Shown: piece by piece, positions 1-64,000 of the stretch | Numbering within the stretch: position 1 is the stretch's first letter | Layout of the letters: every line of letters begins with the position of its first letter | Origin: Xanthobacteraceae bacterium | GTDB taxonomy: Bacteria; Pseudomonadota; Alphaproteobacteria; Rhizobiales; Xanthobacteraceae | Length of the DNA stretch: 64,000 nt | Assembly: GCA_019745775.1 (NCBI GenBank) | Contig: JAIESR010000028.1 | Location: forward strand, 1-64,000 | Direction: 5' to 3' | Program-made: the position numbers and the translations under genes | Notes under the pieces: model-generated | What the model was told of the DNA's origin: nothing | The model's database searches: none | What the model saw: only the letters and a program-made list of their open reading frames with translations

Positions 1-92
1 CAACACCTCTCTAAGAAGGTGTTGCACTTCGTTTGTGAACTTAGGGAATCCAGTCTTGAGCTAGCCTGGGTCCCCGCTTGCGCGGGGACGAG
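1..92. repeat. Intergenic inverted repeats at window edge
   Basis: Two perfect hairpins lie here. The first pairs 1-8 with 17-24 (8 bp). The second pairs 70-77 with 82-89 (8 bp, stem GTCCCCGC). The second resembles the short 'GTCCCCGC...GCGGGGAC' palindromes scattered between genes of rhizobial genomes; that likeness is from memory, not from a search. Neither is followed by a T-run on either strand, so they are not convincing terminators for lipB. The left element is cut by the window edge. Confidence 0.4.
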
Positions 93-128
93 CGGGGAGA
101 GAGCGAGTCAACTTAACCGGGGAAAACT

Positions 129-839
129 CTAGATCGCGGCTTCGGTTCGCCCGAACAACCCCTCGAATTCTCGTCGCATCGCCGCGTCGACCTCCGCCAT
201 GTCCGCGCGCACGCCGAGATCGGCGAGGCTGGTGACGCCGTAGCGCGCGTCGGCGACGCCGCATGGCACGATGCCGGCGAAGTGGGTCAGGTCCGGCGCG
301 ATGTTGATGGCGAGGCCGTGCAGCGTCACCCAGCGCTGCACGCGGATGCCGATCGCCGCGATCTTGTCCTCGTGGCCGTCGCCCTTGTCGGGCCGGCGCA
401 CCCAGACGCCGATGCGCTCGTCGCGCCGGCCGCCGTCGACGCCGAACGCCGCGAGCGTGCGGATGATCCATTCCTCGAGCGTCACCACGAAGCGGCGCAC
501 GTCGGGCGTTCGCCGTTTCAGGTCGAGCATCACATAGGCGATGCGCTGGCCGGGCCCGTGATAGGTGAACTGGCCGCCGCGGCCAGTGGTGTGCACCGGG
601 AAGCGCGCCTCGATCAGTTCTTGCGGCCGCGCGCTGGTGCCCGCCGTATACAGGGCCGGGTGTTCCAGCAGCCAGACCAGCTCGGCCGCCCGTCCGTCGG
701 CGATAGCCGCCGCCCGCGCCGCCATGGTGGCGAGCGCCTCCTCATAGGGGGTGAGATTCGCCGCCACGCGCCATTCCACCGGGGCCAATTCTCCCGGCGG
801 ATGAAGCATTTCCACGAGGCCATCGCGCACGTTAACCAC
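129..839 (-). CDS. lipB: Octanoyltransferase LipB (lipoyl(octanoyl) transferase)
   Basis: LipB moves the octanoyl group from acyl carrier protein to the lipoyl domains of 2-oxoacid dehydrogenases and the glycine cleavage H protein, the first step of lipoate biosynthesis in the cytoplasm. The 236-residue product shows the family signature [13 protein letters not shown] (about residues 86-98), the conserved lysine in DKIAAIG (about 159) and the catalytic cysteine in VPCG (about 193). Length fits the family. The start used is a GTG; an in-frame ATG at 809 is an alternative that loses ten poorly conserved residues. It is divergent from fliN, whose likely start is at 893. No lipA is visible in this window. 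Confidence 0.93.
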
Positions 840-892
840 CTCGTAACCATACCGTGGTCACCTCGGTTCGTCACATCCAGAAGGACAGGCCC

Positions 893-1135
893 GTGCCCAC
901 ACTCGACAAAGTCGCGCTCGATATCCAGGTGGTGCTCGGCACCACCAGCATGCCGATCCACCAGGTTCTGCGGCTCGGCCGTGGGGCCATCATCGAGCTC
1001 GATGCGTCCGAGGACGACGAGGTCCAAATCCTCGCCAACAACTTCCCGGTGGCCAAGGGCGCCGTGATCGTGAGCGGCAACCGCATCGCGGTCGAGGTCA
1101 AGGACATGGAGCCCAAATCACCTGATAAGCGATAA
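893..1135 (+). CDS. fliN: FliN/SpoA-domain flagellar motor switch protein
   Basis: FliN is part of the cytoplasmic C-ring that sets flagellar rotation and helps export. The 80-residue product is almost entirely a SpoA (surface presentation of antigens) domain: the stretches VVLGTTSMPIHQVLRLGRG and VAKGAVIVSGNRIAVEV match the FliN fold. A GTG at 893 preceded by AAGGAC is the preferred start; an upstream in-frame GTG at 854 would add 13 residues of non-conserved sequence. No other flagellar gene lies nearby, so this is an orphan copy. It may be the motor gene of a flagellar system encoded elsewhere or an extra paralogue; the sequence cannot decide. Confidence 0.8.
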   Translation: MPTLDKVALDIQVVLGTTSMPIHQVLRLGRGAIIELDASEDDEVQILANNFPVAKGAVIVSGNRIAVEVKDMEPKSPDKR

Positions 1136-1172
1136 GTCACCTGACAAGCGCTAGCATCGCCCGACAAGCTTG
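1120..1172. repeat. Short degenerate tandem repeat after fliN
   Basis: Three imperfect ~20-base units built on CACCTGAyAAGCG follow one another (CACCTGATAAGCGATAAGT, CACCTGACAAGCGCTAGCA, then CGCCCGACAAGC). The first unit overlaps the fliN stop codon, so the duplication has probably reshaped the C-terminus. No function is evident. Confidence 0.4.
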
Positions 1173-1289
1173 GACGCGCTTGAAATAGGCGTCCGGCGGC
1201 GGCGGTCCAGCCCTTGTGAGGGGCGGACCGATTTGTTACATGGGCGCCTCTCGACGCGAGGCTGGTTCAGCGCGCGTTTCACCTCATCT

Positions 1290-1374
1290 GCGGCCGTGGC
1301 GGAATTGGTAGACGCACTAGCTTGAGGTGCTAGCGGGGCAACCCGTGGAGGTTCGAGTCCTCTCGGCCGCACCA
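1290..1374 (+). tRNA. tRNA-Leu (anticodon GAG)
   Basis: The 85-base sequence folds as a class II tRNA. The acceptor stem pairs GCGGCCG with CGGCCGC, followed by discriminator A and an encoded CCA. The anticodon stem CTAGC/GCTAG holds the loop TTGAGGT, giving anticodon GAG, which reads CUC and CUU leucine codons. The T-arm carries GGTTCGAGTCC. A long variable arm (GGGGCAACCC) is typical of leucine tRNAs. Confidence 0.96.
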
Positions 1375-1432
1375 TCCCTGACCTGACAGAAAACCGACCT
1401 TGCTGGTTTGGCGGCGCCCCGCGGGCGTCTGC

Positions 1433-2875
1433 CTAGATCTGGTGTCCATTCAGCCCCTTGGGCCGCTCGGCGTTGCGCGACCGCGGCGTTGGCCCTGACT
1501 TGGGCGGCTGTGCCGACTTGGGCGGCTGTGCCGACTTGGATGGCTGTGCCGACTTGGGCGAGGGCGTCGCCGTCGCCGGCTGCGCCTTTGGGGCCTTGGC
1601 CGTCGCGTTCGCGGTCCTGGCGTTCTTCCCGTTCTTGGCGGCCTTCGGCTCGCGGGTGCCGGCGCCGGTGGTGCCGATCGAGCCGGTGACGTCCGCGCTG
1701 GTCGGGTGGGTGACCTCGCGGCTCGGCCGGCGCTGCTTGTGCTGCTTGTCTTTCTTGGCGGCCCGGCCGGCCCGGGCGCGGGTGATCCGGTCGTAACGGA
1801 AATTATCGGCGCCGGGCGCGGGCAGGGCGCCGACCTCCGGCAGCACCGCGATGGTGATGACCTCCTGCGGCCACAGTGGCAGTTCGATTTCGCCGTCGCT
1901 GCCGCGCAGCGGCACCGGTGCCGACACCAGCGTGACCGGAACCGCATCCTCCGGTGTCTCGGCGCCGAAGCTCGTGACGCTCGGCGCCGCGAGCGCGGTC
2001 ACGCCGCTCACGCGATGCGGCAGCACGCGTGGCCACAGGCTCGGCCCGCTTTGCGCGACCTGCTCGCGGGGCGCGCCGCGCACGACCCATTGATCGGCGG
2101 TGGTGACGGTAGCCGGGCGGCCGGCGGCGGTCGGAACCACGTGCACGATGCGGTAGCCGCGCGCTTTGAGCTCGCGCAGCAACTCCGCCAGCCCGAGCGC
2201 GGTGGCCGGCTGGATGTCGTGCAGCAGCAGGATGCCCTTGCCCTTGGCTTCGAGCCGTTCGAGCGCGCGCCGGTTGATCTCGAGCGCATTGATGCGGCGC
2301 CAGTCGTCGCCCATGAAGTCGACGCTCCAGGCCATGACCTGCTTCGAGCGCAGATAGTGCTCGACCGACTCCTGCCGCAGCAGGCCGGGGAACCGGAAGA
2401 ACGGCGCGACCTTGGCGGGATCGCCCACCGCGGCCGCGATCGAGGCGAAACCGTCCTCGATTTCGCGCGCGGCGTCCGCGACCGGCATGGTGTGGAAATT
2501 GAACGGATGGTTCTGGCTGTGGTTGGCGAGCGTGTGGCCGTCGTCGTGGATGCGCTTCACGATGTTCGGGAACGAGCGCGCCATCCGGCCGACCAGGAAG
2601 AAGGTCGCCTTCACGCATTCCTGCGCCAGGATGTCGAGGACGCGCGTGGAGTAGGGCGGCAGCGGGCCGTCGTCGAAGGTGATGACGACCTCCTTGTCGT
2701 TGAGCGGCAATGATTCCCGGTACTGGTGGCCGCCGAGCAGCATGTGCTCGGACGGATCGACCACGATCGTTCGGCTGGTTCCCAATGCGCCGGGATTTCC
2801 GGGACACTCGGACGCGAAGGCGGGCGTGGCCACGATGAGCGATGCCAGCAGGCCGTATAGCGCAGCACGTCGCAT
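1433..2875 (-). CDS. Secreted polysaccharide deacetylase (NodB homology domain)
   Basis: A 480-residue exported enzyme of carbohydrate esterase family 4, which removes N- or O-acetyl groups from polysaccharides such as peptidoglycan or chitin-like chains. The chosen ATG gives a clear signal peptide (MRRAALYGLLASLIVATPAFA). The NodB core follows: the metal and catalytic aspartates in VVITFDDGPLPP, the HSQNH metal-binding histidines, the RFPG motif and a late LLHDIQP motif. The C-terminal third is low complexity, rich in Lys, Pro and Ala, and holds a six-residue repeat (KSAQPP) encoded by an 18-base tandem array, which suggests a cell-wall or charged linker tail. The exact substrate is unknown. 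It is followed at a distance, divergently, by mgtE. Confidence 0.85.
   Translation of the reverse strand: MRRAALYGLLASLIVATPAFASECPGNPGALGTSRTIVVDPSEHMLLGGHQYRESLPLNDKEVVITFDDGPLPPYSTRVLDILAQECVKATFFLVGRMARSFPNIVKRIHDDGHTLANHSQNHPFNFHTMPVADAAREIEDGFASIAAAVGDPAKVAPFFRFPGLLRQESVEHYLRSKQVMAWSVDFMGDDWRRINALEINRRALERLEAKGKGILLLHDIQPATALGLAELLRELKARGYRIVHVVPTAAGRPATVTTADQWVVRGAPREQVAQSGPSLWPRVLPHRVSGVTALAAPSVTSFGAETPEDAVPVTLVSAPVPLRGSDGEIELPLWPQEVITIAVLPEVGALPAPGADNFRYDRITRARAGRAAKKDKQHKQRRPSREVTHPTSADVTGSIGTTGAGTREPKAAKNGKNARTANATAKAPKAQPATATPSPKSAQPSKSAQPPKSAQPPKSGPTPRSRNAERPKGLNGHQI
1495..1562. repeat. 18-bp in-frame tandem repeat inside the deacetylase tail
   Basis: About 3.7 copies of GCCGACTTGGGCGGCTGT occur in a row, with one copy changed to GGATGG. 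On the minus strand each encodes the hexapeptide KSAQPP or a variant. The unit is a multiple of three, so copy-number change would keep the frame and only lengthen the tail. Confidence 0.75.
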
Positions 2876-3127
2876 TGCGTCCGGAAATCCCCGCCCCAGT
2901 TCGACTGCCCGGAGAGAGGTACCGGACGACAGTGGTCCCACACTGTTACCGGGACAGTAGGAGCCGGCAACTTAAAGACGGCTTAATCCCCAGCACCGCT
3001 GGAAATTCGCGGCCTGCTGTGACCCGGTTGCCACGCTTTGTTGACAAGTGGATCAATTGCCACCGTGAAAGCCCCGGCGTACAAGCACGAAACGACTCCC
3101 CCACCTGCGCTGATTTGAAGGTCCGGC

Positions 3128-4534
3128 ATGCTCGACGAGAAAGACATGACCGCGACGCTGCCCGCCGTTGCGCCGCGCGACGACGAAGGCAACCTGCGCG
3201 CGGATTATGTCGGGGAGGTCGTCAAGGCGCTCGACGCCGGCAACGCCGTCGCGCTGCGCGAACTGGTCGGCGAGCTGCACGAGGCCGACGCCGGCGCCGT
3301 CATCGAAGCGCTCGATCCGGAATTGCGTCCCCGCCTGATCGCGCTGATGGGGGCCGATTTCGACTTCACCGCGCTGACCCAGGTCGACGATACCGTCCGC
3401 GAGGAGATCCTCGAAGAGCTGCCGCCGGCGACCGTCGCCGAGGGCGTGCGCGATCTCGATTCCGACGATGCCGTCACGATCCTCGAGGACCTGCCGAAGG
3501 AAGACCAGGCCGAGATTCTCGAGCAGCTGCCGGCGGTCGAGCGCATCGCGCTCAAGCGCAGCCTCGACTATCCGGAAAATTCCGCCGGCCGGCTGATGCA
3601 GGACGAATTCATCGCGGTCGGGCTGGATTGGACCGTCGGGCAGACCATCGACTACATGCGCGAGACGCCCGACCTGCCGGAGCGGTTCTGGGAAATCTAC
3701 GTTGCCGACGCCGACAGGAAGCTCATCGGCGTGGTGGCGCTCGACCGGCTGCTGCGGACCAAGCGGCCGGTTCCGATCGAGGACCTGTTCGAGGAGGACC
3801 TGCGCCCGGTCAAGGCCACCGACGACCAGGAGGAGGTGGCGCGCCTGTTCGAGCGCTACGACCTCGTGTCGGCGCCGGTGGTCGACAACGACGACCGCCT
3901 GGTCGGCGTCATCACCTTCGACGACATTGTCGACGTGATCGAGGAGGAGGCGGAAGAGGATATCAAGGCGCTGGGCGGCGTCAGCGGCGAGGAAGAGCTG
4001 TCTGACTCGGTCTGGACCACCGCCCGAAGCCGCCTGCCTTGGCTGCTCGCGAACCTCATGACCGCGCTCATTTCGGCCTGGGTCATCAGCAATTTCGAAG
4101 GCGCGATCGGCAAGATGGTGGCGCTCGCGGTGCTGATGCCGATCGTCGCCTCGATGGGCGGCAATGCCGGCACCCAGACCATGACCGTGACGGTGCGGGC
4201 GCTGGCGACCCGCGAATTGTCGAGCGCCAATACCGTGCGGATCATCCGCCGCGAGCTGTTCGTCGGCCTGATCAACGGGCTCGTGTTCGCCGGCATCATC
4301 GGCGCCGTAGCGGCCTTGACGTTCAACATCACCGACCTTGGGTTCGTCATCGGGCTCGCGATGGTGACGGTGCTAGTTGCGGCCGCGCTGGGCGGCATCC
4401 TGATCCCGCTGATGTTGACCAAGCTCGGCGTCGACCCGGCGGTGTCCTCCGGTCCGTTCGTCACGACCGTCACCGACGTGGTCGGCTTCCTGTCGTTTCT
4501 GGGCATCGCGACCATCTGGTTCGGGCTCGGTTAG
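3128..4534 (+). CDS. mgtE: Magnesium transporter MgtE
   Basis: A 468-residue inner-membrane Mg2+ channel. Domain order is as expected: an acidic N-domain with helical repeats rich in LEDLP/ILEQLP motifs (about 30-135), a pair of CBS domains that sense cytoplasmic Mg2+ (about 140-265, including VVALDRLLR and VITFDDIVDVIEEEAEED), and a five-helix pore domain (about 300-468). The pore helices contain the family motifs MPIVASMGGNAGTQT and the DPAVSSGPF segment. Length and motif order match active MgtE. The ATG at 3128 is the natural start; the later ATG at 3149 is also possible. It stands alone, divergent from the deacetylase across about 250 bases. Confidence 0.93.
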   Translation: MLDEKDMTATLPAVAPRDDEGNLRADYVGEVVKALDAGNAVALRELVGELHEADAGAVIEALDPELRPRLIALMGADFDFTALTQVDDTVREEILEELPPATVAEGVRDLDSDDAVTILEDLPKEDQAEILEQLPAVERIALKRSLDYPENSAGRLMQDEFIAVGLDWTVGQTIDYMRETPDLPERFWEIYVADADRKLIGVVALDRLLRTKRPVPIEDLFEEDLRPVKATDDQEEVARLFERYDLVSAPVVDNDDRLVGVITFDDIVDVIEEEAEEDIKALGGVSGEEELSDSVWTTARSRLPWLLANLMTALISAWVISNFEGAIGKMVALAVLMPIVASMGGNAGTQTMTVTVRALATRELSSANTVRIIRRELFVGLINGLVFAGIIGAVAALTFNITDLGFVIGLAMVTVLVAAALGGILIPLMLTKLGVDPAVSSGPFVTTVTDVVGFLSFLGIATIWFGLG

Positions 4535-4840
4535 TTCCCATCAGTCGCGATTATCTGATGGTCGTCGCATCGGCCGCGTCCGCATCGGCGCTGCGGTCCC
4601 CGGCGCGTAACCGTCATCGAAAAGAATCGAAACGATGAAGAGCCGCCAGCGGGAGCGGGAAGCCTGGCGGGGAGTTAGCGAGTTGGGCGCCCGACCGAGC
4701 TCGCCAGCGGCCCGGCGCCGGCCCATTACTGCCGCATCCGGAACGACCGCGCCGCCGTTTACCGCGTCTTCACCATCCCGGCGTATGGCTGGCGCCGGAC
4801 GAAAGTCCTTGTAACAGCGTGGCTTTGACCGGAGTCCCCG
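4535..4840. other. Intergenic region, no gene seen
   Basis: This 306-base gap follows mgtE. It keeps the high GC of its surroundings. I see no tRNA, no T-rich terminator and no convincing small reading frame with a ribosome site. It probably carries the promoter of the GGDEF/EAL gene, which cannot be placed with confidence. Confidence 0.4.
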
Positions 4841-6724
4841 GTGCAACTGGGTGAGGAGACCGCGGAGCGCGCTCCTGCGCGGTCGCGTGGTGCGTCGCTT
4901 GGCGCCCGCCTGCGGGGGCCGGCGCGGCTCGGCCGTGGCGAAGCCGTTCTGGTGCGGCTGATGTCGCCGTTGGCGCTGGTGGTGGTCGCCGCCATCGTCA
5001 TGGGCTGCGTGCTCGGCTTCGTACTGGCGAAGCAGGCCGACGACCACCTCGACAGCACTCACCGCCAGGCCCTGCGCGGCGCGATCGAGGCGCTGCAAGC
5101 GGTCTCGCCCGATCTCACCGACGTCGATCCCCAGCTCGTCAAGCTGCTCGAGACCGCGTCCGGCCTGAAGAACCTGCGGCTGATGGAGGACCCGCCCCAA
5201 GGGGCGCAGCAAGGCGCGCAGCAGGTCCAGTCGCTGGTCGATTCCAAGGGCCGGATCGTGGGCTGGTTCACCTGGGAGACCGAGCGGCCGGCGACCGACA
5301 TTATCAAGCGCCTGCTGCCGTTCGGCGGCCTGCTCGCGCTCGGGCTGCTTGGCTTTGCGCTGGTCGCGACGTGGCAGCTACGCCGGCTGAGCGAACTGCT
5401 CGGCCAGAGCACCCGCGAGGTGCAGCGGCTCGCCTATGAGGACGCGATCACCGGCCTGCCCAATTTGCATCGCTTGCGAGAACAGATCGACCAGATGCTC
5501 GCCAAACGCAAGGGTGACGAGCTGGTCGCGGTCGCGCTGATGGATCTCGGCGGCTTCGACGAGATGAAGGAAGCGATCGGCGACGCCGGCGAGGACGAGG
5601 TCCTGACCGAGATCGCCAACCGGCTGCGCCGCGACGTCCCTGCGGGCGTGCTGGTCGCGCGGCTGCGCGGCGACAAGTTCGGCCTGGCGATGCGCGCCAC
5701 CAGCGCCGAGGAGGCGATGGCGGTGGTGCAGGCGACCCGCGACGCGATCTCGCGTGCGATCTGGGTCGATCAGGTGGTGCAGGTCTCGGCCAATGCCGGG
5801 CTCGCGATCGCCCCGCGCGACGGCGCCAATCGGGAAGACCTGATGAGGCGCGCCGATCTGGCGCTGCGCGGGGCCAGGCGGCGCGGGCGCGGGTTGACCC
5901 GGCAATTCTCCCTCGACATGGAGGGCGATTTCGACGAGCGGCGCTTCATCAAGCGCGAGCTGGCGAAGGCGATGGCGACGCGCTCGTTCGAGGTGCACTA
6001 TCAGCCGATCGTGCGCGCCGACGGCGGCGCCATCGTCGGCGTCGAGTCCCTGTTGCGCTGGAACCATCCGAGTCGCGGGTATATCCCGCCGGGCCTGTTC
6101 GTGCCGGTGGCGGAGGAGGCGGGGCTGATGGACCAGCTCGGCGCCTTCGCGTTGCGCCGCGCGCTGACCGACGCCGCGCGCTGGACGGGCCTCTACGTCG
6201 CAGTCAACCTGTCGCCGGTGCAGGTGCGCGACCGCCGCTTCATCGACCTGGTGCGCGAGGTGCTCGCCGAGACCAAGACCGATCCCGCGCGCGTGGTGCT
6301 CGAGATCACCGAGGGCGTGCTGATCGACGATCCGCTCACCGCCAAGGCGCGCCTCGAGGATCTTCAGCGCATTGGGGTACAGCTTGCGCTCGACGACTTC
6401 GGCTCCGGCTATTCGAGCCTCGCGTATCTCCAGCAACTCCCCTTCGACAAGCTCAAGATCGACCGCGGCTTCGTCGCCGCGCTCGACCAGTCGGCGAACA
6501 CCGGCGTGATCATCCAGGCGATCGTGACGCTCGGGCGCGCGCTCGGCATGAGCGTGCTGATCGAGGGGGTCGAGACCGAAGAGCAGCGCGTGCTGCTACG
6601 GCTCGCCGGCTGCAACGAGATGCAGGGCTTCCTGTTCGCGAAGCCGGGCGTGGCGGAAGAGATCGATCGGATGCTGGCGGCGGGTGGGGTGCTCCCGCTG
6701 CTCGCGGTGAAGGCGGCAAGCTAG
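4841..6724 (+). CDS. Membrane GGDEF/EAL protein with degenerate GGDEF motif
   Basis: A 627-residue inner-membrane signalling protein. Two transmembrane helices (about 40-63 and 158-180) flank a ~95-residue periplasmic sensor. The GGDEF domain (about 195-360) has RGDKF where active cyclases have GG(D/E)EF, so diguanylate cyclase activity is probably lost and the domain may instead bind GTP or regulate. The EAL domain (about 380-620) has ESLLRW in place of EALLRW but keeps the catalytic glutamate, and also keeps NLSPVQ, EITEG, DDFGSGYSS, KIDRGFV, EGVET and QGF, so c-di-GMP phosphodiesterase activity is likely. The start is GTG at 4841; an internal ATG just before the first helix is an alternative. 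A QGAQQGAQQ duplication lies in the sensor. Confidence 0.85.
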   Translation: MQLGEETAERAPARSRGASLGARLRGPARLGRGEAVLVRLMSPLALVVVAAIVMGCVLGFVLAKQADDHLDSTHRQALRGAIEALQAVSPDLTDVDPQLVKLLETASGLKNLRLMEDPPQGAQQGAQQVQSLVDSKGRIVGWFTWETERPATDIIKRLLPFGGLLALGLLGFALVATWQLRRLSELLGQSTREVQRLAYEDAITGLPNLHRLREQIDQMLAKRKGDELVAVALMDLGGFDEMKEAIGDAGEDEVLTEIANRLRRDVPAGVLVARLRGDKFGLAMRATSAEEAMAVVQATRDAISRAIWVDQVVQVSANAGLAIAPRDGANREDLMRRADLALRGARRRGRGLTRQFSLDMEGDFDERRFIKRELAKAMATRSFEVHYQPIVRADGGAIVGVESLLRWNHPSRGYIPPGLFVPVAEEAGLMDQLGAFALRRALTDAARWTGLYVAVNLSPVQVRDRRFIDLVREVLAETKTDPARVVLEITEGVLIDDPLTAKARLEDLQRIGVQLALDDFGSGYSSLAYLQQLPFDKLKIDRGFVAALDQSANTGVIIQAIVTLGRALGMSVLIEGVETEEQRVLLRLAGCNEMQGFLFAKPGVAEEIDRMLAAGGVLPLLAVKAAS

Positions 6725-6813
6725 TTCATTGGACGAGCAGGCCGTTGAACGAGGGAAGGCCAAAGGTCTTGAAGTCCAAAGGTCTTGGCCGTTTGAAGGG
6801 AATCACATACGCC

Positions 6814-7164
6814 ATGAACACCATGATGCGCGTTCGACTGAAGGCCGACGGCCGGATCGTCGAAATCCTGCCCGATGGCACCGAGCGGGAGATGACGAGT
6901 GCGGCCGGCCATGGTGCGCACGCGGGATCCGCCGAGACGGGCGATCCCGGCGCCGCCGCTTATGCGCGCGGCGTGCGCGCCCGGACCAAGCTCACACAGG
7001 CCGAGTTCGCGTCCCGCATCGGCGTGCCGATCGAGACCGTGCGCAACTGGGAGCAGGGCAAGCGCTCGCCGCGCGGTCCCGCCCGCGCGCTGCTCAAGCT
7101 GATCGAGAAGGCGCCGCAGGTCGCGTTCGCCGTGCTGGGCGGGGCGAAGACCGCGACGCATTGA
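6814..7164 (+). CDS. XRE-family helix-turn-helix regulator, antitoxin-like
   Basis: A 116-residue DNA-binding protein. The N-terminal part (KADGRIVEILPDGTERE) looks like the short lead domain of NadS/HigA-2-type antitoxins. The C-terminal half is an XRE helix-turn-helix (KLTQAEFASRIGVPIETVRNWEQGKRSPRGPARALLKLIE). The ATG at 6814 is preferred because it opens the conserved part; an in-frame ATG at 6745 would add 23 residues. Antitoxins of this type normally follow a small RelE/HigB-like toxin, but the gene upstream is the GGDEF/EAL protein and nothing toxin-like is seen, so it is either a solitary regulator or an orphan antitoxin. Confidence 0.75.
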   Translation: MNTMMRVRLKADGRIVEILPDGTEREMTSAAGHGAHAGSAETGDPGAAAYARGVRARTKLTQAEFASRIGVPIETVRNWEQGKRSPRGPARALLKLIEKAPQVAFAVLGGAKTATH

Positions 7165-7293
7165 CGAGCCTTCCGGGTTTGAGCTTGCAGTATGGGTTTT
7201 GCTGCGCAACACCGCGCGGATTGGCGCTGCCGCCGAACCGTCTTGCTATCGGCGGCCACAAAACTCATGTTGCAACGTAGAACATGGTGCCGC

Positions 7294-7554
7294 ATGCGCG
7301 AGATGACCGTCCGGGAAGCCAACCAGAACTTTTCGCAGGTGATCGCCGCCGCCGAGCGTGGCGAAACAATCGTCATCACCAAGAACGGCACGCCCGTAGC
7401 GAAGATCACCCCGCAAACCGCGGATCGTGCGCACGATCCCGAGTGGCGCGCCGCTTTCGCGGCCCTCAAGAAAAGCCTGCGGTCCAAGCCTGCGACCGGC
7501 TATCGGGTCGGGACGATCACCGAAGACGACAAGTACGGCGGCGATGCCGCATGA
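7294..7554 (+). CDS. Phd/YefM-type antitoxin
   Basis: An 86-residue antitoxin that should bind and silence the PIN toxin downstream and repress their shared promoter. The N-terminal Phd fold is clear: MTVREANQNFSQVIAAAERG followed by ETIVITKNGTPVAKI. The C-terminal tail is charged and probably disordered, as expected for toxin wrapping. The chosen ATG at 7294 starts exactly at the conserved region; the open frame extends to 7192 without support. The stop overlaps the toxin start (ATGA), which implies translational coupling and one operon. Confidence 0.88.
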   Translation: MREMTVREANQNFSQVIAAAERGETIVITKNGTPVAKITPQTADRAHDPEWRAAFAALKKSLRSKPATGYRVGTITEDDKYGGDAA

Positions 7555-7994
7555 CCCGGATCGCGCTCGACAGCAATATTCTGATCTATGCCGAACTCGA
7601 ACCGGAATCTGACAAGGGGAAGCGCGCTGCCGATCTGATCTTGCGGGCCGCACGCGATGGTGTCATTGCGGCGCAGGTACTGGGGGAATATCTTCGATTC
7701 ATTCAACGCCGCGCGCCGGCGGCATTTGAAGACGCGATCCGGCAAGTCTCTATTTATCAAGCGGCTTTCCTGACGCCGGCGACCACCGACGTCATCATCA
7801 CCAGGGCCTGCGACTTCGCACGCGACCATCGTTTGCAGTTATGGGATTGCGTCGTCTGCGCCGCTTCCATCGATGCGGGCGCGAAAGTCCTGATGACGGA
7901 AGACGTGCAAGATGGGCGGACGCTCGAAGGCCTGCGTCTGATCAATCCGTTTGCGGCGGCGAATGTCGCGACCGTCGAGAGTCTATTCGATTGA
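7551..7994 (+). CDS. VapC-type PIN-domain ribonuclease toxin
   Basis: A 147-residue toxin of the PIN-domain family, whose members cleave tRNA or rRNA and stop growth when the antitoxin is lost. The acidic metal-binding residues are in place: the aspartate of IALDSNILIYAE near the N-terminus, the glutamate of LGEYLRF, the aspartate of LQLWDCVV and the aspartate of MTEDVQDG. It overlaps the antitoxin stop by four bases. Length and motif order indicate a complete, intact toxin, in contrast to the broken PIN gene near 26 kb. Confidence 0.88.
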   Translation: MTRIALDSNILIYAELEPESDKGKRAADLILRAARDGVIAAQVLGEYLRFIQRRAPAAFEDAIRQVSIYQAAFLTPATTDVIITRACDFARDHRLQLWDCVVCAASIDAGAKVLMTEDVQDGRTLEGLRLINPFAAANVATVESLFD

Positions 7995-8040
7995 CGCAAC
8001 GGCTTGCGTTTGATCGCGTGTTGCATTAGGCATTTTTTCC

Positions 8041-8069
8041 TTGACGGCGTTTTAAAATGCGCCTATACC
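8041..8069 (+). promoter_or_regulatory. Candidate sigma70 promoter
   Basis: TTGACG at 8041-8046 is followed after exactly 17 bases by TATACC at 8064-8069, in a patch richer in A/T (TTTTAAAATG) than the surroundings. Spacing is ideal. The predicted start near 8076 would transcribe the hairpin series at 8078-8169. No transcript evidence is available. Confidence 0.45.
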
Positions 8070-8077
8070 CGACACGT

Positions 8078-8169
8078 CCCGCTCACCGAGGGCGTCTTCC
8101 GGACACGAGCCGGAGTCGGAGCGGGATGCGGCGTCTGTGCATGCACGCCGTCGCCCGGGAAGCTTCGGG
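8078..8169 (+). ncRNA. Candidate structured RNA: three consecutive hairpins
   Basis: Just downstream of the promoter, CCCGCTC (8078-8084) pairs with GAGCGGG (8119-8125), enclosing an inner CCGG/CCGG stem. Next CGGCGT (8130-8135) pairs with ACGCCG (8146-8151). Next GCCCG pairs with CGGGC up to 8169. This is a tentative call made from pairing alone; no known RNA family is recognised and no T-run terminator is seen. Confidence 0.25.
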
Positions 8170-8490
8170 CAAGACCGCCCTCCCGCCACTGCGAGCGGAC
8201 TTGCTGACGCACCAATGTCACGTCGAAGGGCACGATGGTGGTAAGAGCCGTAAGAATGAAAGATTCGAACCTAAGCCAATGATCGCCTTCGAGAATATAT
8301 CTTACACCTCGATCTTACATCCTGCGCGGGCGATGAAAGAAGAAGGCGCCATTGCCCCGTATGGGTGCCGGCCGGTAGAGTCCCGCCTTGATTTCAGCTC
8401 CCAATGCTCGGCGGCGCGCATTTGCCTATGCCGCGGGCGCTCGACATCAACGACATCGTCAGCAGCGAATACCGAAAGAGTGAGAAAGCC

Positions 8491-9324
8491 ATGAATTCCA
8501 TCGAAGCAAACGGCGCGCGCATTCCGGCCATCGGGCTCGGCACCATGACGCTGAAGGAGCAGGTGTGCATCGATGCCGTGAAGACCGCGCTCAAGCTCGG
8601 CTACCGCCATCTCGATACCGCCGAGCGTTACGGCAACGAGGAATGGGTCGGCGAGGGGCTGCACCAGGGTCTCGCCGAGCAGGGCCTCAAGCGCGAGGAC
8701 GTGTTCGTCACCACCAAAGTCTATTGGGACAAGCTCGCGCCCGGCGATTTCGAGAAGTCGGTCGAGGAGTCGCTCGCGAAGCTGAAGCTGCCCTGGGTCG
8801 ATCTCCTGCTGATCCACTGGAACAACCCGAAGGTGCCGCTCGCCGACAGCATCAAGTCGCTCTGCAACGCCAAGAAGAAGGGTCAGGCCAGGCATGTCGG
8901 CGTGGCGAACTTCACGACCTCGATGCTCGACGAGGCGGTCAAGCTCGCGACCGAGCCGCTGGTGACCAACCAGATCGAGGTGCATCCCTTCCTCGACCAG
9001 ACCAAGGTGCTCGCCGCCTGCAAGAAGCATGGTATTTCAGTCACCGCCTATTGTCCGATTGCGCGTGGAAAAGTCCCCGGCAACGAGACGCTCGAACGCA
9101 TCGCCAAGGCGCACGGCAAGAGCGCGTCGCAGGTGGCGATCCGCTATCTGGTGCAGCAGGGCATCATCCCGATCCCGCGCACGGCGACGCCGGCGCATCT
9201 CCAGGCCAATCTCGAGGTGTTCGACTTCACCCTGACGCCGGCCGAGATGGCGGAGATCGCGAGGCTCGCGAAGCCCGACGGCCGCGTGGTCAATCCGGCT
9301 CATGCGCCGCCGTGGGATAACTGA
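8491..9324 (+). CDS. Aldo/keto reductase (first of two paralogues)
   Basis: A 277-residue NAD(P)H-dependent carbonyl reductase of the aldo/keto reductase superfamily, related to 2,5-diketo-D-gluconate reductases. The catalytic tetrad is visible: Asp in HLDTAERYG, Tyr in the same motif, Lys in VFVTTKVYW and His in LLIHWNNP. The C-terminal cofactor signature IPIPRTATPAHLQANLEVFDF is present. The start at ATG 8491 aligns with the second reductase (NSIEANGARIP versus [10 protein letters not shown]); open sequence to 8404 has no support. The substrate is unknown. A second copy lies about 1 kb downstream on the same strand. Confidence 0.88.
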   Translation: MNSIEANGARIPAIGLGTMTLKEQVCIDAVKTALKLGYRHLDTAERYGNEEWVGEGLHQGLAEQGLKREDVFVTTKVYWDKLAPGDFEKSVEESLAKLKLPWVDLLLIHWNNPKVPLADSIKSLCNAKKKGQARHVGVANFTTSMLDEAVKLATEPLVTNQIEVHPFLDQTKVLAACKKHGISVTAYCPIARGKVPGNETLERIAKAHGKSASQVAIRYLVQQGIIPIPRTATPAHLQANLEVFDFTLTPAEMAEIARLAKPDGRVVNPAHAPPWDN

Positions 9325-9355
9325 CACGGAGACACTGGAACCGAGGAGGCTTCCG

Positions 9356-9853
9356 ATGACCGCGATACGACTGGCGTTCTCGGCGCTTGTGGCCGTCGGC
9401 GTGCTGTCGCACGCCGGACCGGGCATCGCGCAGAACCCGAAGCAGGCCGGCCAGGATTCCAGCGTCATCCAATCCTGCATCAAGTCGGTGAAGGGCGCCG
9501 CGACCAACGCCGAGCGCTGCATCGGTCTGATCGCCAACCCCTGCCTGCGTCGGCCGGGTGCGCTGTCCAACGCCGACGCGGTCGCCTGCGCAAGCCGGGA
9601 GTCGTCGGTCTGGGACGATATCCTCAACGAGACGTTCCGCCGCCTCGGCGGCAAGCTCGACGCCGAGCAGAACGTCAAGCTGCGCGACATGCAGCGCGCC
9701 TGGATCGAGTCGCGCGACCGCACCTGCGCCTTCTATTACGACTTTCACCAGGGCTCGATCGCGGTGCCGATGAGCGCGGTCTGCGTCAACCGCGAAACCG
9801 CGCGGCGCGCGCTGTTCCTGCTCGACTTCCTCAATGACACGGAGGGCCGCTAG
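9356..9853 (+). CDS. Exported LprI/DUF1311-like protein
   Basis: A 165-residue exported protein with signal peptide (MTAIRLAFSALVAVGVLSHAGPGIA). The mature part resembles the lysozyme-inhibitor LprI family (DUF1311): spaced cysteines (SCIKS, RCIGL, NPCLR, ACASRE), the helix core AEQNVKLRDMQRAWIESRDRTCAFYY, and a final cysteine near VCVNRE. Family members act in the periplasm, and some inhibit host lysozyme; the role here is inferred only. A strong GAGGAGG ribosome site lies 6 bases before the ATG at 9356. It is co-directional with the reductase upstream at 31 bases and may be in the same operon. Confidence 0.8.
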   Translation: MTAIRLAFSALVAVGVLSHAGPGIAQNPKQAGQDSSVIQSCIKSVKGAATNAERCIGLIANPCLRRPGALSNADAVACASRESSVWDDILNETFRRLGGKLDAEQNVKLRDMQRAWIESRDRTCAFYYDFHQGSIAVPMSAVCVNRETARRALFLLDFLNDTEGR

Positions 9854-9949
9854 ATCGGCAATCAAAGTCCGAGTGCTGAAGGGTGATGCAACAATGATGG
9901 TGAACAAACGAGATGCCTCGGCCGAATTGATGTATCGAGACAAACACCG

Positions 9950-10285
9950 ATGAGCATTGAACTCATTGTTACTCGCCGCATTGACCGGACGCTCCGACCA
10001 ACGGGTCAATCCATCGGGTTGATGGAATGGATCCAATTAGTCGACGCCGATCCAGCCCTCAAAATGAGGTCGACACCTCGCCGTGGCATGAATCCGGCGT
10101 CAGGGGAGGGAATTGTCATTGGTACCGGACCAGCCGACTCAGAAGTTCAAATACAAGGGGAGTGGGTGCCCTTCTTGCGATACCGTGAGGGCGAACTGAC
10201 GATGAGATTCACCGACGACTTGCTCGATCCCAACAATACGGTACGCGGCAAGATTGCGGCCGTTGCTGCGCATTCGGGGCCCTGA
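9950..10285 (+). CDS. Hypothetical protein, 111 residues
   Basis: I do not recognise this protein. It starts MSIELIVTRRIDRTLRPTGQ and has no signal peptide or membrane helix. The second half (EWVPFLRYREGELTMRFTDDLLDP) looks like a small alpha/beta protein. Codon use is less GC-rich than in the neighbouring reductases, which hints at separate acquisition. It sits between the LprI-like gene and the second reductase, co-directional with both. It may be an immunity-like or toxin-associated orphan, but nothing shows that. Confidence 0.55.
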   Translation: MSIELIVTRRIDRTLRPTGQSIGLMEWIQLVDADPALKMRSTPRRGMNPASGEGIVIGTGPADSEVQIQGEWVPFLRYREGELTMRFTDDLLDPNNTVRGKIAAVAAHSGP

Positions 10286-10363
10286 TAACTCACGACGCTG
10301 GAGATGAGGTGCTTCAGTGGTAGGTGTTTGGGAGTTGGACACATTCACGCTGCGGGGCATCCG

Positions 10364-11191
10364 ATGATCCCTGCCGTCGAAGCGAACGCCGCCCGCATTC
10401 CGCTTGTGGGCCTCGGCACCTGGGATCTGCGCGGGCGGACCTGCGCGCGCATCGTGGAGCAGGCGCTGCGGCTCGGTTATCGGCACATCGACACCGCCGA
10501 GATGTACGACAACGAGCGCGAGGTGGGCGAGGGGCTGCGCGCCTCCGGTGTTTCGCGCAATGACGTCTTTGTCACCACCAAGGTCTGGCCGTCGCATTTT
10601 GCGCCGCGCGAATTGCTGCGCGCCGCCAAGGACAGCCTGGTGAGGCTCCGCCTCTCCGAAGTCGATCTGCTGCTGCTGCACTGGCCGAACCCGCAGATTC
10701 CGCTATCGGAGACGCTCGGCGCGCTCTGCCAGGTCAAGGAGGCCGGCATGGCGCGCCACATCGGCGTGTCGAACTTCAACACCAAGTTGCTCGACGAGGC
10801 GGTGGCACTGTCGACCGAGCCGCTGGTCTGCAACCAGTTCGAATGTCATCCGTTTCTCGACCAGTCGAAGCTCATTGCCGCCTGCCGCGAAAAGGGCATG
10901 GCAGTGGTGGCCTACAGCCCGATCGCGCGCGGCGGCGCCAAGAACGATGCCGTGCTCACGCGCATCGGCCAGGAGCACGGCAAGACCGCGGCGCAGGTGT
11001 GCCTGCGCTACCTCGTGCAGCAGGACATCGTCGTGATCCCGCGCACCTCGAAGATCGAACGGCTGGAAGAGAACAACTCGATCTTCGATTTCGTGCTGAC
11101 GGATACGGAGATGGCGGAGATCGCGAAACTTGCCCACAGCGACGGCCGGATCATCGACTGGTCGTTCTCCGGAACGCCGAAATGGGATTGA
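10364..11191 (+). CDS. Aldo/keto reductase (second of two paralogues)
   Basis: A 275-residue aldo/keto reductase clearly related to the copy at 8491 along its whole length. The tetrad residues are present: [11 protein letters not shown] (Asp, Tyr), VFVTTKVW (Lys) and LLLHWPNP (His). The C-terminal cofactor motif [22 protein letters not shown] is also kept. The preferred start is the ATG at 10364, which gives the same N-terminus as the paralogue; upstream in-frame sequence to 10304 is unlikely to be coding. The stop TGA at 11189-11191 lies one base before the queC start, so queC is probably translated from the same message. Confidence 0.88.
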
Positions 11192-11192
11192 T

Positions 11193-11894
11193 GTGAGCCT
11201 GATCGATGAGACAGCGCTGGTGTTGTTCTCCGGCGGACAGGATTCGACCGTCTGCCTGGCCTGGGCGCTCGATCGCTTTGCGGCGGTCGAGACCGTCGGC
11301 TTCGATTACGGCCAGCGCCATCGCGCCGAGCTCGAGGTGCGCCCGCGCATCCGCGAGCGCATGAAGGCGCTGCGCCGCGAATGGGCGGCGCGGCTCGGCG
11401 ACGACCATCTGATCAAGCTCGACGCGCTCGCGATGATCTCGGAGACCGCGCTCACCCGCGACGTCGCGATTGAAGTGGCGCAGAACGGTCTGCCGACGAC
11501 CTTCGTGCCCGGCCGCAATCTCGCGTTCTTCGCCTTCGCCGGCGCGCTGGCTTACAGGCGGGGTGCAAAATGTCTGGTCGCCGGCATGTGCGAGACCGAT
11601 TTCTCCGGCTATCCCGACTGCCGCGACGACACCGTCAAGGCGATGCAGGTCGCGCTCACGCTCGGCATGGACCGCCGGGTGGTCATCCATACCCCGCTGA
11701 TGTGGATCGACAAGGCCGCAACCTTCGAGATGGCGCAGGAGATCGGCGGTGACGCGCTGGTCGACCTGCTGGTGGAGGAGACCCACACCTGCTATCTCGG
11801 CGACCGCTCGCGCCGGCACCCCTGGGGCTACGGCTGCGGGACCTGTCCGGCCTGCCGGTTGCGGGCCGATGGATTTGCGAAGTGGAAAGGCTGA
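11193..11894 (+). CDS. queC: 7-cyano-7-deazaguanine synthase QueC
   Basis: QueC makes preQ0 from 7-carboxy-7-deazaguanine, ATP and ammonia, a step of queuosine biosynthesis. The 233-residue product has the PP-loop ATP site [18 protein letters not shown] near the N-terminus and the C-terminal zinc site ([27 protein letters not shown]). The start is GTG at 11193; it directly follows the reductase stop. The next gene begins on the base after the queC stop and encodes a VUT/YhhQ-family transporter, the family that imports queuosine precursors, which fits the pathway. queD and queE are not in this window. Confidence 0.93.
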
Positions 11895-12470
11895 ATGCCG
11901 ACCAAAGACAATCTCGACACCCGCCGCAAGCGCGAGGGCATCGTATTCCTGATCCTGTTCGCGCTGACGATCCCCGCCGCCAACTGGCTGATCGGCAATG
12001 CCGGCACCAAGTGCGTGCCGAACGGTCCGTGCCTCATTCCGGTGGCGCCCGGGCTGATGGCGCCGTCGGGCGTCACCATGATCGGCATCGCGCTGGTGCT
12101 GCGCGATCTGGTGCAGCGCCGGCTTGGTGTCGGCGTTGCGGTGGGCGCGATCCTCGCCGGCGCCGCGCTTTCGGCCTTGATCGCGCCCCCGGCGCTGGTC
12201 GTCGCGTCGGCGGCCGCGTTCCTGCTGTCGGAGTTCGCCGACTTCGCGGTCTATACGCCGCTGGCCCGCCGCGGCCTCGTCGTCGCGGTGGTGGCATCGA
12301 GCCTGGCCGGGCTGGTGGTCGACTCCATCGTGTTCCTGTGGCTCGCGTTCGGCTCGCTCGACTTCCTCGCCGGCCAGGTGGTGGGCAAGGCCTGGATGGT
12401 GCTGCTCTCGATCCCGTTCGTCGCCTGGCTGCGCCGCCGCGACGAGAAGACCGGCGTCGAGCCGGCCTGA
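11895..12470 (+). CDS. VUT-family transporter, probable queuosine-precursor permease
   Basis: A 191-residue integral membrane protein of the VUT family (DUF165, the YhhQ/QueT-like group). It has about six hydrophobic helices and the characteristic SEFADFAVYTPLARRG segment, in which the acidic and tyrosine residues are conserved in the family. E. coli YhhQ is known to import preQ0/preQ1. Its ATG is contiguous with the queC stop, so the two are translationally coupled, which supports a role in salvage of 7-deazaguanine precursors. It is shorter than E. coli YhhQ and more like the compact form seen in actinobacteria and phages. Function is inferred from family and context. Confidence 0.75.
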   Translation: MPTKDNLDTRRKREGIVFLILFALTIPAANWLIGNAGTKCVPNGPCLIPVAPGLMAPSGVTMIGIALVLRDLVQRRLGVGVAVGAILAGAALSALIAPPALVVASAAAFLLSEFADFAVYTPLARRGLVVAVVASSLAGLVVDSIVFLWLAFGSLDFLAGQVVGKAWMVLLSIPFVAWLRRRDEKTGVEPA

Positions 12471-12494
12471 CGCATCAACTGTGAGATCTCGAAA

Positions 12495-13193
12495 ATGAGC
12501 GCCGCGCTCTACGACAGGCTGAAGCAGGTCACCACCGGCACCATCACCACGATGCTGCTCAAGAAGGGCATCCGCCGCTGCTGGATGCAGGGGCCGATGC
12601 CGCTCGAAGGCTCCAGCCGCCGCATCATCGGGCCGGCCTTCACCATGCGCTTCATCCCGGTGCGCGAGGACCTCGCCACGCCGGAGAGCTGGGCGAAGCC
12701 GATCTCCACCCGCGGCGCGATCGAGGCGATGCCGGAAGGCTGCATCGCCGTGGCCGACGCCATGGGCGTCACCACTGCCGGCATCTTCGGCGACATCCTC
12801 ACGATGCGGATGATGAAACTGAACGTCGCGGCGCTGGTCACCGACGGCGTGATCCGCGACAAGGCCGGCGTGCTGGCCTCCAAGCTGCCGACCTGGTGCG
12901 CGGGCGTCGCCGCCCCGGCTTCCGTCAACGGACTCACTTTCGTGGGCTGGGAGGAGCCGATCGCCTGCGGCGGCTGCGCGATCTTCCCCGGCGACACCAT
13001 CGTCTGCGATGACGACGGCTGTGTGGTCATTCCGCAGAACCTGCTCGAATTCGTGGCCGACGAGGGGCCCGAGCATGAGTTGATGGAGACCTACATCGTC
13101 AACGAGGTCGGCAAGGGCGCAAAATTGCCCGGGCTCTATCCGATGAACGAAGAGACCAAAGCGCGTTACGCGGCTTGGAAGAAGAGCCGCTGA
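12495..13193 (+). CDS. RraA-like protein / putative 4-hydroxy-4-methyl-2-oxoglutarate aldolase
   Basis: A 232-residue protein of the RraA/HMG-aldolase family. Members either cleave 4-hydroxy-4-methyl-2-oxoglutarate and oxaloacetate or bind and inhibit RNase E. The core motifs are present: AVADAMGVTTAGIFGDILTMRM, the active-site segment AALVTDGVIRDKAG, and the late metal-site region GDTIVCDDDGCVVIP. The GxxxD-R arrangement fits a Mg2+-dependent aldolase more than a pure RNase E regulator. It is 24 bases downstream of the transporter, on the same strand, but metabolically unrelated to queuosine. Confidence 0.82.
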   Translation: MSAALYDRLKQVTTGTITTMLLKKGIRRCWMQGPMPLEGSSRRIIGPAFTMRFIPVREDLATPESWAKPISTRGAIEAMPEGCIAVADAMGVTTAGIFGDILTMRMMKLNVAALVTDGVIRDKAGVLASKLPTWCAGVAAPASVNGLTFVGWEEPIACGGCAIFPGDTIVCDDDGCVVIPQNLLEFVADEGPEHELMETYIVNEVGKGAKLPGLYPMNEETKARYAAWKKSR

Positions 13194-13218
13194 TCCGGCG
13201 ACGCGTCAGGAAGCAATC

Positions 13219-14031
13219 ATGCTCTACTACGCGTCCAAGGTGTTCGGGTTCTTCGCGATCCCGTCCAACTTCGTCATCCTGGTCGGCATCACCGGCGCGC
13301 TGCTGCTGCGCACGCGGTTTTCGCGCTGGGGCTGGCGGCTGACGGTCGGCAGCCTGGTGCTGCTGGCGGTGATCGGGCTCTCGCCGGTCGGCAATGCGCT
13401 GATCGTACCGCTCGAAGAGCGCTTCCCGCCTTGGGACCACGGCCGCGGCGCGCCCCATGGCATGGTCGTGCTCGGCGGCGCACTCAGTCCCGATGTCTCC
13501 CATGCGCGCGACACGGTCGCGCTCAATGAGGCGGCCGAACGTCTGACGACGGTGGCTGAGCTCGCGCGCCGGTATCCCGATGCGCGCATCATCTTTTCCG
13601 GCGGCTCGGGTGCGGTGCTGTTCGCCGAGCGGCCGGAGGCGGAGTTCGCGCTGCGGCTGTTGGAGCGCCTCGGCGTGCCGCGTGGTCGCGTGATCGCCGA
13701 GGACAAGTCACGCAACACGGTCGAGAACGCGCGTTTTTCTCGCGAGCTTGCCCAACCGAAGCCGGGCGAGCGCTGGGTGCTCGTGACCTCTGCCTATCAC
13801 CTGCCGCGGGCGATCGGCATCTTCCGCAAGGCCGGTTTCCCGGTCGAGGCTTACCCGGTCGACTGGCGCACCCGCGGCACCGGCGATGTGCTCCGCCCAT
13901 TTCCCACCCTGGGAGAGGGTCTGCGCCGCACCGACACCGCCATGCGGGAATGGATCGGCCTGCTGGCCTATTGGATCGGTGGGCAGTCGTCGGAGCTGTT
14001 TCCCGGGCCGGTGCGAGGCGCCGAAATGTGA
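13219..14031 (+). CDS. YdcF/ElyC-like DUF218 membrane protein
   Basis: A 270-residue protein with two N-terminal membrane helices (about 10-30 and 38-58) and a DUF218 domain with a Rossmann-like fold. Motifs seen are MVVLGGALS, IIFSGGSGAVLF, EDKSRNTVENARFS and LVTSAYHLPRAIGIFRKAG, all diagnostic of the family. E. coli ElyC of this family is needed for envelope integrity and peptidoglycan or lipid-carrier metabolism at low temperature; the role here is inferred from family only. It lies 25 bases downstream of the RraA-like gene on the same strand. Confidence 0.85.
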   Translation: MLYYASKVFGFFAIPSNFVILVGITGALLLRTRFSRWGWRLTVGSLVLLAVIGLSPVGNALIVPLEERFPPWDHGRGAPHGMVVLGGALSPDVSHARDTVALNEAAERLTTVAELARRYPDARIIFSGGSGAVLFAERPEAEFALRLLERLGVPRGRVIAEDKSRNTVENARFSRELAQPKPGERWVLVTSAYHLPRAIGIFRKAGFPVEAYPVDWRTRGTGDVLRPFPTLGEGLRRTDTAMREWIGLLAYWIGGQSSELFPGPVRGAEM

Positions 14032-14280
14032 CCGTGCGGGGTCTGATACCTCTCAGTAATTATTGAGGTATTTGGGTCCGCCCAGAAATTGTCGCTTTTT
14101 GGACACAGTCGCGATGAATTTCACGCATCCCGGCTCTCACCAATCACGGCGCGGCAATCCTGCGCTACGCTGCGACTTGTCCGGCGATTCCAGGGGATTG
14201 GGCGCGCCGATCGCAGCCTTGGCGCCGCTGGGCGACGAGGAATTTGGACAGCTCTGTCCGGGGGTTGGGAGACGACTTCG

Positions 14281-14442
14281 ATGCGCGCCATTCGCGCGGC
14301 CATGACGACCGTGTCCACGACATGGGCCGCAGCCGATCACTCGAGGATCGCACGGACGCTCAAGGTCACGGCCAGCGTCGTGGTAACCACCGCGGTGGTT
14401 GCGATCGCCTCATTCATCGCCGTGGCGCTGAGCCTCACCTGA
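14281..14442 (+). CDS. Small single-span membrane protein (MRAIRAA family, copy 1)
   Basis: A 53-residue product opening MRAIRAAMTTVSTTWAAADH, then a basic stretch (SRIARTLK) and one C-terminal hydrophobic helix (VTASVVVTTAVVAIASFIAVALSLT). It is related to the 50-residue product at 14748: both open MRAIRAA, share DHSRI, and end in a helix of similar length. That shared design argues that both are real genes and that they arose by duplication. I know no named family for them. Upstream is AT-poor, with GGGTTGGGAGACGAC as a weak ribosome site. Confidence 0.6.
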   Translation: MRAIRAAMTTVSTTWAAADHSRIARTLKVTASVVVTTAVVAIASFIAVALSLT

Positions 14443-14747
14443 CGCTGCACCCCGTTTTCTGCTGGTTTGCCAGACGACTATCCTGGTGTAGCGGACGACT
14501 GTTCTCGTGCAGCGGACGACCCCTGCTGTTTGCGACGATGGCGCATTTCGAGAATTGATCGCGCCGCGCGTGACTTGGTCATCAAAATGACAAGTCGTGG
14601 CGCGAGCCTCCGCGTACGCTACGCTCATCGCCCATCCAAAATCACGGGGTTGGATGGACGGAAAGGCGGGCGTAGTGGGCGCTATCAGTCCAGTAGGCCA
14701 GTCACTAGCTCTGTCTGTTGCGTTTGTTGCGTAGCGGGGAACTGCGT
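14443..14747. other. Spacer between the two MRAIRAA genes, with tandem repeat and hairpin
   Basis: No gene is seen in these 305 bases. A ~21-base unit starting GACGACT repeats three times at about 14473-14535 (listed separately). At 14572-14596 GACTTGGTCAT and ATGACAAGTC form a hairpin with a CAAA loop and one bulged base. These features may separate expression of the two small genes. Confidence 0.45.
14473..14535. repeat. 21-bp degenerate tandem repeat, three units
   Basis: Units GACGACTATCCTGGTGTAGC, GACGACTGTTCTCGTGCAGC and GACGACCCCTGCTGTTTGCG follow each other with a 21-base period. Divergence between units suggests an old duplication or a protein-binding array. Confidence 0.5.
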
Positions 14748-14900
14748 ATGCGTGCTATTCGCGCCGCCGTACTCACGGTACGGCTTTCGATCGACCATTC
14801 GCGCATCACCGAGAAGCTCGTCGTCGCCGCCAATGTCGTGGCTGGCGCGACTGTGGTGCTGCTTGCAGGCTTCGTCGCGGTGGCGACGGGTCTGAACTGA
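14748..14900 (+). CDS. Small single-span membrane protein (MRAIRAA family, copy 2)
   Basis: A 50-residue product that opens MRAIRAAVLTVRLSIDHSRI and ends in one hydrophobic helix (about 27-48, VVAANVVAGATVVLLAGFVAVATG). It shares the N-terminal heptapeptide, the DHSRI motif and overall layout with the product at 14281. The predicted topology is a basic N-terminus in the cytoplasm and a C-terminus at or across the membrane. Upstream TAGCGGGGAACTGCGT gives a moderate ribosome site. The function is unknown. Confidence 0.6.
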   Translation: MRAIRAAVLTVRLSIDHSRITEKLVVAANVVAGATVVLLAGFVAVATGLN

Positions 14901-14921
14901 CCGGGCGCGCCCGGCCTAGAT

Positions 14922-15611
14922 CTAGGCTTCGCTGCCCGCGACCGCGCGCAGCGAGTCCGACCTGTATTGGCGCCACCACATCACCACCACGACAATGCTG
15001 GTGGTGACGATCAACACGATCGGCCCGGCGAACCACCCGAGATACCCTAGCGCGAAGAAGAACGCGCGCTGGCCGCGGTTGAAGTGCCGTCCAGCGGTGG
15101 TGAATAACCCGGCCGTGCGCAGCACATGCGCCTCAGCCTCGGGCGTGTCCTTATCGGTGGGGGGCGGCGTCGCGCCGAGCAGAATCGCCACGTAGTTGTA
15201 GAGCCGATAGGACCAGGCGAACTTGAAGAAGGCATAGACGAAGATCACGGTGATCCCGATCGCTTTCACCTCCCACAACGTGCGCGAGGTCTCGATCCCG
15301 ATCGAGAGATGGCCGACAATGTCCGTCATCTCGCCGCTCGAGCGCAGGATCGTCAGCGCGCCGCCGATCGCGAACAGCGAGGTGGTCGCGAAGAACGCGG
15401 TGCCGTTGTGCAGGGCCGCCAGGATCTGCGTGTCGACCATGCGCTGTTCGCGCGCGAGCATGCGCCGCATCCAGGTCCGGCGGTAGCCGTCCATGATGGC
15501 GTTGAGGCCGGTGGTACTGATTGGACTGCGCTCGGTCATATAGGCGTAGCCGATCCAGGCCACGACGAAGAAGCCGAGCGCGATCATGTCGAGGATCGAA
15601 AACAGCGGCAT
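14922..15611 (-). CDS. DUF599 family membrane protein
   Basis: A 229-residue inner-membrane protein with four predicted helices: near residue 6-22, a pair around 70-90 and 115-140, and a C-terminal one around 190-215. It matches DUF599 by the segments GYRRTWMRRMLAREQRMVDTQIL, NGTAFFATTSLFAIGG and HFNRGQRAFFFALGYLGWF. The preferred ATG at 15611 starts right before the first helix; a GTG at 15659 would add 16 residues. No biochemical role is known for the family. It is convergent with the small gene at 14748. Confidence 0.8.
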   Translation of the reverse strand: MPLFSILDMIALGFFVVAWIGYAYMTERSPISTTGLNAIMDGYRRTWMRRMLAREQRMVDTQILAALHNGTAFFATTSLFAIGGALTILRSSGEMTDIVGHLSIGIETSRTLWEVKAIGITVIFVYAFFKFAWSYRLYNYVAILLGATPPPTDKDTPEAEAHVLRTAGLFTTAGRHFNRGQRAFFFALGYLGWFAGPIVLIVTTSIVVVVMWWRQYRSDSLRAVAGSEA

Positions 15612-15686
15612 GGGATGATTCCCCAGTCGCGCCGAATGCTGCCACTCGAACTGCGTCACCGCAATGTGGTAGGATACTCTCGACCG

Positions 15687-15812
15687 TCATGGCTGGGCAT
15701 AGCCCGTCGGAGACGGGCGTAAACGCCCTTTCGCCCGGCCATCTACGTCTTTGGGCTCGCTTAACGTGAAGACGTGGATGCCCTCGACAAGCGCGGGCAT
15801 GACGCCGGATCA
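15687..15812. repeat. Interspersed palindromic intergenic element
   Basis: The sequence opens GTCATGGCTGGGCATAGCCC and closes GCGCGGGCATGAC, an imperfect inverted repeat. Inside, CCATCTACGTCT pairs with AGACGTGGATG across a short loop. This layout is that of the palindromic elements common between genes of Bradyrhizobium and Rhodopseudomonas; that comparison is from memory. It would fold into one long hairpin in RNA and lies just ahead of the glutathione transferase start. Confidence 0.6.
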
Positions 15813-15818
15813 GGTGTC

Positions 15819-16493
15819 ATGGCTCTTTCACTCATTGTCGGAAACAAGAACTACTCGTCCTGGTCGATGCGACCGTGGATCGCCATGAAGGCGGTGGGTA
15901 TCCCGTTCACGGAAGAGGTGATTTCTCTCAACGCACCCGACTTCAAGGCGCGCGTCTCCAAGGTATCGGGTACCGGCAAGGTGCCAGTGCTGTCCGACGG
16001 CGACGTCCACGTCTGGGAATCGCTCGCGATCCTCGAATATCTTGCCGAGAAATTCCCCGATGCCGGCCTGTGGCCGGCCGATCCGGCGGCGCGCGCCTAC
16101 GCGCGGGCAATCGCGTCGGAGATGCACGCGGGCTTTGTGCCGCTGCGCCGCCATCTGCCGATGAACATGTGGCGCCCGGTCCTACGGCGAGAACTCCCTG
16201 ATGATGTTGTCGTGAATGTCAGGCGTATCGAGCATATTTGGACAGATTGTCGCACGCGCTTCGGCAAGGGCGGGCCGTTTCTATTCGGCCGGTTCGGGGC
16301 GGCGGATGCGATGTACGCGCCGGTCGTCTCGCGCTTCCAAACCTACGCCATCGACATCGGCTCGGTGGCGCGGGACTATATGAAAGCCGTGATGGCGTTG
16401 CCGGCCTGGGTCGAATGGCGCTCGGCCGGCGTCAAGGAGCCGTGGGTCCTGCCTGAAGACGAGGTCGACTGGCCAACCGTCCTGCGCGAGTAA
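15819..16493 (+). CDS. Glutathione S-transferase family protein
   Basis: A 224-residue cytosolic GST-like protein. The N-terminal thioredoxin fold has the glutathione-site serine region NKNYSSWSMRPW, the cis-proline segment GKVPVLSDGD and the ESLAILEYLAE motif that binds the gamma-glutamyl part. The C-terminal helical domain contains FLFGRFGAADAMYAPVVSRF, the N-capping box. The closest known types are GstB-like zeta/theta-group proteins of proteobacteria. The substrate cannot be told. The ATG at 15819 is preferred because it starts the fold; the upstream ATG at 15774 lies in the palindromic repeat. Confidence 0.85.
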   Translation: MALSLIVGNKNYSSWSMRPWIAMKAVGIPFTEEVISLNAPDFKARVSKVSGTGKVPVLSDGDVHVWESLAILEYLAEKFPDAGLWPADPAARAYARAIASEMHAGFVPLRRHLPMNMWRPVLRRELPDDVVVNVRRIEHIWTDCRTRFGKGGPFLFGRFGAADAMYAPVVSRFQTYAIDIGSVARDYMKAVMALPAWVEWRSAGVKEPWVLPEDEVDWPTVLRE

Positions 16494-16679
16494 CGTCTTA
16501 AGCATTGCGACAATTTAATCGCTGCCGCTACTGGCCTAAAAAATGTCGTTGATGTGTATTGAAAGCGCGGCGAGGACGTCGAATATTTCACTCTAGCTGC
16601 GGCACCCGTGATCTTGCGGTGCTGCGGCGGGGGTTCTACAAGCGGGATCAACCTACCTTATCGCCCGGGAGCCATTACT

Positions 16680-17852
16680 ATGCGATATCGTCTTATCGCC
16701 CTGATTTTGCTCGCCATCTCCGCGTTGGCCGTCGGCGGTCCGACGCTCGCGCAGGACACCGCCAAGCCTGACGTCAAAGGCCTGTTTCTCTTGACCGACT
16801 ATCCGGCCGTCAGCGTTCGTCCCGGCACCACCGCGACGATCAGCCTGCGCCTCCAGAATTACGCGATGCCGCCCGAACGGCTCCAGATCTCGGTGTCGGG
16901 CGTCCCGCAGGGCTGGACCTCGACCATCGTTGGCGGCGGCCAGCCGATCGAGGCGGTGCTGCCGGCGACCAACGCCAGCGTCTCGTTCGAGCTACGCCTC
17001 GACATCCCGAAAGACGCGCCGATGGGCACGACCAATCTCACCGTGACCGCCAAGGGCGCCAACACCGTCTCCCTTCCGGTCGCCGTTTCGCTGGTGAAGG
17101 ACCTTCCGGCCAAGCTGACGCTGACGCCGGCGCTGCCGGAGCTTCGTGGCAACTCGCGTACGACCTTCGAGTATCAGCTCACGATCAAGAACGAGAGCGG
17201 CAAGCGAATCGTGGCGAACCTCGCGGCCACTGCTCCGCCGAACTTCGAAGTGTCGTTCACCGAGCAGTACGGCAGCCAGGAGCTCAACGCGGTGCCGCTC
17301 GATGCCAACCAGTCCAAGGACGTGAAGCTCAAGGTCCGCCCGCCGAATACGATCGGCGTCGGTCCTCAGAAGATCGTGGCGCGCGCCACCGCCGAGGACA
17401 CCACGGTCACCGCGGACCTGGGCATGGAGATCACCGGCACGCCGAAGATCGAGCTGTCCGGCAAGGATGGCCGCCTCAACGCTGCCGCCACGGCCGGTCA
17501 GGAGACCACGATCCCGGTCACCGTCGCCAACACCGGCACCTCGGCTGCGGAAGCGGTGGAAATGTCGGGCTCGGCGCCGAGCGGCTGGAAGATCGAGGCT
17601 GAGCCGAAGACCATCGACCGCATCCCGCCGAACGAGACCAGGGAAGTGGCGTTCAAGGTCACCCCGACCGCGAAGGCGGTCGCTGGCGATTATGTGCTCA
17701 CCACCCGCGCCAATGCCCGCGGCGAGTCGGCCTCGCAGACCTTCCGCGTGGCGGTCGCGACGTCGACGACGTGGGGTCTTGTCGGCATGGGCATCATCGG
17801 TATCGCCCTGCTGGTGCTGTTCGGCGCTGTGATGAGGTACGGACGGCGATGA
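16680..17852 (+). CDS. NEW3-domain exported protein of an ABC transporter operon
   Basis: A 390-residue exported protein with signal peptide (ending PTLAQD), several immunoglobulin-like repeats of the NPCBM-associated NEW3 type, and a single C-terminal membrane anchor ([26 protein letters not shown]). Repeats are seen by recurring phrases such as [29 protein letters not shown] and [16 protein letters not shown]. It is therefore tethered to the inner membrane with its beta domains in the periplasm. Its stop overlaps the start of the ABC ATPase, so the three genes form one operon in which this is probably the accessory or substrate-binding part. Confidence 0.82.
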
Positions 17853-18799
17853 GCGAACCGGTCATCGAGGCGCAAAATCTCACCAAGCGCTATGACGGGG
17901 TGCCGGTTGTCAAAGGCGTCTCGTTCTCGGTGGCGCAGGGAGAGATTTTTGGTCTGCTGGGCCCTAACGGCGCCGGCAAGACCACGACGATCCTGATGAT
18001 GCTCGGTCTGACCGAAGTGTCGGACGGGCAGGTGAAGGTGCTCGGCTACGATCCTGTGCGCGAGCCGCTCCAGGTCAAGCGCCGCGTCGGCTATCTGCCG
18101 GACGCGGTCGGCTTCTACGATAATCTCACGGCGGCCGAAAACCTGCGCTACATCGGCCGCCTCATCGGTCTGGATGCCCGCGAGTGCGAGGAAAAGATGA
18201 CCGCGGCGCTCGATCATGTCGGTCTTCACGACGTGACCGATCGGCGCGTGGCCACGTTCTCGCGCGGCATGCGGCAGCGTCTCGGCATTGCGGAAATTCT
18301 GCTCAAGGATGCGCAGATCGCGATCCTGGACGAGCCGACATCGGGCCTCGATCCGCAGGCCACGATCGAGCTGCTCGAGATCATCCGCAATCTCAAGCAG
18401 CGCAAGGTCACGGTGCTGCTCTCGTCGCATCTGCTCGATCGCGTGCAGAGCGTTTGCGACCGCGTCGCCCTGTTCAGCCAGGGCAACATCGTGCTGATGG
18501 GAACGGTCGACGAACTCGGCCGTCAGGTCCTCGGCGGCAACTTCAACCTCGACGTCGAAGCCGAAGGTTCCGGGCTCGAGGCCAGGTTCAAGGCGATACC
18601 GGGGGTCACCGGCGTCGAGGCGCTGGGACCGAATCGATGGCGATTGAAGACTGATCGCGATGTCCGGTCGGAAGCGGCCGGCGCGGTCATGGGCTCGGGT
18701 GGCAGGCTCCTGCGGCTGTCGCTCGAGGTGCCCACGCTCGAGACGATCTACACCCGCTATTTCCGTGGTGAGCAGGAGGCCGGCCGTCATGCAGCGTGA
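17849..18799 (+). CDS. ABC transporter ATP-binding protein
   Basis: A 316-residue ATPase that powers the adjacent ABC-2-type permease. Walker A ([12 protein letters not shown]), the signature [10 protein letters not shown], Walker B ([12 protein letters not shown]) and the H-loop (VLLSSHLLD) are all intact. A ~90-residue C-terminal extension of the kind seen in exporters of the Nod/Ytr/Gld type follows the nucleotide-binding domain. It overlaps the NEW3 gene by four bases (ATGA) and the permease gene by 11 bases, so the three are translationally coupled. Confidence 0.92.
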
Positions 18800-19757
18800 A
18801 GGTTCGCCCTGGCAGGGAGTAGGGGTCGTCGCTCGCAAGGAGCTCTCCGACCACCTCAGCAGCGTGCGCATGCTGGTGATCGAACTGCTGGTGGTGGTGA
18901 CGGGCGTTGTCGTCGTGCTGGTGTCGCTGCAGCAGATTCGCGACGTCACCGCCGAGGATCCGTTCCTGCTGCTGCGGGTTTTCACCCGGTCCGGCGAGCA
19001 GTTGTCGTTCGTTTTCGTGCTGACGCTGCTCGTGCCACTCATTGCCATCGGGCTCGGCTTCGATCTCGTCAACAGCGAGTACAACCAGCGCACGCTGAGC
19101 CGGGTGCTGTCGCAGCCGATCTACCGCGACGCGCTGCTGTTCGGGAAGTTCCTCGCCGGTCTCGCCACCATCGCGATCAGCCTGACCGCGATGTGGATGG
19201 TCGTGATCGGGCTCGCGCTCGCCACGCTCGGCGTACCGCCGAACGGCGAGGAGCTCGCGCGCGCGGCGCTGATGCTGTTCGTCACCATCGCCTACGCGGG
19301 CGTCTGGCTCGCGCTGGCGATGTTGTTCTCAGTGCTGTTCCGCTCGCCCGCGACCGCCGCGCTCAGTGCGCTCGGACTGTGGCTGTTCATCTCGATCCTG
19401 TGGCCGTTCCTGTCGAGCCACCTGGTCAATGTGTTCGTGCCAGCCTCCGCCAGTTCGGCCGACGAGCTGTTGAACACGCTCGCCACGCACCAGGCCGTCC
19501 GCCGCGTATCGCCGGGTGCGTTGTTCGGCGAGATTGTGACGGTGCTGCTCGATCCCGCGGTGCGCTCGACCCAGCAGTCGCAGCTCGCGGCGATGGGGCT
19601 CGCGCTGATCGAGCCCGGTTCGATCCCGGGAGCGCCGCTGCCGCTCCTGCAGAGCGTGCTGATCGTGTGGCCGCAGATGGTCAGCCTGATCGCAGGCACG
19701 ATCGTGCTGTTCGTGATCGGCTATGTGATCTTCCAGCGCCAGGAAGTCAGAGCGTAG
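18789..19757 (+). CDS. ABC-2 type permease
   Basis: A 322-residue integral membrane protein with six predicted helices. The order of a short cytoplasmic N-terminus ([16 protein letters not shown]), a first helix ([18 protein letters not shown]), and a later group of helices with the [30 protein letters not shown] loop is characteristic of ABC-2 exporters. It pairs with the ATPase upstream. The exported compound is not evident; related NEW3-ABC sets are linked to envelope or copper/nitrous-oxide reductase maturation (NosFY) and gliding machinery (GldAFG), but no such genes lie here. Confidence 0.88.
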
Positions 19758-19781
19758 CGCGCTCGACGATGTTGCAAGCAG

Positions 19782-19811
19782 GAAGGGCGGCCACGAAGGC
19801 CGCCCTTCTTG
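19782..19811. terminator. Bidirectional intrinsic terminator
   Basis: GAAGGGCGGCC (19782-19792) pairs perfectly with GGCCGCCCTTC (19798-19808) around the loop ACGAA. It lies between convergent genes, the ABC permease on the plus strand and the DUF1236 gene on the minus strand, and could end both. T-runs are short on both sides. Confidence 0.65.
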
Positions 19812-19832
19812 CATTTGGCGTTCGTTGCCGGA

Positions 19833-20546
19833 TCAGACGACCAGCACTGCCACGATCTTATAGCTCGCCGGCTCGACGATGATGATGCGCTCGTCGACGA
19901 TGAAGTACAGGTAGCCGCGCCACGCCGGATGGATCTCGACCAGCGTCGCCGGAACCGCCACCAGCTTCACGCGATCACGCGGCACCACGGTCCCGACGTT
20001 GAGCGAGAAGTTGACGTTGGTCACCCGCGGGGCGTTGCTGCTTTGCAGCACCGTCGTGCGGATAGTGGTGCGCTGCTCGGTGGTCAGCGTCACGTTGCCG
20101 GACGTCTGGGTGCCGCCTTTGCCTTCGGCACCTTTCTGCGTCTTCTCGGTGTCGCGCGGCGACTGCTGACCCTGCTGCTGCTGCGGCGGCTGCTGCTTGG
20201 GTTGGCTCTGCTGCTGCTTAGGCTGCTCGTCGCGCGGACCTTGCATGTCGCGCTGGCCCTGGCCGTTTTGACCGGGGGCGCGCGACGGCTCCTTGGACTG
20301 CGCCTTGCCTTTAGGCTCAGGCGCTGCCTGACCTTGCTGGCCCTGCGTCTGACCGCCCTGGCCCTGCGTACGCGGCTCTTTCTGATTCTGAGCCTTGCCT
20401 TTGCCGCCGTCCTGTTGCGGCGCCATTTGCGTGCCGCCTTGGCCTTGCTCGGCTCCTCCAGGGCGCTGCACGCCTTGCGCGGCAGCGAATACCGTCCCGA
20501 CCAGCAGCGCGGCGGCCGCCGTCGTGATCGACAGGTTGCGTCTCAT
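19833..20546 (-). CDS. DUF1236 exported protein with Gln/Gly/Lys-rich linker
   Basis: A 237-residue exported protein. A signal peptide (MRRNLSITTAAAALLVGTVFAAAQG) is followed by a long low-complexity stretch of Gln, Gly, Lys and Pro (about 25-140), then a DUF1236 domain. The final segment with YLYFIVDERIIIVEPASYKIVAVLVV is the hallmark of DUF1236. The family is common in Hyphomicrobiales and is exported; no function is established. The preferred ATG at 20546 starts the signal peptide; an upstream one at 20603 is unlikely. The linker could act as a flexible, charged spacer in the periplasm. Confidence 0.85.
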   Translation of the reverse strand: MRRNLSITTAAAALLVGTVFAAAQGVQRPGGAEQGQGGTQMAPQQDGGKGKAQNQKEPRTQGQGGQTQGQQGQAAPEPKGKAQSKEPSRAPGQNGQGQRDMQGPRDEQPKQQQSQPKQQPPQQQQGQQSPRDTEKTQKGAEGKGGTQTSGNVTLTTEQRTTIRTTVLQSSNAPRVTNVNFSLNVGTVVPRDRVKLVAVPATLVEIHPAWRGYLYFIVDERIIIVEPASYKIVAVLVV

Positions 20547-20732
20547 TCGAACGTTCCTCCAGAAAGGTTGACCCGTGCCGCCGGTCATCGGCCGAACGTG
20601 CAACGGCGATGCGCGGAACAGGTTCCTGCCGATCGACCGTACTGCGTCGAAATAGATGGTAACCTGACGATCAGTTCACGGAACTCAATCGATCGGTGCA
20701 AATGGGCGCGAGACACGCCGGTGATAATGCGA

Positions 20733-20755
20733 AGGGCGGTCGCGGCGACCGCCCT
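20733..20755 (-). terminator. Hairpin after the 59-residue membrane-protein gene
   Basis: AGGGCGGTCG (20733-20742) pairs perfectly with CGACCGCCCT (20746-20755) around a CGG loop. It lies 42 bases downstream of the minus-strand stop at 20797. The tail lacks a strong T-run, so termination may be weak. Confidence 0.5.
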
Positions 20756-20796
20756 CGGTTCAATTTTGCGAAAGATTGTGCGGCTCCGCGCCGCGA

Positions 20797-20976
20797 TCAG
20801 CCGCTGATGCGACGCCAGCCGTCGCGCGCCATCGCGGTCAGCTGGTCGACGTTCTTGGCGACGACATCCCAGTTGACCATCGGGCGGGCATCCGCGCGCG
20901 TGCTGGTCTGGTCGGCCACGTAGACGCCACCGACCGTGAGCGCGAAGCCAAGGATGATGCCGAACAACAGTCGCAT
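20797..20976 (-). CDS. Small single-span membrane protein, 59 residues
   Basis: Reading the minus strand from the ATG at 20976 gives a 59-residue protein that starts MRLLFGIILGFALTVGGVYV, a signal-anchor helix, and continues with a soluble part that contains PMVNWDVVAKNVDQLTAMA and ends RDGWRRISG. The layout matches small uncharacterised proteins found widely in Bradyrhizobium-type genomes. An AGGGAACAGGACATG context gives a reasonable ribosome site. A hairpin follows the stop. It has no co-directional neighbour close by and is too short for most gene finders. Confidence 0.7.
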   Translation of the reverse strand: MRLLFGIILGFALTVGGVYVADQTSTRADARPMVNWDVVAKNVDQLTAMARDGWRRISG

Positions 20977-21177
20977 GTCCTGTTCCCTCTAATGGGTCCC
21001 GCCAGGGGTGACCTAGGCGAGGAACGCGGCGCCAATATGATGAGTTCCCTCGCGCTTGGTCGGCGACTAAGGGTGTGGTTCAACTGGGCACCGTAACCGT
21101 CTGAATCAACTCAGTGATTGTTGGCTGCCGAAATTGCGCGGGACCATTGCAAGCTGTTCATGCAGTTCGCCGATTTT

Positions 21178-21208
21178 TTGCCCGATTTCCCGAAATGGCT
21201 GCTATATT
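21178..21208 (+). promoter_or_regulatory. Weak candidate promoter for the 66-residue gene
   Basis: TTGCCC (21178-21183) and TATATT (21203-21208) are separated by 19 bases, one or two more than ideal. The segment is the most A/T-rich in the gap and lies about 65 bases before the GTG start at 21271. Confidence 0.3.
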
Positions 21209-21270
21209 GCCCCCAATAGCAAGGGTCAGGGAAGTATTCGGGGTGTCGTTGAGTAGAGTTCGGGAGATCA

Positions 21271-21471
21271 GTGGTGGACGCACACAAGTTTCGGCTCGGC
21301 CAGACAGTCTATTTCACGGCAAAGCCGCTTGGTCACATGACCGCTAACGGGGCTTATCAGATCGTCAAGCTTCTGCCTTTGGATGGCGACGAGCACCAAT
21401 ACCGTATCAAGAGCACCGACGAAGCCTTTGAGCGGGTCGCCAAGGAAAGTCAGCTCGATCGCTCGCGCTGA
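21271..21471 (+). CDS. Hypothetical protein, 66 residues
   Basis: A 66-residue soluble protein starting at GTG 21271 (VVDAHKFRLGQTVYFTAKPLG). The layout of a beta-rich N-half, the phrase YQIVKLLPLDGDEHQYRIKS and an acidic helix FERVAKESQLDR resembles a small SH3-like or KOW-like fold found in many alphaproteobacterial genomes. I do not know a named family. GGGAGATCA precedes the start. Confidence rests on the well-formed length, ribosome site and candidate promoter. Confidence 0.6.
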   Translation: MVDAHKFRLGQTVYFTAKPLGHMTANGAYQIVKLLPLDGDEHQYRIKSTDEAFERVAKESQLDRSR

Positions 21472-21642
21472 TCGGGTCAGCCCACTGGCATTGTACCGCA
21501 GCCATCGCGAGCCTCCGGTTCGAGTGTGGCTTCATGGCATCACTCGGCCGCGTAATGCGGCGTACACGCTGCCCTTGGTGGACAATGTCCGGCAGCACTC
21601 CCTATGCTTTCGCAAGCGGGCGCATGTGGCGTGGGGATACTC

Positions 21643-22665
21643 ATGGCCAGTCCACTCGAAAACTGGATTCCTGGGCTCGATCCGTTGACGGGCACACTGA
21701 CGCTGCCCCTGTGGGCGGCGGGCGCCGTCGCGGCGTTGTTCGTCGTGTTCTGCGCGCTGGCACTCAACCGCGCTGGTCGCGAGGGCATCGCCGGCGGCAC
21801 TGCGCGCATCGCGCTCATCCTCGTCGGCGCAGTATTGGCCTGGTTCCTCCTTGAAGGCACCACCCGGCCGGACACCGCCGCCGAGCGCCGCGCGCTTGAA
21901 GCACGCGCCGGCGTGCTCGCAACGCGGGCGACGATGCCGGGCTCGCCGCTGGCCTGTCTCGACGCCATGGCCGGCGATACCGTCGAGCGCTCCTGTGAGC
22001 GCACGCTGTTCGCGACGCCGGAGGCGATGGCGTCTGCGGTGTCGTATGCGGCCACGCAGCTCAATCTGTTCGCCGACGTCAGCGAGTTCGTCAATCGTGG
22101 CCACGCCGGCCTGGAGCCGCTGCTGGCGAGCCTGCGGCGCGCGGTCGAGACCGACCGTTACGGGCTCGTCGCCCATGTGCTGGCAACGCGCGACAGCTGC
22201 ACGGCCGAGCAGTGCCCACCGTTGGCGATGATGCGCGATGCAAGTCGGCTGAGTGCCAATCTCAAGCAGCGCACCTACGACTTCTATGTCGGGCGGCATT
22301 CCTCGGTCTGGCCAGCGCCGGCGGCCGGGCCGGTCGCGAGCGCCTCGCCGCCTTCTATGCCGGGCGCTCCCGGTATGCAGCCGATGCCGCAGGGCGCGTC
22401 GGCCTCGCCGGGGGTGGCGGTGCGGCCGAACGGCGAGCTGTTCTTTCCGTCGTCGGATTCGATCCCGCCGGTGAACATCATGACTGCGGAACCCGGCGCG
22501 CAGAACGAGACCACGGGTTCCGCGCCGGCTCGCACGCCGCCCAAGCGACCGGCGCAGAAGGATCAGCAGCCCAAGGCGCAGAAGGACCAGCAGTCCAAGC
22601 AACAACAGCAGGCGCCGATCGACCTCAACACGGCGGCGCGCAACGCGCCGGTCACGGCGCAGTAA
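21643..22665 (+). CDS. Hypothetical two-span membrane protein with Pro/Lys/Gln-rich tail
   Basis: A 340-residue protein of unknown role. Two membrane helices occur near the N-terminus (about 23-43, LPLWAAGAVAALFVVFCALAL, and 52-72, GTARIALILVGAVLAWFLL). A Cys-containing soluble domain follows (SPLACLDAMAGDTVERSCERTLF, ATRDSCTAEQCPPL), with paired cysteines suggesting a periplasmic disulfide region. The last third is low complexity (KRPAQKDQQPKAQKDQQ). The first ATG at 21604 would add 13 residues; the ATG at 21643 follows a better context. The family appears in Bradyrhizobium-type genomes but has no known function. Confidence 0.65.
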   Translation: MASPLENWIPGLDPLTGTLTLPLWAAGAVAALFVVFCALALNRAGREGIAGGTARIALILVGAVLAWFLLEGTTRPDTAAERRALEARAGVLATRATMPGSPLACLDAMAGDTVERSCERTLFATPEAMASAVSYAATQLNLFADVSEFVNRGHAGLEPLLASLRRAVETDRYGLVAHVLATRDSCTAEQCPPLAMMRDASRLSANLKQRTYDFYVGRHSSVWPAPAAGPVASASPPSMPGAPGMQPMPQGASASPGVAVRPNGELFFPSSDSIPPVNIMTAEPGAQNETTGSAPARTPPKRPAQKDQQPKAQKDQQSKQQQQAPIDLNTAARNAPVTAQ

Positions 22666-22759
22666 GTCCCTGCCTGAGGATAACGCGAGGCTTTGCTGGC
22701 GATATCCGCGCCTGAAGCATTAACATGCCGTCCCAGCAAGAACGGTAGACAGGTTCCGC

Positions 22760-23191
22760 GTGACACTGCATCTGATCAAGCTCGCCGTCGGTTGCGACTC
22801 GATCCAGGATCTCGAGGACTGGATCAAGGAGAAGCGCAAGCGAACGCGGGGCAAGAAGACCGAGCACATCCACACCACGCGCATGGTGCCCAAGCGCGCC
22901 GACGAGATCGTGGGCGCCGGTTCGCTCTATTGGGTGATCCGCGGGCAGGTGATGTGCCGCGAGCGGGTATTGGCGGTGCGGCCCTTTGTCGACAAGGGCG
23001 GTATCGGCCGCTGCCGGATCGTGCTGGAGCCGAAAGTGGTGCCGGTTGAGCCGCGGCCGTGGCGGGCGTTCCAGGGCTGGCGCTACCTGCCGGAGAAGGA
23101 TGCGCCACGCGACCTGACACGGATCGCGCCCGGCCTGCGCGCCATGCCCGAGGAGATGCGCCGCGAATTGCGGGACCTCGGGCTGCTCTGA
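22760..23191 (+). CDS. DUF1489 family protein
   Basis: A 143-residue cytoplasmic protein. It matches DUF1489 by LIKLAVGCDSIQDLEDW, HIHTTRMVPKRADEIVGAGSLYWVIRG and WRAFQGWRYLPEKDAPRDL, with the usual length. The start is GTG at 22760. The family is nearly restricted to Alphaproteobacteria and has no assigned role. It lies upstream of gatC on the same strand with a 110-base gap. Confidence 0.85.
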   Translation: MTLHLIKLAVGCDSIQDLEDWIKEKRKRTRGKKTEHIHTTRMVPKRADEIVGAGSLYWVIRGQVMCRERVLAVRPFVDKGGIGRCRIVLEPKVVPVEPRPWRAFQGWRYLPEKDAPRDLTRIAPGLRAMPEEMRRELRDLGLL

Positions 23192-23301
23192 GGGCGTGGA
23201 TTTTCAGCCTCCGCCCCTGACTTTGCCGTAACATTGCCGCCGGCGACGGCGCTCTGCTATAGCCGCCGCGATCGAGGAATGGCCCCCGGGTGCCTGTCAC
23301 C

Positions 23302-23589
23302 ATGTCCGTTGACGAAAAAACCGTCCGCCGCATTGCGCATCTGGCGCGCGTTGCCGTTGCCGAGGACGACGTCGCGCATCTGCAGAGCGAACTCAACGCC
23401 ATCCTGGCCTTCGTCGAGCAATTGTCCGAGGTGGATTGCCAGGGCGTGGAGCCGATGACCTCGGTGACGCCGATGGCGATGAAGAAGCGCGAGGACAAAA
23501 TTACCGACGGCGGCATCGCCGAGGACGTGCTGCGCAACGCGCCGGCGCGTGAGGGCAGCTACTTCCTGGTACCGAAGGTGGTGGAGTAG
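23302..23589 (+). CDS. gatC: Asp-tRNA(Asn)/Glu-tRNA(Gln) amidotransferase subunit GatC
   Basis: GatC is the small stabilising subunit of the GatCAB amidotransferase that converts Glu-tRNA(Gln) and Asp-tRNA(Asn) to their amide forms. The 95-residue product starts [19 protein letters not shown] and shows the [19 protein letters not shown] core and the terminal [12 protein letters not shown]. The ATG at 23302 is preferred over the GTG at 23290 because it gives the standard N-terminus. gatA follows after an intergenic repeat and a small Cys-rich gene, and gatB is about 12 kb downstream. Confidence 0.93.
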
Positions 23590-23610
23590 GGCGCATGGCC
23601 GACATCCCCC

Positions 23611-23756
23611 GTAGGGTGGGCAAAGCGTGTGACCGCGAAGCGGGAGCACGCGTGCCCACCATGGCGATGATCATCGTCGCAGCGTCCCGGTGGACACGGC
23701 GCTCTACCGTCCGCATGGCGAGACCGGTTCCTCGGTCGCGCCTTTGCCCACGCTAC
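23611..23756. repeat. Interspersed element with terminal inverted repeats between gatC and gatA
   Basis: The element opens GTAGGGTGGGCAAAG and closes CTTTGCCCACGCTAC, a near-perfect inverted terminal repeat of 15 bases. An inner pair (GCGTGCCCACC and GGTGGACACGGC) repeats the theme. No reading frame of its own is seen. Such 'GTAGGGTGGGCAAAGC' palindromic repeats are familiar in Bradyrhizobium and relatives, from memory. It interrupts what is normally a tight gatCA operon. Confidence 0.65.
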
Positions 23757-23779
23757 AGCCTGTCGATGGAGTAGGGCAC

Positions 23780-23974
23780 ATGTGCTGGGCCTGCGAGGAA
23801 GAGGCGATGTGGCGGCGCTACCAGCTCGAGGTCGCGGTCGAGCGCGGCGAGATTCCGCCGGGCTTCGAGCCGGCGGACTTCGAGGCCGCCGGATTGCCGG
23901 TGCCGCCCAAACGCGCTGCTGCGAGCGCGGAGGCAGCCAATCCCTTCGCCTGCGATGCTCCGGACACGGCATGA
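23780..23974 (+). CDS. Small Cys-containing protein upstream of gatA
   Basis: A 64-residue product that starts [20 protein letters not shown], with a CxxC at the very N-terminus, an amphipathic acidic helix, and a C-terminal [18 protein letters not shown] segment. The CxxC could bind a metal or form a disulfide. Its stop overlaps the gatA start (ATGA), so it is translationally coupled to gatA. Similar 60-70-residue proteins with the same MCWAC start occur in rhizobial genomes, as I recall; no function is known. Confidence 0.65.
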
Positions 23975-25449
23975 CGGAGCTCACGTCCCTCACGCTCGCC
24001 GAGGCGCGCGACGGATTGCGCAAGCGCGCGTTCTCCGCCGTAGAGCTTGCCGACGCGCATGTCGCGGCAATCGAGCAGGCGCGCGCCCTCAATGCTTATG
24101 TGGTCGAGACGCCCGATGTCGCGCGCGCGATGGCGAAGGACGCCGACACACGCCTGAAGAGCAGCGACGCGCGGCCGCTCGAAGGCATTCCGCTCGGCAT
24201 CAAGGATCTGTTCGCGACCAAGGACGTGCGCACCACCGCATGCTCGCGCATCCTCGACAATTTCGTGCCGACCTACGAGTCGACCGTCACGTCGCAGCTC
24301 TGGCGCGACGGCGCCGTGATGCTCGGCAAGCTCAACAACGACGAGTTCGCGATGGGTTCGTCGAACGAGACCTCGTGCTTCGGGCCGGTGATTAACCCGT
24401 GGCGGCGGAAAGGATCAAATGCGGCGCTGGTGCCCGGTGGTTCCTCGGGCGGCTCGTCCGCCGCGGTCGCCGCGCGTCTTTGCCTGGGCGCGACCGCGAC
24501 CGACACCGGCGGCTCGATCCGCCAGCCGGCGGCGTTCACCGGCACTGTCGGCATCAAGCCGACCTACGGGCGCTGTTCGCGGTGGGGCATCATCGCCTAC
24601 GCCTCGTCGCTCGATCAGGCCGGGCCGATCGCGCGTACCGTGCGCGATACCGCGATCCTGCTACGCTCGATGGCGGGGCACGATCCGAAGGATTCAACCT
24701 CGGTCGATCGCGCGGTGCCGGATTACGAAGCCGCGCTCGGCAGGCCGGTGAAGGGCCTGACCATCGGCATCCCGAAGGAATATCGCGTGCCCGGCATGGC
24801 GGCCGAGATCGGCACGCTGTGGGAGCAGGGCGTCGCCTGGCTGAAGGCGGCGGGCGCCGAAATTGTCGAGGTGTCGCTGCCGCACACTAAATACGCGCTG
24901 CCGGCCTACTACATCGTGGCGCCGGCAGAGGCGTCGTCGAACCTCGCGCGCTACGACGGCGTGCGCTACGGGCTGCGCCAGCCGGGGCGCGACGTCATCG
25001 GCATGTACGAGAAGACGCGCGCCGATGGATTTGGCGCGGAGGTGCGCCGTCGCATCATGATCGGCACCTACGTGCTCTCGGCCGGCTACTACGACGCCTA
25101 CTACCTGCAGGCGCAGAAGGTGCGCACGCTGATCAAGCGCGATTTCGACGACTGCTTTGCCAAGGGCGTCGACGCGATCCTGACGCCCACGACGCCGTCG
25201 GACGCCTTCGGCCTCGGCGAGAAGGCCGGCGCCGACCCGATCGAGATGTATCTGAACGACGTGTTCACGGTGACGGTGAACATGGCCGGGCTGCCCGGCC
25301 TTTCGATCCCGGCCGGACTGTCATCCGACGGCCTGCCGCTCGGGCTCCAGCTCATCGGCCGGCCGTTCGACGAGGAGACGCTGTTCTCGCTCGGCGCGGT
25401 GATCGAGCAGGCGGCGGGAAGCTTCATGCCGGAACGGTGGTGGTATTAG
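23971..25449 (+). CDS. gatA: Asp-tRNA(Asn)/Glu-tRNA(Gln) amidotransferase subunit GatA
   Basis: GatA is the glutaminase subunit that supplies ammonia to the GatB active site. The 492-residue product carries the amidase signature with its Ser-cisSer-Lys triad: the lysine of [11 protein letters not shown], the cis-serine in [14 protein letters not shown] and the nucleophilic serine in [12 protein letters not shown]. The [17 protein letters not shown] and LDQAGP segments are typical of bacterial GatA. The start at ATG 23971 overlaps the stop of the small upstream gene. It is co-directional with gatC, while gatB lies far downstream beyond an accessory block. Confidence 0.95.
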
Positions 25450-25495
25450 ACAGTAACTATCAGAAGTGTCAGATAGTAACTATTGGAGCCCGATC

Positions 25496-25911
25496 ATGGG
25501 CAAATACGAGCCCCTGAGCGATTTCCTCCGTCAGCAGGCCGCTGATGAAGTTTCGCTGAGCTTTGAGCAAATCGAGCAGATCATCGGCAACGCGCTGCCG
25601 GCAAGCGCGCACGAGCATCGCGCCTGGTGGAGTAACAATTCGACTAACAGTGTGATGACGCGAGCTTGGATCGACGCCGGTTTTCGCAGCGAACAGGTCG
25701 ATATGAACGCCCGTAAGCTGGTGTTTCGTCGCATCCGCAAGCAGCAATCAACGAATCAACGCGGCTTGCCGAATACCTCCAGCGCGACCGCGCATGCCGA
25801 CCATCCGATTATTGGTTGTATGAAGGGAACGCTACGAATCGCACCGGGCGTCGACCTCACCGACCGGCGGAGCCAGAGTGGGGACAGCTTGCTTGGGGTA
25901 GTCGAAAATAG
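25496..25911 (+). pseudogene. Frameshifted antitoxin with N-terminal DUF7662-like domain
   Basis: The ATG at 25496 opens a DUF7662-like domain (YEPLSDFLRQQ, EQIIGNALPASAHEHRAWW, MTRAWIDAGF, RKLVFRRI; about residues 1-83). The same frame continues into a segment like a toxin-binding antitoxin tail (HPIIGCMKGTLRIAPGVDLT). One base appears to be missing near 25863: the next frame restores PAEPEWGQLAWGSRK and a stop at 25909-25911, two bases before the PIN toxin ATG. Without the frameshift the product would be about 139 residues. Uncorrected, the frame reads on to 26125 as nonsense. The call as an antitoxin rests on the tail sequence and on spacing to the toxin. Confidence 0.6.
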
Positions 25912-25913
25912 CG

Positions 25914-26325
25914 ATGCCGTTGCTACTGGATACGTGTGCGGTTATCTGGCTGGCGAGCGGCGAGTCGATAAACGACGAAAGTCGGTTAGCATTGCGCGCG
26001 GCGCGACAAGCAAACGATTCGATATACATATCGCCGATCACAGCACTCGAGATTGGCCTCTTGGTTGCTCGTGGTCGATTGAGCCTCATGATATCGCCAC
26101 AACGTTGGTTCGACCGTTTACTTGACCGCTCGGGAGCGCAACTTTCCGACATGTCCGCTGATCTTCTGATGGCCTCAAGCTTTCTCCCGGGAGCACCGCC
26201 GCGCGATCCCCGCTGATCGGATCATTGTCGCCACCGCGCGAGAATTCGGCCATGTCATCGTCACGCGAGATCGGGAATTGTTGAACTACGCGGAACAAGG
26301 CCACGTTCAATCGCTCACCTGTTGA
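25914..26325 (+). pseudogene. Frameshifted PIN-domain (VapC-like) toxin
   Basis: The gene starts MPLLLDTCAVIWLASGES, the first acidic PIN motif, and continues with SPITALEIGLLVARGR (second acidic residue). The frame ends early at 26216 after GAPPRDPR. One extra C in the run near 26208-26211 explains it: removing it restores DPADRIIVATAREFGHVIVTRDRELL and a stop at 26323-26325, giving about 136 residues with the third and fourth acidic residues. The gene belongs to the Sll0205-like PIN group. As written it lacks part of the active site and should be inactive. Confidence 0.75.
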
Positions 26326-26344
26326 GCTTGGCTGAGGCGCTACC

Positions 26345-26642
26345 ATGACCCTCGCCGAGTTCGAGCGCGGCCTCGCCAAGCGGACACCGCCGCCGGACTG
26401 GTCACCGGCGCTCGCCGGCCTGTGGTGGGCCGGCAAGGACAAGTGGGACACCGCGCATGCACGCGTCATGGACGAGTCGGGCAAGGGATTGCGCGCAGGT
26501 GCACGCATACCTCCCCCGCCTTGAGAAAGACGAAGCGAACGCCCGCTACTGGTACCGGCGAGCGGGCGTGGCGCCGGAAACAGGTGCACGCGAGGCCGAA
26601 TGGGCCGCAATTGCCCGCGATCTGCTCGATAAATCGCGTTAA
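26345..26642 (+). pseudogene. Frameshifted small conserved protein
   Basis: From the ATG at 26345 the frame reads MTLAEFERGLAKRTPP, then WSPALAGLWWAGKDKWDTAHARV, then breaks. One extra G in AAGGGATT near 26480 explains it; the next frame continues QVHAYLPRLEKDEANARYWYRRAG and EAEWAAIARDLLDKSR to a stop at 26640-26642. The restored product, about 98 residues, matches a family of small cytoplasmic proteins with a LWW...W..AH..... HAYLHRKEGD..NA.YWYRRAG pattern that I know only as hypothetical. It may be intact in the living organism if the extra base is a sequencing error. Confidence 0.7.
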
Positions 26643-26723
26643 CCATAAGTTCGCCGCGAAGATTAATTGACCATCCTGCAAGCGCCCGCTGATAAGGTGG
26701 GAGAGGAAGGGGTGTTTGGGTCC

Positions 26724-28109
26724 ATGCGTGCGTGGGGGGTTCTGGCGATCATCGGCGTTGCCGCGCTTGGCGGATGCACCAGCGTTTACAATCTCCCGCA
26801 CAACCAGCCGGTGACGGGCTCCGTTCAGGCCTTGCCGCTCGGCGGCGAAGTGCCGCTCCATTCCGATGACGTGATGATAAGCCTCGCCTTCTCCGGCGGC
26901 GGCACCCGCGCGGCCGCGTTCTCGTTCGGCGTGCTGAAGGAGCTCGAGGCGACGCGCATTCGCGACCGCGGTAAGAACGTGTCGCTGCTCGACCGCGTGG
27001 ACTTCGTCTCGGGCGTGTCCGGTGGATCGGTGCTTGCGGCCTACTACGGCCTGCGCAAACGCGAAGCGCTATCCGATTTCCGCGAGCGCTTCCTGCTGCG
27101 CAATGCGGAGGAATCGCTCAACACCCGTGTCTCGATCGCCAATCTCGGCCGTGCGATTGGCGGCGGTTTGAATGACGACACGCGCTTCCCGCGCTGGCTC
27201 GACGACAATCTGTTCGGCGGGGCGACCTTCCGCGACTTCCCCGGTAACCAGCGTCCGCGCATCTGGATTAACGCGTCCGACATCTTCAACCGCACGCCGT
27301 TCGTGTTCGGCAACGTCGCCTTCGACGCCATGTGCAGCGACCTGATGAGCTATCCGATCTCGGAGGCGGTCGCAGCCTCGGCGGCGGTTCCGGTGGTGTT
27401 CGCGCCGATCGTGCTCGAAACCTTCCCCGGCCGCTGCCAGACCCGGTTGCCGGACTGGATCGCGCGGTCGCGGGCAAATCGCAACGCGCAGCCGCTGTTG
27501 CGAGACTTCGCGCAGGCGATCGAGAGCTACCACACCGGTTCTGTACGCTACGTCAAGCTGCTGGACGGCGGGTTGGTCGACAATTTCGGCCTGTCGGGGT
27601 TCACCATTGCGCTGCTTTCGGCGACGCGTCCCTACGAGCCGCTGACGCCGCAACAGGCCACGCGCATCCGGCGGGTGATGTTCTTGATCGTGGATTCCGG
27701 CCGCGGACCGTCGGGAGACTGGTCGCAGCAGCTTCCGGGACCGACCGGTGTCGACCTGGTGATGGCGACCGCCGATACCGCGACCGAAGCCAGCACGCGC
27801 GCGAGCTATGCCGCATTCGTCGCGACCATGAACGAGTGGGTCGGCAAGGTACGTCGTTGGCGCTGTGGCCTGTCGGCGGCCGAGCGGCAGCGGCTGGGCG
27901 CCGGCGGTGAAGGCTGGCGCTGCAACGACATCAACGTATATGTGGAACGCGTCGGCTTCGACCAGTTCGACCGCACGCGCGCCGAAGTGCTCAATGCGAT
28001 CCCGACCCGCTTCCAGCTGCCGCAGCAATCGGTCGACCTCTTGATCGAAGCGGGCGGCGAAGCGGTCCGCAACAACTCGATCTACCAGGCGTTCAAGCGC
28101 GGGCTGTGA
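26724..28109 (+). CDS. Patatin-like phospholipase lipoprotein
   Basis: A 461-residue lipoprotein: the N-terminus MRAWGVLAIIGVAALGGC has a lipobox (LGGC) for lipid attachment. The patatin domain has the oxyanion glycine loop AFSGGGTRAAAFSFG, the nucleophile elbow SGVSGGSVLAAYYG (GxSxG) and the catalytic aspartate in VKLLDGGLVDNFGLSG. It should hydrolyse phospholipids or other acyl esters from the outer-membrane or periplasmic side. Substrate and purpose are unknown. The ATG at 26724 is preferred as it starts the signal peptide; open sequence reaches back to 26667. It is convergent with the TctC cluster. Confidence 0.88.
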   Translation: MRAWGVLAIIGVAALGGCTSVYNLPHNQPVTGSVQALPLGGEVPLHSDDVMISLAFSGGGTRAAAFSFGVLKELEATRIRDRGKNVSLLDRVDFVSGVSGGSVLAAYYGLRKREALSDFRERFLLRNAEESLNTRVSIANLGRAIGGGLNDDTRFPRWLDDNLFGGATFRDFPGNQRPRIWINASDIFNRTPFVFGNVAFDAMCSDLMSYPISEAVAASAAVPVVFAPIVLETFPGRCQTRLPDWIARSRANRNAQPLLRDFAQAIESYHTGSVRYVKLLDGGLVDNFGLSGFTIALLSATRPYEPLTPQQATRIRRVMFLIVDSGRGPSGDWSQQLPGPTGVDLVMATADTATEASTRASYAAFVATMNEWVGKVRRWRCGLSAAERQRLGAGGEGWRCNDINVYVERVGFDQFDRTRAEVLNAIPTRFQLPQQSVDLLIEAGGEAVRNNSIYQAFKRGL

Positions 28110-28181
28110 CGGCCGGCATCTCAGGCTTGACCGCCACGTCGGTCATGCTGGTCGAGGGATAGATCGAGCAGGTTTTGCCAA

Positions 28182-29285
28182 CTATCGGCCAATCACCTGG
28201 CGCGCGCGGGCGATGATGTTCGGCGGATAGTTCGCGAACTCGACAAGCATCTTCTCGACGGTTCCGCCGGTCGCGGGATTTATTTCGAGATTTTGCCGCT
28301 GAGCAGCTTCCACGAGCTCGGGATCCTTCATCGCCGCGTCGAAACCTGCCCGCAGCGCCGCGAGACGCTCGGCCGTCATGCCCGAAGGCGCGATGATCGG
28401 ACGGGCCAGCAGCGTCTGATTGAAATGAAGTGCGAGAACGCTGCGATCCTCGTCCGTCTTCGCGAAGTCGTAGACGCTGGGTACCGGACCGAATTTGTCG
28501 GACCGTTGCGGACCCATTTGGATGAAGAGCTTGAGGCGGCCCGATTTCACATCGTCCAGCAAGGTCGTCATGATGGTGGATACGAAGAGCGAGCAGCTTG
28601 CGGCGACCTCGCCGCGCTGCATGGCAAGGTTAGTCTCCTTCGTGCCCGAGAATCCGGGAATAAGCTGGATCTTCGCCCCGAACAGGTTTTTCAGAACCAA
28701 CGGATGCAGATGGCTGGTGGCGCCGGCGCCGGCCGTGCCGAATGTCGTCTCGCGTGTCAGCATGTCCTGGAAGGTCTTCGGGTTTTCCGGCCGGTTCCAG
28801 ACACCGCAGAACGAAACGTCCTGGTCCATCGAACCGACCCATCCGAACTTGGCCGCCTCGAAATTGGCCTGGTCGTTGCCGAACAGGGCATCCATCGCGG
28901 CCGAGGCGGCGATGGCCCCGAGGTCGCTCCCGTCCTTTGGCGCCACGGAGTAAATATAGTTGGCTACTCTTAGCGAACCGGCGCCCGGCATATTGCGTGC
29001 GACGACGGCGGGATTGCCCGGAAGGTGCTTGCCCAGGTACCGGGCCAACACGCGGGCATACGCGTCATAGCCGCCGCCGGGACCAAAACCGACGTTGATC
29101 TTGATGGTCATGCCTTGGAATGTCACGGCGCCGTCGGCCGACTTGGCGTCACGATCGGCGATCGTCGACAGCAGGGCCACGAAAAGCGGCAGCCAGAACG
29201 GGCACACGCGAGGCCGCCAGCGCGCAGCCAGCCCCGAGCGCTGAAAGCGGTTCGGCCCGGCAGCGGATCGTCGGACGTTTGGCAT
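28182..29285 (-). CDS. TctC/Bug-like periplasmic binding protein (distant member)
   Basis: A 367-residue putative solute-binding protein. It has a hydrophobic export segment after a basic N-terminus (LPLFVALLSTIAD) and core motifs of the tripartite tricarboxylate receptor family: INVGFGPGGGYDAYARVLARYLGKHLPGNPAVVARNMPGAGSL and YIYSVAPKDGSDLGAIA. It differs from the four tighter paralogues to its right and is probably a separate subfamily. It is the last gene of a leftward cluster. The true start could be a little downstream of 29285. The substrate is unknown; these proteins bind carboxylated compounds. Confidence 0.8.
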   Translation of the reverse strand: MPNVRRSAAGPNRFQRSGLAARWRPRVCPFWLPLFVALLSTIADRDAKSADGAVTFQGMTIKINVGFGPGGGYDAYARVLARYLGKHLPGNPAVVARNMPGAGSLRVANYIYSVAPKDGSDLGAIAASAAMDALFGNDQANFEAAKFGWVGSMDQDVSFCGVWNRPENPKTFQDMLTRETTFGTAGAGATSHLHPLVLKNLFGAKIQLIPGFSGTKETNLAMQRGEVAASCSLFVSTIMTTLLDDVKSGRLKLFIQMGPQRSDKFGPVPSVYDFAKTDEDRSVLALHFNQTLLARPIIAPSGMTAERLAALRAGFDAAMKDPELVEAAQRQNLEINPATGGTVEKMLVEFANYPPNIIARARQVIGR

Positions 29286-29332
29286 GAGATCCTCTCCCGC
29301 CAGGCGACGGCTGGCAAACGAGCAGATACCGA

Positions 29333-30214
29333 CTACACCGGCTTTTCGCCCAGGACCGTGACCCGGCGAAGCAGCCGACGTTCCGAAGCGTCAAAATCCG
29401 TGCGCGCGTGCAGCAGGCAGCGGTTGTCCCAGATCACCAAATCCCCCGGCGTCCACTTGTGCGCGTAGACATATTCGGGGCGTTCCTGATGGATGAAGAG
29501 CTGGTGAAGAAGCTCTTCGCTCTCATCGCGCGGCATGCCTTCGATGAAGCCGGTCATCAGGCGGTTCACGTAGAGCGCCTTGCGCCCCGTCACAGGGTGC
29601 GTGCGCACGACCGGATGGGACGCATGCGGCACGCCCTCGCGGATATCGAAGGTGCCGCCGCGTGTGTCCGCGTGGTTGTAATCGTAGACGTTCATCGCCC
29701 GCCTGCCGTCGATCCTGCGCCGCAGCGCCTCCGGCAGCGTCTCGTAGGCGTAATAGGCGTTCGCGAAGCAGGTATCGCCGCCCCTGCTTGGAATCTCCAT
29801 GCCGTAGAGCATCGTCGCCGAGCAAGGTTTTTCCTGGTGACACTGGTCGGTATGGAAGTGCATCTCGCCGTCCGGATGCGCGCCGATCAGCTTGCCGTCC
29901 TCGCGGATATTCGAGATCAGCATGATCGCCGGGTTCTTCTTGTTGTGATGTGTGCGCGGGTTGGCGGATTTGTTGAGCGGTCCGAAGCGCTCCGCGAAGG
30001 CCACCATCTGGTCTTCGTCCAGAGTCTGTCCTGGAAAGACGACGACGAGGTATTGGAACCAGGCGTCGAGAATGTCCTTGAACACCCCATCGCTGAGCGG
30101 CCGAGCGAGATCGACGCCGGTGATGCGAGCGCCGACAACCGGGGAGGCGGGGTGAACCGTGAGACCATGAGGAGTTTGGTACTCACGCTTCCAGTCTGGC
30201 GCCGTGACGTTCAT
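29333..30214 (-). CDS. TauD/TfdA family Fe(II)/2-oxoglutarate dioxygenase
   Basis: A 293-residue cytosolic dioxygenase that oxidises a substrate with O2, Fe(II) and 2-oxoglutarate. The iron triad is visible as MHFHTDQCH (HxD) and RCLLHARTDF (distal His). The N-terminal motif HPASPVVGARITGVDLARPL and RPEYVYAHKWTPGDLVIWDNR are typical of TauD/TfdA. The substrate might be a sulfonate, an aryloxyacid or another carboxylate. It sits inside a run of TctC-type binding proteins, which suggests it degrades a compound taken up by one of them. Confidence 0.9.
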   Translation of the reverse strand: MNVTAPDWKREYQTPHGLTVHPASPVVGARITGVDLARPLSDGVFKDILDAWFQYLVVVFPGQTLDEDQMVAFAERFGPLNKSANPRTHHNKKNPAIMLISNIREDGKLIGAHPDGEMHFHTDQCHQEKPCSATMLYGMEIPSRGGDTCFANAYYAYETLPEALRRRIDGRRAMNVYDYNHADTRGGTFDIREGVPHASHPVVRTHPVTGRKALYVNRLMTGFIEGMPRDESEELLHQLFIHQERPEYVYAHKWTPGDLVIWDNRCLLHARTDFDASERRLLRRVTVLGEKPV

Positions 30215-30331
30215 CGATCGCTCTCAGTTGGAGAGATAAGAGCAAGCAATGCAAATTGGAAAACGAGTTGTGCACCTTGTCAAGTGAAGGTGCCGTCAGG
30301 GCAGCTGCCACAACGAAGCAGGGCTCGGCCG

Positions 30332-31312
30332 TCAATCCGTGCCGGTGATGCCGGCTTCCTTGATAACCGGGCCCCATTTGTCCATTTCGTTCTTGATATA
30401 GGCGCCGAGTTCGGCCGGCGTCGAGCCGCGCACCACGACGCCGAGGCCTTCGAGCCGCTGCTTGATCTTGGGGTCGTTGATCGCCGTGATGGTGTCGGCG
30501 TGCAGCTTGCGGATGATCTCGGGCGGGGTCTTCGCGGGGGCCAGGAGCGCGTACCACGACGATACGTCGAAGCCGGGCACGCCTTCCTCTGCGATCGGCG
30601 CCAGCTCGGGCGCCGCCGGCGTGCGCTTGGCGGTGGTCACCGCGAGGCCGCGCAGCTTGCGGCTTTGGATCAGCGGCAGCACGGCGCCGATGTTGTTGAA
30701 CATCACGTCGACGCGCCCCGGCAGCAGGTCATTGAGCGCGGGGCCGGCACCGCGATAGGGCACGTGCAGCATCTCGACCTTGGCGAGCCGCTTGAACAGC
30801 TCGCCGGAGAGATGCACCGAGGTGCCGTGTCCCGACGACGCGAAGCTGATCTTGCCCTTGTTGGCATTGGCATGGTCGATGAATTCCCTCACCGAGCGCG
30901 CCGGGGAGGAGATCGGCACCGCCATGACGTTCGGGTACTCGCAGATCAGCGTGATCGGTGCGAGGTCGGCGATGGGATCGTAGGGCAGCGATGGGAACAG
31001 GAACTTGTTCACGGCGAGCGGCATCGAGTGCAGCATGATGGTGTAGCCGTCGGGGTCCGACCGCACCACCTGCTCGGTGCCGATATTGGTGGCGCCGCCG
31101 CCGCGGTTCTCGACGACGAGCTGCTGGCCCCACATGTCCGACAGCTTGGCTGAGACGACGCGCGCGATGGCATCGGTGCCGCCACCCGGTGGGAACGGCA
31201 CCACCAGCCGCACGAAGCGGTTCGGATAGGCCTGGGCCTGCGCGCGGCCGATCACCGCGGGCGCCACAAGGGCAGCGGCGGATGCCGAGATCAGCTTGCG
31301 GCGATCGATCAT
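30332..31312 (-). CDS. TctC/Bug periplasmic binding protein (1)
   Basis: A 326-residue periplasmic binding protein of the tripartite tricarboxylate transporter receptor family. A twin-arginine-like or Sec leader (MIDRRKLISASAAALVAPAVIGRAQA) precedes the mature start [19 protein letters not shown]. The loop VVENRGGGATNIGTEQV and the later [18 protein letters not shown] and VPYRGAGPALNDLLPGRVDVMFN mark the ligand site. These proteins bind carboxylates such as citrate or glutarate; the compound is not known here. The next gene in transcription order is the dioxygenase. Confidence 0.9.
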   Translation of the reverse strand: MIDRRKLISASAAALVAPAVIGRAQAQAYPNRFVRLVVPFPPGGGTDAIARVVSAKLSDMWGQQLVVENRGGGATNIGTEQVVRSDPDGYTIMLHSMPLAVNKFLFPSLPYDPIADLAPITLICEYPNVMAVPISSPARSVREFIDHANANKGKISFASSGHGTSVHLSGELFKRLAKVEMLHVPYRGAGPALNDLLPGRVDVMFNNIGAVLPLIQSRKLRGLAVTTAKRTPAAPELAPIAEEGVPGFDVSSWYALLAPAKTPPEIIRKLHADTITAINDPKIKQRLEGLGVVVRGSTPAELGAYIKNEMDKWGPVIKEAGITGTD

Positions 31313-31327
31313 GGCAGCTCCACTCCT

Positions 31328-32296
31328 TCAGTTGACCTTGATGCCGGCCGCCTTGATCACCGCGGCCCATTTGTCGATTTCGACCCTGAGCATGCCGGCG
31401 AGCTCCTGCGGGCTCGAGGGCGCGGGCACGTAACCGATCAGCTCGGCCTTGGCCTTGACCGCCGGGTCGGTGAGCGCGGCGCGCGCTGCGGTGTTCATCG
31501 CCCTGATGATTTCGGGCGGCGTGGCCGCCGCGACGAACATCGCCTGCCACGACATCACCTCGTAGCCGGGGACCGCCTCGGCGATCGGCGGCAGGTCGGG
31601 TGCGGCGGGATCGAGGGCGAGGCTGGTGACGCCCAGTCCGCGGATCTGTCCCGCGCGCACGTTCTCGAGTAGCGAGCCGCTCGCGATGTAGACGTCGACG
31701 CGCCCCGGAATGAGATCGTTGAGCACGGGGCCGGCGCCGCGATACGGCACATGGATCATGTTGAGGCCAGCCATCGTCTTGAACAGCTCGATGGCGAGAT
31801 GCGGTGCGCTGCCGGTGCCGGGCGACGCCATCGTCAGCTTGCCGGGGTTGGCTTTGGCATAGGCGATGAATTCCTGCACTGTCCGGGCGGGCGAGGAATT
31901 CGGCACGAACATGTAATACGGGAAGGTGAAGAGGTTCGCGACCGGCGCAAGGTCGGCGACCGGATCGTAGCTGAGGGTCCGCGTGAGGCTCGGCGCAACC
32001 GCCAGCGAGGACGTGGCGTAGAGGATCGTGTGGCCGTCGGGCGGCGATCGCGCGACCAGCTCGGCCGCGATGTTGGTGCCGCCGCCCGGCCGGTTCTCAA
32101 TGACGACCTGCTGGTTCCAGATTTTCGACAGCGGCTCGCTCATGACGCGGGCGGCGACGTCGGTGGGTCCGCCGGGCGCCAGCGGCACGATCAGCCGGAC
32201 GAAGCGGTTCGGAAAAGTTTGCGCGTAGGCGCGCAGAATGATCGACGGTGTGAGCACCGCAACGGAGGCTGCCAGTAGTCGCCGGCGGTCGATCAT
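31328..32296 (-). CDS. TctC/Bug periplasmic binding protein (2)
   Basis: A 322-residue paralogue of the preceding protein with the same leader layout (MIDRRRLLAASVAVLTPSIILRAYAQ) and core motifs FPNRFVRLIVPLAPGGPTD, IENRPGGGTNIAAELVA and VPYRGAGPVLNDLIPGRVD. Its start overlaps the stop of the frameshifted ModA-like gene by four bases (ATGA), showing they were one operon. It is separated from the next binding protein by about 15 bases. Confidence 0.9.
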   Translation of the reverse strand: MIDRRRLLAASVAVLTPSIILRAYAQTFPNRFVRLIVPLAPGGPTDVAARVMSEPLSKIWNQQVVIENRPGGGTNIAAELVARSPPDGHTILYATSSLAVAPSLTRTLSYDPVADLAPVANLFTFPYYMFVPNSSPARTVQEFIAYAKANPGKLTMASPGTGSAPHLAIELFKTMAGLNMIHVPYRGAGPVLNDLIPGRVDVYIASGSLLENVRAGQIRGLGVTSLALDPAAPDLPPIAEAVPGYEVMSWQAMFVAAATPPEIIRAMNTAARAALTDPAVKAKAELIGYVPAPSSPQELAGMLRVEIDKWAAVIKAAGIKVN

Positions 32297-33056
32297 GGCG
32301 CGCCTTGCTCCATCCCGGTCTTCTTGATGTAGGGCAGTGCCGCCGGCGAAGCGATGAACCTGATCAGCTCGCGTGCGGCGTCCGCCTGCGTCGCGCCGGT
32401 GTGAATGCCGCCGGCAAACACGCTGACGGTGTCCATCTCCTTCGGCACCGGACCGACATACTGGATGCCCGGGAACAGCAGGAGCTCGCTGACCTGCTGG
32501 AAGCCGATATGACGTCGCCGCGCGCCAGGATCGAACCGACGGGCGTGCCGGGCGGGGTCTGCGTGATCTTGGCCGCGACCTGATCCCAGATGCCCCACTT
32601 CTTGAAGAGGCTTTCCAGGAACACGCCGCTCGGACCGGACGAATAGCCGATGCCCTTGGCCGCGAGCAGGAGTCGCTTCACGGCATCGGCGGTGCTGATA
32701 TCGGGTTTCGGCACGCCCTTTGGGACGGCGATGGCGATGCCGGAGCGCACCAGGTCGACGCGGCTCGATCCGACGATCTTGCCTTCCTTGATCATCGCCT
32801 CCATCGCCGGCGTCACCAGGATCGCCATGTCGAAGGTCTCGCCGGCGCGCAGCTTCTTGAGGATATCATTGGTGCCGTTCCAGGTGGTGTTGAGCTTGTG
32901 TCCGCTGACGCGCTCGAACTCCGGCGCGAACGCCAGATAGGCCTCCTTGATCGCCTGTGAAGAGATGACCTTGATTTCCGCCGAACCTGCCATTTGCGAA
33001 CTCCAAAAGGTGCCGCTCAGCACGGCGGCCAGGATGGTAGTCAATCGCATACGCAT
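32293..33056 (-). pseudogene. Frameshifted ModA-like substrate-binding protein
   Basis: The gene starts at 33056 with an export leader and the type II binding fold AEIKVISSQAIKEAYLAFAPEFERVSGHKLNTTWNGTND. The frame breaks near 32510 after LARGDV; the neighbouring frame then gives DIGFQQVSELLLFPGIQYVGPVPKEM and ends TGMEQGAP at 32293. A single deleted base (GACGTC-GATATC reduced to GACGTCATATC) accounts for it. Restored length is about 253 residues, the normal size for ABC-type molybdate-like or organic-acid binding proteins. As written the C-terminal lobe is lost. Confidence 0.75.
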
Positions 33057-33095
33057 GAGTTTTTCTCTCGTTTGTTTGCTTCCTGGCTCACCCCT

Positions 33096-34076
33096 TCATT
33101 CCGTGACCTTGATGTTGGCGGCTTTGATGACCGGGCCCCATTTCGCCGCATCCTCTTTGAGGTGCGCGCCGAGCGCCTCGGGCGTGGAGCCGACGATGAT
33201 AACGCCGAGCTTGTCGAGCCGCGCCTTGACCGCGGGCTCGGCCAGCACCCGCAGCGTGTCGGCGTTCATCTTGCGAATGACGTCCGGCGGCGTCTTCGCG
33301 GGGACGACGAAGGCGAACCACGACGAGGTGTCGTAGCCGGGCACGCCCGCTTCGCCGATCGCGGGCACGTCCGGCGCCGCCTCCTGCCGCTTTGCGGTCG
33401 AAACCCCGAGTGCCCGCAACTGGCCGGCCGCCACCATCGGCAGGCCCGACGCCATCACCGCGAAGGTCATGTCGACGCGTCCCGCGACGAGATCCGTGAT
33501 GGCCGGTGCCGCGCCACGATAGGGCACGTGGGTGATGTCGACCTTGGCCATGTACTTGAACAGCTCGGCGCTCATGTGCGGCGACGAGCCGTGGCCTGGC
33601 GACGCGTAGGTGAGTTTCCCGGGATTTGCCTTTGCCGCCGCCAGGATGTCGCCTACCGACCTGAATTTTGAATCCTTCGGCACCGCCAGAAGATTGGGGA
33701 ACGTGCAGATCAGCGTAACCGGTGCGAAGTCCGCGACCGGGTCGTAGTTGATCGATGGAAACAGATACTGGTTGACCGTCAGTCCGCCGGCGGTGATCAG
33801 CATCGTGTAGCCGTCGGGCGCCGCGCGCGCGACGAACTCGATGCCGATATTGGCGCCGGCGCCTGGCTTGTTCTCGACCACGACCTGCTGGCCCCAGATT
33901 TCCGACAGCCGGGCGCCGATGATCCGTCCGACGCCGTCAATGCCGCCGCCGGGCGTGAACGGTACCACCAGGCGGACGATGCGATTGGGCCAAGCTTGCG
34001 CCAATGCGGGACTGCCGATGGCGGTCAGCAAGGTGGAAGCGGTGCCCAGTTTGGTGAAACGGCGGCGATCGAGCAT
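33096..34076 (-). CDS. TctC/Bug periplasmic binding protein (3)
   Basis: A 326-residue TctC/Bug family protein. The leader (MLDRRRFTKLGTASTLLTAIGSPALAQA) is followed by [38 protein letters not shown] and VPYRGAAPAITDLVAGRVDMTF. It is in the same leftward cluster. The exact ligand is unknown. Its neighbours on both sides are also binding proteins, with no TctA/TctB permease between them. Confidence 0.9.
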   Translation of the reverse strand: MLDRRRFTKLGTASTLLTAIGSPALAQAWPNRIVRLVVPFTPGGGIDGVGRIIGARLSEIWGQQVVVENKPGAGANIGIEFVARAAPDGYTMLITAGGLTVNQYLFPSINYDPVADFAPVTLICTFPNLLAVPKDSKFRSVGDILAAAKANPGKLTYASPGHGSSPHMSAELFKYMAKVDITHVPYRGAAPAITDLVAGRVDMTFAVMASGLPMVAAGQLRALGVSTAKRQEAAPDVPAIGEAGVPGYDTSSWFAFVVPAKTPPDVIRKMNADTLRVLAEPAVKARLDKLGVIIVGSTPEALGAHLKEDAAKWGPVIKAANIKVTE

Positions 34077-34106
34077 GTCTCGGTCCCGGTCTTTCGTTCT
34101 TGAATG

Positions 34107-35093
34107 TCAATCTTGAGTCTTGATGCCGGCGGCCTTGATGATCGGGCCCCATTGCTCGGTTTCGGCCTTCAGCCGTGCGCCGAGCTCAGCCGGCGTCGAC
34201 GCGACGACTTCGACGCCGACCTGCTCGAGCCGCGTCTTGATGGCGGGCTCGGCGAGGATGGCGGCGGTATCGGCGTGCATCTTCTTGACCACGTCGGCGG
34301 GCGTCCTGATCGGCACGAACAGCGCGTACCACGAGGTGACGTCGAAGCCGGGCAGGCCGGACTCCGCGACGGTCGGAAACTCCGGCGCGGTCGGCGACCG
34401 CTTCGCGGTGCTGACCGCGAGCCCGCGCACCTGGCCCGCGCGCACCTGCTGGAGCACGCCCGCGGCGGTGTTGAACATCATGTCGACGCGCCCCGGGATG
34501 ACGTCGCTGAGCGCCGGCGCCACGCCGCGATAGGGGACGTGGGTCATCTCGAAGCCGGCCATGCGCTTGAACAGCTCGCCGGACAGATGCGGGGAGGTGC
34601 CGACGCCCGATGACGCGAAGGTGAGCTTGCCGGAGTTGGCCTTGCCGTGGGCAATGAGCTCCTTGACGGACTTTACAGGCGACGAATTGGGCACCACCAG
34701 CAGATTGGGGAACTGGCAGATCATGATCACGGGCGCGAAATCGCTGATCGAGTCGTAGCTCAGCGACCTGAACAGGAAGCGGTTGACCGCCATCGGCAGC
34801 GCCGCGATCAGGATGGTGTAGCCGTCGGGTTCGGAGCGCGCGACCTGCTCGGCGCCGAAATTGCCGCCGGCACCGGGCTTGTTCTCGACGATCACCTGCT
34901 GGGCCCAGACTTCCGACAGCCGGTTGCTGAGGATGCGCGCCACCACGTCGGTGCCGCCGCCCGGCGGGAATGGCGCGACCAGCTTCACGATGCGGTTGGG
35001 CCAAGCCTGCTGCGCCCGCGCGATGCAGGGCGAAACGGCCGGAGCGAGCGCCGACGCGGCCGCAAGCCCCACCAGATGGCGGCGGGTGATCAT
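34107..35093 (-). CDS. TctC/Bug periplasmic binding protein (4)
   Basis: A 328-residue member of the same family and the first gene of the leftward cluster. The ATG at 35093 gives a leader ([20 protein letters not shown]) and is much better than the upstream in-frame ATG at 35264, which would add 57 residues of poor sequence overlapping the gatB promoter. Core motifs are [37 protein letters not shown] and [23 protein letters not shown]. gatB starts divergently 143 bases away. Confidence 0.9.
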
Positions 35094-35236
35094 GGCGTGT
35101 CTCCCTGCTGCGGCGTGCGCTTGCTGCGCAATGTGGTGCCGTCTGGTTGCGGCAAGCCTATAGCGGGCCGGAAGGTGCCACAACGGGAAGAAAGCGGTGG
35201 CTATTGCGTGAATTGACGCGGCAGGACGAGTTTGCG

Positions 35237-36718
35237 ATGACCTTCGCCATGAGCGAACCCGCACGCAAATCCAAACTGTTGAAGGGTGCCACCGGCGACT
35301 GGGAGGTCGTGATCGGCCTCGAGGTCCATGCCCAGGTTACCTCCGAGGCCAAGCTGTTCTCCGGCGCTTCGACCGCGTTCGGCGGCGAGCCGAATTCGCA
35401 GGTGTCGCTGGTCGATGCCGCGATGCCTGGCATGCTGCCGGTGATCAACGAGGAGTGCATCCGCCAGGCGGTGCGCACCGGGCTTGGCCTCAACGCCAAG
35501 ATCAACCTGAGATCGGTGTTCGACCGGAAGAACTATTTCTATCCCGACCTGCCGCAGGGTTACCAGATCAGCCAGTACAAGTCGCCGATCGTGGGCGAGG
35601 GCGAGATCGCGATCGACATGCCCGATGGCGAGACCGTCAAGGTCGGGATCGAGCGCGTCCATCTCGAGCAGGATGCCGGCAAGCTGCTGCACGACCAGCA
35701 GCCGAACATGTCGCTCGTCGACCTCAACCGCTCCGGCGTCGCGCTCATGGAGATCGTGTCGAAACCCGACCTGCGCTCGGCCGACGAGGCCAAGGCCTAT
35801 GTGTCGAAGCTGCGCACCATCCTGCGCTATCTCGGCACCTGCGATGGCGACATGGAGAAGGGCAACCTGCGCGCCGACGTGAACGTCTCGGTTCGGCGAC
35901 CCGGCGACCCGTTCGGCACCCGCTGCGAGATCAAGAACGTGAACTCGATCCGCTTCATCGGCCAGGCGGTCGAGTATGAAGCGCGCCGCCAGGTCGACCT
36001 GATCGAGGACGGCGGCACGGTCGAGCAGGAGACGCGGCTGTTCGACCCCAACAAAGGCGAGACCCGGCCGATGCGCTCCAAGGAAGAGGCGCACGACTAC
36101 CGCTACTTCCCCGACCCTGACCTCCTGCCGCTTGAAATGCCACAGGCGCTGGTCGACGACCTGAAGGCGCACCTGCCGGAATTGCCGGATCAGAAGAAAG
36201 CGCGCTTCATCCGCGACTACGCGCTTACCGCCTACGACGCCAATGTGCTCACCGCCGAGCGCGCGGCCGCCGACTATTTCGAGGATATGGCGCGCGGCCG
36301 CGATGCCAAGGCGGCGGCCAATTGGGTGACCAACGAGCTTGCCGGCCGCTTGAACAAGGAAGGCAAGGACATCCTGGCGTCGCCGATCTCGTCGTCGCAG
36401 CTCGGCGCGATCCTCGATCTGATCGCGGCCGGCACGATCTCCGGCAAGATCGCCAAGGATCTGTTCGAGATCGTCTGGAGCGAGGGCGGTGATCCGCGCC
36501 AGATCGTCAAAGATCGCGGCATGGAGCAGGTCACCGACCTCTCCGCGATCGAAAAAGTGGTCGATGACATCGTCGCCGCGAACCCCGACAAGGTGGAACA
36601 GGCGAAGAACAACCCCAAGCTCGCCGGCTGGTTCGTCGGACAGGTGATGAAAGCGTCCGGCGGCAAGGCCAACCCGCAGGCGGTGAGCGATCTGCTCAAG
36701 CGCAAGCTCGGCCTCTGA
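35237..36718 (+). CDS. gatB: Asp-tRNA(Asn)/Glu-tRNA(Gln) amidotransferase subunit GatB
   Basis: GatB holds the kinase-transamidase site and the tRNA-binding tail of GatCAB. The 493-residue product has the GatB opening [24 protein letters not shown], the catalytic region with [39 protein letters not shown] and the C-terminal YqeY-like tail ([35 protein letters not shown]). The start at ATG 35237 gives the standard N-terminus. It is separated from gatC/gatA by about 9.8 kb of accessory genes. Confidence 0.95.
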
Positions 36719-37289
36719 CTGATCTTCGTCGTCACGGGGCGTCTGTCGCCGTCTGTGGACGCGAGCGACGGCGGATTTGTCGCGCATCGCGCCTTGCGCA
36801 GATGAGAATCGATCCGAGCAAGCCGTTGCTGAAGCGAATCGGTGCGCGGCGATTCGCGCGATTCGCGCCGGATTCGGTCGCGCAAGCCTCTCTTGAAGGC
36901 GCGCAGCGCAAATTTTTTTCACAACTTGATTAACGCATTGAGGGGCGACGCGTTATGCGCATCGATTGTCGCTCGCCGGTGCTGTTGAACGCAACAAACG
37001 CGCAGTGCGTGCGCAAATTTGAAATACAAGAAAGCCTTGCGGCGTCGGTATTTCTTGCGTGTCGTCATTTTTCGCCATGCAGCATGCAGCGTTGCTGCTG
37101 TTTGCATTGCTGTTGATGGTGCCGCACGTGTGCATTGACACAAGATCGGGCGCTGCAAGGGCGCCAGACACGCTTCATTGAGCGGAAACGCTGCTTTTTT
37201 CGCCGCTCTGTAGTATTCGGAATGCAGTGCTCGCGATTCGCGCGGGCACTGTTACGACAATCGCCACTCACTCAGGCTAGGAGGGCAGC
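36719..37289. promoter_or_regulatory. 571-base leader with repeated motifs, upstream of a basic peptide gene
   Basis: No protein gene is convincing here. The segment is less GC-rich than its neighbours. GCGCAAATTT occurs at 36906-36915 and 37011-37020, and GATTCGCGC at 36851, 36860 and 37235. A TTGACA box lies at 37135-37140, and AGCG-GAAA-CGCT followed by a six-T run lies at 37181-37200. Repeated motifs suggest protein binding sites; a transcribed leader or small RNA is possible. Confidence 0.4.
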
Positions 37290-37358
37290 ATGGCGAAGAA
37301 GAGAAAAGCGAAGGCGGCGAAGAAGACTGGCGCGAAGAAGCGCCGCAAGAAGAGGTAG
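37290..37358 (+). CDS. Very basic 22-residue peptide (MAKKRKAK type)
   Basis: An ATG with a strong AGGAGGGCAGC ribosome site gives MAKKRKAKAAKKTGAKKRRK plus two more basic residues before the stop. More than half of the residues are Lys or Arg, and there is no acidic residue, so it would bind nucleic acid or anionic surfaces. The composition resembles the tails of histone H1-like proteins of bacteria. The long leader with repeated motifs argues that it is a real, regulated gene. It is too short for family tests, so the call is moderate. Confidence 0.5.
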   Translation: MAKKRKAKAAKKTGAKKRRKKR

Positions 37359-37694
37359 CTAACCGCACCTTCACACGGTCTTCGGCGTCGCTGGATGCCG
37401 ACGATCGGGTCAAACGGGCCGGCGGTTGTTGAATTGCAGTGAGCGAAAGCCGCTGCTGTCGGCAACGCCGGCTTCGAGAGACAGAGGGCGTCGGCGAGAC
37501 AGGGGTACGAGGTTCACGCGGCCAAGCCTAAAGGCGAGGGCGCTGAATGTGAGGGACGGCGAGCCGGGACCTCACCAGCGGTGACAAGCCGCCAGCTCGG
37601 GCTTCTCGATCTCGCCGACGCCCTTCGTATTTGCTGCGTCGTATCTGTTGCGTCGCGCTCGGCCTTAGGCCCAGTTGTGTCAGGCAGACTTGTG
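37359..37694. other. Intergenic region, no gene seen
   Basis: These 336 bases separate the basic peptide from the stop of a minus-strand gene. A 16-base direct duplication (CTTGTGTCAGGCAGA twice, 37676-37706) overlaps the end of that gene. No promoter or RNA gene is recognised. Confidence 0.4.
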
Positions 37695-38021
37695 TCAGGC
37701 AGATTTGCCCTTGAGCCGGGTGTTGCAGGCGCTCCAGAACTTCGGCCAGGTCTGGCCCTTCTCGATCTTGCCGGCCTTCTTGGCTTCGCGCCATTCCTGC
37801 CCGCACTGACGTTGACGCTCGCGCGCCGACTTCTGGCCCGCGGTCAGCTCGCGCTTCTTTTTCTTGGCGGCCTTGGTGGTGGCTTTGCCTTTTTCGGCCT
37901 TGTCCGCTTTGTCGGTGGCGGTGGCCTGGGCCAGGGCGCGGTCCGAATAGTGGGTGGAAACGGCGGCAGGGATGACAACGAGCGCAGCCGCGACCAGCGC
38001 GGAGCTTATCAACCGAAACAT
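37695..38021 (-). CDS. Small exported Lys-rich protein, PsiF-like
   Basis: A 108-residue exported protein. The ATG at 38021 with GGAGGTCGCCC upstream gives a signal peptide (MFRLISSALVAAALVVIPAAV). A Lys/Ala-rich linker follows, then a C-terminal module RQRQCGQEWREAKKAGKIEKG and WPKFWSACNTRLKG with two cysteines likely to form a disulfide. The module resembles the PsiF-repeat type common as short periplasmic proteins in rhizobia. No function is known. Confidence 0.72.
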   Translation of the reverse strand: MFRLISSALVAAALVVIPAAVSTHYSDRALAQATATDKADKAEKGKATTKAAKKKKRELTAGQKSARERQRQCGQEWREAKKAGKIEKGQTWPKFWSACNTRLKGKSA

Positions 38022-38226
38022 GGGCGACCTCCCTTTCTTGAACCGATAACAAGATAACAAAAGCAGTGCAGCGCTCCTGGTGACACGCACGCGCCTTGTC
38101 GAAGCCTAGCCTTGAAGTCTATGGCGCGTCCATGGGTTGTGCGGCGTTACTGTCTGCCCCGGGCCCGCTATCCTGACAGGCGAATGACGGGCTGTACGTC
38201 GTTTGAGAGCAGAGGGGAGCATTTGG

Positions 38227-39003
38227 ATGGCACGGACGTCAGCAAGCAAGCGCGGCCGCGGCGGCAAGCCGTCGGCGGCACGGACCCCGCGACGGCCGGT
38301 GCCTCCGAAGCCGATCGATCTTCATTACTGGCCGACGCCGAACGGCTACAAAGTGTCGATCATGCTGGAGGAATGCGGCCTGCCGTACCGCGTCATCCCG
38401 CTCAACATCGCCCGCGGTGACCAATTCAAGCCGGAGTTCCTGGCGATCTCGCCCAACAACCGCATGCCGGCAATCGTCGACCCGGCGGGACCCGGCGGGC
38501 GCCCGATCGCGATCTTCGAGTCCGGTGCGATCCTGCAATATCTCGGCCGCAAGACCGGCCGGTTCTATCCTGCCACCGAGCGTGCCCGCGTCGAAGTCGA
38601 CCAGTGGCTGTTCTGGCAGATGGCCAATCTCGGGCCGAAGGCTGGCGAGTGCCATCACTTCCGGCTGTACGCGCCCGAGCGCGCGACGCTGCAATATGCG
38701 ATCGACCGCTTCACCAACGAGTGCAACCGGCTTTACGGCGTGATGAACCGCCGCCTCGCCGACCGGGACTTCCTGGCCGGCAGCTATTCGATCGCCGACA
38801 TGGCCTGCATCGGCTGGGCCAGCCGCTGGCAGCGGCAGGGGCAGGACATCAACGAATTTCCCCACGTGAAACGCTGGCTCGATCGCATGCTTGCGCGCCG
38901 CGCCGTCTACAAGGGTATGCATATCTGGATCGAGGAGGCGTCCAAGGTGCGCATGGATGACGCCGCCACCCGCGCGACGCTGTTCGGCCAGCGGGCGCGA
39001 TAG
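38227..39003 (+). CDS. Glutathione S-transferase, YghU/Ure2-like
   Basis: A 258-residue GST of the nu/Ure2p-like group. A basic N-terminal tail (MARTSASKRGRGGKPSAAR) precedes the thioredoxin-like domain with YWPTPNGYKVSIMLEECGLPY, SPNNRMPAIVDPAG and IFESGAILQYLG. The helical C-domain contains DREFL-type motif DRDFLAGSYSIADMACIGW. E. coli YghU and YfcG of this group reduce disulfides and peroxides with glutathione. The ATG at 38227 is preferred, with GGGGAGCATTTGG upstream. Confidence 0.88.
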   Translation: MARTSASKRGRGGKPSAARTPRRPVPPKPIDLHYWPTPNGYKVSIMLEECGLPYRVIPLNIARGDQFKPEFLAISPNNRMPAIVDPAGPGGRPIAIFESGAILQYLGRKTGRFYPATERARVEVDQWLFWQMANLGPKAGECHHFRLYAPERATLQYAIDRFTNECNRLYGVMNRRLADRDFLAGSYSIADMACIGWASRWQRQGQDINEFPHVKRWLDRMLARRAVYKGMHIWIEEASKVRMDDAATRATLFGQRAR

Positions 39004-39304
39004 CGACGTCGTGCTGCCGCCGCCCCATACCGGCGCGCCATCGGACGATGGTTACCATCGCCTCAACCGCCCGGGCGGGCATGCGGATCCTGGCGGGCGA
39101 AAATCAAGATAATCCAGGTTGTTCGGTGGCTAATCGAAAGTATACGCGGCGGTTCTACTGGCGGCATTCAGATTTGGTTCACGTCGATCCTTAAAACGCT
39201 GTTCAAATCTTCTCTGCATAGTCGCGGCGCTCGGCCGGGGGGCTGAGTAGGGTCGTGCGAAGCCTGCGAACCGATGGGCGCGCACGAACAGGGGAGTGCC
39301 GAAC

Positions 39305-39574
39305 ATGGCCCGTTTTGAACTCAGTGAATGCCACCATGCCGTCCTCGGTGAGGGGCCGGTCAATGCCAGCACGCTTTTCGAGCTCGGCATGATGTATTCC
39401 GTCGGACGCAGTGTGCCCGTCGATTACGTCACCGCGCACAAGTGGTTCAATCTCTCGGCGATGCAGGGCAACCGCGAGGCGGCCCGCCTGCGCCAGGAGG
39501 TCGCCGCGCAGATGTCCAGCGTGGAGATCGCCGCGGCGCAACGCGCAGCGCGGGCGTGGCTGAAGGCGGCCTGA
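39305..39574 (+). CDS. Small Sel1-repeat protein
   Basis: An 89-residue protein made of about one and a half Sel1-like alpha/alpha repeats: LFELGMMYSVGRSVPVDYVTAHKWFNLSAMQGN then a basic C-terminal helix (REAARLRQEVAAQMSSVEIAAAQ). Such proteins serve as protein-protein scaffolds. An AACAGGGGAGTGCCGAAC segment precedes the ATG at 39305. It is convergent with the large TPR gene to its right. Confidence 0.8.
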   Translation: MARFELSECHHAVLGEGPVNASTLFELGMMYSVGRSVPVDYVTAHKWFNLSAMQGNREAARLRQEVAAQMSSVEIAAAQRAARAWLKAA

Positions 39575-39596
39575 CGTCGCCTTGCGCATTCTCCGA

Positions 39597-41759
39597 TCAG
39601 GCGTGTGCTTTGGCGTTCGCCAACACCCGGACTGCGTCCGCGATTTCCGCGAATACCGGCGCCCAGTCGCCCTCCCTGCGTTGCCGGAATAGCCGCATGG
39701 TCGGGTAGAAGGGACTGTCCTGGCGGTCGAGCTGCCAGCGCCATTCGGGGACCCGGCGCAGCGCGACGAAGGTCGGACGGCCAAGCGCGCCGGCCAGATG
39801 GGCGATCATTGAATCCGAGGTCACCACCAGATCCAGGTTTGCGAGCAACGCGGCCGTTTCGAGCGGCGCTTCGGGTCCCTTGTCGGACTCATCGATAAGG
39901 CGCTCGATGCGATCGCCGAACGGGACTTGCTCGATCTGGTCGGGGCCGGGCTGCTTCTGGAGTGAAATGAGGCGCACGCCGGGAAGCGTGGCGAGAACCT
40001 CGAACGCGCGCAGCGGAATCGAGCGGCCGGCGTCGATCCAATTCTGATTGTTGCCTTGCCATGCGATTCCGACCCGGAAGCCGTCTTCACCGAGCCGGGT
40101 TTTCCAGGCGGCGATCTTCTCCGGACTGGTCGATAGATAGGGAACGTCGAAAGCGAGCTGATCGGCGCGGAGCTTCAGGACATGCGGCAGGCTCATCAGT
40201 GGCAGCCAATGCTGCGGCGCAAGCTGTTCCGCGTCCTGGGCATTGTCGATCACCGTTTCGACGCCGGCAAGGGTGCGCAGAAGCGGCGCCAGCGCCGGCA
40301 GCGTCAGCAGCTGGACGCGTTGTCCTTCACGGATCAGGCGAGCTGCAAGTCCCGCGAACTGAATCGAATCGCCGATACCCTGTTCGGTCTCGAGCAGGAT
40401 CGGCTCCCGTGTCGGCTCCCCGTTCCAACGCGGGAATGTCTGCAGCTCTTGCACCTGGCCCTGTGACGCAAATCGCCGATCGATGTCGGAACCGGGCTTG
40501 AGGAAACGTCGGTGCAGGAGGCTGAAGCCTGGCACCTCCAGCCGCCGTTCGTAGCGGCGAAACCCTTCTTCCCAGCGACCGTGCAGCAGATCGACGAGCC
40601 CGGCGACGAACTGCACATGCGGGTTGTCCGCCTCGATGCGGCAGCCGCGATCCAATGCCTCGAATGCCTCGCCGTAGCGGCCGAGCGCATGCAGCGCCAG
40701 GCCGCGATCGACATGGATAGTCCCGCGATCCGGGTCGATCGATAGCGCGTGATCGAGCGCGGCGACGGCGTCGACGGGGCGGTTGCACTTGATCAGCATG
40801 GCGCCCCGGAACGCGTGTGCCTCGGCGAGACCGGGTTCGAGCGTGAGTGCCCGCTCGATGCTGGTCAGAGCTTCATCGAGCCTCGAAAGGTCGTGCAGCA
40901 GTCGCGCGCGCAACTGCCAGGCCGCGAACCAATGCGGGCTCGCGGCGATGACGCGCTCGCAGTTGGCGAGCGCCGCCTCGGGGTCGCCGGCCTTATGCAG
41001 GATCGAAGCGCGCTCGAGCAGGCCTTGTGGCCATGTCGGATGGACCGCAAGCGCACGGTCGATGCAGGCGAGGGCGTCACCGAATTGCCCGCGATCAGCC
41101 AGGAGAATCGCGCGCGCGAGCAACGCGGGCAGGAGGCCCGGTTGCGCGGCGATCGCGCGATCGCAGCTCGCCAGCGCGTCGTCCCAGCGGCCGAGAACGT
41201 GCAGCGCCTTGCTTCGGTTGAGCCACGCTTCCGCCAGGTCCGGCACCAGGGCGATCGCCCTGTCGTAGCTGTCGAGTGCCTCCTCGTGGCGGCCGAGCGT
41301 CTGTAACAGCGAGCCGCGGTTGACGAGTGCCGCGACCAGGTCCGGCGCGAGCGCAAGCGCGCGCTCATAAGCGGCAAGCGCTTCTTCCGGGCGTCGCAGA
41401 TCCTGCAGGATGTCGCCGCGATTGGCATGCGCCTCGGCGAAGCTTTGATCGCTTGCGATCGCATCGTTGCTGCTGGCGAGAGCATCTTCGATGCGGCCGG
41501 TTTCTCGCAGCGCCATGCTCAAAGTATTGTGGGCGGCCGCATGCTCGGGCGCGAGCGACACGGCCCTGCGCAGATGTTTGACGGCATCCTTGAACTCGCG
41601 CAGGTGACACTGCGCGAGTCCGGAAAGGTACAAGGCATCGACGTTCTTGGGCTCACGACGGATGATCTCCGCGTAGCGATCGCGCGCGTCGGCAAACGCG
41701 CCTTGCTGGTGGCGGTCGATTGCTTCCTGCAGCAGGAACGACGTGTCAGGTGCCGCCAT
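39597..41759 (-). CDS. TPR protein with GT9-like glycosyltransferase domain
   Basis: A 720-residue protein. The first ~450 residues are at least eleven tetratricopeptide repeats of the form EALASYDRAIALAPDLAEAW. The C-terminal ~270 residues contain ETEQGIGDSIQFAGLAARLI, VQLLTLPALAPLL and the terminal motif DLVVTSDSMIAHLAGALGRPTFVALRRVPEWRW, typical of the heptosyltransferase-like domain (GT9 fold) in TPR proteins. It could glycosylate a protein or surface glycan. The ATG at 41759 begins the repeats; the earlier ATG at 41945 would overlap tRNA-proximal sequence. No nucleotide-sugar specificity can be inferred. Confidence 0.82.
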   Translation of the reverse strand: MAAPDTSFLLQEAIDRHQQGAFADARDRYAEIIRREPKNVDALYLSGLAQCHLREFKDAVKHLRRAVSLAPEHAAAHNTLSMALRETGRIEDALASSNDAIASDQSFAEAHANRGDILQDLRRPEEALAAYERALALAPDLVAALVNRGSLLQTLGRHEEALDSYDRAIALVPDLAEAWLNRSKALHVLGRWDDALASCDRAIAAQPGLLPALLARAILLADRGQFGDALACIDRALAVHPTWPQGLLERASILHKAGDPEAALANCERVIAASPHWFAAWQLRARLLHDLSRLDEALTSIERALTLEPGLAEAHAFRGAMLIKCNRPVDAVAALDHALSIDPDRGTIHVDRGLALHALGRYGEAFEALDRGCRIEADNPHVQFVAGLVDLLHGRWEEGFRRYERRLEVPGFSLLHRRFLKPGSDIDRRFASQGQVQELQTFPRWNGEPTREPILLETEQGIGDSIQFAGLAARLIREGQRVQLLTLPALAPLLRTLAGVETVIDNAQDAEQLAPQHWLPLMSLPHVLKLRADQLAFDVPYLSTSPEKIAAWKTRLGEDGFRVGIAWQGNNQNWIDAGRSIPLRAFEVLATLPGVRLISLQKQPGPDQIEQVPFGDRIERLIDESDKGPEAPLETAALLANLDLVVTSDSMIAHLAGALGRPTFVALRRVPEWRWQLDRQDSPFYPTMRLFRQRREGDWAPVFAEIADAVRVLANAKAHA

Positions 41760-41960
41760 GGGACTGTTTACCGGAACCGCCAAGTTGCTGATCGACGCGC
41801 GCCCTAGCGTTGCAACATCGTATATCTTCGTCGAAAGCTGAAGCTGCTCGCGCGAATACTGCTCGGGTCTTGAGCCGGCCTTCTTCGCTGAAGCTCCGAA
41901 GGGCATCCTGCTTCGCGCCCAAGGTTGTAATCCCGCGAAGTGCATGAACGCAAAGCAGGA

Positions 41961-42053
41961 TGGCGGAGAGGAAGGGATTCGAACCCTTGATACGGCTTTA
42001 GACCGTATAACGGTTTAGCAAACCGCCGCCTTCAGCCACTCGGCCACCTCTCC
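41961..42053 (-). tRNA. tRNA-Ser (anticodon GCT)
   Basis: The minus strand reads a class II tRNA: GGAGAGG pairs with CCTCTCC, then G and an encoded CCA. The anticodon arm CGGTTTGCTAAACCG gives anticodon GCT, which reads AGC and AGU. The long variable arm (ATACGGTCTAAAGCCGTAT) is as expected for serine. The TTCGAATCC T-loop is present. Confidence 0.96.
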
Positions 42054-42687
42054 GGCGCGGGAAGGCGTATCTTTCACAATATGTTGGGTCAAGGCATGGC
42101 GCACTTTGTCTTGTCGTCGTCGCGGGATTCCGTCTGTGGGAAGCCCCGAACTTCTCCGAACAGTGGCGCGGCGGCTCCGTCCGGCCCGGACTGCCGCTGG
42201 TGATTGGCGAGCGCTATGGAACATTCCGCCGCGGAAGCGGCCCCCGTCAGCATTCCGAAGGCGGTGCCCTAGAGAAACGCAGAATAGAAACATAAATCTA
42301 TGATAAAATTACAATATTTGATGTGATGTGGTGCACCGAACGCCAGCGAAAGCTTGCTACCGTCAAGCTTTCGCTGGTCTTCAGAAAGTTGATAATTGGC
42401 ATCTCTGGCGCTTTTTGGGGACCATATTGGGAGTGTTTTTTAGGCAACACTTCCTGGAAATCGGTCTCGCGCACTGTTCAAAAGGGCGCTTAATCATTGC
42501 CTGAAGTCGACTCTCAGTTAATCTGACGGTGCGACGGCGGGGGGCATCCCGAGGTCGCCCTGTGCGGTTATCGGTGTCTGCGTAGACCGAAAACCGAACA
42601 GTCACGGGGACTGAAGGGGACCTTCCAGGGGTGTAGAGCACCCGGCGGAGACGGAACCCTCCCATGAGAGACAACTTGGAGGTTCAA
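42054..42687. promoter_or_regulatory. 634-base upstream region of the porin with AT-rich patch and long hairpin
   Basis: This gap lies between tRNA-Ser and the porin start. It holds an A/T-rich patch at about 42280-42330 unlike the rest of the window, a perfect 14-bp inverted repeat at 42343-42377, and a long presumptive 5' leader ending in the strong ribosome site TTGGAGG. No open reading frame in it is convincing. The promoter cannot be placed with confidence. Confidence 0.5.
42343..42377. repeat. Perfect 14-bp inverted repeat (hairpin) in porin upstream region
   Basis: CCAGCGAAAGCTTG (42343-42356) pairs perfectly with CAAGCTTTCGCTGG (42364-42377) around the 7-base loop CTACCGT. The bases after it (TCTTCAGAAAG) are not a T-run, so simple termination is doubtful. 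It could be an operator, an attenuator, or an mRNA stability element. Confidence 0.7.
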
Positions 42688-44154
42688 ATGAAGATGGTGA
42701 AAAGTCTTCTCCTCGGTTCCGCGGCGGGTGTGGTCGCGGTTGCTGGGGCGCAGGCAGCCGATCTTCCCGTCAAGGCCAAACCGGTCCAGTACGTGAAGAT
42801 CTGCACGCTCTATGGAGACGGGTTCTATTACATCCCCGGCTCCGACACTTGCATCCGGTTCTCGGGCTACGTCCGGGCCGACTACAACTGGAACGGCCGT
42901 GCCCCGCACGTGCAGACTGGTGCAAACGGCGCACAGGACCGTACGGTTCAGCGCTCGTCGACCCGGCATCGTGCCAATCTAGCCGTTGATACCCGCACGC
43001 AGACCGCCTACGGCACCCTGCGCACGTTTATCAACTTCAACATCGACAATGAGCTCGGCGGTGATTCGGTACAGGCGAGCCGCGCGTTCATCCAATGGGG
43101 TGGCTTCACCTTCGGCCGTACGGCTTCGTTCACCGACCACGAGGGTAGCCTTGGTGACTCGGGCTTCCGCTCGCTGTACACCGGCCTCGTCGACGCCACC
43201 ACGGGCGCCGCTGGTATCAACCAGATCGCTTATACGTGGCAGCTCGGCAACGGCATCACCCTGAACGTCGGTGCCGACGACTCGCGTTCGCGCAACATCG
43301 CGAACCTGGGCGTGACTGCGGTCACGGTCGGGACCGACCCCACCAACTCCCAGCATGGCCAGTCGCACCCGGATCCGTGGGTCTCGCTGCGGGTCAGCCA
43401 GGCCTGGGGCCGTGCCAGCGTGGCAGTGATCGGCCACAAGAATGCCGCGACCTACTACACGCAGAATCCGGCGGCTCCTTGCGCCCAGACCGGCACCACG
43501 CTGTGCGGGTATCCGGACGACAAGTGGGGCTTCGCGGTGGTCTCCGGCATCGAGATCAAGCTCGATGCACTGAGCCCGGGCAGCCGTATCGGCGGTTACG
43601 TGACCTACGGTCAGGGCGCTTCCCGTATCACCCGTAACAGCCAGACCAGCCCTGGCCTGTTCGGTTCCGGCAACGAAATCGCCTTCGGCGTGCTGACCGA
43701 CGCGGCCTACCTCAACGGCTCCAATCTCGAGCAGACCACGTCGTGGGCGGTGGGCGGCGGGTTCGAATACTTCTGGACCCGCAACTTCTCGAGCACGATC
43801 TACGGCGGCTACACCCGCACCGAGTACAACAACAACGTGATCAACGGCCGTTGGTTCTGCGGCGGCGCCGGTGGCAACTCCACGCAAACGGCGATCACGG
43901 TGGCCGCGGGCGTGGCTTGCGATCCGGGCTACAGCCTCTGGCAGGTCGGCACGCACCACGACTGGTTCCCGGTTCCGGGTCTGCGGTTTGCGGTCGACGT
44001 GCTGTACACCGGCGTCGAGTCGGCGTTCGCGGGTAATACCGTCACGCTCGGTAAGGCAACGGGCGCTCGCCCGACCGGCGCATATGCCGCCAAGGACCTC
44101 GGCATCCTGTCGGTCGCGTTCCGCGCGCAACGCTCCTGGGGCGCCGGCGACTGA
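42688..44154 (+). CDS. Outer-membrane porin (Omp2b/Porin_2 family)
   Basis: A 488-residue beta-barrel porin for small solutes. The signal peptide MKMVKSLLLGSAAGVVAVAG is followed by the rhizobial mature start AADLPVKAKPVQYVKICTLYG and GFYYIPGSDTCIRFSGYVRADY, the diagnostic opening of Porin_2. The C-terminus ends in alternating strand residues (LGILSVAFRAQRSWGAGD). It has a TTGGAGG ribosome site. A strong intrinsic terminator follows. Codon choice is strongly biased to C-ending codons, as in highly expressed genes. It is probably one of the major porins. The ATG at 42688 is preferred over the ATG at 42664. Confidence 0.93.
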   Translation: MKMVKSLLLGSAAGVVAVAGAQAADLPVKAKPVQYVKICTLYGDGFYYIPGSDTCIRFSGYVRADYNWNGRAPHVQTGANGAQDRTVQRSSTRHRANLAVDTRTQTAYGTLRTFINFNIDNELGGDSVQASRAFIQWGGFTFGRTASFTDHEGSLGDSGFRSLYTGLVDATTGAAGINQIAYTWQLGNGITLNVGADDSRSRNIANLGVTAVTVGTDPTNSQHGQSHPDPWVSLRVSQAWGRASVAVIGHKNAATYYTQNPAAPCAQTGTTLCGYPDDKWGFAVVSGIEIKLDALSPGSRIGGYVTYGQGASRITRNSQTSPGLFGSGNEIAFGVLTDAAYLNGSNLEQTTSWAVGGGFEYFWTRNFSSTIYGGYTRTEYNNNVINGRWFCGGAGGNSTQTAITVAAGVACDPGYSLWQVGTHHDWFPVPGLRFAVDVLYTGVESAFAGNTVTLGKATGARPTGAYAAKDLGILSVAFRAQRSWGAGD

Positions 44155-44210
44155 TCCAAATGAAATCGGCGGCGCCGATGTCGTGAATCGGCGAGGCTGA
44201 TGAACTCTTG

Positions 44211-44241
44211 AACCCCCGGCGGGCAACCGCCGGGGGTTTTT
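44211..44241 (+). terminator. Strong intrinsic terminator of the porin gene
   Basis: AACCCCCGGCGG (44211-44222) pairs with CCGCCGGGGGTT (44227-44238) around GCAA, followed by TTTTT. A 12-bp GC-rich stem with a T-run is a textbook rho-independent terminator. Confidence 0.92.
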
Positions 44242-44320
44242 GCACAAGGGCTCGTGTCGCTGATGACTGGCGCTCGCTGGTCGAGTAGCCGCGCCCGTGT
44301 GCCGGCGAACCCGCAAGCCC

Positions 44321-45244
44321 TCACCCGCAGCGGGTCGTGAATTCATCGATTCGCGCAATCACGTCGGGCTCGGTGAGAAACGGGGCATGGCCTTGCTCCG
44401 GAACGGCAAGGACGTCCAAATCGGCGCGTCGCGCGCGCATCTCCGCCACGGTCAGTTCCGAGAGTATGTCGGAATTGGCGCCGCGGATGACCATGACCGG
44501 CACCGATGCGAGCGCGTCGAATTCCTTCCAGAGCGGCGGGAGTGCGCGCGCCATGTCGACGCCTTCGAGGACATGAGCGAGCTTGGGATCGTAGCGCGGC
44601 ACGAGCGCTCCGTTCTGCTCCTTGAACGTGCGCTTCGCGAACTGGATCCAGCCGTCTGCTTCGAGCATGCTGAACTGCGCGCTGAACAGATGACGAAGGA
44701 TCTCTGCGCCCTCCTCAAGGGACTTCGGCTGCGGGAGCCGCCCAAGATAGCTCTTGATCCTGACCAGGCCCTTGGTCTCGATCACCGGTCCGATATCGTT
44801 GAGAACGACACCGGCGATTGCCGCCGGTCGCACGGTGGCCAGGATCATCGCGAGGATGCCGCCGCGCGAGGTGCCGATGAAGACCGCCGGCTCGACCTCG
44901 AGCGCGGTCAGGACCGCAAGCAGGTCGGCGATTTCGGTGCCGAGATTGTAGTTGTCAGGATTGGGATCGTGCCCGGATTCGCCGCGGCCGCGATAGTCCA
45001 TGGCAAGCACCTGGCGGGGACGGTCCGCCGCGTTCGCGAGGGCCGTGGCCAGTGTGTCGAAATCCTCGGTCGTCCTCGCCAGGCCCGGCAGGCACACCAC
45101 CGGGGGCCGCCGCCTGCCACGGGCTCCATAGCAGCGCACATGCAGCTGCAACCCGTCGGGCGCGGATACGAAGACTTGGGTGCCGAAGACTTGGGTGCCG
45201 AAGACTTGGGTGCCGAAGACTTGGGTGCCGTTCCGGTCATGCAT
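44321..45244 (-). CDS. Alpha/beta hydrolase with TQVFG repeats at N-terminus
   Basis: A 307-residue serine hydrolase. The oxyanion/core strand VVCLPGLARTTEDFDTLA, MDYRGRGESG, the nucleophile GTSRGG (GxSxG) and the catalytic histidine in VPEQGHAPFL are all present. Epoxide hydrolases and lactonases share this fold; the substrate is open. The N-terminus has four near-perfect copies of the pentapeptide GTQVF from a 15-base tandem array. The ATG at 45244 is preferred because it starts just before the repeat; upstream sequence to 45349 overlaps the divergent intergenic region. Confidence 0.88.
   Translation of the reverse strand: MHDRNGTQVFGTQVFGTQVFGTQVFVSAPDGLQLHVRCYGARGRRRPPVVCLPGLARTTEDFDTLATALANAADRPRQVLAMDYRGRGESGHDPNPDNYNLGTEIADLLAVLTALEVEPAVFIGTSRGGILAMILATVRPAAIAGVVLNDIGPVIETKGLVRIKSYLGRLPQPKSLEEGAEILRHLFSAQFSMLEADGWIQFAKRTFKEQNGALVPRYDPKLAHVLEGVDMARALPPLWKEFDALASVPVMVIRGANSDILSELTVAEMRARRADLDVLAVPEQGHAPFLTEPDVIARIDEFTTRCG
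45169..45230. repeat. 15-bp in-frame tandem repeat in the hydrolase N-terminus
   Basis: Four copies of CCGAAGACTTGGGTG run head to tail, encoding GTQVF on the minus strand. Copies are nearly identical, so the expansion is recent. The unit length is a multiple of three, so copy number can change without frameshift. Confidence 0.85.
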
Positions 45245-45402
45245 GCTCGTCACGTTCCCGACCGCCCGTTCCCGTCGACAGGCCAGTTGCCGCTGTCGCA
45301 AGGTGCCGCCAAGCCGCGTATATAGGGGCCCGGAGCGCAGCGGTACCACCGGCGGCGCGGACTGGCCTGTAGCCGTGCGTCAATACGAAGGGCGTCCTCG
45401 AT

Positions 45403-47796
45403 ATGTCCCTGACGATCCAAATGGCAATGGACCTGCATCGTCAAGGCCGGCTGAGCGAAGCGGAAGTCCACTATCGCAGCCTGTTGGCTAAATCGCCGAG
45501 CCAGTTCGATTTGCTTCACTTGTTCGGAATTTTGAAGCTGCAGCAGGGCAACCTCGCGGAAGCCATGGCCTCGATTTCCAGGGCGGTCGAAATCAATCCG
45601 TCGGCGCTCGATGCGCGATCGAACCTGATCGCCGCGCTGCTCGGTCTTGGGCGGCCCGCCGACGCGCTCGATCATTGCGACAAGGCGTTGGCGATCGGCC
45701 CGGCCGACGTGGGGATGCACCACAATCGCGGCGTAGCATTGATGCAACTTGCCCGCCACGAGGAGGCGCGCGCCGCCTTCGATCGGGTTCTTGCGGCAAA
45801 GCCCGATCACGTCAATGCGCTGTTCAACCGTGCCGGCGCGCTCGCCGGCCTGCGGCGATATGAAGAAGCAATCGCCGACTACGATCGCCTCCTGGGTTTC
45901 GCCCCGCACCATCCCGAGGCGCTGACCAATCGCGGAACGGTGTTTGCGCAGCTCGGACGCGATGGCGATGCGCTCGAAAGTTTCGACCGCGCCCTCAGCC
46001 TGGCGCCGGAACACGCGGACGCGCTCACCAATCGCGGCATCGCGTTGCGCAGGCTCATGCGACCTCAGGAGGCCCTTGCCAGCCTCAACCAGGCGCTTGC
46101 TGCCAGTCCCGACCACGTCGGCGCGCAAATCAATCGCGGCAATGTCCTGCTCGACCTGCACCGTGCCGAAGATGCGCTGGCGAGCTTCAACCGCGCGCTT
46201 GCCCGTTCGCCGAAGGACCCTAACGCGCTGACAAACAAGGCATTTTCACTCCTTTCGTTGGGGCGATTCGAGGCGGCCTTGCAGAGTTGTGACGAAGCGC
46301 TGGCTGCGGATGCGCAGTACGTCAACGCGGCATTGGTACGAGGACACACGCTCGCCAAGCTCGATCGTCCGGGTGAGGCGGCGATGAGCTACGAACGCGT
46401 GCTGGCGATCGATCCGGGCAACATCTATGCGTTGGGCGCCTCTTTGATCGCGCAGCGGGCCGCGTGCCAATGGGAGCGCGTCGACCAATCCCTTGCGGCG
46501 ATCGAGCAGAGCGTCCATGCAGGCGTGGCCGTGGTGCCGCCGTTCAATCTGCTTGGCCTGCCGATTGCGCCGGCGATTCAATTGCAGTGCGCCAAGAATT
46601 TCACCGCCCAGAGACTCCCGGCGGAGCCGGCGCCGTTCCCAAGCCGCCAACGCGCGCCGTCCGGCAAGATCAAGCTCGCCTACGTGTCGGGGGACTTCCG
46701 GCAACATCCGGTCGCCTATCTGGTGAGCGAGCTCTTGGAACGTCACGATCGCTCTCGCTTCGAGGTGATCGGTATTTCCTATGGCCCGGACGACGCCAGC
46801 GACGAGCGCCGGCGCCTGGTGGCGGCGTTCGACCAGTTCCACGACGTCAGCACGCGCACCGAGCGCGAAACCGCGGCGCTGATCCACGATTTGCAGGTCG
46901 ATATCGCCATCGATCTCGGCGGCCATACGGAAAACGCGCGCCCTGGAATCCTGCGCGACCGGCCGGCCTCCGTGCAGGTCAGCTACCTCGGCTATACCGG
47001 CACGATGGGCGCCGACTTCATCGACTACATCGTCGCGGATAAAGTCGCGCTACCCCCTGATCTCGCGCCCTATTTCACGGAGCAGATCGTCCGCCTGCCG
47101 GATTGCTTTCTGGTCAACGACGCGACCAAGGCGATCTCGGCCGGCACGCCGTCACGCGCCGAGGCCGGGCTGCCTCAGCACGGATTTGTCTTCTGCTGCT
47201 TCAACAACAGCTACAAGATATCGGCGGGGGTGTTCTCGGTCTGGATGCGGTTGCTGGCGGCCGTCGAAGGCAGTGTGCTGTGGCTTTCGCGGATGAACGC
47301 AGACGCGGCCGAGGTCCTTCGCTCGACCGCTGCGGCCGCGGGCGTCGACCCCGGCCGGATCGTATTCGCGCCGCGTGTTCCGGCGATGGCCGACCATCTG
47401 GCGCGGCTGCGCCTGGCTGATCTCTTCGTCGATACCACCGACTACAACGCCCACACGACGGCGAGCGATGCATTGTGGGCCGGGGTGCCGATGGTGACCT
47501 GCGCGGGCGCGACATTCCCGGGCCGGGTTGCCGCCAGTCTTCTCCATGGTATTGGGGTCGCGGAACTGGTGACGACGTCGATCGCCGACTACGAGGCCCT
47601 CGCTCTGAAGCTCGCGCGTGATCCATCGCTGCTGCAGTCGATCCGCCAGAAGGTGCAGGCGAACCGGCTGACCCATCCATTGTTCGACACCGATCGTTTC
47701 CGTCGCCATCTTGAGGCGGCCTATACGACCATGGTGGATATCGCACGGCAGGGCGAGAAACCGCGCAGCTTCGGCGTGGATCCGATTAGCGCCTGA
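45403..47796 (+). CDS. TPR protein with OGT-like (GT41) domain, copy 1
   Basis: A 797-residue protein. About ten TPR units fill residues 1-380 (EALASLNQALAASPDHVGAQ type), then comes the OGT/SPINDLY catalytic region (GT41 family). Motifs are IKLAYVSGDFRQHPVAYLVSEL, DIAIDLGGHTENARPGIL, DYIVADKVALPP and DCFLVNDATKAI, then FCCFNNSYKIS and TTDYNAHTTASDALWAGVPMVT, the sugar-nucleotide binding part. It should transfer a sugar to proteins, in the cytoplasm. Its nearest relative is the next gene, which is almost contiguous (7 bases from stop to start). Confidence 0.88.
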   Translation: MSLTIQMAMDLHRQGRLSEAEVHYRSLLAKSPSQFDLLHLFGILKLQQGNLAEAMASISRAVEINPSALDARSNLIAALLGLGRPADALDHCDKALAIGPADVGMHHNRGVALMQLARHEEARAAFDRVLAAKPDHVNALFNRAGALAGLRRYEEAIADYDRLLGFAPHHPEALTNRGTVFAQLGRDGDALESFDRALSLAPEHADALTNRGIALRRLMRPQEALASLNQALAASPDHVGAQINRGNVLLDLHRAEDALASFNRALARSPKDPNALTNKAFSLLSLGRFEAALQSCDEALAADAQYVNAALVRGHTLAKLDRPGEAAMSYERVLAIDPGNIYALGASLIAQRAACQWERVDQSLAAIEQSVHAGVAVVPPFNLLGLPIAPAIQLQCAKNFTAQRLPAEPAPFPSRQRAPSGKIKLAYVSGDFRQHPVAYLVSELLERHDRSRFEVIGISYGPDDASDERRRLVAAFDQFHDVSTRTERETAALIHDLQVDIAIDLGGHTENARPGILRDRPASVQVSYLGYTGTMGADFIDYIVADKVALPPDLAPYFTEQIVRLPDCFLVNDATKAISAGTPSRAEAGLPQHGFVFCCFNNSYKISAGVFSVWMRLLAAVEGSVLWLSRMNADAAEVLRSTAAAAGVDPGRIVFAPRVPAMADHLARLRLADLFVDTTDYNAHTTASDALWAGVPMVTCAGATFPGRVAASLLHGIGVAELVTTSIADYEALALKLARDPSLLQSIRQKVQANRLTHPLFDTDRFRRHLEAAYTTMVDIARQGEKPRSFGVDPISA

Positions 47797-47803
47797 GGTC
47801 CGC

Positions 47804-50314
47804 GTGCCGGCGCCCGAGCCCATGCAGGCATTGCTCGACGAGGCAGCGGCGCTGCATCGACGTGGTGCGCTCGGCGAGGCCGCGGCGCGGTATGCGCGCG
47901 TGCTGGATCGCGATCCTGCCAATGCCGCGGCGCTCTACCATCTGGCGCAGATCTACTGCCAGCGGAGCCGGTTTGCCGACGGTGCCGATCTCGTGCGCCG
48001 CGCGATCGCGGTCGCACCGAGCGCACGCGCATACGTGCTGTTGGGGCGGGCGCTGGCCGAGCTTGGCGACGCCGAGGCAGCGCTGGCGAGCTTTGACAGC
48101 GCCATCACGCTCGATGGCGCGGACGCCGGCGCTCATGGCAACCGTGGCGACGTCCTGGCTCGGCTCGGCCGTCTGGAGGAGGCGATCGAGAGCTATAGGC
48201 GGGCCATCGCGATCGAGCCCGGCTCGCTGGAGAACTGGTGCAACCTTGGCGCCGCGCAGGCCGAGCTCGGGCGTCTCGACGAGGCGCTCGTGAGCTATGA
48301 ACGCGTGCTTGTGCTCGAGCCGTCGTTCTTCCAGGGCCACTTCATTCGCGGCAAGCTGCGGGCCGCGCTCGGACAACATGTCGAGGCGCTGGCTAGCTAC
48401 GACCGGGCTTTGGCGATCGCTCCGAAAGACGTTGCGGCGCTGACGGGACGCACGGATGCGCTGGTGGCGCTCGCGCGTCCACAGGAGGCGCTGGCAGGCC
48501 TCGAGCGGGTACTTTTGCTCGATCCGTCCGACGTCGGCGCCCTGAGCAACCGTGGTTTCCTGTTGCAGTCGCTCGGCCGTTACGACGAGGCACTGGCAAG
48601 CTTCGACCGCGCGCTCGCGCTCGCTCCGGACCATGTCGAGGCGCTGGCCAATCGCGGCGTGCTGCTCGCCGAGCTCGGCCGGCACGAGGATGCCGTTGCG
48701 AACTACGACCGCGCGGTGGCGATGGCTCCCGCGCATGTTCGCACGCTCTGCAATCGCTCAAAAAGCCTGTTCACGCTCAATCGCTATGCCGAGGCGCTCG
48801 CCGGCGTCGAACAGGCGCTCGCGATCGATCCCGCGCATGTGGAATCGATCTACACGCGCGGCATCGTGCTCGGGCGCTTGCGGCGCTACGACGAGGCGAT
48901 TGCCGCGTTCGAGCGCGTGCTCGCGCTGGCGCCCGCGCACCCGCATGCCCTGGCCGAGATGACGACCAGCTGCCTTGCGATCTGCGCCTGGGACAGGGCG
49001 GCGGCCGCGGCCGGGCGTCTATATGAGGCGATGGCGGCGGGAACCGCGATCGTCGCCCCACAGACCTTGCTGCAGCTTTCGGCCAGTCCGGAGACGACGC
49101 TCGCCGCGACCCGCCGCTATGTGGAGCGTGAGGTCCCGCCGGTTCCGCCGCTGGATTTCGGGCCACCCGTCGCCCGCGGCGACAGGATCAGGGTGGCGTA
49201 CCTGTCGGGCGATTTCCGCGTCCATCCGGTCGCCTATCTGGTCGCGGAGCTGTTCGAGCGGCACGATCGCGCCCGTTTCGACGTCATCGGCCTGTCGATC
49301 GGCGCCGACGACAAGAGCGCGCTCCGGTCGCGGATCGTGAAGTCGTTCGATCAGTTCCACGATGTCCGCACCGCCAGCGACCGGGACGCGGCCGCGCTGA
49401 TCCGGCGGCTTGGCGTCGATATCGTCGTCGACCTTGGCGGACATACCGACGGCGCACGTCCGGGCATTCTGCGGTATCGGGGAGCGCCCGTGCAGGCGAG
49501 CTATCTCGGTTTCGCCGGTACGATGGGCGCGGATTTCATCGACTACATCATCGCCGACAAGGTCGTGCTGCCGTTCGACCAGCAACCGCACTACGCGGAG
49601 AAGATCGTCCATCTGCCGGATTGCTTCCTGGTCAACGATGCGACAAAGGCGATATCGCCGGCGACGCCGTCGCGCGCCGATGAGGGCTTGCCGGAGCGCG
49701 GCTTTGTCTTCTGCTGCTTCAACAACGGCTACAAGATATCGGCCGACATCTTCCGCGTCTGGATGCGCTTGCTCGGCGCGGTCGACGGCAGCGTGCTGTG
49801 GTTGTCGCAGCTCGACAGGATTGCCTGCGACAACCTGCGCGCCGCGGCGCATGCCGCCGGCGTTGATCCGGCACGGATCGTGTTCGCGCCGCGCAAGCCC
49901 GCCATGGCCGACCACCTTGCACGGCAACGGCTGGCCGACGTGTTCCTCGATACGCCCGGTTACAATGCCCACACCACCGCGAGCGATGCGCTCTGGGCCG
50001 GGCTTCCGGTCCTGACCTGCATCGGGACGACGTTTGCCGGGCGGGTGGCGGCGAGCCTGATCCACGCGGTGGGCTTGCCCGAACTGGTGACGAATTCACC
50101 CCGTGACTACGAGGCGCTCGCGCTCAGGCTTGCGCGCGAGCCAGCCTTGCTGGCCGGCGTCAAGCAACGGCTCGCGCAGCACCGGCTGACGCATCCGTTG
50201 TTCAACACGGAGCGCTTTGCCCGTCACATCGAGCGGGCCTTTGAGACGATGCGGGAATACGAGCGCCAGGGCAGGGGACCGCAGAGCTTCAGCGTCGCGC
50301 CCGCAGACCCATAG
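47804..50314 (+). CDS. TPR protein with OGT-like (GT41) domain, copy 2
   Basis: An 836-residue paralogue of the preceding protein: about twelve TPR units and the same GT41 catalytic region (IRVAYLSGDFRVHPVAYLVAEL, DIVVDLGGHTDGARPGIL, FCCFNNGYKISADIF, TPGYNAHTTASDALWAGLPVLT). The start is taken as the GTG at 47804, seven bases after the previous stop with GAGGT upstream; an ATG at 47822 is the alternative. The two were made by tandem duplication and have since diverged, mainly in the TPR part, which would change the protein targets. It is convergent with the lytic transglycosylase across eight bases. Confidence 0.88.
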   Translation: MPAPEPMQALLDEAAALHRRGALGEAAARYARVLDRDPANAAALYHLAQIYCQRSRFADGADLVRRAIAVAPSARAYVLLGRALAELGDAEAALASFDSAITLDGADAGAHGNRGDVLARLGRLEEAIESYRRAIAIEPGSLENWCNLGAAQAELGRLDEALVSYERVLVLEPSFFQGHFIRGKLRAALGQHVEALASYDRALAIAPKDVAALTGRTDALVALARPQEALAGLERVLLLDPSDVGALSNRGFLLQSLGRYDEALASFDRALALAPDHVEALANRGVLLAELGRHEDAVANYDRAVAMAPAHVRTLCNRSKSLFTLNRYAEALAGVEQALAIDPAHVESIYTRGIVLGRLRRYDEAIAAFERVLALAPAHPHALAEMTTSCLAICAWDRAAAAAGRLYEAMAAGTAIVAPQTLLQLSASPETTLAATRRYVEREVPPVPPLDFGPPVARGDRIRVAYLSGDFRVHPVAYLVAELFERHDRARFDVIGLSIGADDKSALRSRIVKSFDQFHDVRTASDRDAAALIRRLGVDIVVDLGGHTDGARPGILRYRGAPVQASYLGFAGTMGADFIDYIIADKVVLPFDQQPHYAEKIVHLPDCFLVNDATKAISPATPSRADEGLPERGFVFCCFNNGYKISADIFRVWMRLLGAVDGSVLWLSQLDRIACDNLRAAAHAAGVDPARIVFAPRKPAMADHLARQRLADVFLDTPGYNAHTTASDALWAGLPVLTCIGTTFAGRVAASLIHAVGLPELVTNSPRDYEALALRLAREPALLAGVKQRLAQHRLTHPLFNTERFARHIERAFETMREYERQGRGPQSFSVAPADP

Positions 50315-50322
50315 CCGCGTGG

Positions 50323-52623
50323 TCAATTGGCGCTGGCGCCGCGCCGCAGGTCGGCCTCGATCATCAGCTTGTCGCCGCCGCCGAAGCGGATGCGATAGAC
50401 CTGCATGTTCTCCATCACGCGCTGGACGTAGTTGCGCGTCTCCGAGAACGGGATGCGCTCCACCCAGTCAACCGGATCGACCTTGGGGTCGCGCGGGTCG
50501 CCGTAGCGGGCGACCCAGTCGCGGATGCGGCCGCGGCCGGCGTTGTAGCCGACGAACGTGAGGATGTAGGAGCCGCGGAAGTCCGCCAGGAGATCGCCAA
50601 GCTCGGCAGCGCCGAACTGCACGTTGTAGACCGGGTCGGACAGCAGCTTCTTCTCGTTGTACGTGGCGTTGAATTTCCTGGCGATGTACTTGCCGGCCGC
50701 CGGCGTCACCTGCATCAGGCCCATGGCACGGGCACTGGAGACGGTGCGCTGGTTGAACGTGCTCTCCTGCCGGGCGATGGCGTAGATCAGCGGCTTCTCG
50801 GCCGCCGGACCGATCGCGGTGTAGTTCGGGATGCCGATGGTCGGGAACGCGTAGGTCTCGAGCGGCAGTCCACGGGAGAGCGCCGCCTTGCCGAGCAGCA
50901 GCATGGCGCGCGCGTCGTTGTTCTTGGAAGCGACTTCGCCGACCGCGGCGAGCGTGCTGGCGTCGGTCAGACGGTCGCCGAGATCGGCTGCGGCGCCGGC
51001 GACCATGTCGCGCTGGCCGACCGCGTAGAGGATTTCCATGCCGCGAACGACATCCGCCGATGCGGGCGGCCGGGTCGGTGGCGAGCGCAGCGTGATGTTG
51101 CGCAAGCCGAGCTTGGCGCCTGCGATCTGGCCGTAATAGGCGGTCGGATGCTGCGCGGCCGTCTGGTAGTGATTGCGCGCTTCGCCGTTGCGGCCCTGCG
51201 CCTCGTAGGCGCGGCCGAGCCAGTAATGGCCGCGGGCCAGCGAGATCGAACCAGGGTTGCCCTCGATGATGCGTGCGAAATGCGTCAGCGCGGTCGCGGG
51301 ATCGTTCTGGAAGCGCAAGGCGATCCAGCCGGCCGTGAACTGGTGCTCCACCCGATAGTTTTCCCGCTGCGGCACCACGGCGTCACGGGCGATGCGGTAG
51401 GCCTTCGCGGCGTTGCCGAGGTCGAGCATGTTGCGCGCGGCGAGGCGGCGTTCGATCCACCACTGGTCGGTGTCGATCGCCTGCGACGGATCGCGCGGCG
51501 CCGACAGGATCAAGTCGCCGGCTTCCTCCGGCTTGTCGGCGCGCCGCAGCCACTGCGCGAGGCTGAAGATGTAGCCGAGGTCGCGGCGCGCGGAGGAGGG
51601 GACCGCATCGAGCGCCGCCTTGGCGTTGCCGGCCTTCTTGATGACGGCGATGCGCGCCTTTGCGATCGCCGCCGCATCGCCGCCCGCGCGATTGGCATTG
51701 CGCAGCCCGCCTTCGGTGTCTTCCGCATAGAGGCGCATGTTCATGCGCGCCTTGTGGTCGTCGGCGGTGAGCAGGGAGCTGAATGCTTCCAGCGCCCGCG
51801 CTTCGACGTCGGCGCCGAAATTGTCGTTGCGCCAGGCGTCGCGCACCTGCGCCTGCGCCCCGGCGCGGTCGCCGAGCGCGAGCATGGCGCTCGCCAAGGC
51901 GAATTGCCCGCGGGAACTCAGCGGCGGGTTCTTGGCAAAATAGGCGCGGACCGCGGCCGGGTCGGCCTGCTCGACCCACATCATCGATTCGGCCCGCCGG
52001 CGCATCATGCCGATGCTCGGCCAGTTCGGATTGGCGTTGATGAAGGCGAGATAGCGCGCCGAGCTCGCGCCGTTGCTGTCGCTGCGCAGGATCGCCCATT
52101 CGACGAGCTTGCGCGCGGTCGGATCCTGGATGGTCTGCTGGAGCGAGGTCGCCTGCGAGGCGCGGCCCGCGCGCGCGTGTTCGATCGCCTGCTTGACGGT
52201 CGCGAGTTCCCCCGACACCGACGGCACGGGCGGCGCCATGGGGTCGGGACCCGCGCTGCCCTTGCCGCCCTTACCCTTGGCGGTCTTCGTCTCTTTCTTG
52301 CTCGCCTTCTTGGGGTCTTTCTTGGCTTCCTTCTTCGGCGCCTCTTTGTTCTTTTCCTTGCTCTTGGCGGAAGCGGCCTTCTTGTCTTTGGAAGCCTTAT
52401 CTTTGGAAGCCTTATCTTTGGAAGCCTTATCCTTGGTCGCGGTCTTCGCGGCCGACGTCTCGGCCTGCGCAATAGTGACAGCCTGCAACCCGATGGCTGC
52501 ACTGGCCGCGAGCAGCAATGCCGTCAGCAGTCCCTGAACCCTGGTCAATGTGCCGGTTCTCCCCAGCGCGACGGACGTTGCGCTACCGCTGAGTGTTTTC
52601 GATTGATAAGATTGACGAAGCAC
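50323..52623 (-). CDS. Lytic murein transglycosylase (Slt70-like)
   Basis: A 766-residue periplasmic enzyme that cleaves peptidoglycan to 1,6-anhydromuropeptides. A leader with a hydrophobic helix (GLLTALLLAASAAIGL) is followed by a low-complexity Lys-rich linker with KDKAS repeats, an alpha-superhelical U-domain (about 150-540) and a C-terminal SLT domain. The catalytic glutamate is in YAIARQESTFN, with RAMGLMQVTPAAGKYIA and FVGYNAGRGRIRDW. Leader plus linker differ from E. coli Slt. The true start could be later than 52623. It is divergent from dapA by about 170 bases. Confidence 0.9.
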   Translation of the reverse strand: MLRQSYQSKTLSGSATSVALGRTGTLTRVQGLLTALLLAASAAIGLQAVTIAQAETSAAKTATKDKASKDKASKDKASKDKKAASAKSKEKNKEAPKKEAKKDPKKASKKETKTAKGKGGKGSAGPDPMAPPVPSVSGELATVKQAIEHARAGRASQATSLQQTIQDPTARKLVEWAILRSDSNGASSARYLAFINANPNWPSIGMMRRRAESMMWVEQADPAAVRAYFAKNPPLSSRGQFALASAMLALGDRAGAQAQVRDAWRNDNFGADVEARALEAFSSLLTADDHKARMNMRLYAEDTEGGLRNANRAGGDAAAIAKARIAVIKKAGNAKAALDAVPSSARRDLGYIFSLAQWLRRADKPEEAGDLILSAPRDPSQAIDTDQWWIERRLAARNMLDLGNAAKAYRIARDAVVPQRENYRVEHQFTAGWIALRFQNDPATALTHFARIIEGNPGSISLARGHYWLGRAYEAQGRNGEARNHYQTAAQHPTAYYGQIAGAKLGLRNITLRSPPTRPPASADVVRGMEILYAVGQRDMVAGAAADLGDRLTDASTLAAVGEVASKNNDARAMLLLGKAALSRGLPLETYAFPTIGIPNYTAIGPAAEKPLIYAIARQESTFNQRTVSSARAMGLMQVTPAAGKYIARKFNATYNEKKLLSDPVYNVQFGAAELGDLLADFRGSYILTFVGYNAGRGRIRDWVARYGDPRDPKVDPVDWVERIPFSETRNYVQRVMENMQVYRIRFGGGDKLMIEADLRRGASAN
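52384..52440. repeat. 15-bp in-frame tandem repeat in the transglycosylase linker
   Basis: About 3.7 copies of TCTTTGGAAGCCTTA occur in a row, encoding KDKAS on the minus strand. The copies are near identical. The unit is a multiple of three and lies in a charged, probably disordered linker. Confidence 0.82.
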
Positions 52624-52794
52624 TAACCCCCGCCGGGGACGACGAACATCGGCCGCGACCGCGGCGAAAACGGGGCAAGGTACCCGGTTCCGCTGGCTTT
52701 CGTTGTCGCAGCCGACCCGTTATCAAGGGGTTCAACGCTCCCGGCGGGCCGATCACGACCGGCGACAGGCGACCGGCTATAAAGGATTCGAGTC

Positions 52795-53685
52795 ATGACC
52801 GCCAAGACGGGCTTCAGGGGATCGTTCACGGCGCTCGTCACCCCGTTCAAGAACGGCAGCCTCGACGAGGCCGCTTTCCGCGGACTGGTCGATTGGCAGA
52901 TCGCCGAGGGAACCAACGGGCTGGTGCCGGTCGGCACCACCGGCGAGAGCCCGACGCTCAGCCACGACGAGCACAAGCGGGTCGTGGAATGGTGCGTCGA
53001 TCAGGCCAAGGGCAAGGTGCCGATCGTCGCGGGCGCCGGATCGAACTCGACCAAGGAGGCGATTGAGCTGTCGCAGCACGCCGAGAAGGCGGGCGCCAGC
53101 GCCGTGTTGATCGTCACGCCCTATTACAACAAGCCGACCCAGGACGGCCTCTACGGGCACTTCAAGGCGATCAACGACGCGATCGGGATCCCGATCATCA
53201 TCTACAACATCCCGGCGCGCTCGGTGATCGACATGTCGGTCGACACCATGAAGCGGCTGTTCGAGCTCAAGAACATCGCCGGCGTGAAGGATGCCACCGC
53301 CAACATGGTGCGGGTGTCGCAGCAGCGCGGGGCCATGGGCGCCGACTTCAACCAGCTCTCGGGCGAGGACGCGACCGCGCTCGGCTTCATGGCGCATGGC
53401 GGTCACGGCTGCATCTCGGTGACCTCGAACGTGGCGCCGCGGCTGTGCGCGGAGTTCCAGGGCGCGTGCCTGCGCGGCGACTATGCGACGGCGCTGAAGC
53501 TGCAGGACAAGCTGATGCCGCTGCACAATGCGCTGTTCATCGAGACCAATCCGTCGCCGGCGAAGTATGCGCTGTCGGTGCTCGGGCGCTGCGCCGACAC
53601 CGTGCGCCTGCCGCTGGTGACCGTCAACGACAAGACCAAGGCGGCCGTGCGCGAAGCGATGGTGCATGCGGGGCTGGTCAACTGA
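52795..53685 (+). CDS. dapA: 4-hydroxy-tetrahydrodipicolinate synthase
   Basis: DapA condenses pyruvate and aspartate semialdehyde, the first committed step of lysine and meso-diaminopimelate synthesis. The 296-residue (beta/alpha)8 protein has the pyruvate-binding [14 protein letters not shown], the proton-shuttle tyrosine segment [14 protein letters not shown] and the Schiff-base lysine in [12 protein letters not shown]. The start at ATG 52795 gives standard N-terminus. Downstream genes mscL and smpB are on the same strand, the usual order in this group. Confidence 0.95.
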
Positions 53686-53766
53686 TTGCGCTATTGTGAC
53701 GGCGCGACGGGCCAAGCGGTTTGCCGCGCCCATCGCGCGTCGGTAATCAAGCAAGGGAGGGGAGCG

Positions 53767-54180
53767 ATGCTCGATGACTTCAAGAAATTCGCGATGCGGG
53801 GCAATGTCGTCGATCTGGCGGTCGGCGTCATCATCGGCGCGGCGTTCGGCGCGATCGTGGCGTCGCTGGTCGCCGACATCATCATGCCGATCATCGGCGC
53901 GGTGGCCGGCGGGCTCGACTTCTCGAACTACTTCGTCAAGCTGTCGTCGAAGGTGACGGCGGACTCGCTGGTCGAGGCGAAGAAGCAGGGCGCGGTGCTG
54001 GCCTACGGCAGTTTTCTCACTATCGTCCTCAACTTCCTGATCGTCGCCTGGGTGCTGTTCATCGTTATCCGCGCGATGACCCGGTTGCAGAAGAAAGAAG
54101 AGGCCGCCCCGGCAAAGCCGTCGCAGGAGGTCGAGCTGCTGACCGAAATTCGCGACGCGCTCAAAGCGCAGAGCAGGTGA
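53767..54180 (+). CDS. mscL: Large-conductance mechanosensitive channel MscL
   Basis: A 137-residue inner-membrane pentameric channel that opens under osmotic downshift. The N-terminal amphipathic helix and first membrane helix read [41 protein letters not shown]; the second helix is near 80-102 ([22 protein letters not shown]). The C-terminal helix is charged. A GGGAGGGGAGCG ribosome site precedes the ATG at 53767. It sits between dapA and smpB. Confidence 0.95.
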
Positions 54181-54197
54181 GGTTGGCTTAGGCCGAC

Positions 54198-54671
54198 ATG
54201 GCGGTGAAATCGGATCGCAAGCTCAAGGTCGTCGCCGACAACCGCCGGGCTCGCTTCAACTATGAGATCGGCGAGACCTTCGAGGCCGGCATCGCGCTGA
54301 CCGGCACCGAGGTCAAGGCGCTGCGCCAGGGCAAGGCGACGATCGCGGAGTCCTACGCCGACAGCCGCGCCGGCGAACTCTGGCTCGTCAACGCCAACAT
54401 CCCCGAATACCTGCAAGGCGGGCGCTTCAATCATGCGCCCAAGCGGCCGCGCAAGCTCCTGCTGCACAAGCGCCAGATCGACAAGCTCGCCGGGGCCGTC
54501 GACCGCGAGGGCATGACCATCGTGCCGCTCAAGCTCTATTTCAACGAGAAGGGGCGGGCGAAGCTCGAGATCGCGGTCGCCCGCGGCAAGAAGCTTCATG
54601 ACAAGCGCGAGACGGACAAGAAGCGCTCCTGGGATCGCGAGCGCGCCCGCTTGCTGCGCAGCAAGGGATAA
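54198..54671 (+). CDS. smpB: SsrA-binding protein SmpB
   Basis: SmpB carries tmRNA to stalled ribosomes for trans-translation. The 157-residue protein has the oligonucleotide-binding core ([36 protein letters not shown]) and the C-terminal tail [20 protein letters not shown] that folds into the mRNA channel. The ATG at 54198 is 17 bases after mscL. The tmRNA gene itself is not seen in this window. Confidence 0.95.
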
Positions 54672-54880
54672 TCGGCCAGACGCGGTCCTCACAGACTCGT
54701 GATAGCGACCGTTGCAAATTCGTTGCGGCTCACCTGCAACCGTCATGGGCGTGGAAGCGTAACTTTCCGCAGTCGCCACCGGAACGAACCGGCCTGCGCG
54801 ATGACGAGAGACGCCACCCCACCCGTCGCCGGACGACAGTGTTCGGACGATTCCCAATGCTACAACAAAGGAAGCCACCC

Positions 54881-55666
54881 ATGTTAGGAACGCTTAAAGC
54901 TTTGGCAGTAGCCGGCGCGGTTGCCGCGTCTGCTCTGGCGACCACCTCCGCTCATGCGCAAGGCCGTATCGTCGGCCTGGTGGACGGCAAGTCGCTGGTC
55001 ACGATCGATCCCAAATCGGGGAAGGTCGCTTCGACCGTCAACATCAGCGGCGCCGGGCCGGTGCTGGGCATCGACGTTCGTCCCGCCGACGGCATGCTCT
55101 ATGGCGTAACCAGCGACGGCACCATCGTCACGATCGACGCGGCCTCCGGCAAAGCGACGATGAAAAGCAAGCTCTCCGAGCCCTGGAAGAGCACCAGCAA
55201 CGTCACCTTCGACTTCAACCCGGTTGCCGACCGTCTGCGCCTGATGAGCGCGGAGGGCGTGAGCTGGCGCATCAACGTCGATGACGGCAAGGTGATCGTC
55301 GACGGCTCGCACAAGTACAAGGATGCGATGGCCGGCAAGATGCCGCGCGTCGTCGCCGGCGCATACACCAACTCGTTCAAGGATACCAAGGCGACCGCGC
55401 TCTACAACATCGACGCGGCCACCAACACACTGGTGCTGCAGGCCCCGCCGAACGACGGCGTGCTCGCCGCGGTCGGCCCGCTCGGCATCACCGTCAACGG
55501 CCCGGTTGCGTTCAACATCGTGTCGTCCGGCCCGGACCAGAACGAAGCCTGGCTGGTGATGGGCGGCGCGCTCTACTCGGTCGACCTCAAGACCGGCGCG
55601 GCGAAGATGGCCGGCAAGATCTCCGGCCTCAAAGGAACGCTCAGTGATATCGCCTGGATGAACTAG
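54881..55666 (+). CDS. Exported DUF4394 protein
   Basis: A 261-residue exported protein. Signal peptide MLGTLKALAVAGAVAASALA (ends AHAQG), then a DUF4394 domain of repeated beta blades: LVDGKSLVTIDPKSGKV, VTSDGTIVTIDAASG and VTFDFNPVADRLRLMSAEG. The layout resembles a beta-propeller. Family members are periplasmic or cell-surface; their role is not settled. The ATG at 54881 follows AAAGGAAG. Confidence 0.85.
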   Translation: MLGTLKALAVAGAVAASALATTSAHAQGRIVGLVDGKSLVTIDPKSGKVASTVNISGAGPVLGIDVRPADGMLYGVTSDGTIVTIDAASGKATMKSKLSEPWKSTSNVTFDFNPVADRLRLMSAEGVSWRINVDDGKVIVDGSHKYKDAMAGKMPRVVAGAYTNSFKDTKATALYNIDAATNTLVLQAPPNDGVLAAVGPLGITVNGPVAFNIVSSGPDQNEAWLVMGGALYSVDLKTGAAKMAGKISGLKGTLSDIAWMN

Positions 55667-55779
55667 GTTCCCTGGTTCCGTGGCGGTGCGTGGGAGCCCG
55701 TCCCGTGGCGACACGGGGCGGGCTTTCGCCATTGACGGCCATCGCATTCTCGGGATGAATTCATCCAGAGGATCGTCCC

Positions 55780-56178
55780 ATGGCACTGCCGGTCAGCTTC
55801 GATCACTGCGTGATCCACGTCTCCGCGTGGGAACTCTCGAACGCGTTTTATCGCGACGTTCTCGGCGCCGAACTGGTGCGACGTCCCAACGGATGGGCCT
55901 ATCGGTTCGGCAAGGTACAGCTCAACCTGCACGGTCCCGGATTCACGCCGGCCGAGGTGGCGCGGCTGCCGGTGCAGCCGGGCAACAGCGATCTCTGCTT
56001 CGAATGGAATGGGCCGATCGGCGACGCCGTGACGCATCTCAACAACTGCAACGTACCGATTCACGCCGGCCCGATCGAGCGCTTCGGCGCCAAGGGGCCC
56101 GGCACCAGCGTCTACTTCCGCGACCCCGACGGATCGCTGCTCGAGTTCATCTCCTATCGGCCCAACAGCGGAGCGTAG
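55780..56178 (+). CDS. VOC-family (glyoxalase/bleomycin-resistance fold) protein
   Basis: A 132-residue metal-dependent VOC-fold protein. It has the paired beta-alpha-beta-beta-beta modules: SFDHCVIHVSAWELSNAFYRDVLGAEL with the first metal histidine, then VQLNLHGPG, and SVYFRDPDGSLLEFISY with the C-terminal glutamate. These proteins cover glyoxalases, dioxygenases and antibiotic-binding proteins; which one is unknown. The next gene starts two bases after its stop and is a peroxiredoxin-like protein. Confidence 0.87.
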   Translation: MALPVSFDHCVIHVSAWELSNAFYRDVLGAELVRRPNGWAYRFGKVQLNLHGPGFTPAEVARLPVQPGNSDLCFEWNGPIGDAVTHLNNCNVPIHAGPIERFGAKGPGTSVYFRDPDGSLLEFISYRPNSGA

Positions 56179-56180
56179 TC

Positions 56181-56732
56181 ATGGCAATCCAGCATGATCC
56201 GACGCTGCTGCCGGTCCCGCAGGACGACGGCGCGACGCGCCACCTTGCCGGCATGAAGTTGCCGTCGCTGTCGCTGGCCGCGACCGACGGATCGTCGGTC
56301 GACCTGTCGGCGTTGCGCGGCCGCACGGTGGTTTACGTCTATCCGCGCACCGGCCGTCCCAACCAGAGCATGCCCGACGGCTGGGACGCGATCCCCGGCG
56401 CGCGGGGCTGCACGCCGCAATCGTGCTCGTTCCGCGATCACTTCGCTGAATTGAGACAGCTTGGCGTTGCGCGCGTATTCGGACTGTCGACGCAGGACAG
56501 CGACTACCAGCGCGAGGCGGTCGAAAGGCTGCATCTGCCGTTTCCGGTGCTGTCCGACGACGGCTTCAAGCTGACGCGCGCTCTCAACCTGCCGACGTTC
56601 ACGGCCGCCGGCATGGAGCTCATCAAGCGCATGGTGTTCGTGATCGACGATGGCGTGATGACCAAGGTGTTCTATCCGGTGTTCCCGCCGGACAAGAGCG
56701 CCGAAGAGGTCATCAATTGGCTTCGCGCTTAA
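56181..56732 (+). CDS. Peroxiredoxin-like (AhpC/TSA family) protein
   Basis: A 183-residue thiol peroxidase-like protein. It has the thioredoxin fold and the Prx-type active region YPRTGRPNQSM, GARGCTPQSCSFRDHFAEL. The peroxidatic and resolving cysteines are spaced five residues apart (C-TPQS-C), the atypical 2-Cys PrxQ arrangement, although the usual PxxxTxxC spacing is altered. It reduces hydroperoxides with thioredoxin. The ATG at 56181 directly follows the VOC gene. It overlaps the end of the uracil-DNA glycosylase gene by four bases tail to tail. Confidence 0.82.
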   Translation: MAIQHDPTLLPVPQDDGATRHLAGMKLPSLSLAATDGSSVDLSALRGRTVVYVYPRTGRPNQSMPDGWDAIPGARGCTPQSCSFRDHFAELRQLGVARVFGLSTQDSDYQREAVERLHLPFPVLSDDGFKLTRALNLPTFTAAGMELIKRMVFVIDDGVMTKVFYPVFPPDKSAEEVINWLRA

Positions 56733-57373
56733 TTGTCCAGATAGGCGCGCACCGCCGCGAACACGGCGCGGAACATCTCCGGCGTCAGCACGCCCGTATT
56801 CGTGTTGTAGCGCGAGCAGTGATAGCTGCTGAACAGCGCGACGGTCCCGACGTCGGCCCTGTTGCCGTGGCCGAACGGCGCGGCCGAGCGCTTCGTCCCC
56901 AGCGCGGTGACGGTGCTGTCATGCGCGATCCGGCCGAGCACCACGATGGCGCGCAGCTTCGGCATCTCGGTGATGGCGGCGGTGAGGAAGCTGCGGCAAG
57001 TCTTGATCTCGACGGTGGTCGGCTTGTTCTCGGGCGGCACGCAGTGCACGGCGTTCGCGATGCGGGCGTCGACCAGCTCGAGCGTGTCGTCGGCGCGCTC
57101 TTCGTAAGCGCCGCGGGCGAAGCCGTAGTGGCTCAGCGTCTCATAAAGGAGGTCGCCGGCGTAGTCGCCGGTGAAGGGGCGGCCGGTGCGATTGGCGCCC
57201 TGCATGCCGGGGGCGAGCCCCACGATCAGCAGCCGCGCCGACAGGGGGCCGAAGGCGGGCACCGGTGCGTTGAACCAGTCGGGATGGAGGCCGCGCAAAT
57301 TCTCCCGGAACGCCTGCAGGCGAGGGCAGAGCGGGCAGTCGTGCGCTGGCGTTGATAATGCGCCGGGCATCGG
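56729..57373 (-). CDS. Family-5 uracil-DNA glycosylase (UdgB-like)
   Basis: A 214-residue DNA repair enzyme that removes uracil from DNA. It shows motif A of family 5, GLAPGMQGANRTGRPFTGDYAG, cysteines for an Fe-S cluster (CPLCPRL near the start, NAVHCVPP, TCRSFL), and the C-terminal FSSYHCSRYNTNTG motif. The ATG at 57373 is preferred over 57397. It is convergent with the peroxiredoxin and co-directional with the NYN gene. Confidence 0.88.
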   Translation of the reverse strand, partial: PMPGALSTPAHDCPLCPRLQAFRENLRGLHPDWFNAPVPAFGPLSARLLIVGLAPGMQGANRTGRPFTGDYAGDLLYETLSHYGFARGAYEERADDTLELVDARIANAVHCVPPENKPTTVEIKTCRSFLTAAITEMPKLRAIVVLGRIAHDSTVTALGTKRSAAPFGHGNRADVGTVALFSSYHCSRYNTNTGVLTPEMFRAVFAAVRAYLDN

Positions 57374-57397
57374 CGCCTCGTGTCTAAGAGAAATCAA

Positions 57398-58087
57398 TCA
57401 GTCTTCGAAATCGTCGTCGTGGGCGCCGGCGCCGGCGCCGGCACGTTGCGGCGCGGTGCTGCGTTGCAGGAATTGCGGCGTATGGGAGGAGCCATGGCGC
57501 GGCTCACGGCCTTCGCGCGGTTCACGCGGTGCGCGCTCCGAAGGATCGCGCCCGATCTTCGGTTGCAGCTCGACGATGTCGAGGAAGACGTCAGCCTGGC
57601 GGCGCAGCTCGTCGGCGACCATCGGCGGCTGGGTCGAGATGGTCGACACCACCGTTACACGCACGCCGCGGCGCTGCATCGCTTCGACCAGCGAGCGGAA
57701 ATCGCCGTCGCCGGAGAACAAGACCATGTGATCGATGTGGCCGGCGAGCTCCATGGCATCGACCGCGAGCTCGATGTCCATGTTGCCCTTGACCTTGCGG
57801 CGGCCGGTCTGATCGACGAATTCCTTGGTCGCCTTGGTGACGACGGTGTAGCCGTTGTAGTCCAGCCAATCGATCAGCGGCCGGATCGACGAATACTCCT
57901 GATCCTCGATCACGGCGGTATAATAGAACGCTCGCATGAGATATCCGCGCGTGTGGAATTCGCGCAGCAGGCGCTTGTAGTCGATATCGAAGCCGAGTGA
58001 CTTGGCGGTCGCGTACAAATTGGCGCCGTCGATAAACAGGGCAATCTTTTCGTTGTTCGAACCGGTACGTTCCATTTGCGGAGCCAT
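57398..58087 (-). CDS. LabA/NYN-domain putative ribonuclease
   Basis: A 229-residue protein with an NYN domain (PIN-like nuclease fold). The acidic residues are in IALFIDGANLYATAKSLGF, KGNMDIELAVDAMELAG and MVLFSGDGDFRSLVEAMQRRG. The C-terminal ~40 residues are low complexity (ERAPREPREGREPR, AGAGAGAHDDDFED). Family members are thought to process RNA; the target is unknown. The start at 58087 is taken; an ATG at 58075 or one at 58114 is possible. Confidence 0.85.
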   Translation of the reverse strand: MAPQMERTGSNNEKIALFIDGANLYATAKSLGFDIDYKRLLREFHTRGYLMRAFYYTAVIEDQEYSSIRPLIDWLDYNGYTVVTKATKEFVDQTGRRKVKGNMDIELAVDAMELAGHIDHMVLFSGDGDFRSLVEAMQRRGVRVTVVSTISTQPPMVADELRRQADVFLDIVELQPKIGRDPSERAPREPREGREPRHGSSHTPQFLQRSTAPQRAGAGAGAHDDDFED

Positions 58088-58114
58088 ATTGTCTCGCTCT
58101 TGTCTCGTCATCAA

Positions 58115-58433
58115 AACCTGGAAGGACCCACCCGACGCCCGGCCGCTGGCTTGCGGCGAGTCGAAGGATCAGATCGTCGTTAACGGGGACCGATGACCGC
58201 GTGCGGCGCAATCATGACCGCGCGCTGCTGTCACAACCATGCGGCCGCAGAATAATAAACCGCATGCCGGCACCCGTGTTTTGCCTAACAGACGACAGCC
58301 CCGCTCGCCAAGGCAAAAGTACTATCCTTTCGTTTAGTTCCTTCACTTCCCAAGATTTGGCTTGCACTTGACTTGTGGGGCGGATACCAAGCCGCCATAT
58401 TTATTGCGCAAGTTCCTTTGCAGGAGCAGATAC
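58115..58433. other. Intergenic region between the NYN gene and rpoZ
   Basis: A 319-base divergent gap. It should hold the promoters of both neighbours. A TTGCAC (58362-58367) with TACCAA 17 bases later is a weak candidate for rpoZ; a TTGACT overlaps it. No gene or RNA is recognised. Confidence 0.4.
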
Positions 58434-58826
58434 ATGGCCCGCGTTACCGTTGAGGACTGCATCGACAAGGTTGAAAACCGGTTTGATCTCGTCTTGTTGG
58501 CGAGTCACCGGGCGCGCATGGTGTCGTCCGGCGCGCCGATCACCGTCGAGCGCGACAACGACAAGAACCCGGTCGTCGCATTGCGCGAGATCGCGGATAT
58601 GACGGTGTCGCCCGACGACCTGCGCGAAGAGCTTGTGCACTCCTTGCAGAAATACGTCGAAGTCGACGAGCCGGAGCCCTCCACGGTCCCGCTGATCGGG
58701 GCCCCCGGCGGCACGGTCGATGCCGACGATACCGAGGTCACCGTGGACCGTATGACCGAGGAAGAGCTGCTCAAGGGCCTCGAGGGGCTCGCCCCACCCG
58801 AGGAACAGCCCGAAGAAGAGGAATAA
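58434..58826 (+). CDS. rpoZ: RNA polymerase omega subunit RpoZ
   Basis: Omega binds the beta' subunit and helps assemble RNA polymerase. The 130-residue protein begins [20 protein letters not shown] and continues [34 protein letters not shown], matching the family; the C-terminal acidic extension (EEQPEEEE) is typical of alphaproteobacteria. A GCAGGAGCAG segment precedes the ATG at 58434. It is followed by the rsh gene, the classical order linking omega to ppGpp metabolism. Confidence 0.95.
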
Positions 58827-58849
58827 GCCCGTCTGTGGTGACGGATTTG

Positions 58850-58875
58850 GCGGCCCCGACCCTCGTCGGGGCCGC
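58850..58875 (+). terminator. Hairpin after rpoZ
   Basis: GCGGCCCCGA (58850-58859) pairs with TCGGGGCCGC (58866-58875) around CCCTCG, followed by AATCATTTT. It may limit read-through from rpoZ into rsh. Confidence 0.6.
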
Positions 58876-58947
58876 AATCATTTTGGCAAACCGTGCCAAT
58901 TGCTGCTTGTAGGGTGGCGGAATCGCGATGATATTTTAGGAGTCACC

Positions 58948-61341
58948 ATGATATTTCAGGGTGAAGCCGACGATCGCGATCTGTCGGGCCTGGACCAGTT
59001 GATGGCGCGCTCTTCGACCGACCTGCCGCGTATGCAAAACCAGGCCCGGACCCGGGCCCCGATCGAGCGCGGCCCTAAGGTCCTGCCGCAAGCCATTGAA
59101 AAGGCATCGAAACCGAAGCGGCCGGCGCGGGCGCAGATGATGCGCCAGTACGACCTGATCGACCGCGTGCGCCGCTACAACCCCAATACCAACGAGCCGC
59201 TGCTCAATCGTGCCTATGTCTACGCCATGAAGGCCCATGGCGAGCAGAAGCGGGCCTCCGGCGACCCGTATTTCTCCCATCCGCTCGAGGTGGCGGCGAT
59301 CCTGACCGACCTCAAGCTCGACGACGCGACCATCGCGGCGGCGCTGCTGCACGATACCATCGAGGACACCCACGCCACCCGCGCCGAGATCGACCAGCTG
59401 TTCGGCGAGGACATCGGCGGCCTGGTCGAGGGGCTGACCAAGCTCGCCAAGCTCGACCTCGTCACCAAGGAGGCGAAGCAGGCCGAGAACCTGCGCAAGC
59501 TCCTGCTCGCGATCGCGGACGACGTGCGGGTGCTACTCGTCAAGCTCGCCGACCGCCTGCACAACATGCGCACCATCGGCCACATGCCGCCGGAAGCGCG
59601 GCGGCGGACCGCCGAGGAGACGATCGACATCTACGCGCCGCTTGCCGGCCGCATGGGCATGCACGAGCTGCGCGAGGAGCTCGAAGACCTCGCGTTCCAG
59701 GAGCTCAATCCCGACGCCTATGCCGTCGTCACCGAGCGATTGAATGCATTGGAAGAGCGCAATATCGGCCTGATCGCGGAGATCGAGCAGCAGCTCACGC
59801 GCAAGCTCGGCGACCGGGGCATCGTCGCCGAGGTGTCCGGCCGCCGCAAGCGCGCCTATTCGATCTGGCGCAAGATGGAGCGCAAGTCGGTCGGCTTCGA
59901 GCAGCTCTCCGACATCGTCGGATTCCGCGTCGTCGTGAAGACCATCGCCGAGTGCTACCAGGCGCTCGGGATCGTGCACACCACCTGGCCGATGGTGCCG
60001 AGCCGTTTCAAGGATTACGTCTCGACGCCGAAGCAGAACGACTATCGCTCGATCCACACCACGGTGATCGGTCCGGGCCAGCAGCGCGTCGAGCTGCAGA
60101 TCCGCACCGGCGACATGGACGACATCGCCGAATACGGGATCGCGGCGCATGCGCTCTACAAGGACGGCGTCGGCTCGCCCACGGAGATGCTGTCGCGCGA
60201 ATCCAGCGCCTATGCCTGGCTGCGGCGGACGATCGAGCTCCTGGCGGAAGGCTCCAACTCGGAAGAGTTCCTCGAGCACACCAAGCTCGAGCTGTTCCAC
60301 GACCAGGTGTTCTGCTTCACGCCGAAGGGCAAGCTGATCGCGTTGCCGCGCTCGGCCAATGCCATCGACTTCGCCTATGCGGTACATACCGACGTCGGCA
60401 ACACCGCGGTCGGCGCCAAGATCAACGGCAAGATCGCACCCCTGATCTCGGAGCTCGCGAACGGCGACGAGGTCGAAATCATCACCTCGAAGGCGCAGAC
60501 CACGCCGCCGGCGGCTTGGGAATCGCTGGTCAAGACCGGCAAGGCGCGCGCCGCGATCCGGCGCGCCACCCGCGTTGCGGTGCGCACGCAATATGCCGGG
60601 CTTGGCCGCCGCATCGTCGAGCGGCTGTGCCAGCGGGCCAAGATCGCCTATTCCGACGAGAAGCTGCAGGGCGCGCTGCCGCGTCTCGCGCGCGCGTCTC
60701 TCGACGAGGTGTTCTCCGCTGTCGGGCGCGGCGAGATGCGGGCCGCCGATGTCGCCCGGTCGATGTATCCCGACTACAAGGAGGAGCGCGCGGCTGCGAT
60801 CAAGCAGCAGACGAAGCTTGGCAGCGGGTGGTTCGGCCTCAGGCGCGCCAAGGGCGTCAAATATCAGGCGCCCGGCGGCAACGAGCAGGGCGCGATCCCG
60901 ATCCGCGGCATCAACGGCGACCTGCCGGTGCGCTTTGCTCCGAACGGTGGGGCCGTGCCGGGGGACCGTATCGTCGGCATCCTCACGCCCGGCGAAGGCA
61001 TCACCATCTATCCGATCCAGTCGCCGGCGCTGTCGGAGTTCGAGGACGCGCCTGAGCGCTGGATCGACCTGCGCTGGGACATGGACGAGCGCGCCCCGCA
61101 GCGCTTCCCGGCCCGCATCCAGATCAAAACCGTCAACGAGCCCGGCAGCCTCGCCCAGGTAGCGCAGGTGATCGCCGAGCACGACGGCAACATCGACAAC
61201 ATCCGCATGGAGCGCCAGGCGCCGGATTTCACGTCGGTGACCATCGATCTCGAGGTCTATGACCTCAAGCACCTGACCTCGATCATTTCGCAGTTGCGCG
61301 CCAAGCACGTGGTCGCGGACGCCGAGCGGGTGAATGCGTAA
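58948..61341 (+). CDS. rsh: Bifunctional (p)ppGpp synthetase/hydrolase (RelA/SpoT homologue)
   Basis: The single Rsh of alphaproteobacteria makes and degrades (p)ppGpp in starvation. The 797-residue product has the HD hydrolase domain (YFSHPLEVAAIL, LLHDTIEDTHATRAEID, KLADRLHNMRT), the synthetase domain with the RFKDY motif (RXKD, marking the bifunctional class) and KQNDYRSIHTTV, then TGS (VFCFTPKGKLIALP), a helical part and a C-terminal ACT domain (NEPGSLAQVAQVIAEHDGNI). Both catalytic sites look intact. Start is uncertain: ATG 58948 adds a ~60-residue extension to the usual opening (MMRQYDLIDRV, near 59139). Confidence 0.93.
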   Translation: MIFQGEADDRDLSGLDQLMARSSTDLPRMQNQARTRAPIERGPKVLPQAIEKASKPKRPARAQMMRQYDLIDRVRRYNPNTNEPLLNRAYVYAMKAHGEQKRASGDPYFSHPLEVAAILTDLKLDDATIAAALLHDTIEDTHATRAEIDQLFGEDIGGLVEGLTKLAKLDLVTKEAKQAENLRKLLLAIADDVRVLLVKLADRLHNMRTIGHMPPEARRRTAEETIDIYAPLAGRMGMHELREELEDLAFQELNPDAYAVVTERLNALEERNIGLIAEIEQQLTRKLGDRGIVAEVSGRRKRAYSIWRKMERKSVGFEQLSDIVGFRVVVKTIAECYQALGIVHTTWPMVPSRFKDYVSTPKQNDYRSIHTTVIGPGQQRVELQIRTGDMDDIAEYGIAAHALYKDGVGSPTEMLSRESSAYAWLRRTIELLAEGSNSEEFLEHTKLELFHDQVFCFTPKGKLIALPRSANAIDFAYAVHTDVGNTAVGAKINGKIAPLISELANGDEVEIITSKAQTTPPAAWESLVKTGKARAAIRRATRVAVRTQYAGLGRRIVERLCQRAKIAYSDEKLQGALPRLARASLDEVFSAVGRGEMRAADVARSMYPDYKEERAAAIKQQTKLGSGWFGLRRAKGVKYQAPGGNEQGAIPIRGINGDLPVRFAPNGGAVPGDRIVGILTPGEGITIYPIQSPALSEFEDAPERWIDLRWDMDERAPQRFPARIQIKTVNEPGSLAQVAQVIAEHDGNIDNIRMERQAPDFTSVTIDLEVYDLKHLTSIISQLRAKHVVADAERVNA

Positions 61342-61451
61342 ACCTGATTTGCGGGGCTTTACTTGCCAACCAGGCAGCTAGCCGCCATCTCACAGGGATA
61401 CCAACGGCCCGAAATTGTCCGTACGGTTGCTCGATCCATTGAGGAATTCCC

Positions 61452-61688
61452 ATGTCTGACTGCCTGCACTGCGACATCAACGAGCTGGTCACGAAATACG
61501 CCGAGCGGCCCGACAGCGACGCCTCCGAGCTTGCCGCGCGGATGGCGGAGAGCCTCGTCGACTTGATCCTGATGGCGCCGGAGACGGATCGGGCCACGCT
61601 GCTCGCCGACGTCATCGCCGTGCTCGGGCAGCTCTATCTGGAAAAGAGCGGCGTGGTTGAGCCGGGTGAATCGACTGCGAGGCACTAG
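61452..61688 (+). CDS. Hypothetical protein, 78 residues
   Basis: A 78-residue protein MSDCLHCDINELVTKYAERP... with helices SELAARMAESLVDLILMAPE and ATLLADVIAVLGQLYLEKSG, and an N-terminal CxxC-like pair (CLHC). It has no signal or membrane segment. It is likely a small helical protein. It lies between rsh and pdxJ, with pdxJ starting three bases after its stop, so it is probably co-translated. I do not recognise a named family. Confidence 0.7.
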   Translation: MSDCLHCDINELVTKYAERPDSDASELAARMAESLVDLILMAPETDRATLLADVIAVLGQLYLEKSGVVEPGESTARH

Positions 61689-61691
61689 ACG

Positions 61692-62456
61692 GTGTCGTCG
61701 GTTCCGCATCTGCGCCTTGGCGTGAACATCGACCACGTTGCGACCGTTCGCAACGCGCGCGGCGGCGCCCATCCCGATCCGGTGCAGGCGGCGAAGCTTG
61801 CGATCGAGGCCGGCGCCGACGGGATCACCGCGCATCTGCGCGAGGACCGCCGGCATATCCGTGACGACGACATCGCACGCCTCAAGGCGGTTATTGCAAA
61901 GCCGCTCAATCTGGAAATGGCGGCGACCGATGAGATGGTCGCGATCGCCATCAAGACGCGGCCGCACGCCGCCTGCATCGTTCCCGAGCGACGGCAGGAG
62001 GTGACCACCGAGGGCGGGCTCGATGCCGTTGGCCAGCACAATCTGCTCGCGCCGGTGATTTCGAAGCTCGTCGGGGCCGGCATTCGCGTATCGCTGTTCA
62101 TTGCCGCCGATCCCGCCCAGATCGAGATGGCGGCGCGGCTGCATGCGCCGGTGATCGAGATTCATACTGGCGCCTGGTGCGACGCGCTGGCCGAGGGGCC
62201 GGGGGGCGTGGCGGAGATCGAATTTGCGCGAATTCGGCACGGTGCGATACTTGCCAGCAACCTCGGCCTCGAAGTTCATGCCGGGCACGGCCTCAACTAC
62301 GCCACCGCGGAGACGATCGCGACGCTGCCGGAGATCGTGGAACTGAACATCGGGCATTTCCTGGTCGGCGAGGCGATGTCCGTGGGCCTGCCGCAGGCGG
62401 TGCGGTCGATGCGCGCGGCCATGGATCGCGGGCGGGCCAAGGCGGTGCCGCGATGA
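61692..62456 (+). CDS. pdxJ: Pyridoxine 5'-phosphate synthase PdxJ
   Basis: PdxJ condenses 1-deoxyxylulose 5-phosphate with 3-amino-2-oxopropyl phosphate to form pyridoxine 5'-phosphate. The 254-residue TIM-barrel protein has [29 protein letters not shown] and [13 protein letters not shown], which contain the substrate-binding histidines, arginines and glutamate, and the later [11 protein letters not shown]. The start is GTG at 61692. It is followed by acpS after about 24 bases. Confidence 0.95.
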
Positions 62457-62480
62457 CGGTGGCGCGATGACGGTGACACG

Positions 62481-62885
62481 ATGATATTAGGTGTCGGCTC
62501 CGACCTCGTGGACGTGCGGCGGATCGAGCGCGTCATCGCGCGCCATGGCGACCGGTTCATCCTGCGCATCTTCACCGACGTGGAGCGCGCCAAGGCCGAG
62601 CGGCGCGCCACGCGGATCGAGACCTACGCCAAGCGCTTCGCGGCGAAGGAGGCTTGTGCCAAGGCGCTCGGCACCGGCTTCCGCACCGGGGTGTTCTGGC
62701 GCGACCTCGGCGTCATCAACCTGCCGTCCGGACGGCCGACCATGAAACTCACCGGCGGTGCGCTGGAACGGCTGCGCGCGATGACACCGTCCGGTCACGA
62801 GGCGAGGATCGACCTCACCATCACCGACGAAGGTCCGATGGCGCACGCGCTGGTCATCATCTCGGCAGTGCCGAAATCGCCCTGA
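62481..62885 (+). CDS. acpS: Holo-[acyl-carrier-protein] synthase AcpS
   Basis: AcpS adds the 4'-phosphopantetheine arm to acyl carrier protein. The 134-residue protein has the metal-binding aspartate in [15 protein letters not shown] and the conserved glutamate in [15 protein letters not shown]. Its length is normal. It is in the conserved pdxJ-acpS-lepB order of alphaproteobacteria. Confidence 0.95.
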
Positions 62886-63096
62886 AAGGGCATCGCGACG
62901 CTGTTATGATGGTTGCCTCAGCAAGCCCTTTCCAGCATCGCGAACCCGATCGAAAAGCCCCGTAAAAGGCTGAAATATCACGGTAAACCACCATCCACGC
63001 GATGGTGATCGAATTTCCCAAGGCTTCATTGCGCCCCGGCTGACCAGCAGATAGAAGATTCCCCCGCGGGTGCGCGAGCCACGAAAGAGAAAGAGA

Positions 63097-63852
63097 ATGA
63101 GTGTGACGACAGGCGCAAAGCGAAAAGAGGGCGGCATCGCCGAGACGGTGCGCGTGATCTTCCATGCGCTCATCATTGCGCTCATCATCCGCACCTTTCT
63201 GTTTCAGCCTTTCAACATCCCGTCCGGGTCGATGAAGGAAACGCTGCTGGTCGGCGATTACCTGTTCGTCTCGAAATATACCTACGGCTACAGCCGCTAT
63301 TCGATCCCGTTCTCGCCGCCGTTGTTTTCGGGCCGCATCTGGTCGGGCGATCCGGTGCGCGGCGACATCGTCGTGTTCCGCCTGCCGAAGGACGACACCA
63401 CCGACTACATCAAGCGCGTGATCGGGCTGCCCGGCGATAAGATCCAGATGATCGAGGGCTTGCTTCACATCAATGGCGAGCCGGTGAAGCGGGAGCGCAT
63501 CGAGGATTTCATCGAAAACGAGGAGGGCGGCCGCACCACGCGCGTCAAGCGCTGGCGCGAGACGCTGCCGAACGGCGTGAGCTACACCACGCTCGATCTC
63601 ATCGACAACGGCTTCTACGACTCGACGCCGGTCTACGAGGTGCCGGCGGGTCACTACTTCATGATGGGCGACAACCGCGACAACTCGACCGACAGCCGCG
63701 TGCTCAGCCAGGTCGGCTACGTGCCGCTGCAGAATTTCGTCGGCAAGGCGCAGATCATCTTCTTCTCGATCCACGAAGGCGAGCGCGCCTGGGAGCTCTG
63801 GCGTTGGCCGTGGAGCGTGCGCTGGGGCCGGCTGTTCCACCTCGTGCGCTGA
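63097..63852 (+). CDS. lepB: Signal peptidase I LepB
   Basis: The 251-residue leader peptidase removes signal peptides from exported proteins. It has one N-terminal membrane helix (IFHALIIALIIRTFLFQPF), the catalytic serine in IPSGSMKETLLVGDY, the catalytic lysine in DYIKRVIGLPGDK and the MGDNRDNSTDSR motif. The start at ATG 63097 follows AAAGAGAAAGAG. A second, related gene starts 31 bases downstream. Confidence 0.95.
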   Translation: MSVTTGAKRKEGGIAETVRVIFHALIIALIIRTFLFQPFNIPSGSMKETLLVGDYLFVSKYTYGYSRYSIPFSPPLFSGRIWSGDPVRGDIVVFRLPKDDTTDYIKRVIGLPGDKIQMIEGLLHINGEPVKRERIEDFIENEEGGRTTRVKRWRETLPNGVSYTTLDLIDNGFYDSTPVYEVPAGHYFMMGDNRDNSTDSRVLSQVGYVPLQNFVGKAQIIFFSIHEGERAWELWRWPWSVRWGRLFHLVR

Positions 63853-63882
63853 GGCTTCTGCTTGAACCCGTGACGATCGCCG

Positions 63883-64000
63883 ATGAGCGCGGGCGCGGAA
63901 GCCAAGGACACGGTCTCGCTTAAAGAGGCCGTCGGCGTCTGCGCTTTTTTCCTGGTGGCGTTCTTCGCGTTCCGCGCGTTCGCGTTTCAGCAGTTTCATA
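63883..64000 (+). CDS. Second signal peptidase I (partial, runs off window)
   Basis: The ATG at 63883 opens a frame that is uninterrupted to the window end (39 codons). It encodes an acidic-basic start MSAGAEAKDTVSLKEAVGV then a membrane helix CAFFLVAFFAFRAFAFQQFH, which matches the helix of the preceding LepB (RTFLFQPFNIPSGSM) just before its active-site serine. It is therefore probably a second signal peptidase I in tandem. The catalytic part lies outside the window, so activity cannot be judged. Confidence 0.7.
   Translation, partial: MSAGAEAKDTVSLKEAVGVCAFFLVAFFAFRAFAFQQFH

Follow-up and report, generated by a model that had tools for sequence, protein, structure and literature searches.

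It is puzzling that bacteria keep hundreds of tripartite tricarboxylate transporter (TTT) receptors when they encode only a handful of permeases, and a row of such receptors with no TctA gene on its contig presents the puzzle in compact form. The window, i.e. the whole 64,000-nucleotide stretch of Xanthobacteraceae DNA that was analysed, contains such a row: a preliminary description had placed five TctC/Bug receptors, a TauD/TfdA dioxygenase and a ModA-like protein at 28182-35093, all pointing leftward, and both the ORFs and the Pfam matches agreed with it. The genes and their neighbours are as follows.

23782..25449, plus strand: gatA (amidase), bounding the gap on the left; its true start probably lies downstream of the listed ORF start
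26667..28109, plus strand: patatin-like protein, present in the gatA-gatB gap of other genera too
28182..29285, minus strand: R5, TctC/Bug receptor from a second, divergent subfamily that has also expanded (PF03401 and predicted Bug fold)
29333..30214, minus strand: TauD/TfdA-family Fe(II)/2-oxoglutarate dioxygenase (PF02668)
30332..31312, minus strand: R4, TctC/Bug receptor, same-gap orthologue in G007 and G003
31328..32296, minus strand: R3, TctC/Bug receptor, nearest relatives in other genomes outside the gatA-gatB gap
32364..33056, minus strand: ModA-like binding protein (SBP_bac_11), one frameshift
33096..34076, minus strand: R2, TctC/Bug receptor, same-gap orthologues in G002, G005 and G007
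34107..35093, minus strand: R1, TctC/Bug receptor (ORF and PF03401), at the head of the array and divergently oriented to gatB
35237..36718, plus strand: gatB, bounding the gap on the right (the Pfam scan took the ORF from 35147)

The seven cluster genes, all on the minus strand, are spaced by 15-117 bp and would be co-transcribed. The families and positions given in the preliminary description stood, with two amendments. First, R5 diverges from the other four receptors, scoring 37.4 bits against PF03401 (TctC; cut-off 27) whereas R1-R4 scored 230-246 bits. Second, the ModA-like gene, which interrupts the row of R1-R4, carries a single frameshift after about 180 codons, the gene being open in G002, G005 and G007; its frameshifted product matched only the general SBP_bac_11 family (91 bits, Pfam) and no NCBIfam model, that of the ModA molybdate receptor included. 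A twin-arginine stretch was read by eye from the alignment at the start of R1-R4, which are presumably exported, and the R2 group matched solved Bug chains in sequence comparison.

R1-R4 descend from one ancestral gene by duplication. In genome-wide searches with R1 and R3 as queries, R1 had as its best matches R4 (59%), R2 (58%) and R3 (50%), and R3 had R4, R1 and R2. In the tree, R1-R4 formed one clade (support 100/99) separate from 14 paralogues of the same genome, in agreement with a quick tree containing 56 other rows from this genome; pairing of R1 with its G007 copy had mixed support (96/67). Comparison of R1, R2 and R4 with their gap counterparts in G007 or G002 gave dN/dS of about 0.17-0.28, indicating that these three genes are under purifying selection. 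The preliminary description had proposed that the receptors expanded by duplication, to be checked by a phylogeny against genome-wide paralogues, and had regarded closest relatives at different unrelated loci, each with its own permease, as the mark of chance assembly. For R1-R4 the phylogeny gave one clade instead, so that chance does not account for four such similar copies standing side by side. The proposal did not extend to R5, for which descent as a duplicate of R1-R4 was ruled out, its best matches being 54% identical and located at other loci. Since the relatives of R3 sit elsewhere, R3 may have joined the array secondarily; no conserved neighbourhood was seen at the five loci of R3 relatives viewed (L347-L351). 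It was also noticed that two R3-type genes adjoin each other in G198.

The array fills the gap between gatA and gatB, the contents of which varied among the five other genomes of the genus in which it was read. The number of receptors ranged from 0 to 3 in these five and was 0 in 12 genomes from outside the genus: G001 had none, G002 and G005 each had R2, G003 had three receptors (one split over two frames), and G007 had R1, R2 and R4. No TauD gene was found in any of the five gaps (5/5), and among the relatives read, R5 and the dioxygenase occupied the gap only in the genome of the window. R5 and the dioxygenase are probably later neighbours of the array.

The ligand pockets of R1-R4 were mapped by sequence alignment to one terephthalate receptor, TphC, for which 15 pocket residues have been named. 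Orthologue pairs had 13-15 of these 15 residues in common, with 63-84% identity elsewhere in the protein, whereas pairs among R1-R4 had 6-11 in common, with 51-59% identity elsewhere. Since the pockets are nearly identical among orthologues and mostly differ among R1-R4, these four probably differ in the carboxylates that they bind. Among positions fixed (at least 85%) within each of the R2, R3 and R4 groups, between-group differences fell on 8 of 12 pocket positions and 18 of 85 others (p 0.002); the small R1 group (3 rows) was omitted from this test, and L299 (R3 side of the tree) and the doubled L309 rows were left out of the groups. The excess was no longer significant (p 0.076) when the pocket was defined more broadly, by 20 positions, and strict fixation was required. 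R1 and R4 may bind alike, as judged from the alignment, because they had 11 of the 15 residues in common, above their 58% identity elsewhere.

No TctA gene was found on the contig of the window, and all 14 TctA matches of the genome lay on other contigs. Receptor matches in the genome numbered at least 150, and an estimated 350 (217-524) receptors face these 14 TctA genes; in a 400-kb sample there were about 55 receptor ORFs per Mb. A lone receptor is therefore unremarkable here. TctA was absent beside the receptors of the cluster, which thus do not belong to a complete tctCBA operon, and orphan receptors are the rule in this genome. That the receptors could share permeases encoded elsewhere, as previously suggested, is in principle supported by the 14 TctA genes on other contigs and by orphan receptors being the published norm (PMC5994714).

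We consider it rather likely that R1-R4 arose by duplication, that each now takes a different small carboxylate, and that these are passed to a few TctAB permeases encoded elsewhere. One ancestral receptor gene would have duplicated to give the array now between gatA and gatB; in the periplasm, each copy would bind a small carboxylate of its own, which the loaded receptor would then pass on to one of the few shared permeases. The array could serve as a small test case of whether receptor expansion brings new ligands, as its four copies share a common descent, lie in one place and have pockets that are near-fixed between species yet unlike in most of the copies.

An alternative, proposed in the preliminary description, is that the whole cluster forms one catabolic unit, in which the receptors import related carboxylated aromatics or sulfonates for degradation beginning with the TauD/TfdA enzyme. 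The close spacing of seven co-directional genes is consistent with it, and so is the nature of the dioxygenase, a PF02668 protein (231 bits, Pfam) in which an HTD motif and a distal H align with those of the (R)-phenoxypropionate dioxygenase RdpA, in an HxD...H arrangement. We take these aligned residues to be iron-binding. RdpA (PDB 6D1O), of the same TauD/TfdA family, is the closest solved relative by sequence, and no NCBIfam equivalog cut-off, e.g. that of taurine dioxygenase, was reached. In three genomes, 12 of 31 TauD-type genes had a receptor within 300 bp, compared with 29 of 270 size-matched genes (p 1.8e-4; by genome, p 0.003, 0.028 and 0.24), the 31 TauD genes not being mutually independent and the control depending on crude gene calling by longest ORF, in which antisense ORFs were sometimes chosen. 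Enoyl-CoA hydratases had a receptor nearby at 5 of 30 loci (about the ten best per genome, of 63), and against these the TauD excess was not significant (p 0.086), so that pairing of TauD with receptors could not be upheld as a strong rule. At least three of the remaining 33 hydratases (G000:C121:62389, G000:C140:20878 and G007:C34:2234) also have a receptor at a distance of 300 bp or less when coordinates are compared by eye, which speaks against a link specific to TauD. When the best TauD gene of each of 30 genomes was taken, a receptor was present within the surrounding 1.5 kb in 5, the window included. The gap contents argue further against the catabolic unit, as relatives that keep R1, R2 or R4 there have neither TauD nor R5; moreover, the best other TauD listed among 296 genomes of the family was 63% identical to that of the window, and a long-standing place of the enzyme in the array was thus rejected. 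As to the ligand, the TphC terephthalate signature (P86, Q150 and T155) was not found in the alignment of R1-R4, which have A/A/T/S, S/P/P/S and S/S/A/S at positions 86, 150 and 155, respectively. In TphC, P86 and Q150 narrow the pocket for aromatic diacids; as R1-R4 lack this pair, a terephthalate-like ligand is unsupported for them. Because the dioxygenase and R5 occur in the gap only here, a single uptake-and-breakdown locus is improbable; that the enzyme acts on the ligand of R4 or R5 is conceivable. Among the papers searched, none mentioned tripartite tricarboxylate systems alongside both TauD and a substrate-binding protein.

It is similarly improbable that the receptors are sensors partnering membrane kinases or chemoreceptors instead of serving transport. 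Such a role has been reported for the BctDECBA system and was proposed for the orphans of Rhodoplanes sp. Z2-YC6860, in which a receptor lies close to 14 of the 22 histidine kinase genes (PMC5994714), and the lack of TctA on the contig would fit; however, the Pfam scan of the seven cluster genes, gatA, the patatin-like gene and gatB revealed nothing recognisable as a kinase, chemoreceptor or regulator. That unrelated receptors came together by chance is very improbable, even where receptors are this dense and the nearest relatives of R5 and R3 lie elsewhere; it is refuted for R1-R4 by the best matches of R1 and R3 to the other three and by their single clade, and may still apply to R5 and the dioxygenase.

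The model of R5 (pLDDT 87) gave Z scores of 23-27 to 11 listed Bug/TctC entries, the next entry scoring 15.6, and thus predicts a two-domain Bug fold; in the sequence search no solved structure matched R5 better than 1.6e-06. Of the receptor ORFs sampled, 24 of 44 were R5-type in three genomes from the genus of the window, compared with 1 of 29 in G108, a genome of Rhodoplanes size (8,193,889 bp), and scaling from 12 ORFs in 400 kb gives about 190 copies per genome. Around 10 of the 14 TctA genes, 8 receptors were found at distances of up to about 1.5 kb, and none was R5-type; a search for a common permease partner found no family beside more than two members (Pfam, 35 of 46 neighbour proteins). 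No close solved structure was found for this class, which forms a divergent group of receptors. Tentatively, R5 could represent a second TTT-receptor subfamily, separately expanded without TctAB and feeding other permeases or sensors.

Among known systems, the receptors share a family and, as the R5 model predicts, a fold with Bordetella Bug27 and BugD (Z 26.8 and 24.2, respectively, to the R5 model), and a family with the TphC/TBP terephthalate receptors (PDB 7NDR/7NDS, 8HK9-8HKB), whose pocket loops can be aligned although R1-R4 have other residues where TphC has its bulky P86 and Q150. The closest parallel is Rhodoplanes sp. Z2-YC6860, with 434 receptors, nine of them within full TTT operons, and lineage-specific duplication into tandem arrays, which comprise 2-5 genes or, in one case, nine (PMC5994714). 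Both genomes combine hundreds of TctC receptors, mostly orphans, with few permeases and tandem arrays. Only three members of the Rhodoplanes nine-gene array were best-matched inside it, whereas R1-R4 form one clade; by the definition of tandem duplication of Rosa et al. 2018, in which neighbours are closest to each other, R1-R4 qualify and R5 does not. Since a like expansion has been published for Rhodoplanes, the array described here is a fresh instance of a known phenomenon of receptor expansion.

Five TctC/Bug receptor genes (R1-R5), a TauD/TfdA dioxygenase gene and a ModA-like gene lie on the minus strand at spacings of 15 to 117 bp, flanked by gatA plus a patatin-like gene at one end and by gatB at the other, a makeup on which the preliminary description was correct:

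34107-35093, minus strand, receptor R1
33096-34076, minus strand, receptor R2
32364-33056, minus strand, ModA-like gene
31328-32296, minus strand, receptor R3
30332-31312, minus strand, receptor R4
29333-30214, minus strand, TauD/TfdA dioxygenase
28182-29285, minus strand, receptor R5

The TctC profile was matched strongly by R1-R4, and weakly yet over the cut-off by R5. Relative to the open copies of the same-genus genomes G002 and G007, the ModA-like gene, open also in G005, carries a single frameshift; since the original frame remains open from there to its end, either the gene was lost recently or the assembly is in error. A MAG labelled Rhodoplanes piscinae has two ModA-like matches side by side, close to receptors (L251, 8087-9339). 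Elsewhere in the window, big ORFs (39597-41945 and 45403-50314) contain TPR-like repeats, as judged by eye.

Expansion of the receptors by duplication, as had been proposed, holds for R1-R4 and fails for R5. Own-genome searches were run with R1 and R3 among the four (best 150 of 460-480 candidates); the top three matches of R3 were R4 (54%), R1 (50%) and R2 (50%), the next being 46%, and those of R1 were R4 (59%), R2 (58%) and R3 (50%), all others being at or below 46%. The phylogeny that had been suggested as a check, a careful tree of 60 rows, separated R1-R4 plus relatives from 14 own paralogues by a branch supported at 100/99, and the same grouping came out of a quick tree made before it with 56 further own rows (a 57th so labelled being R3 itself); of the several hundred receptors in the genome, these trees took in 14 to 56. 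Judged from the sequences, the duplication of R1-R4 is real, and the class of R5 is separate from it; the best matches of R5 are 54% identical and lie outside the cluster, in G007, in G002 and elsewhere in its own genome.

The gatA-gatB gap (25449-35237) is a variable slot in the genus, and the patatin-like gene occurs there in other genera too. Five same-genus gaps were readable, the contig of G004 beginning within the gap and no gatB being obtained for G006:

Contents of the gatA-gatB gap in same-genus genomes
G001: 0 receptors
G002: R2 and ModA-like gene
G003: 3 receptors, one split over two frames
G005: R2 and ModA-like gene
G007: R1, R2, ModA-like gene and R4

The split receptor of G003 (L106, 1922-2855) consists of an R1-like piece followed by an R4-like one, and may be a broken copy or a hybrid. 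In a further named MAG contig (L223), gatB adjoins an R1-like, a ModA-like and a patatin-like gene, and R1, R4 and R2 occur together in a MAG labelled Rhodoplanes piscinae, in a stretch (L218) with neither gatA nor gatB. Among 14 other-genus stretches viewed, none of the 12 showing both genes had a receptor between them. Relatives of R3 in other genomes are located outside the gap, and no neighbour was shared by the five such loci viewed. By the gap contents and the location of the R3 relatives, R1, R2 and R4 form an older array, in which R3 either stayed or which it joined; the pairing of R1 with its G007 copy had mixed tree support (96/67) and rests partly on position. R5 and the dioxygenase are probably later neighbours of the array.

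Residues around terephthalate in the receptor TphC are named in the accessible text of PMC8556258. These were mapped by alignment through a second terephthalate receptor, TBP, which has the same residue at 12 of these 15 places, at one constant offset, and differs at positions 30, 31 and 154; of the residues named in that text, P86 and Q150 are absent from R1-R4 in this alignment. Orthologue pairs (R1, R2 and R4 with G007, R2 with G002, and R3 with its closest relative in G003) have 13-15 of 15 pocket residues identical vs 63-84% identity elsewhere, whereas R1-R4 have 6-11 of 15 in common among themselves vs 51-59% elsewhere. The highest value, 11/15, belongs to R1 and R4, which may bind alike. 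When positions fixed in the R2, R3 and R4 groups were compared, between-group differences were found at 8/12 pocket vs 18/85 other positions at 85% fixation (p 0.002), 8/12 vs 26/109 at 75% (p 0.004) and 6/9 vs 8/40 at 100% (p 0.011); a wider list of 20 pocket positions gave p 0.010, 0.014 and 0.076, respectively. Purifying selection acts on R1, R2 and R4 (dN/dS 0.17-0.28, compared with 0.13 for gatB and 0.11 for the patatin-like gene). The pocket pattern is consistent with most copies having distinct ligands that are stably maintained, and argues against R1-R4 being simple dosage copies.

The suggestion that uptake is linked to breakdown by the dioxygenase is weakly supported. No TauD was present in the gap of the readable same-genus genomes, and among the matches listed from 296 family genomes the closest other TauD was 63% identical. 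The nearest PDB relative of the window enzyme is RdpA, the (R)-phenoxypropionate dioxygenase, with which HxD and the distal H align; the substrate may be anionic. Outside the window, a receptor lay within 300 bp of 12/31 TauD-type genes (5/12 in the own genome, 5/10 in G007, 2/9 in G002) vs 29/270 size-matched control genes (p 1.8e-4), and the difference from enoyl-CoA hydratase loci (5/30) was not significant (p 0.086); comparison of listed coordinates revealed a receptor near at least three further hydratases beyond those 30 loci. When the top TauD from each of 30 genomes was examined, a receptor stood in the surrounding 1.5 kb in 5 cases, one of them the window. What can safely be concluded is a tendency of receptors to adjoin catabolic enzymes in general.

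The predicted structure of R5 is a Bug fold (pLDDT 87), with Z 26.8 to the solved Bordetella receptor Bug27; the 11 Bug/TctC entries listed scored 23-27 and the next entry 15.6. In the samples (L195-L214, L356-L375), roughly half the receptor ORFs from the genus are of the type of R5 (window 28182-29285), namely 12/22 in the own genome, 7/15 in G007 and 5/7 in G002, vs 1/29 in G108, another genome of the family. With TBP as sole tblastn query, 3/13 R5-type ORFs from the own-genome and G108 samples gave a match at 1e-4 or better, and not one did so at 1e-15; censuses at 1e-15 with classical queries may therefore miss many of them. Of the 14 TctA permease genes of the genome, 10 were examined; a classical receptor was found within the surrounding 1.5 kb at 8 of these loci and an R5-type receptor at none. 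The type is patchy, with a match at 1e-50 in at least 15 genomes, the own included, among 385 of the class (up to five candidates scored per genome), and weak relatives, all below 60% identity, occur in 22 records of plasmids of Sinorhizobium, Paraburkholderia and others. This class merits separate study.

The absence of a TctA permease gene beside the cluster was borne out, as all 14 TctA matches found in the own-genome search lie on other contigs; the top-scoring one (L031, G000:C142:70400-71662) has an in-frame TGA. The same genome yielded at least 150 TctC matches, all above the cut-off. Sampling of 20 stretches of 20 kb, gridded over the larger contigs and blind to known receptors, gave 22 receptor ORFs in 400 kb, some being fragments, which scales to about 350 (Poisson range 217-524) for the 6.3-Mb genome. 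Given this surplus over TctA, orphan receptors are normal in this genome, and the lack of a permease gene beside the cluster calls for no explanation of its own. In G108 (8,193,889 bp), 29 receptor ORFs in 400 kb correspond to about 590 (398-853); for Rhodoplanes sp. Z2-YC6860, which we infer to be G108, the accessible text of PMC5994714 gives 434 receptors, indicating that the sampling method is roughly right. The R1-R5 cluster is an ordinary but well-defined instance of a published phenomenon.
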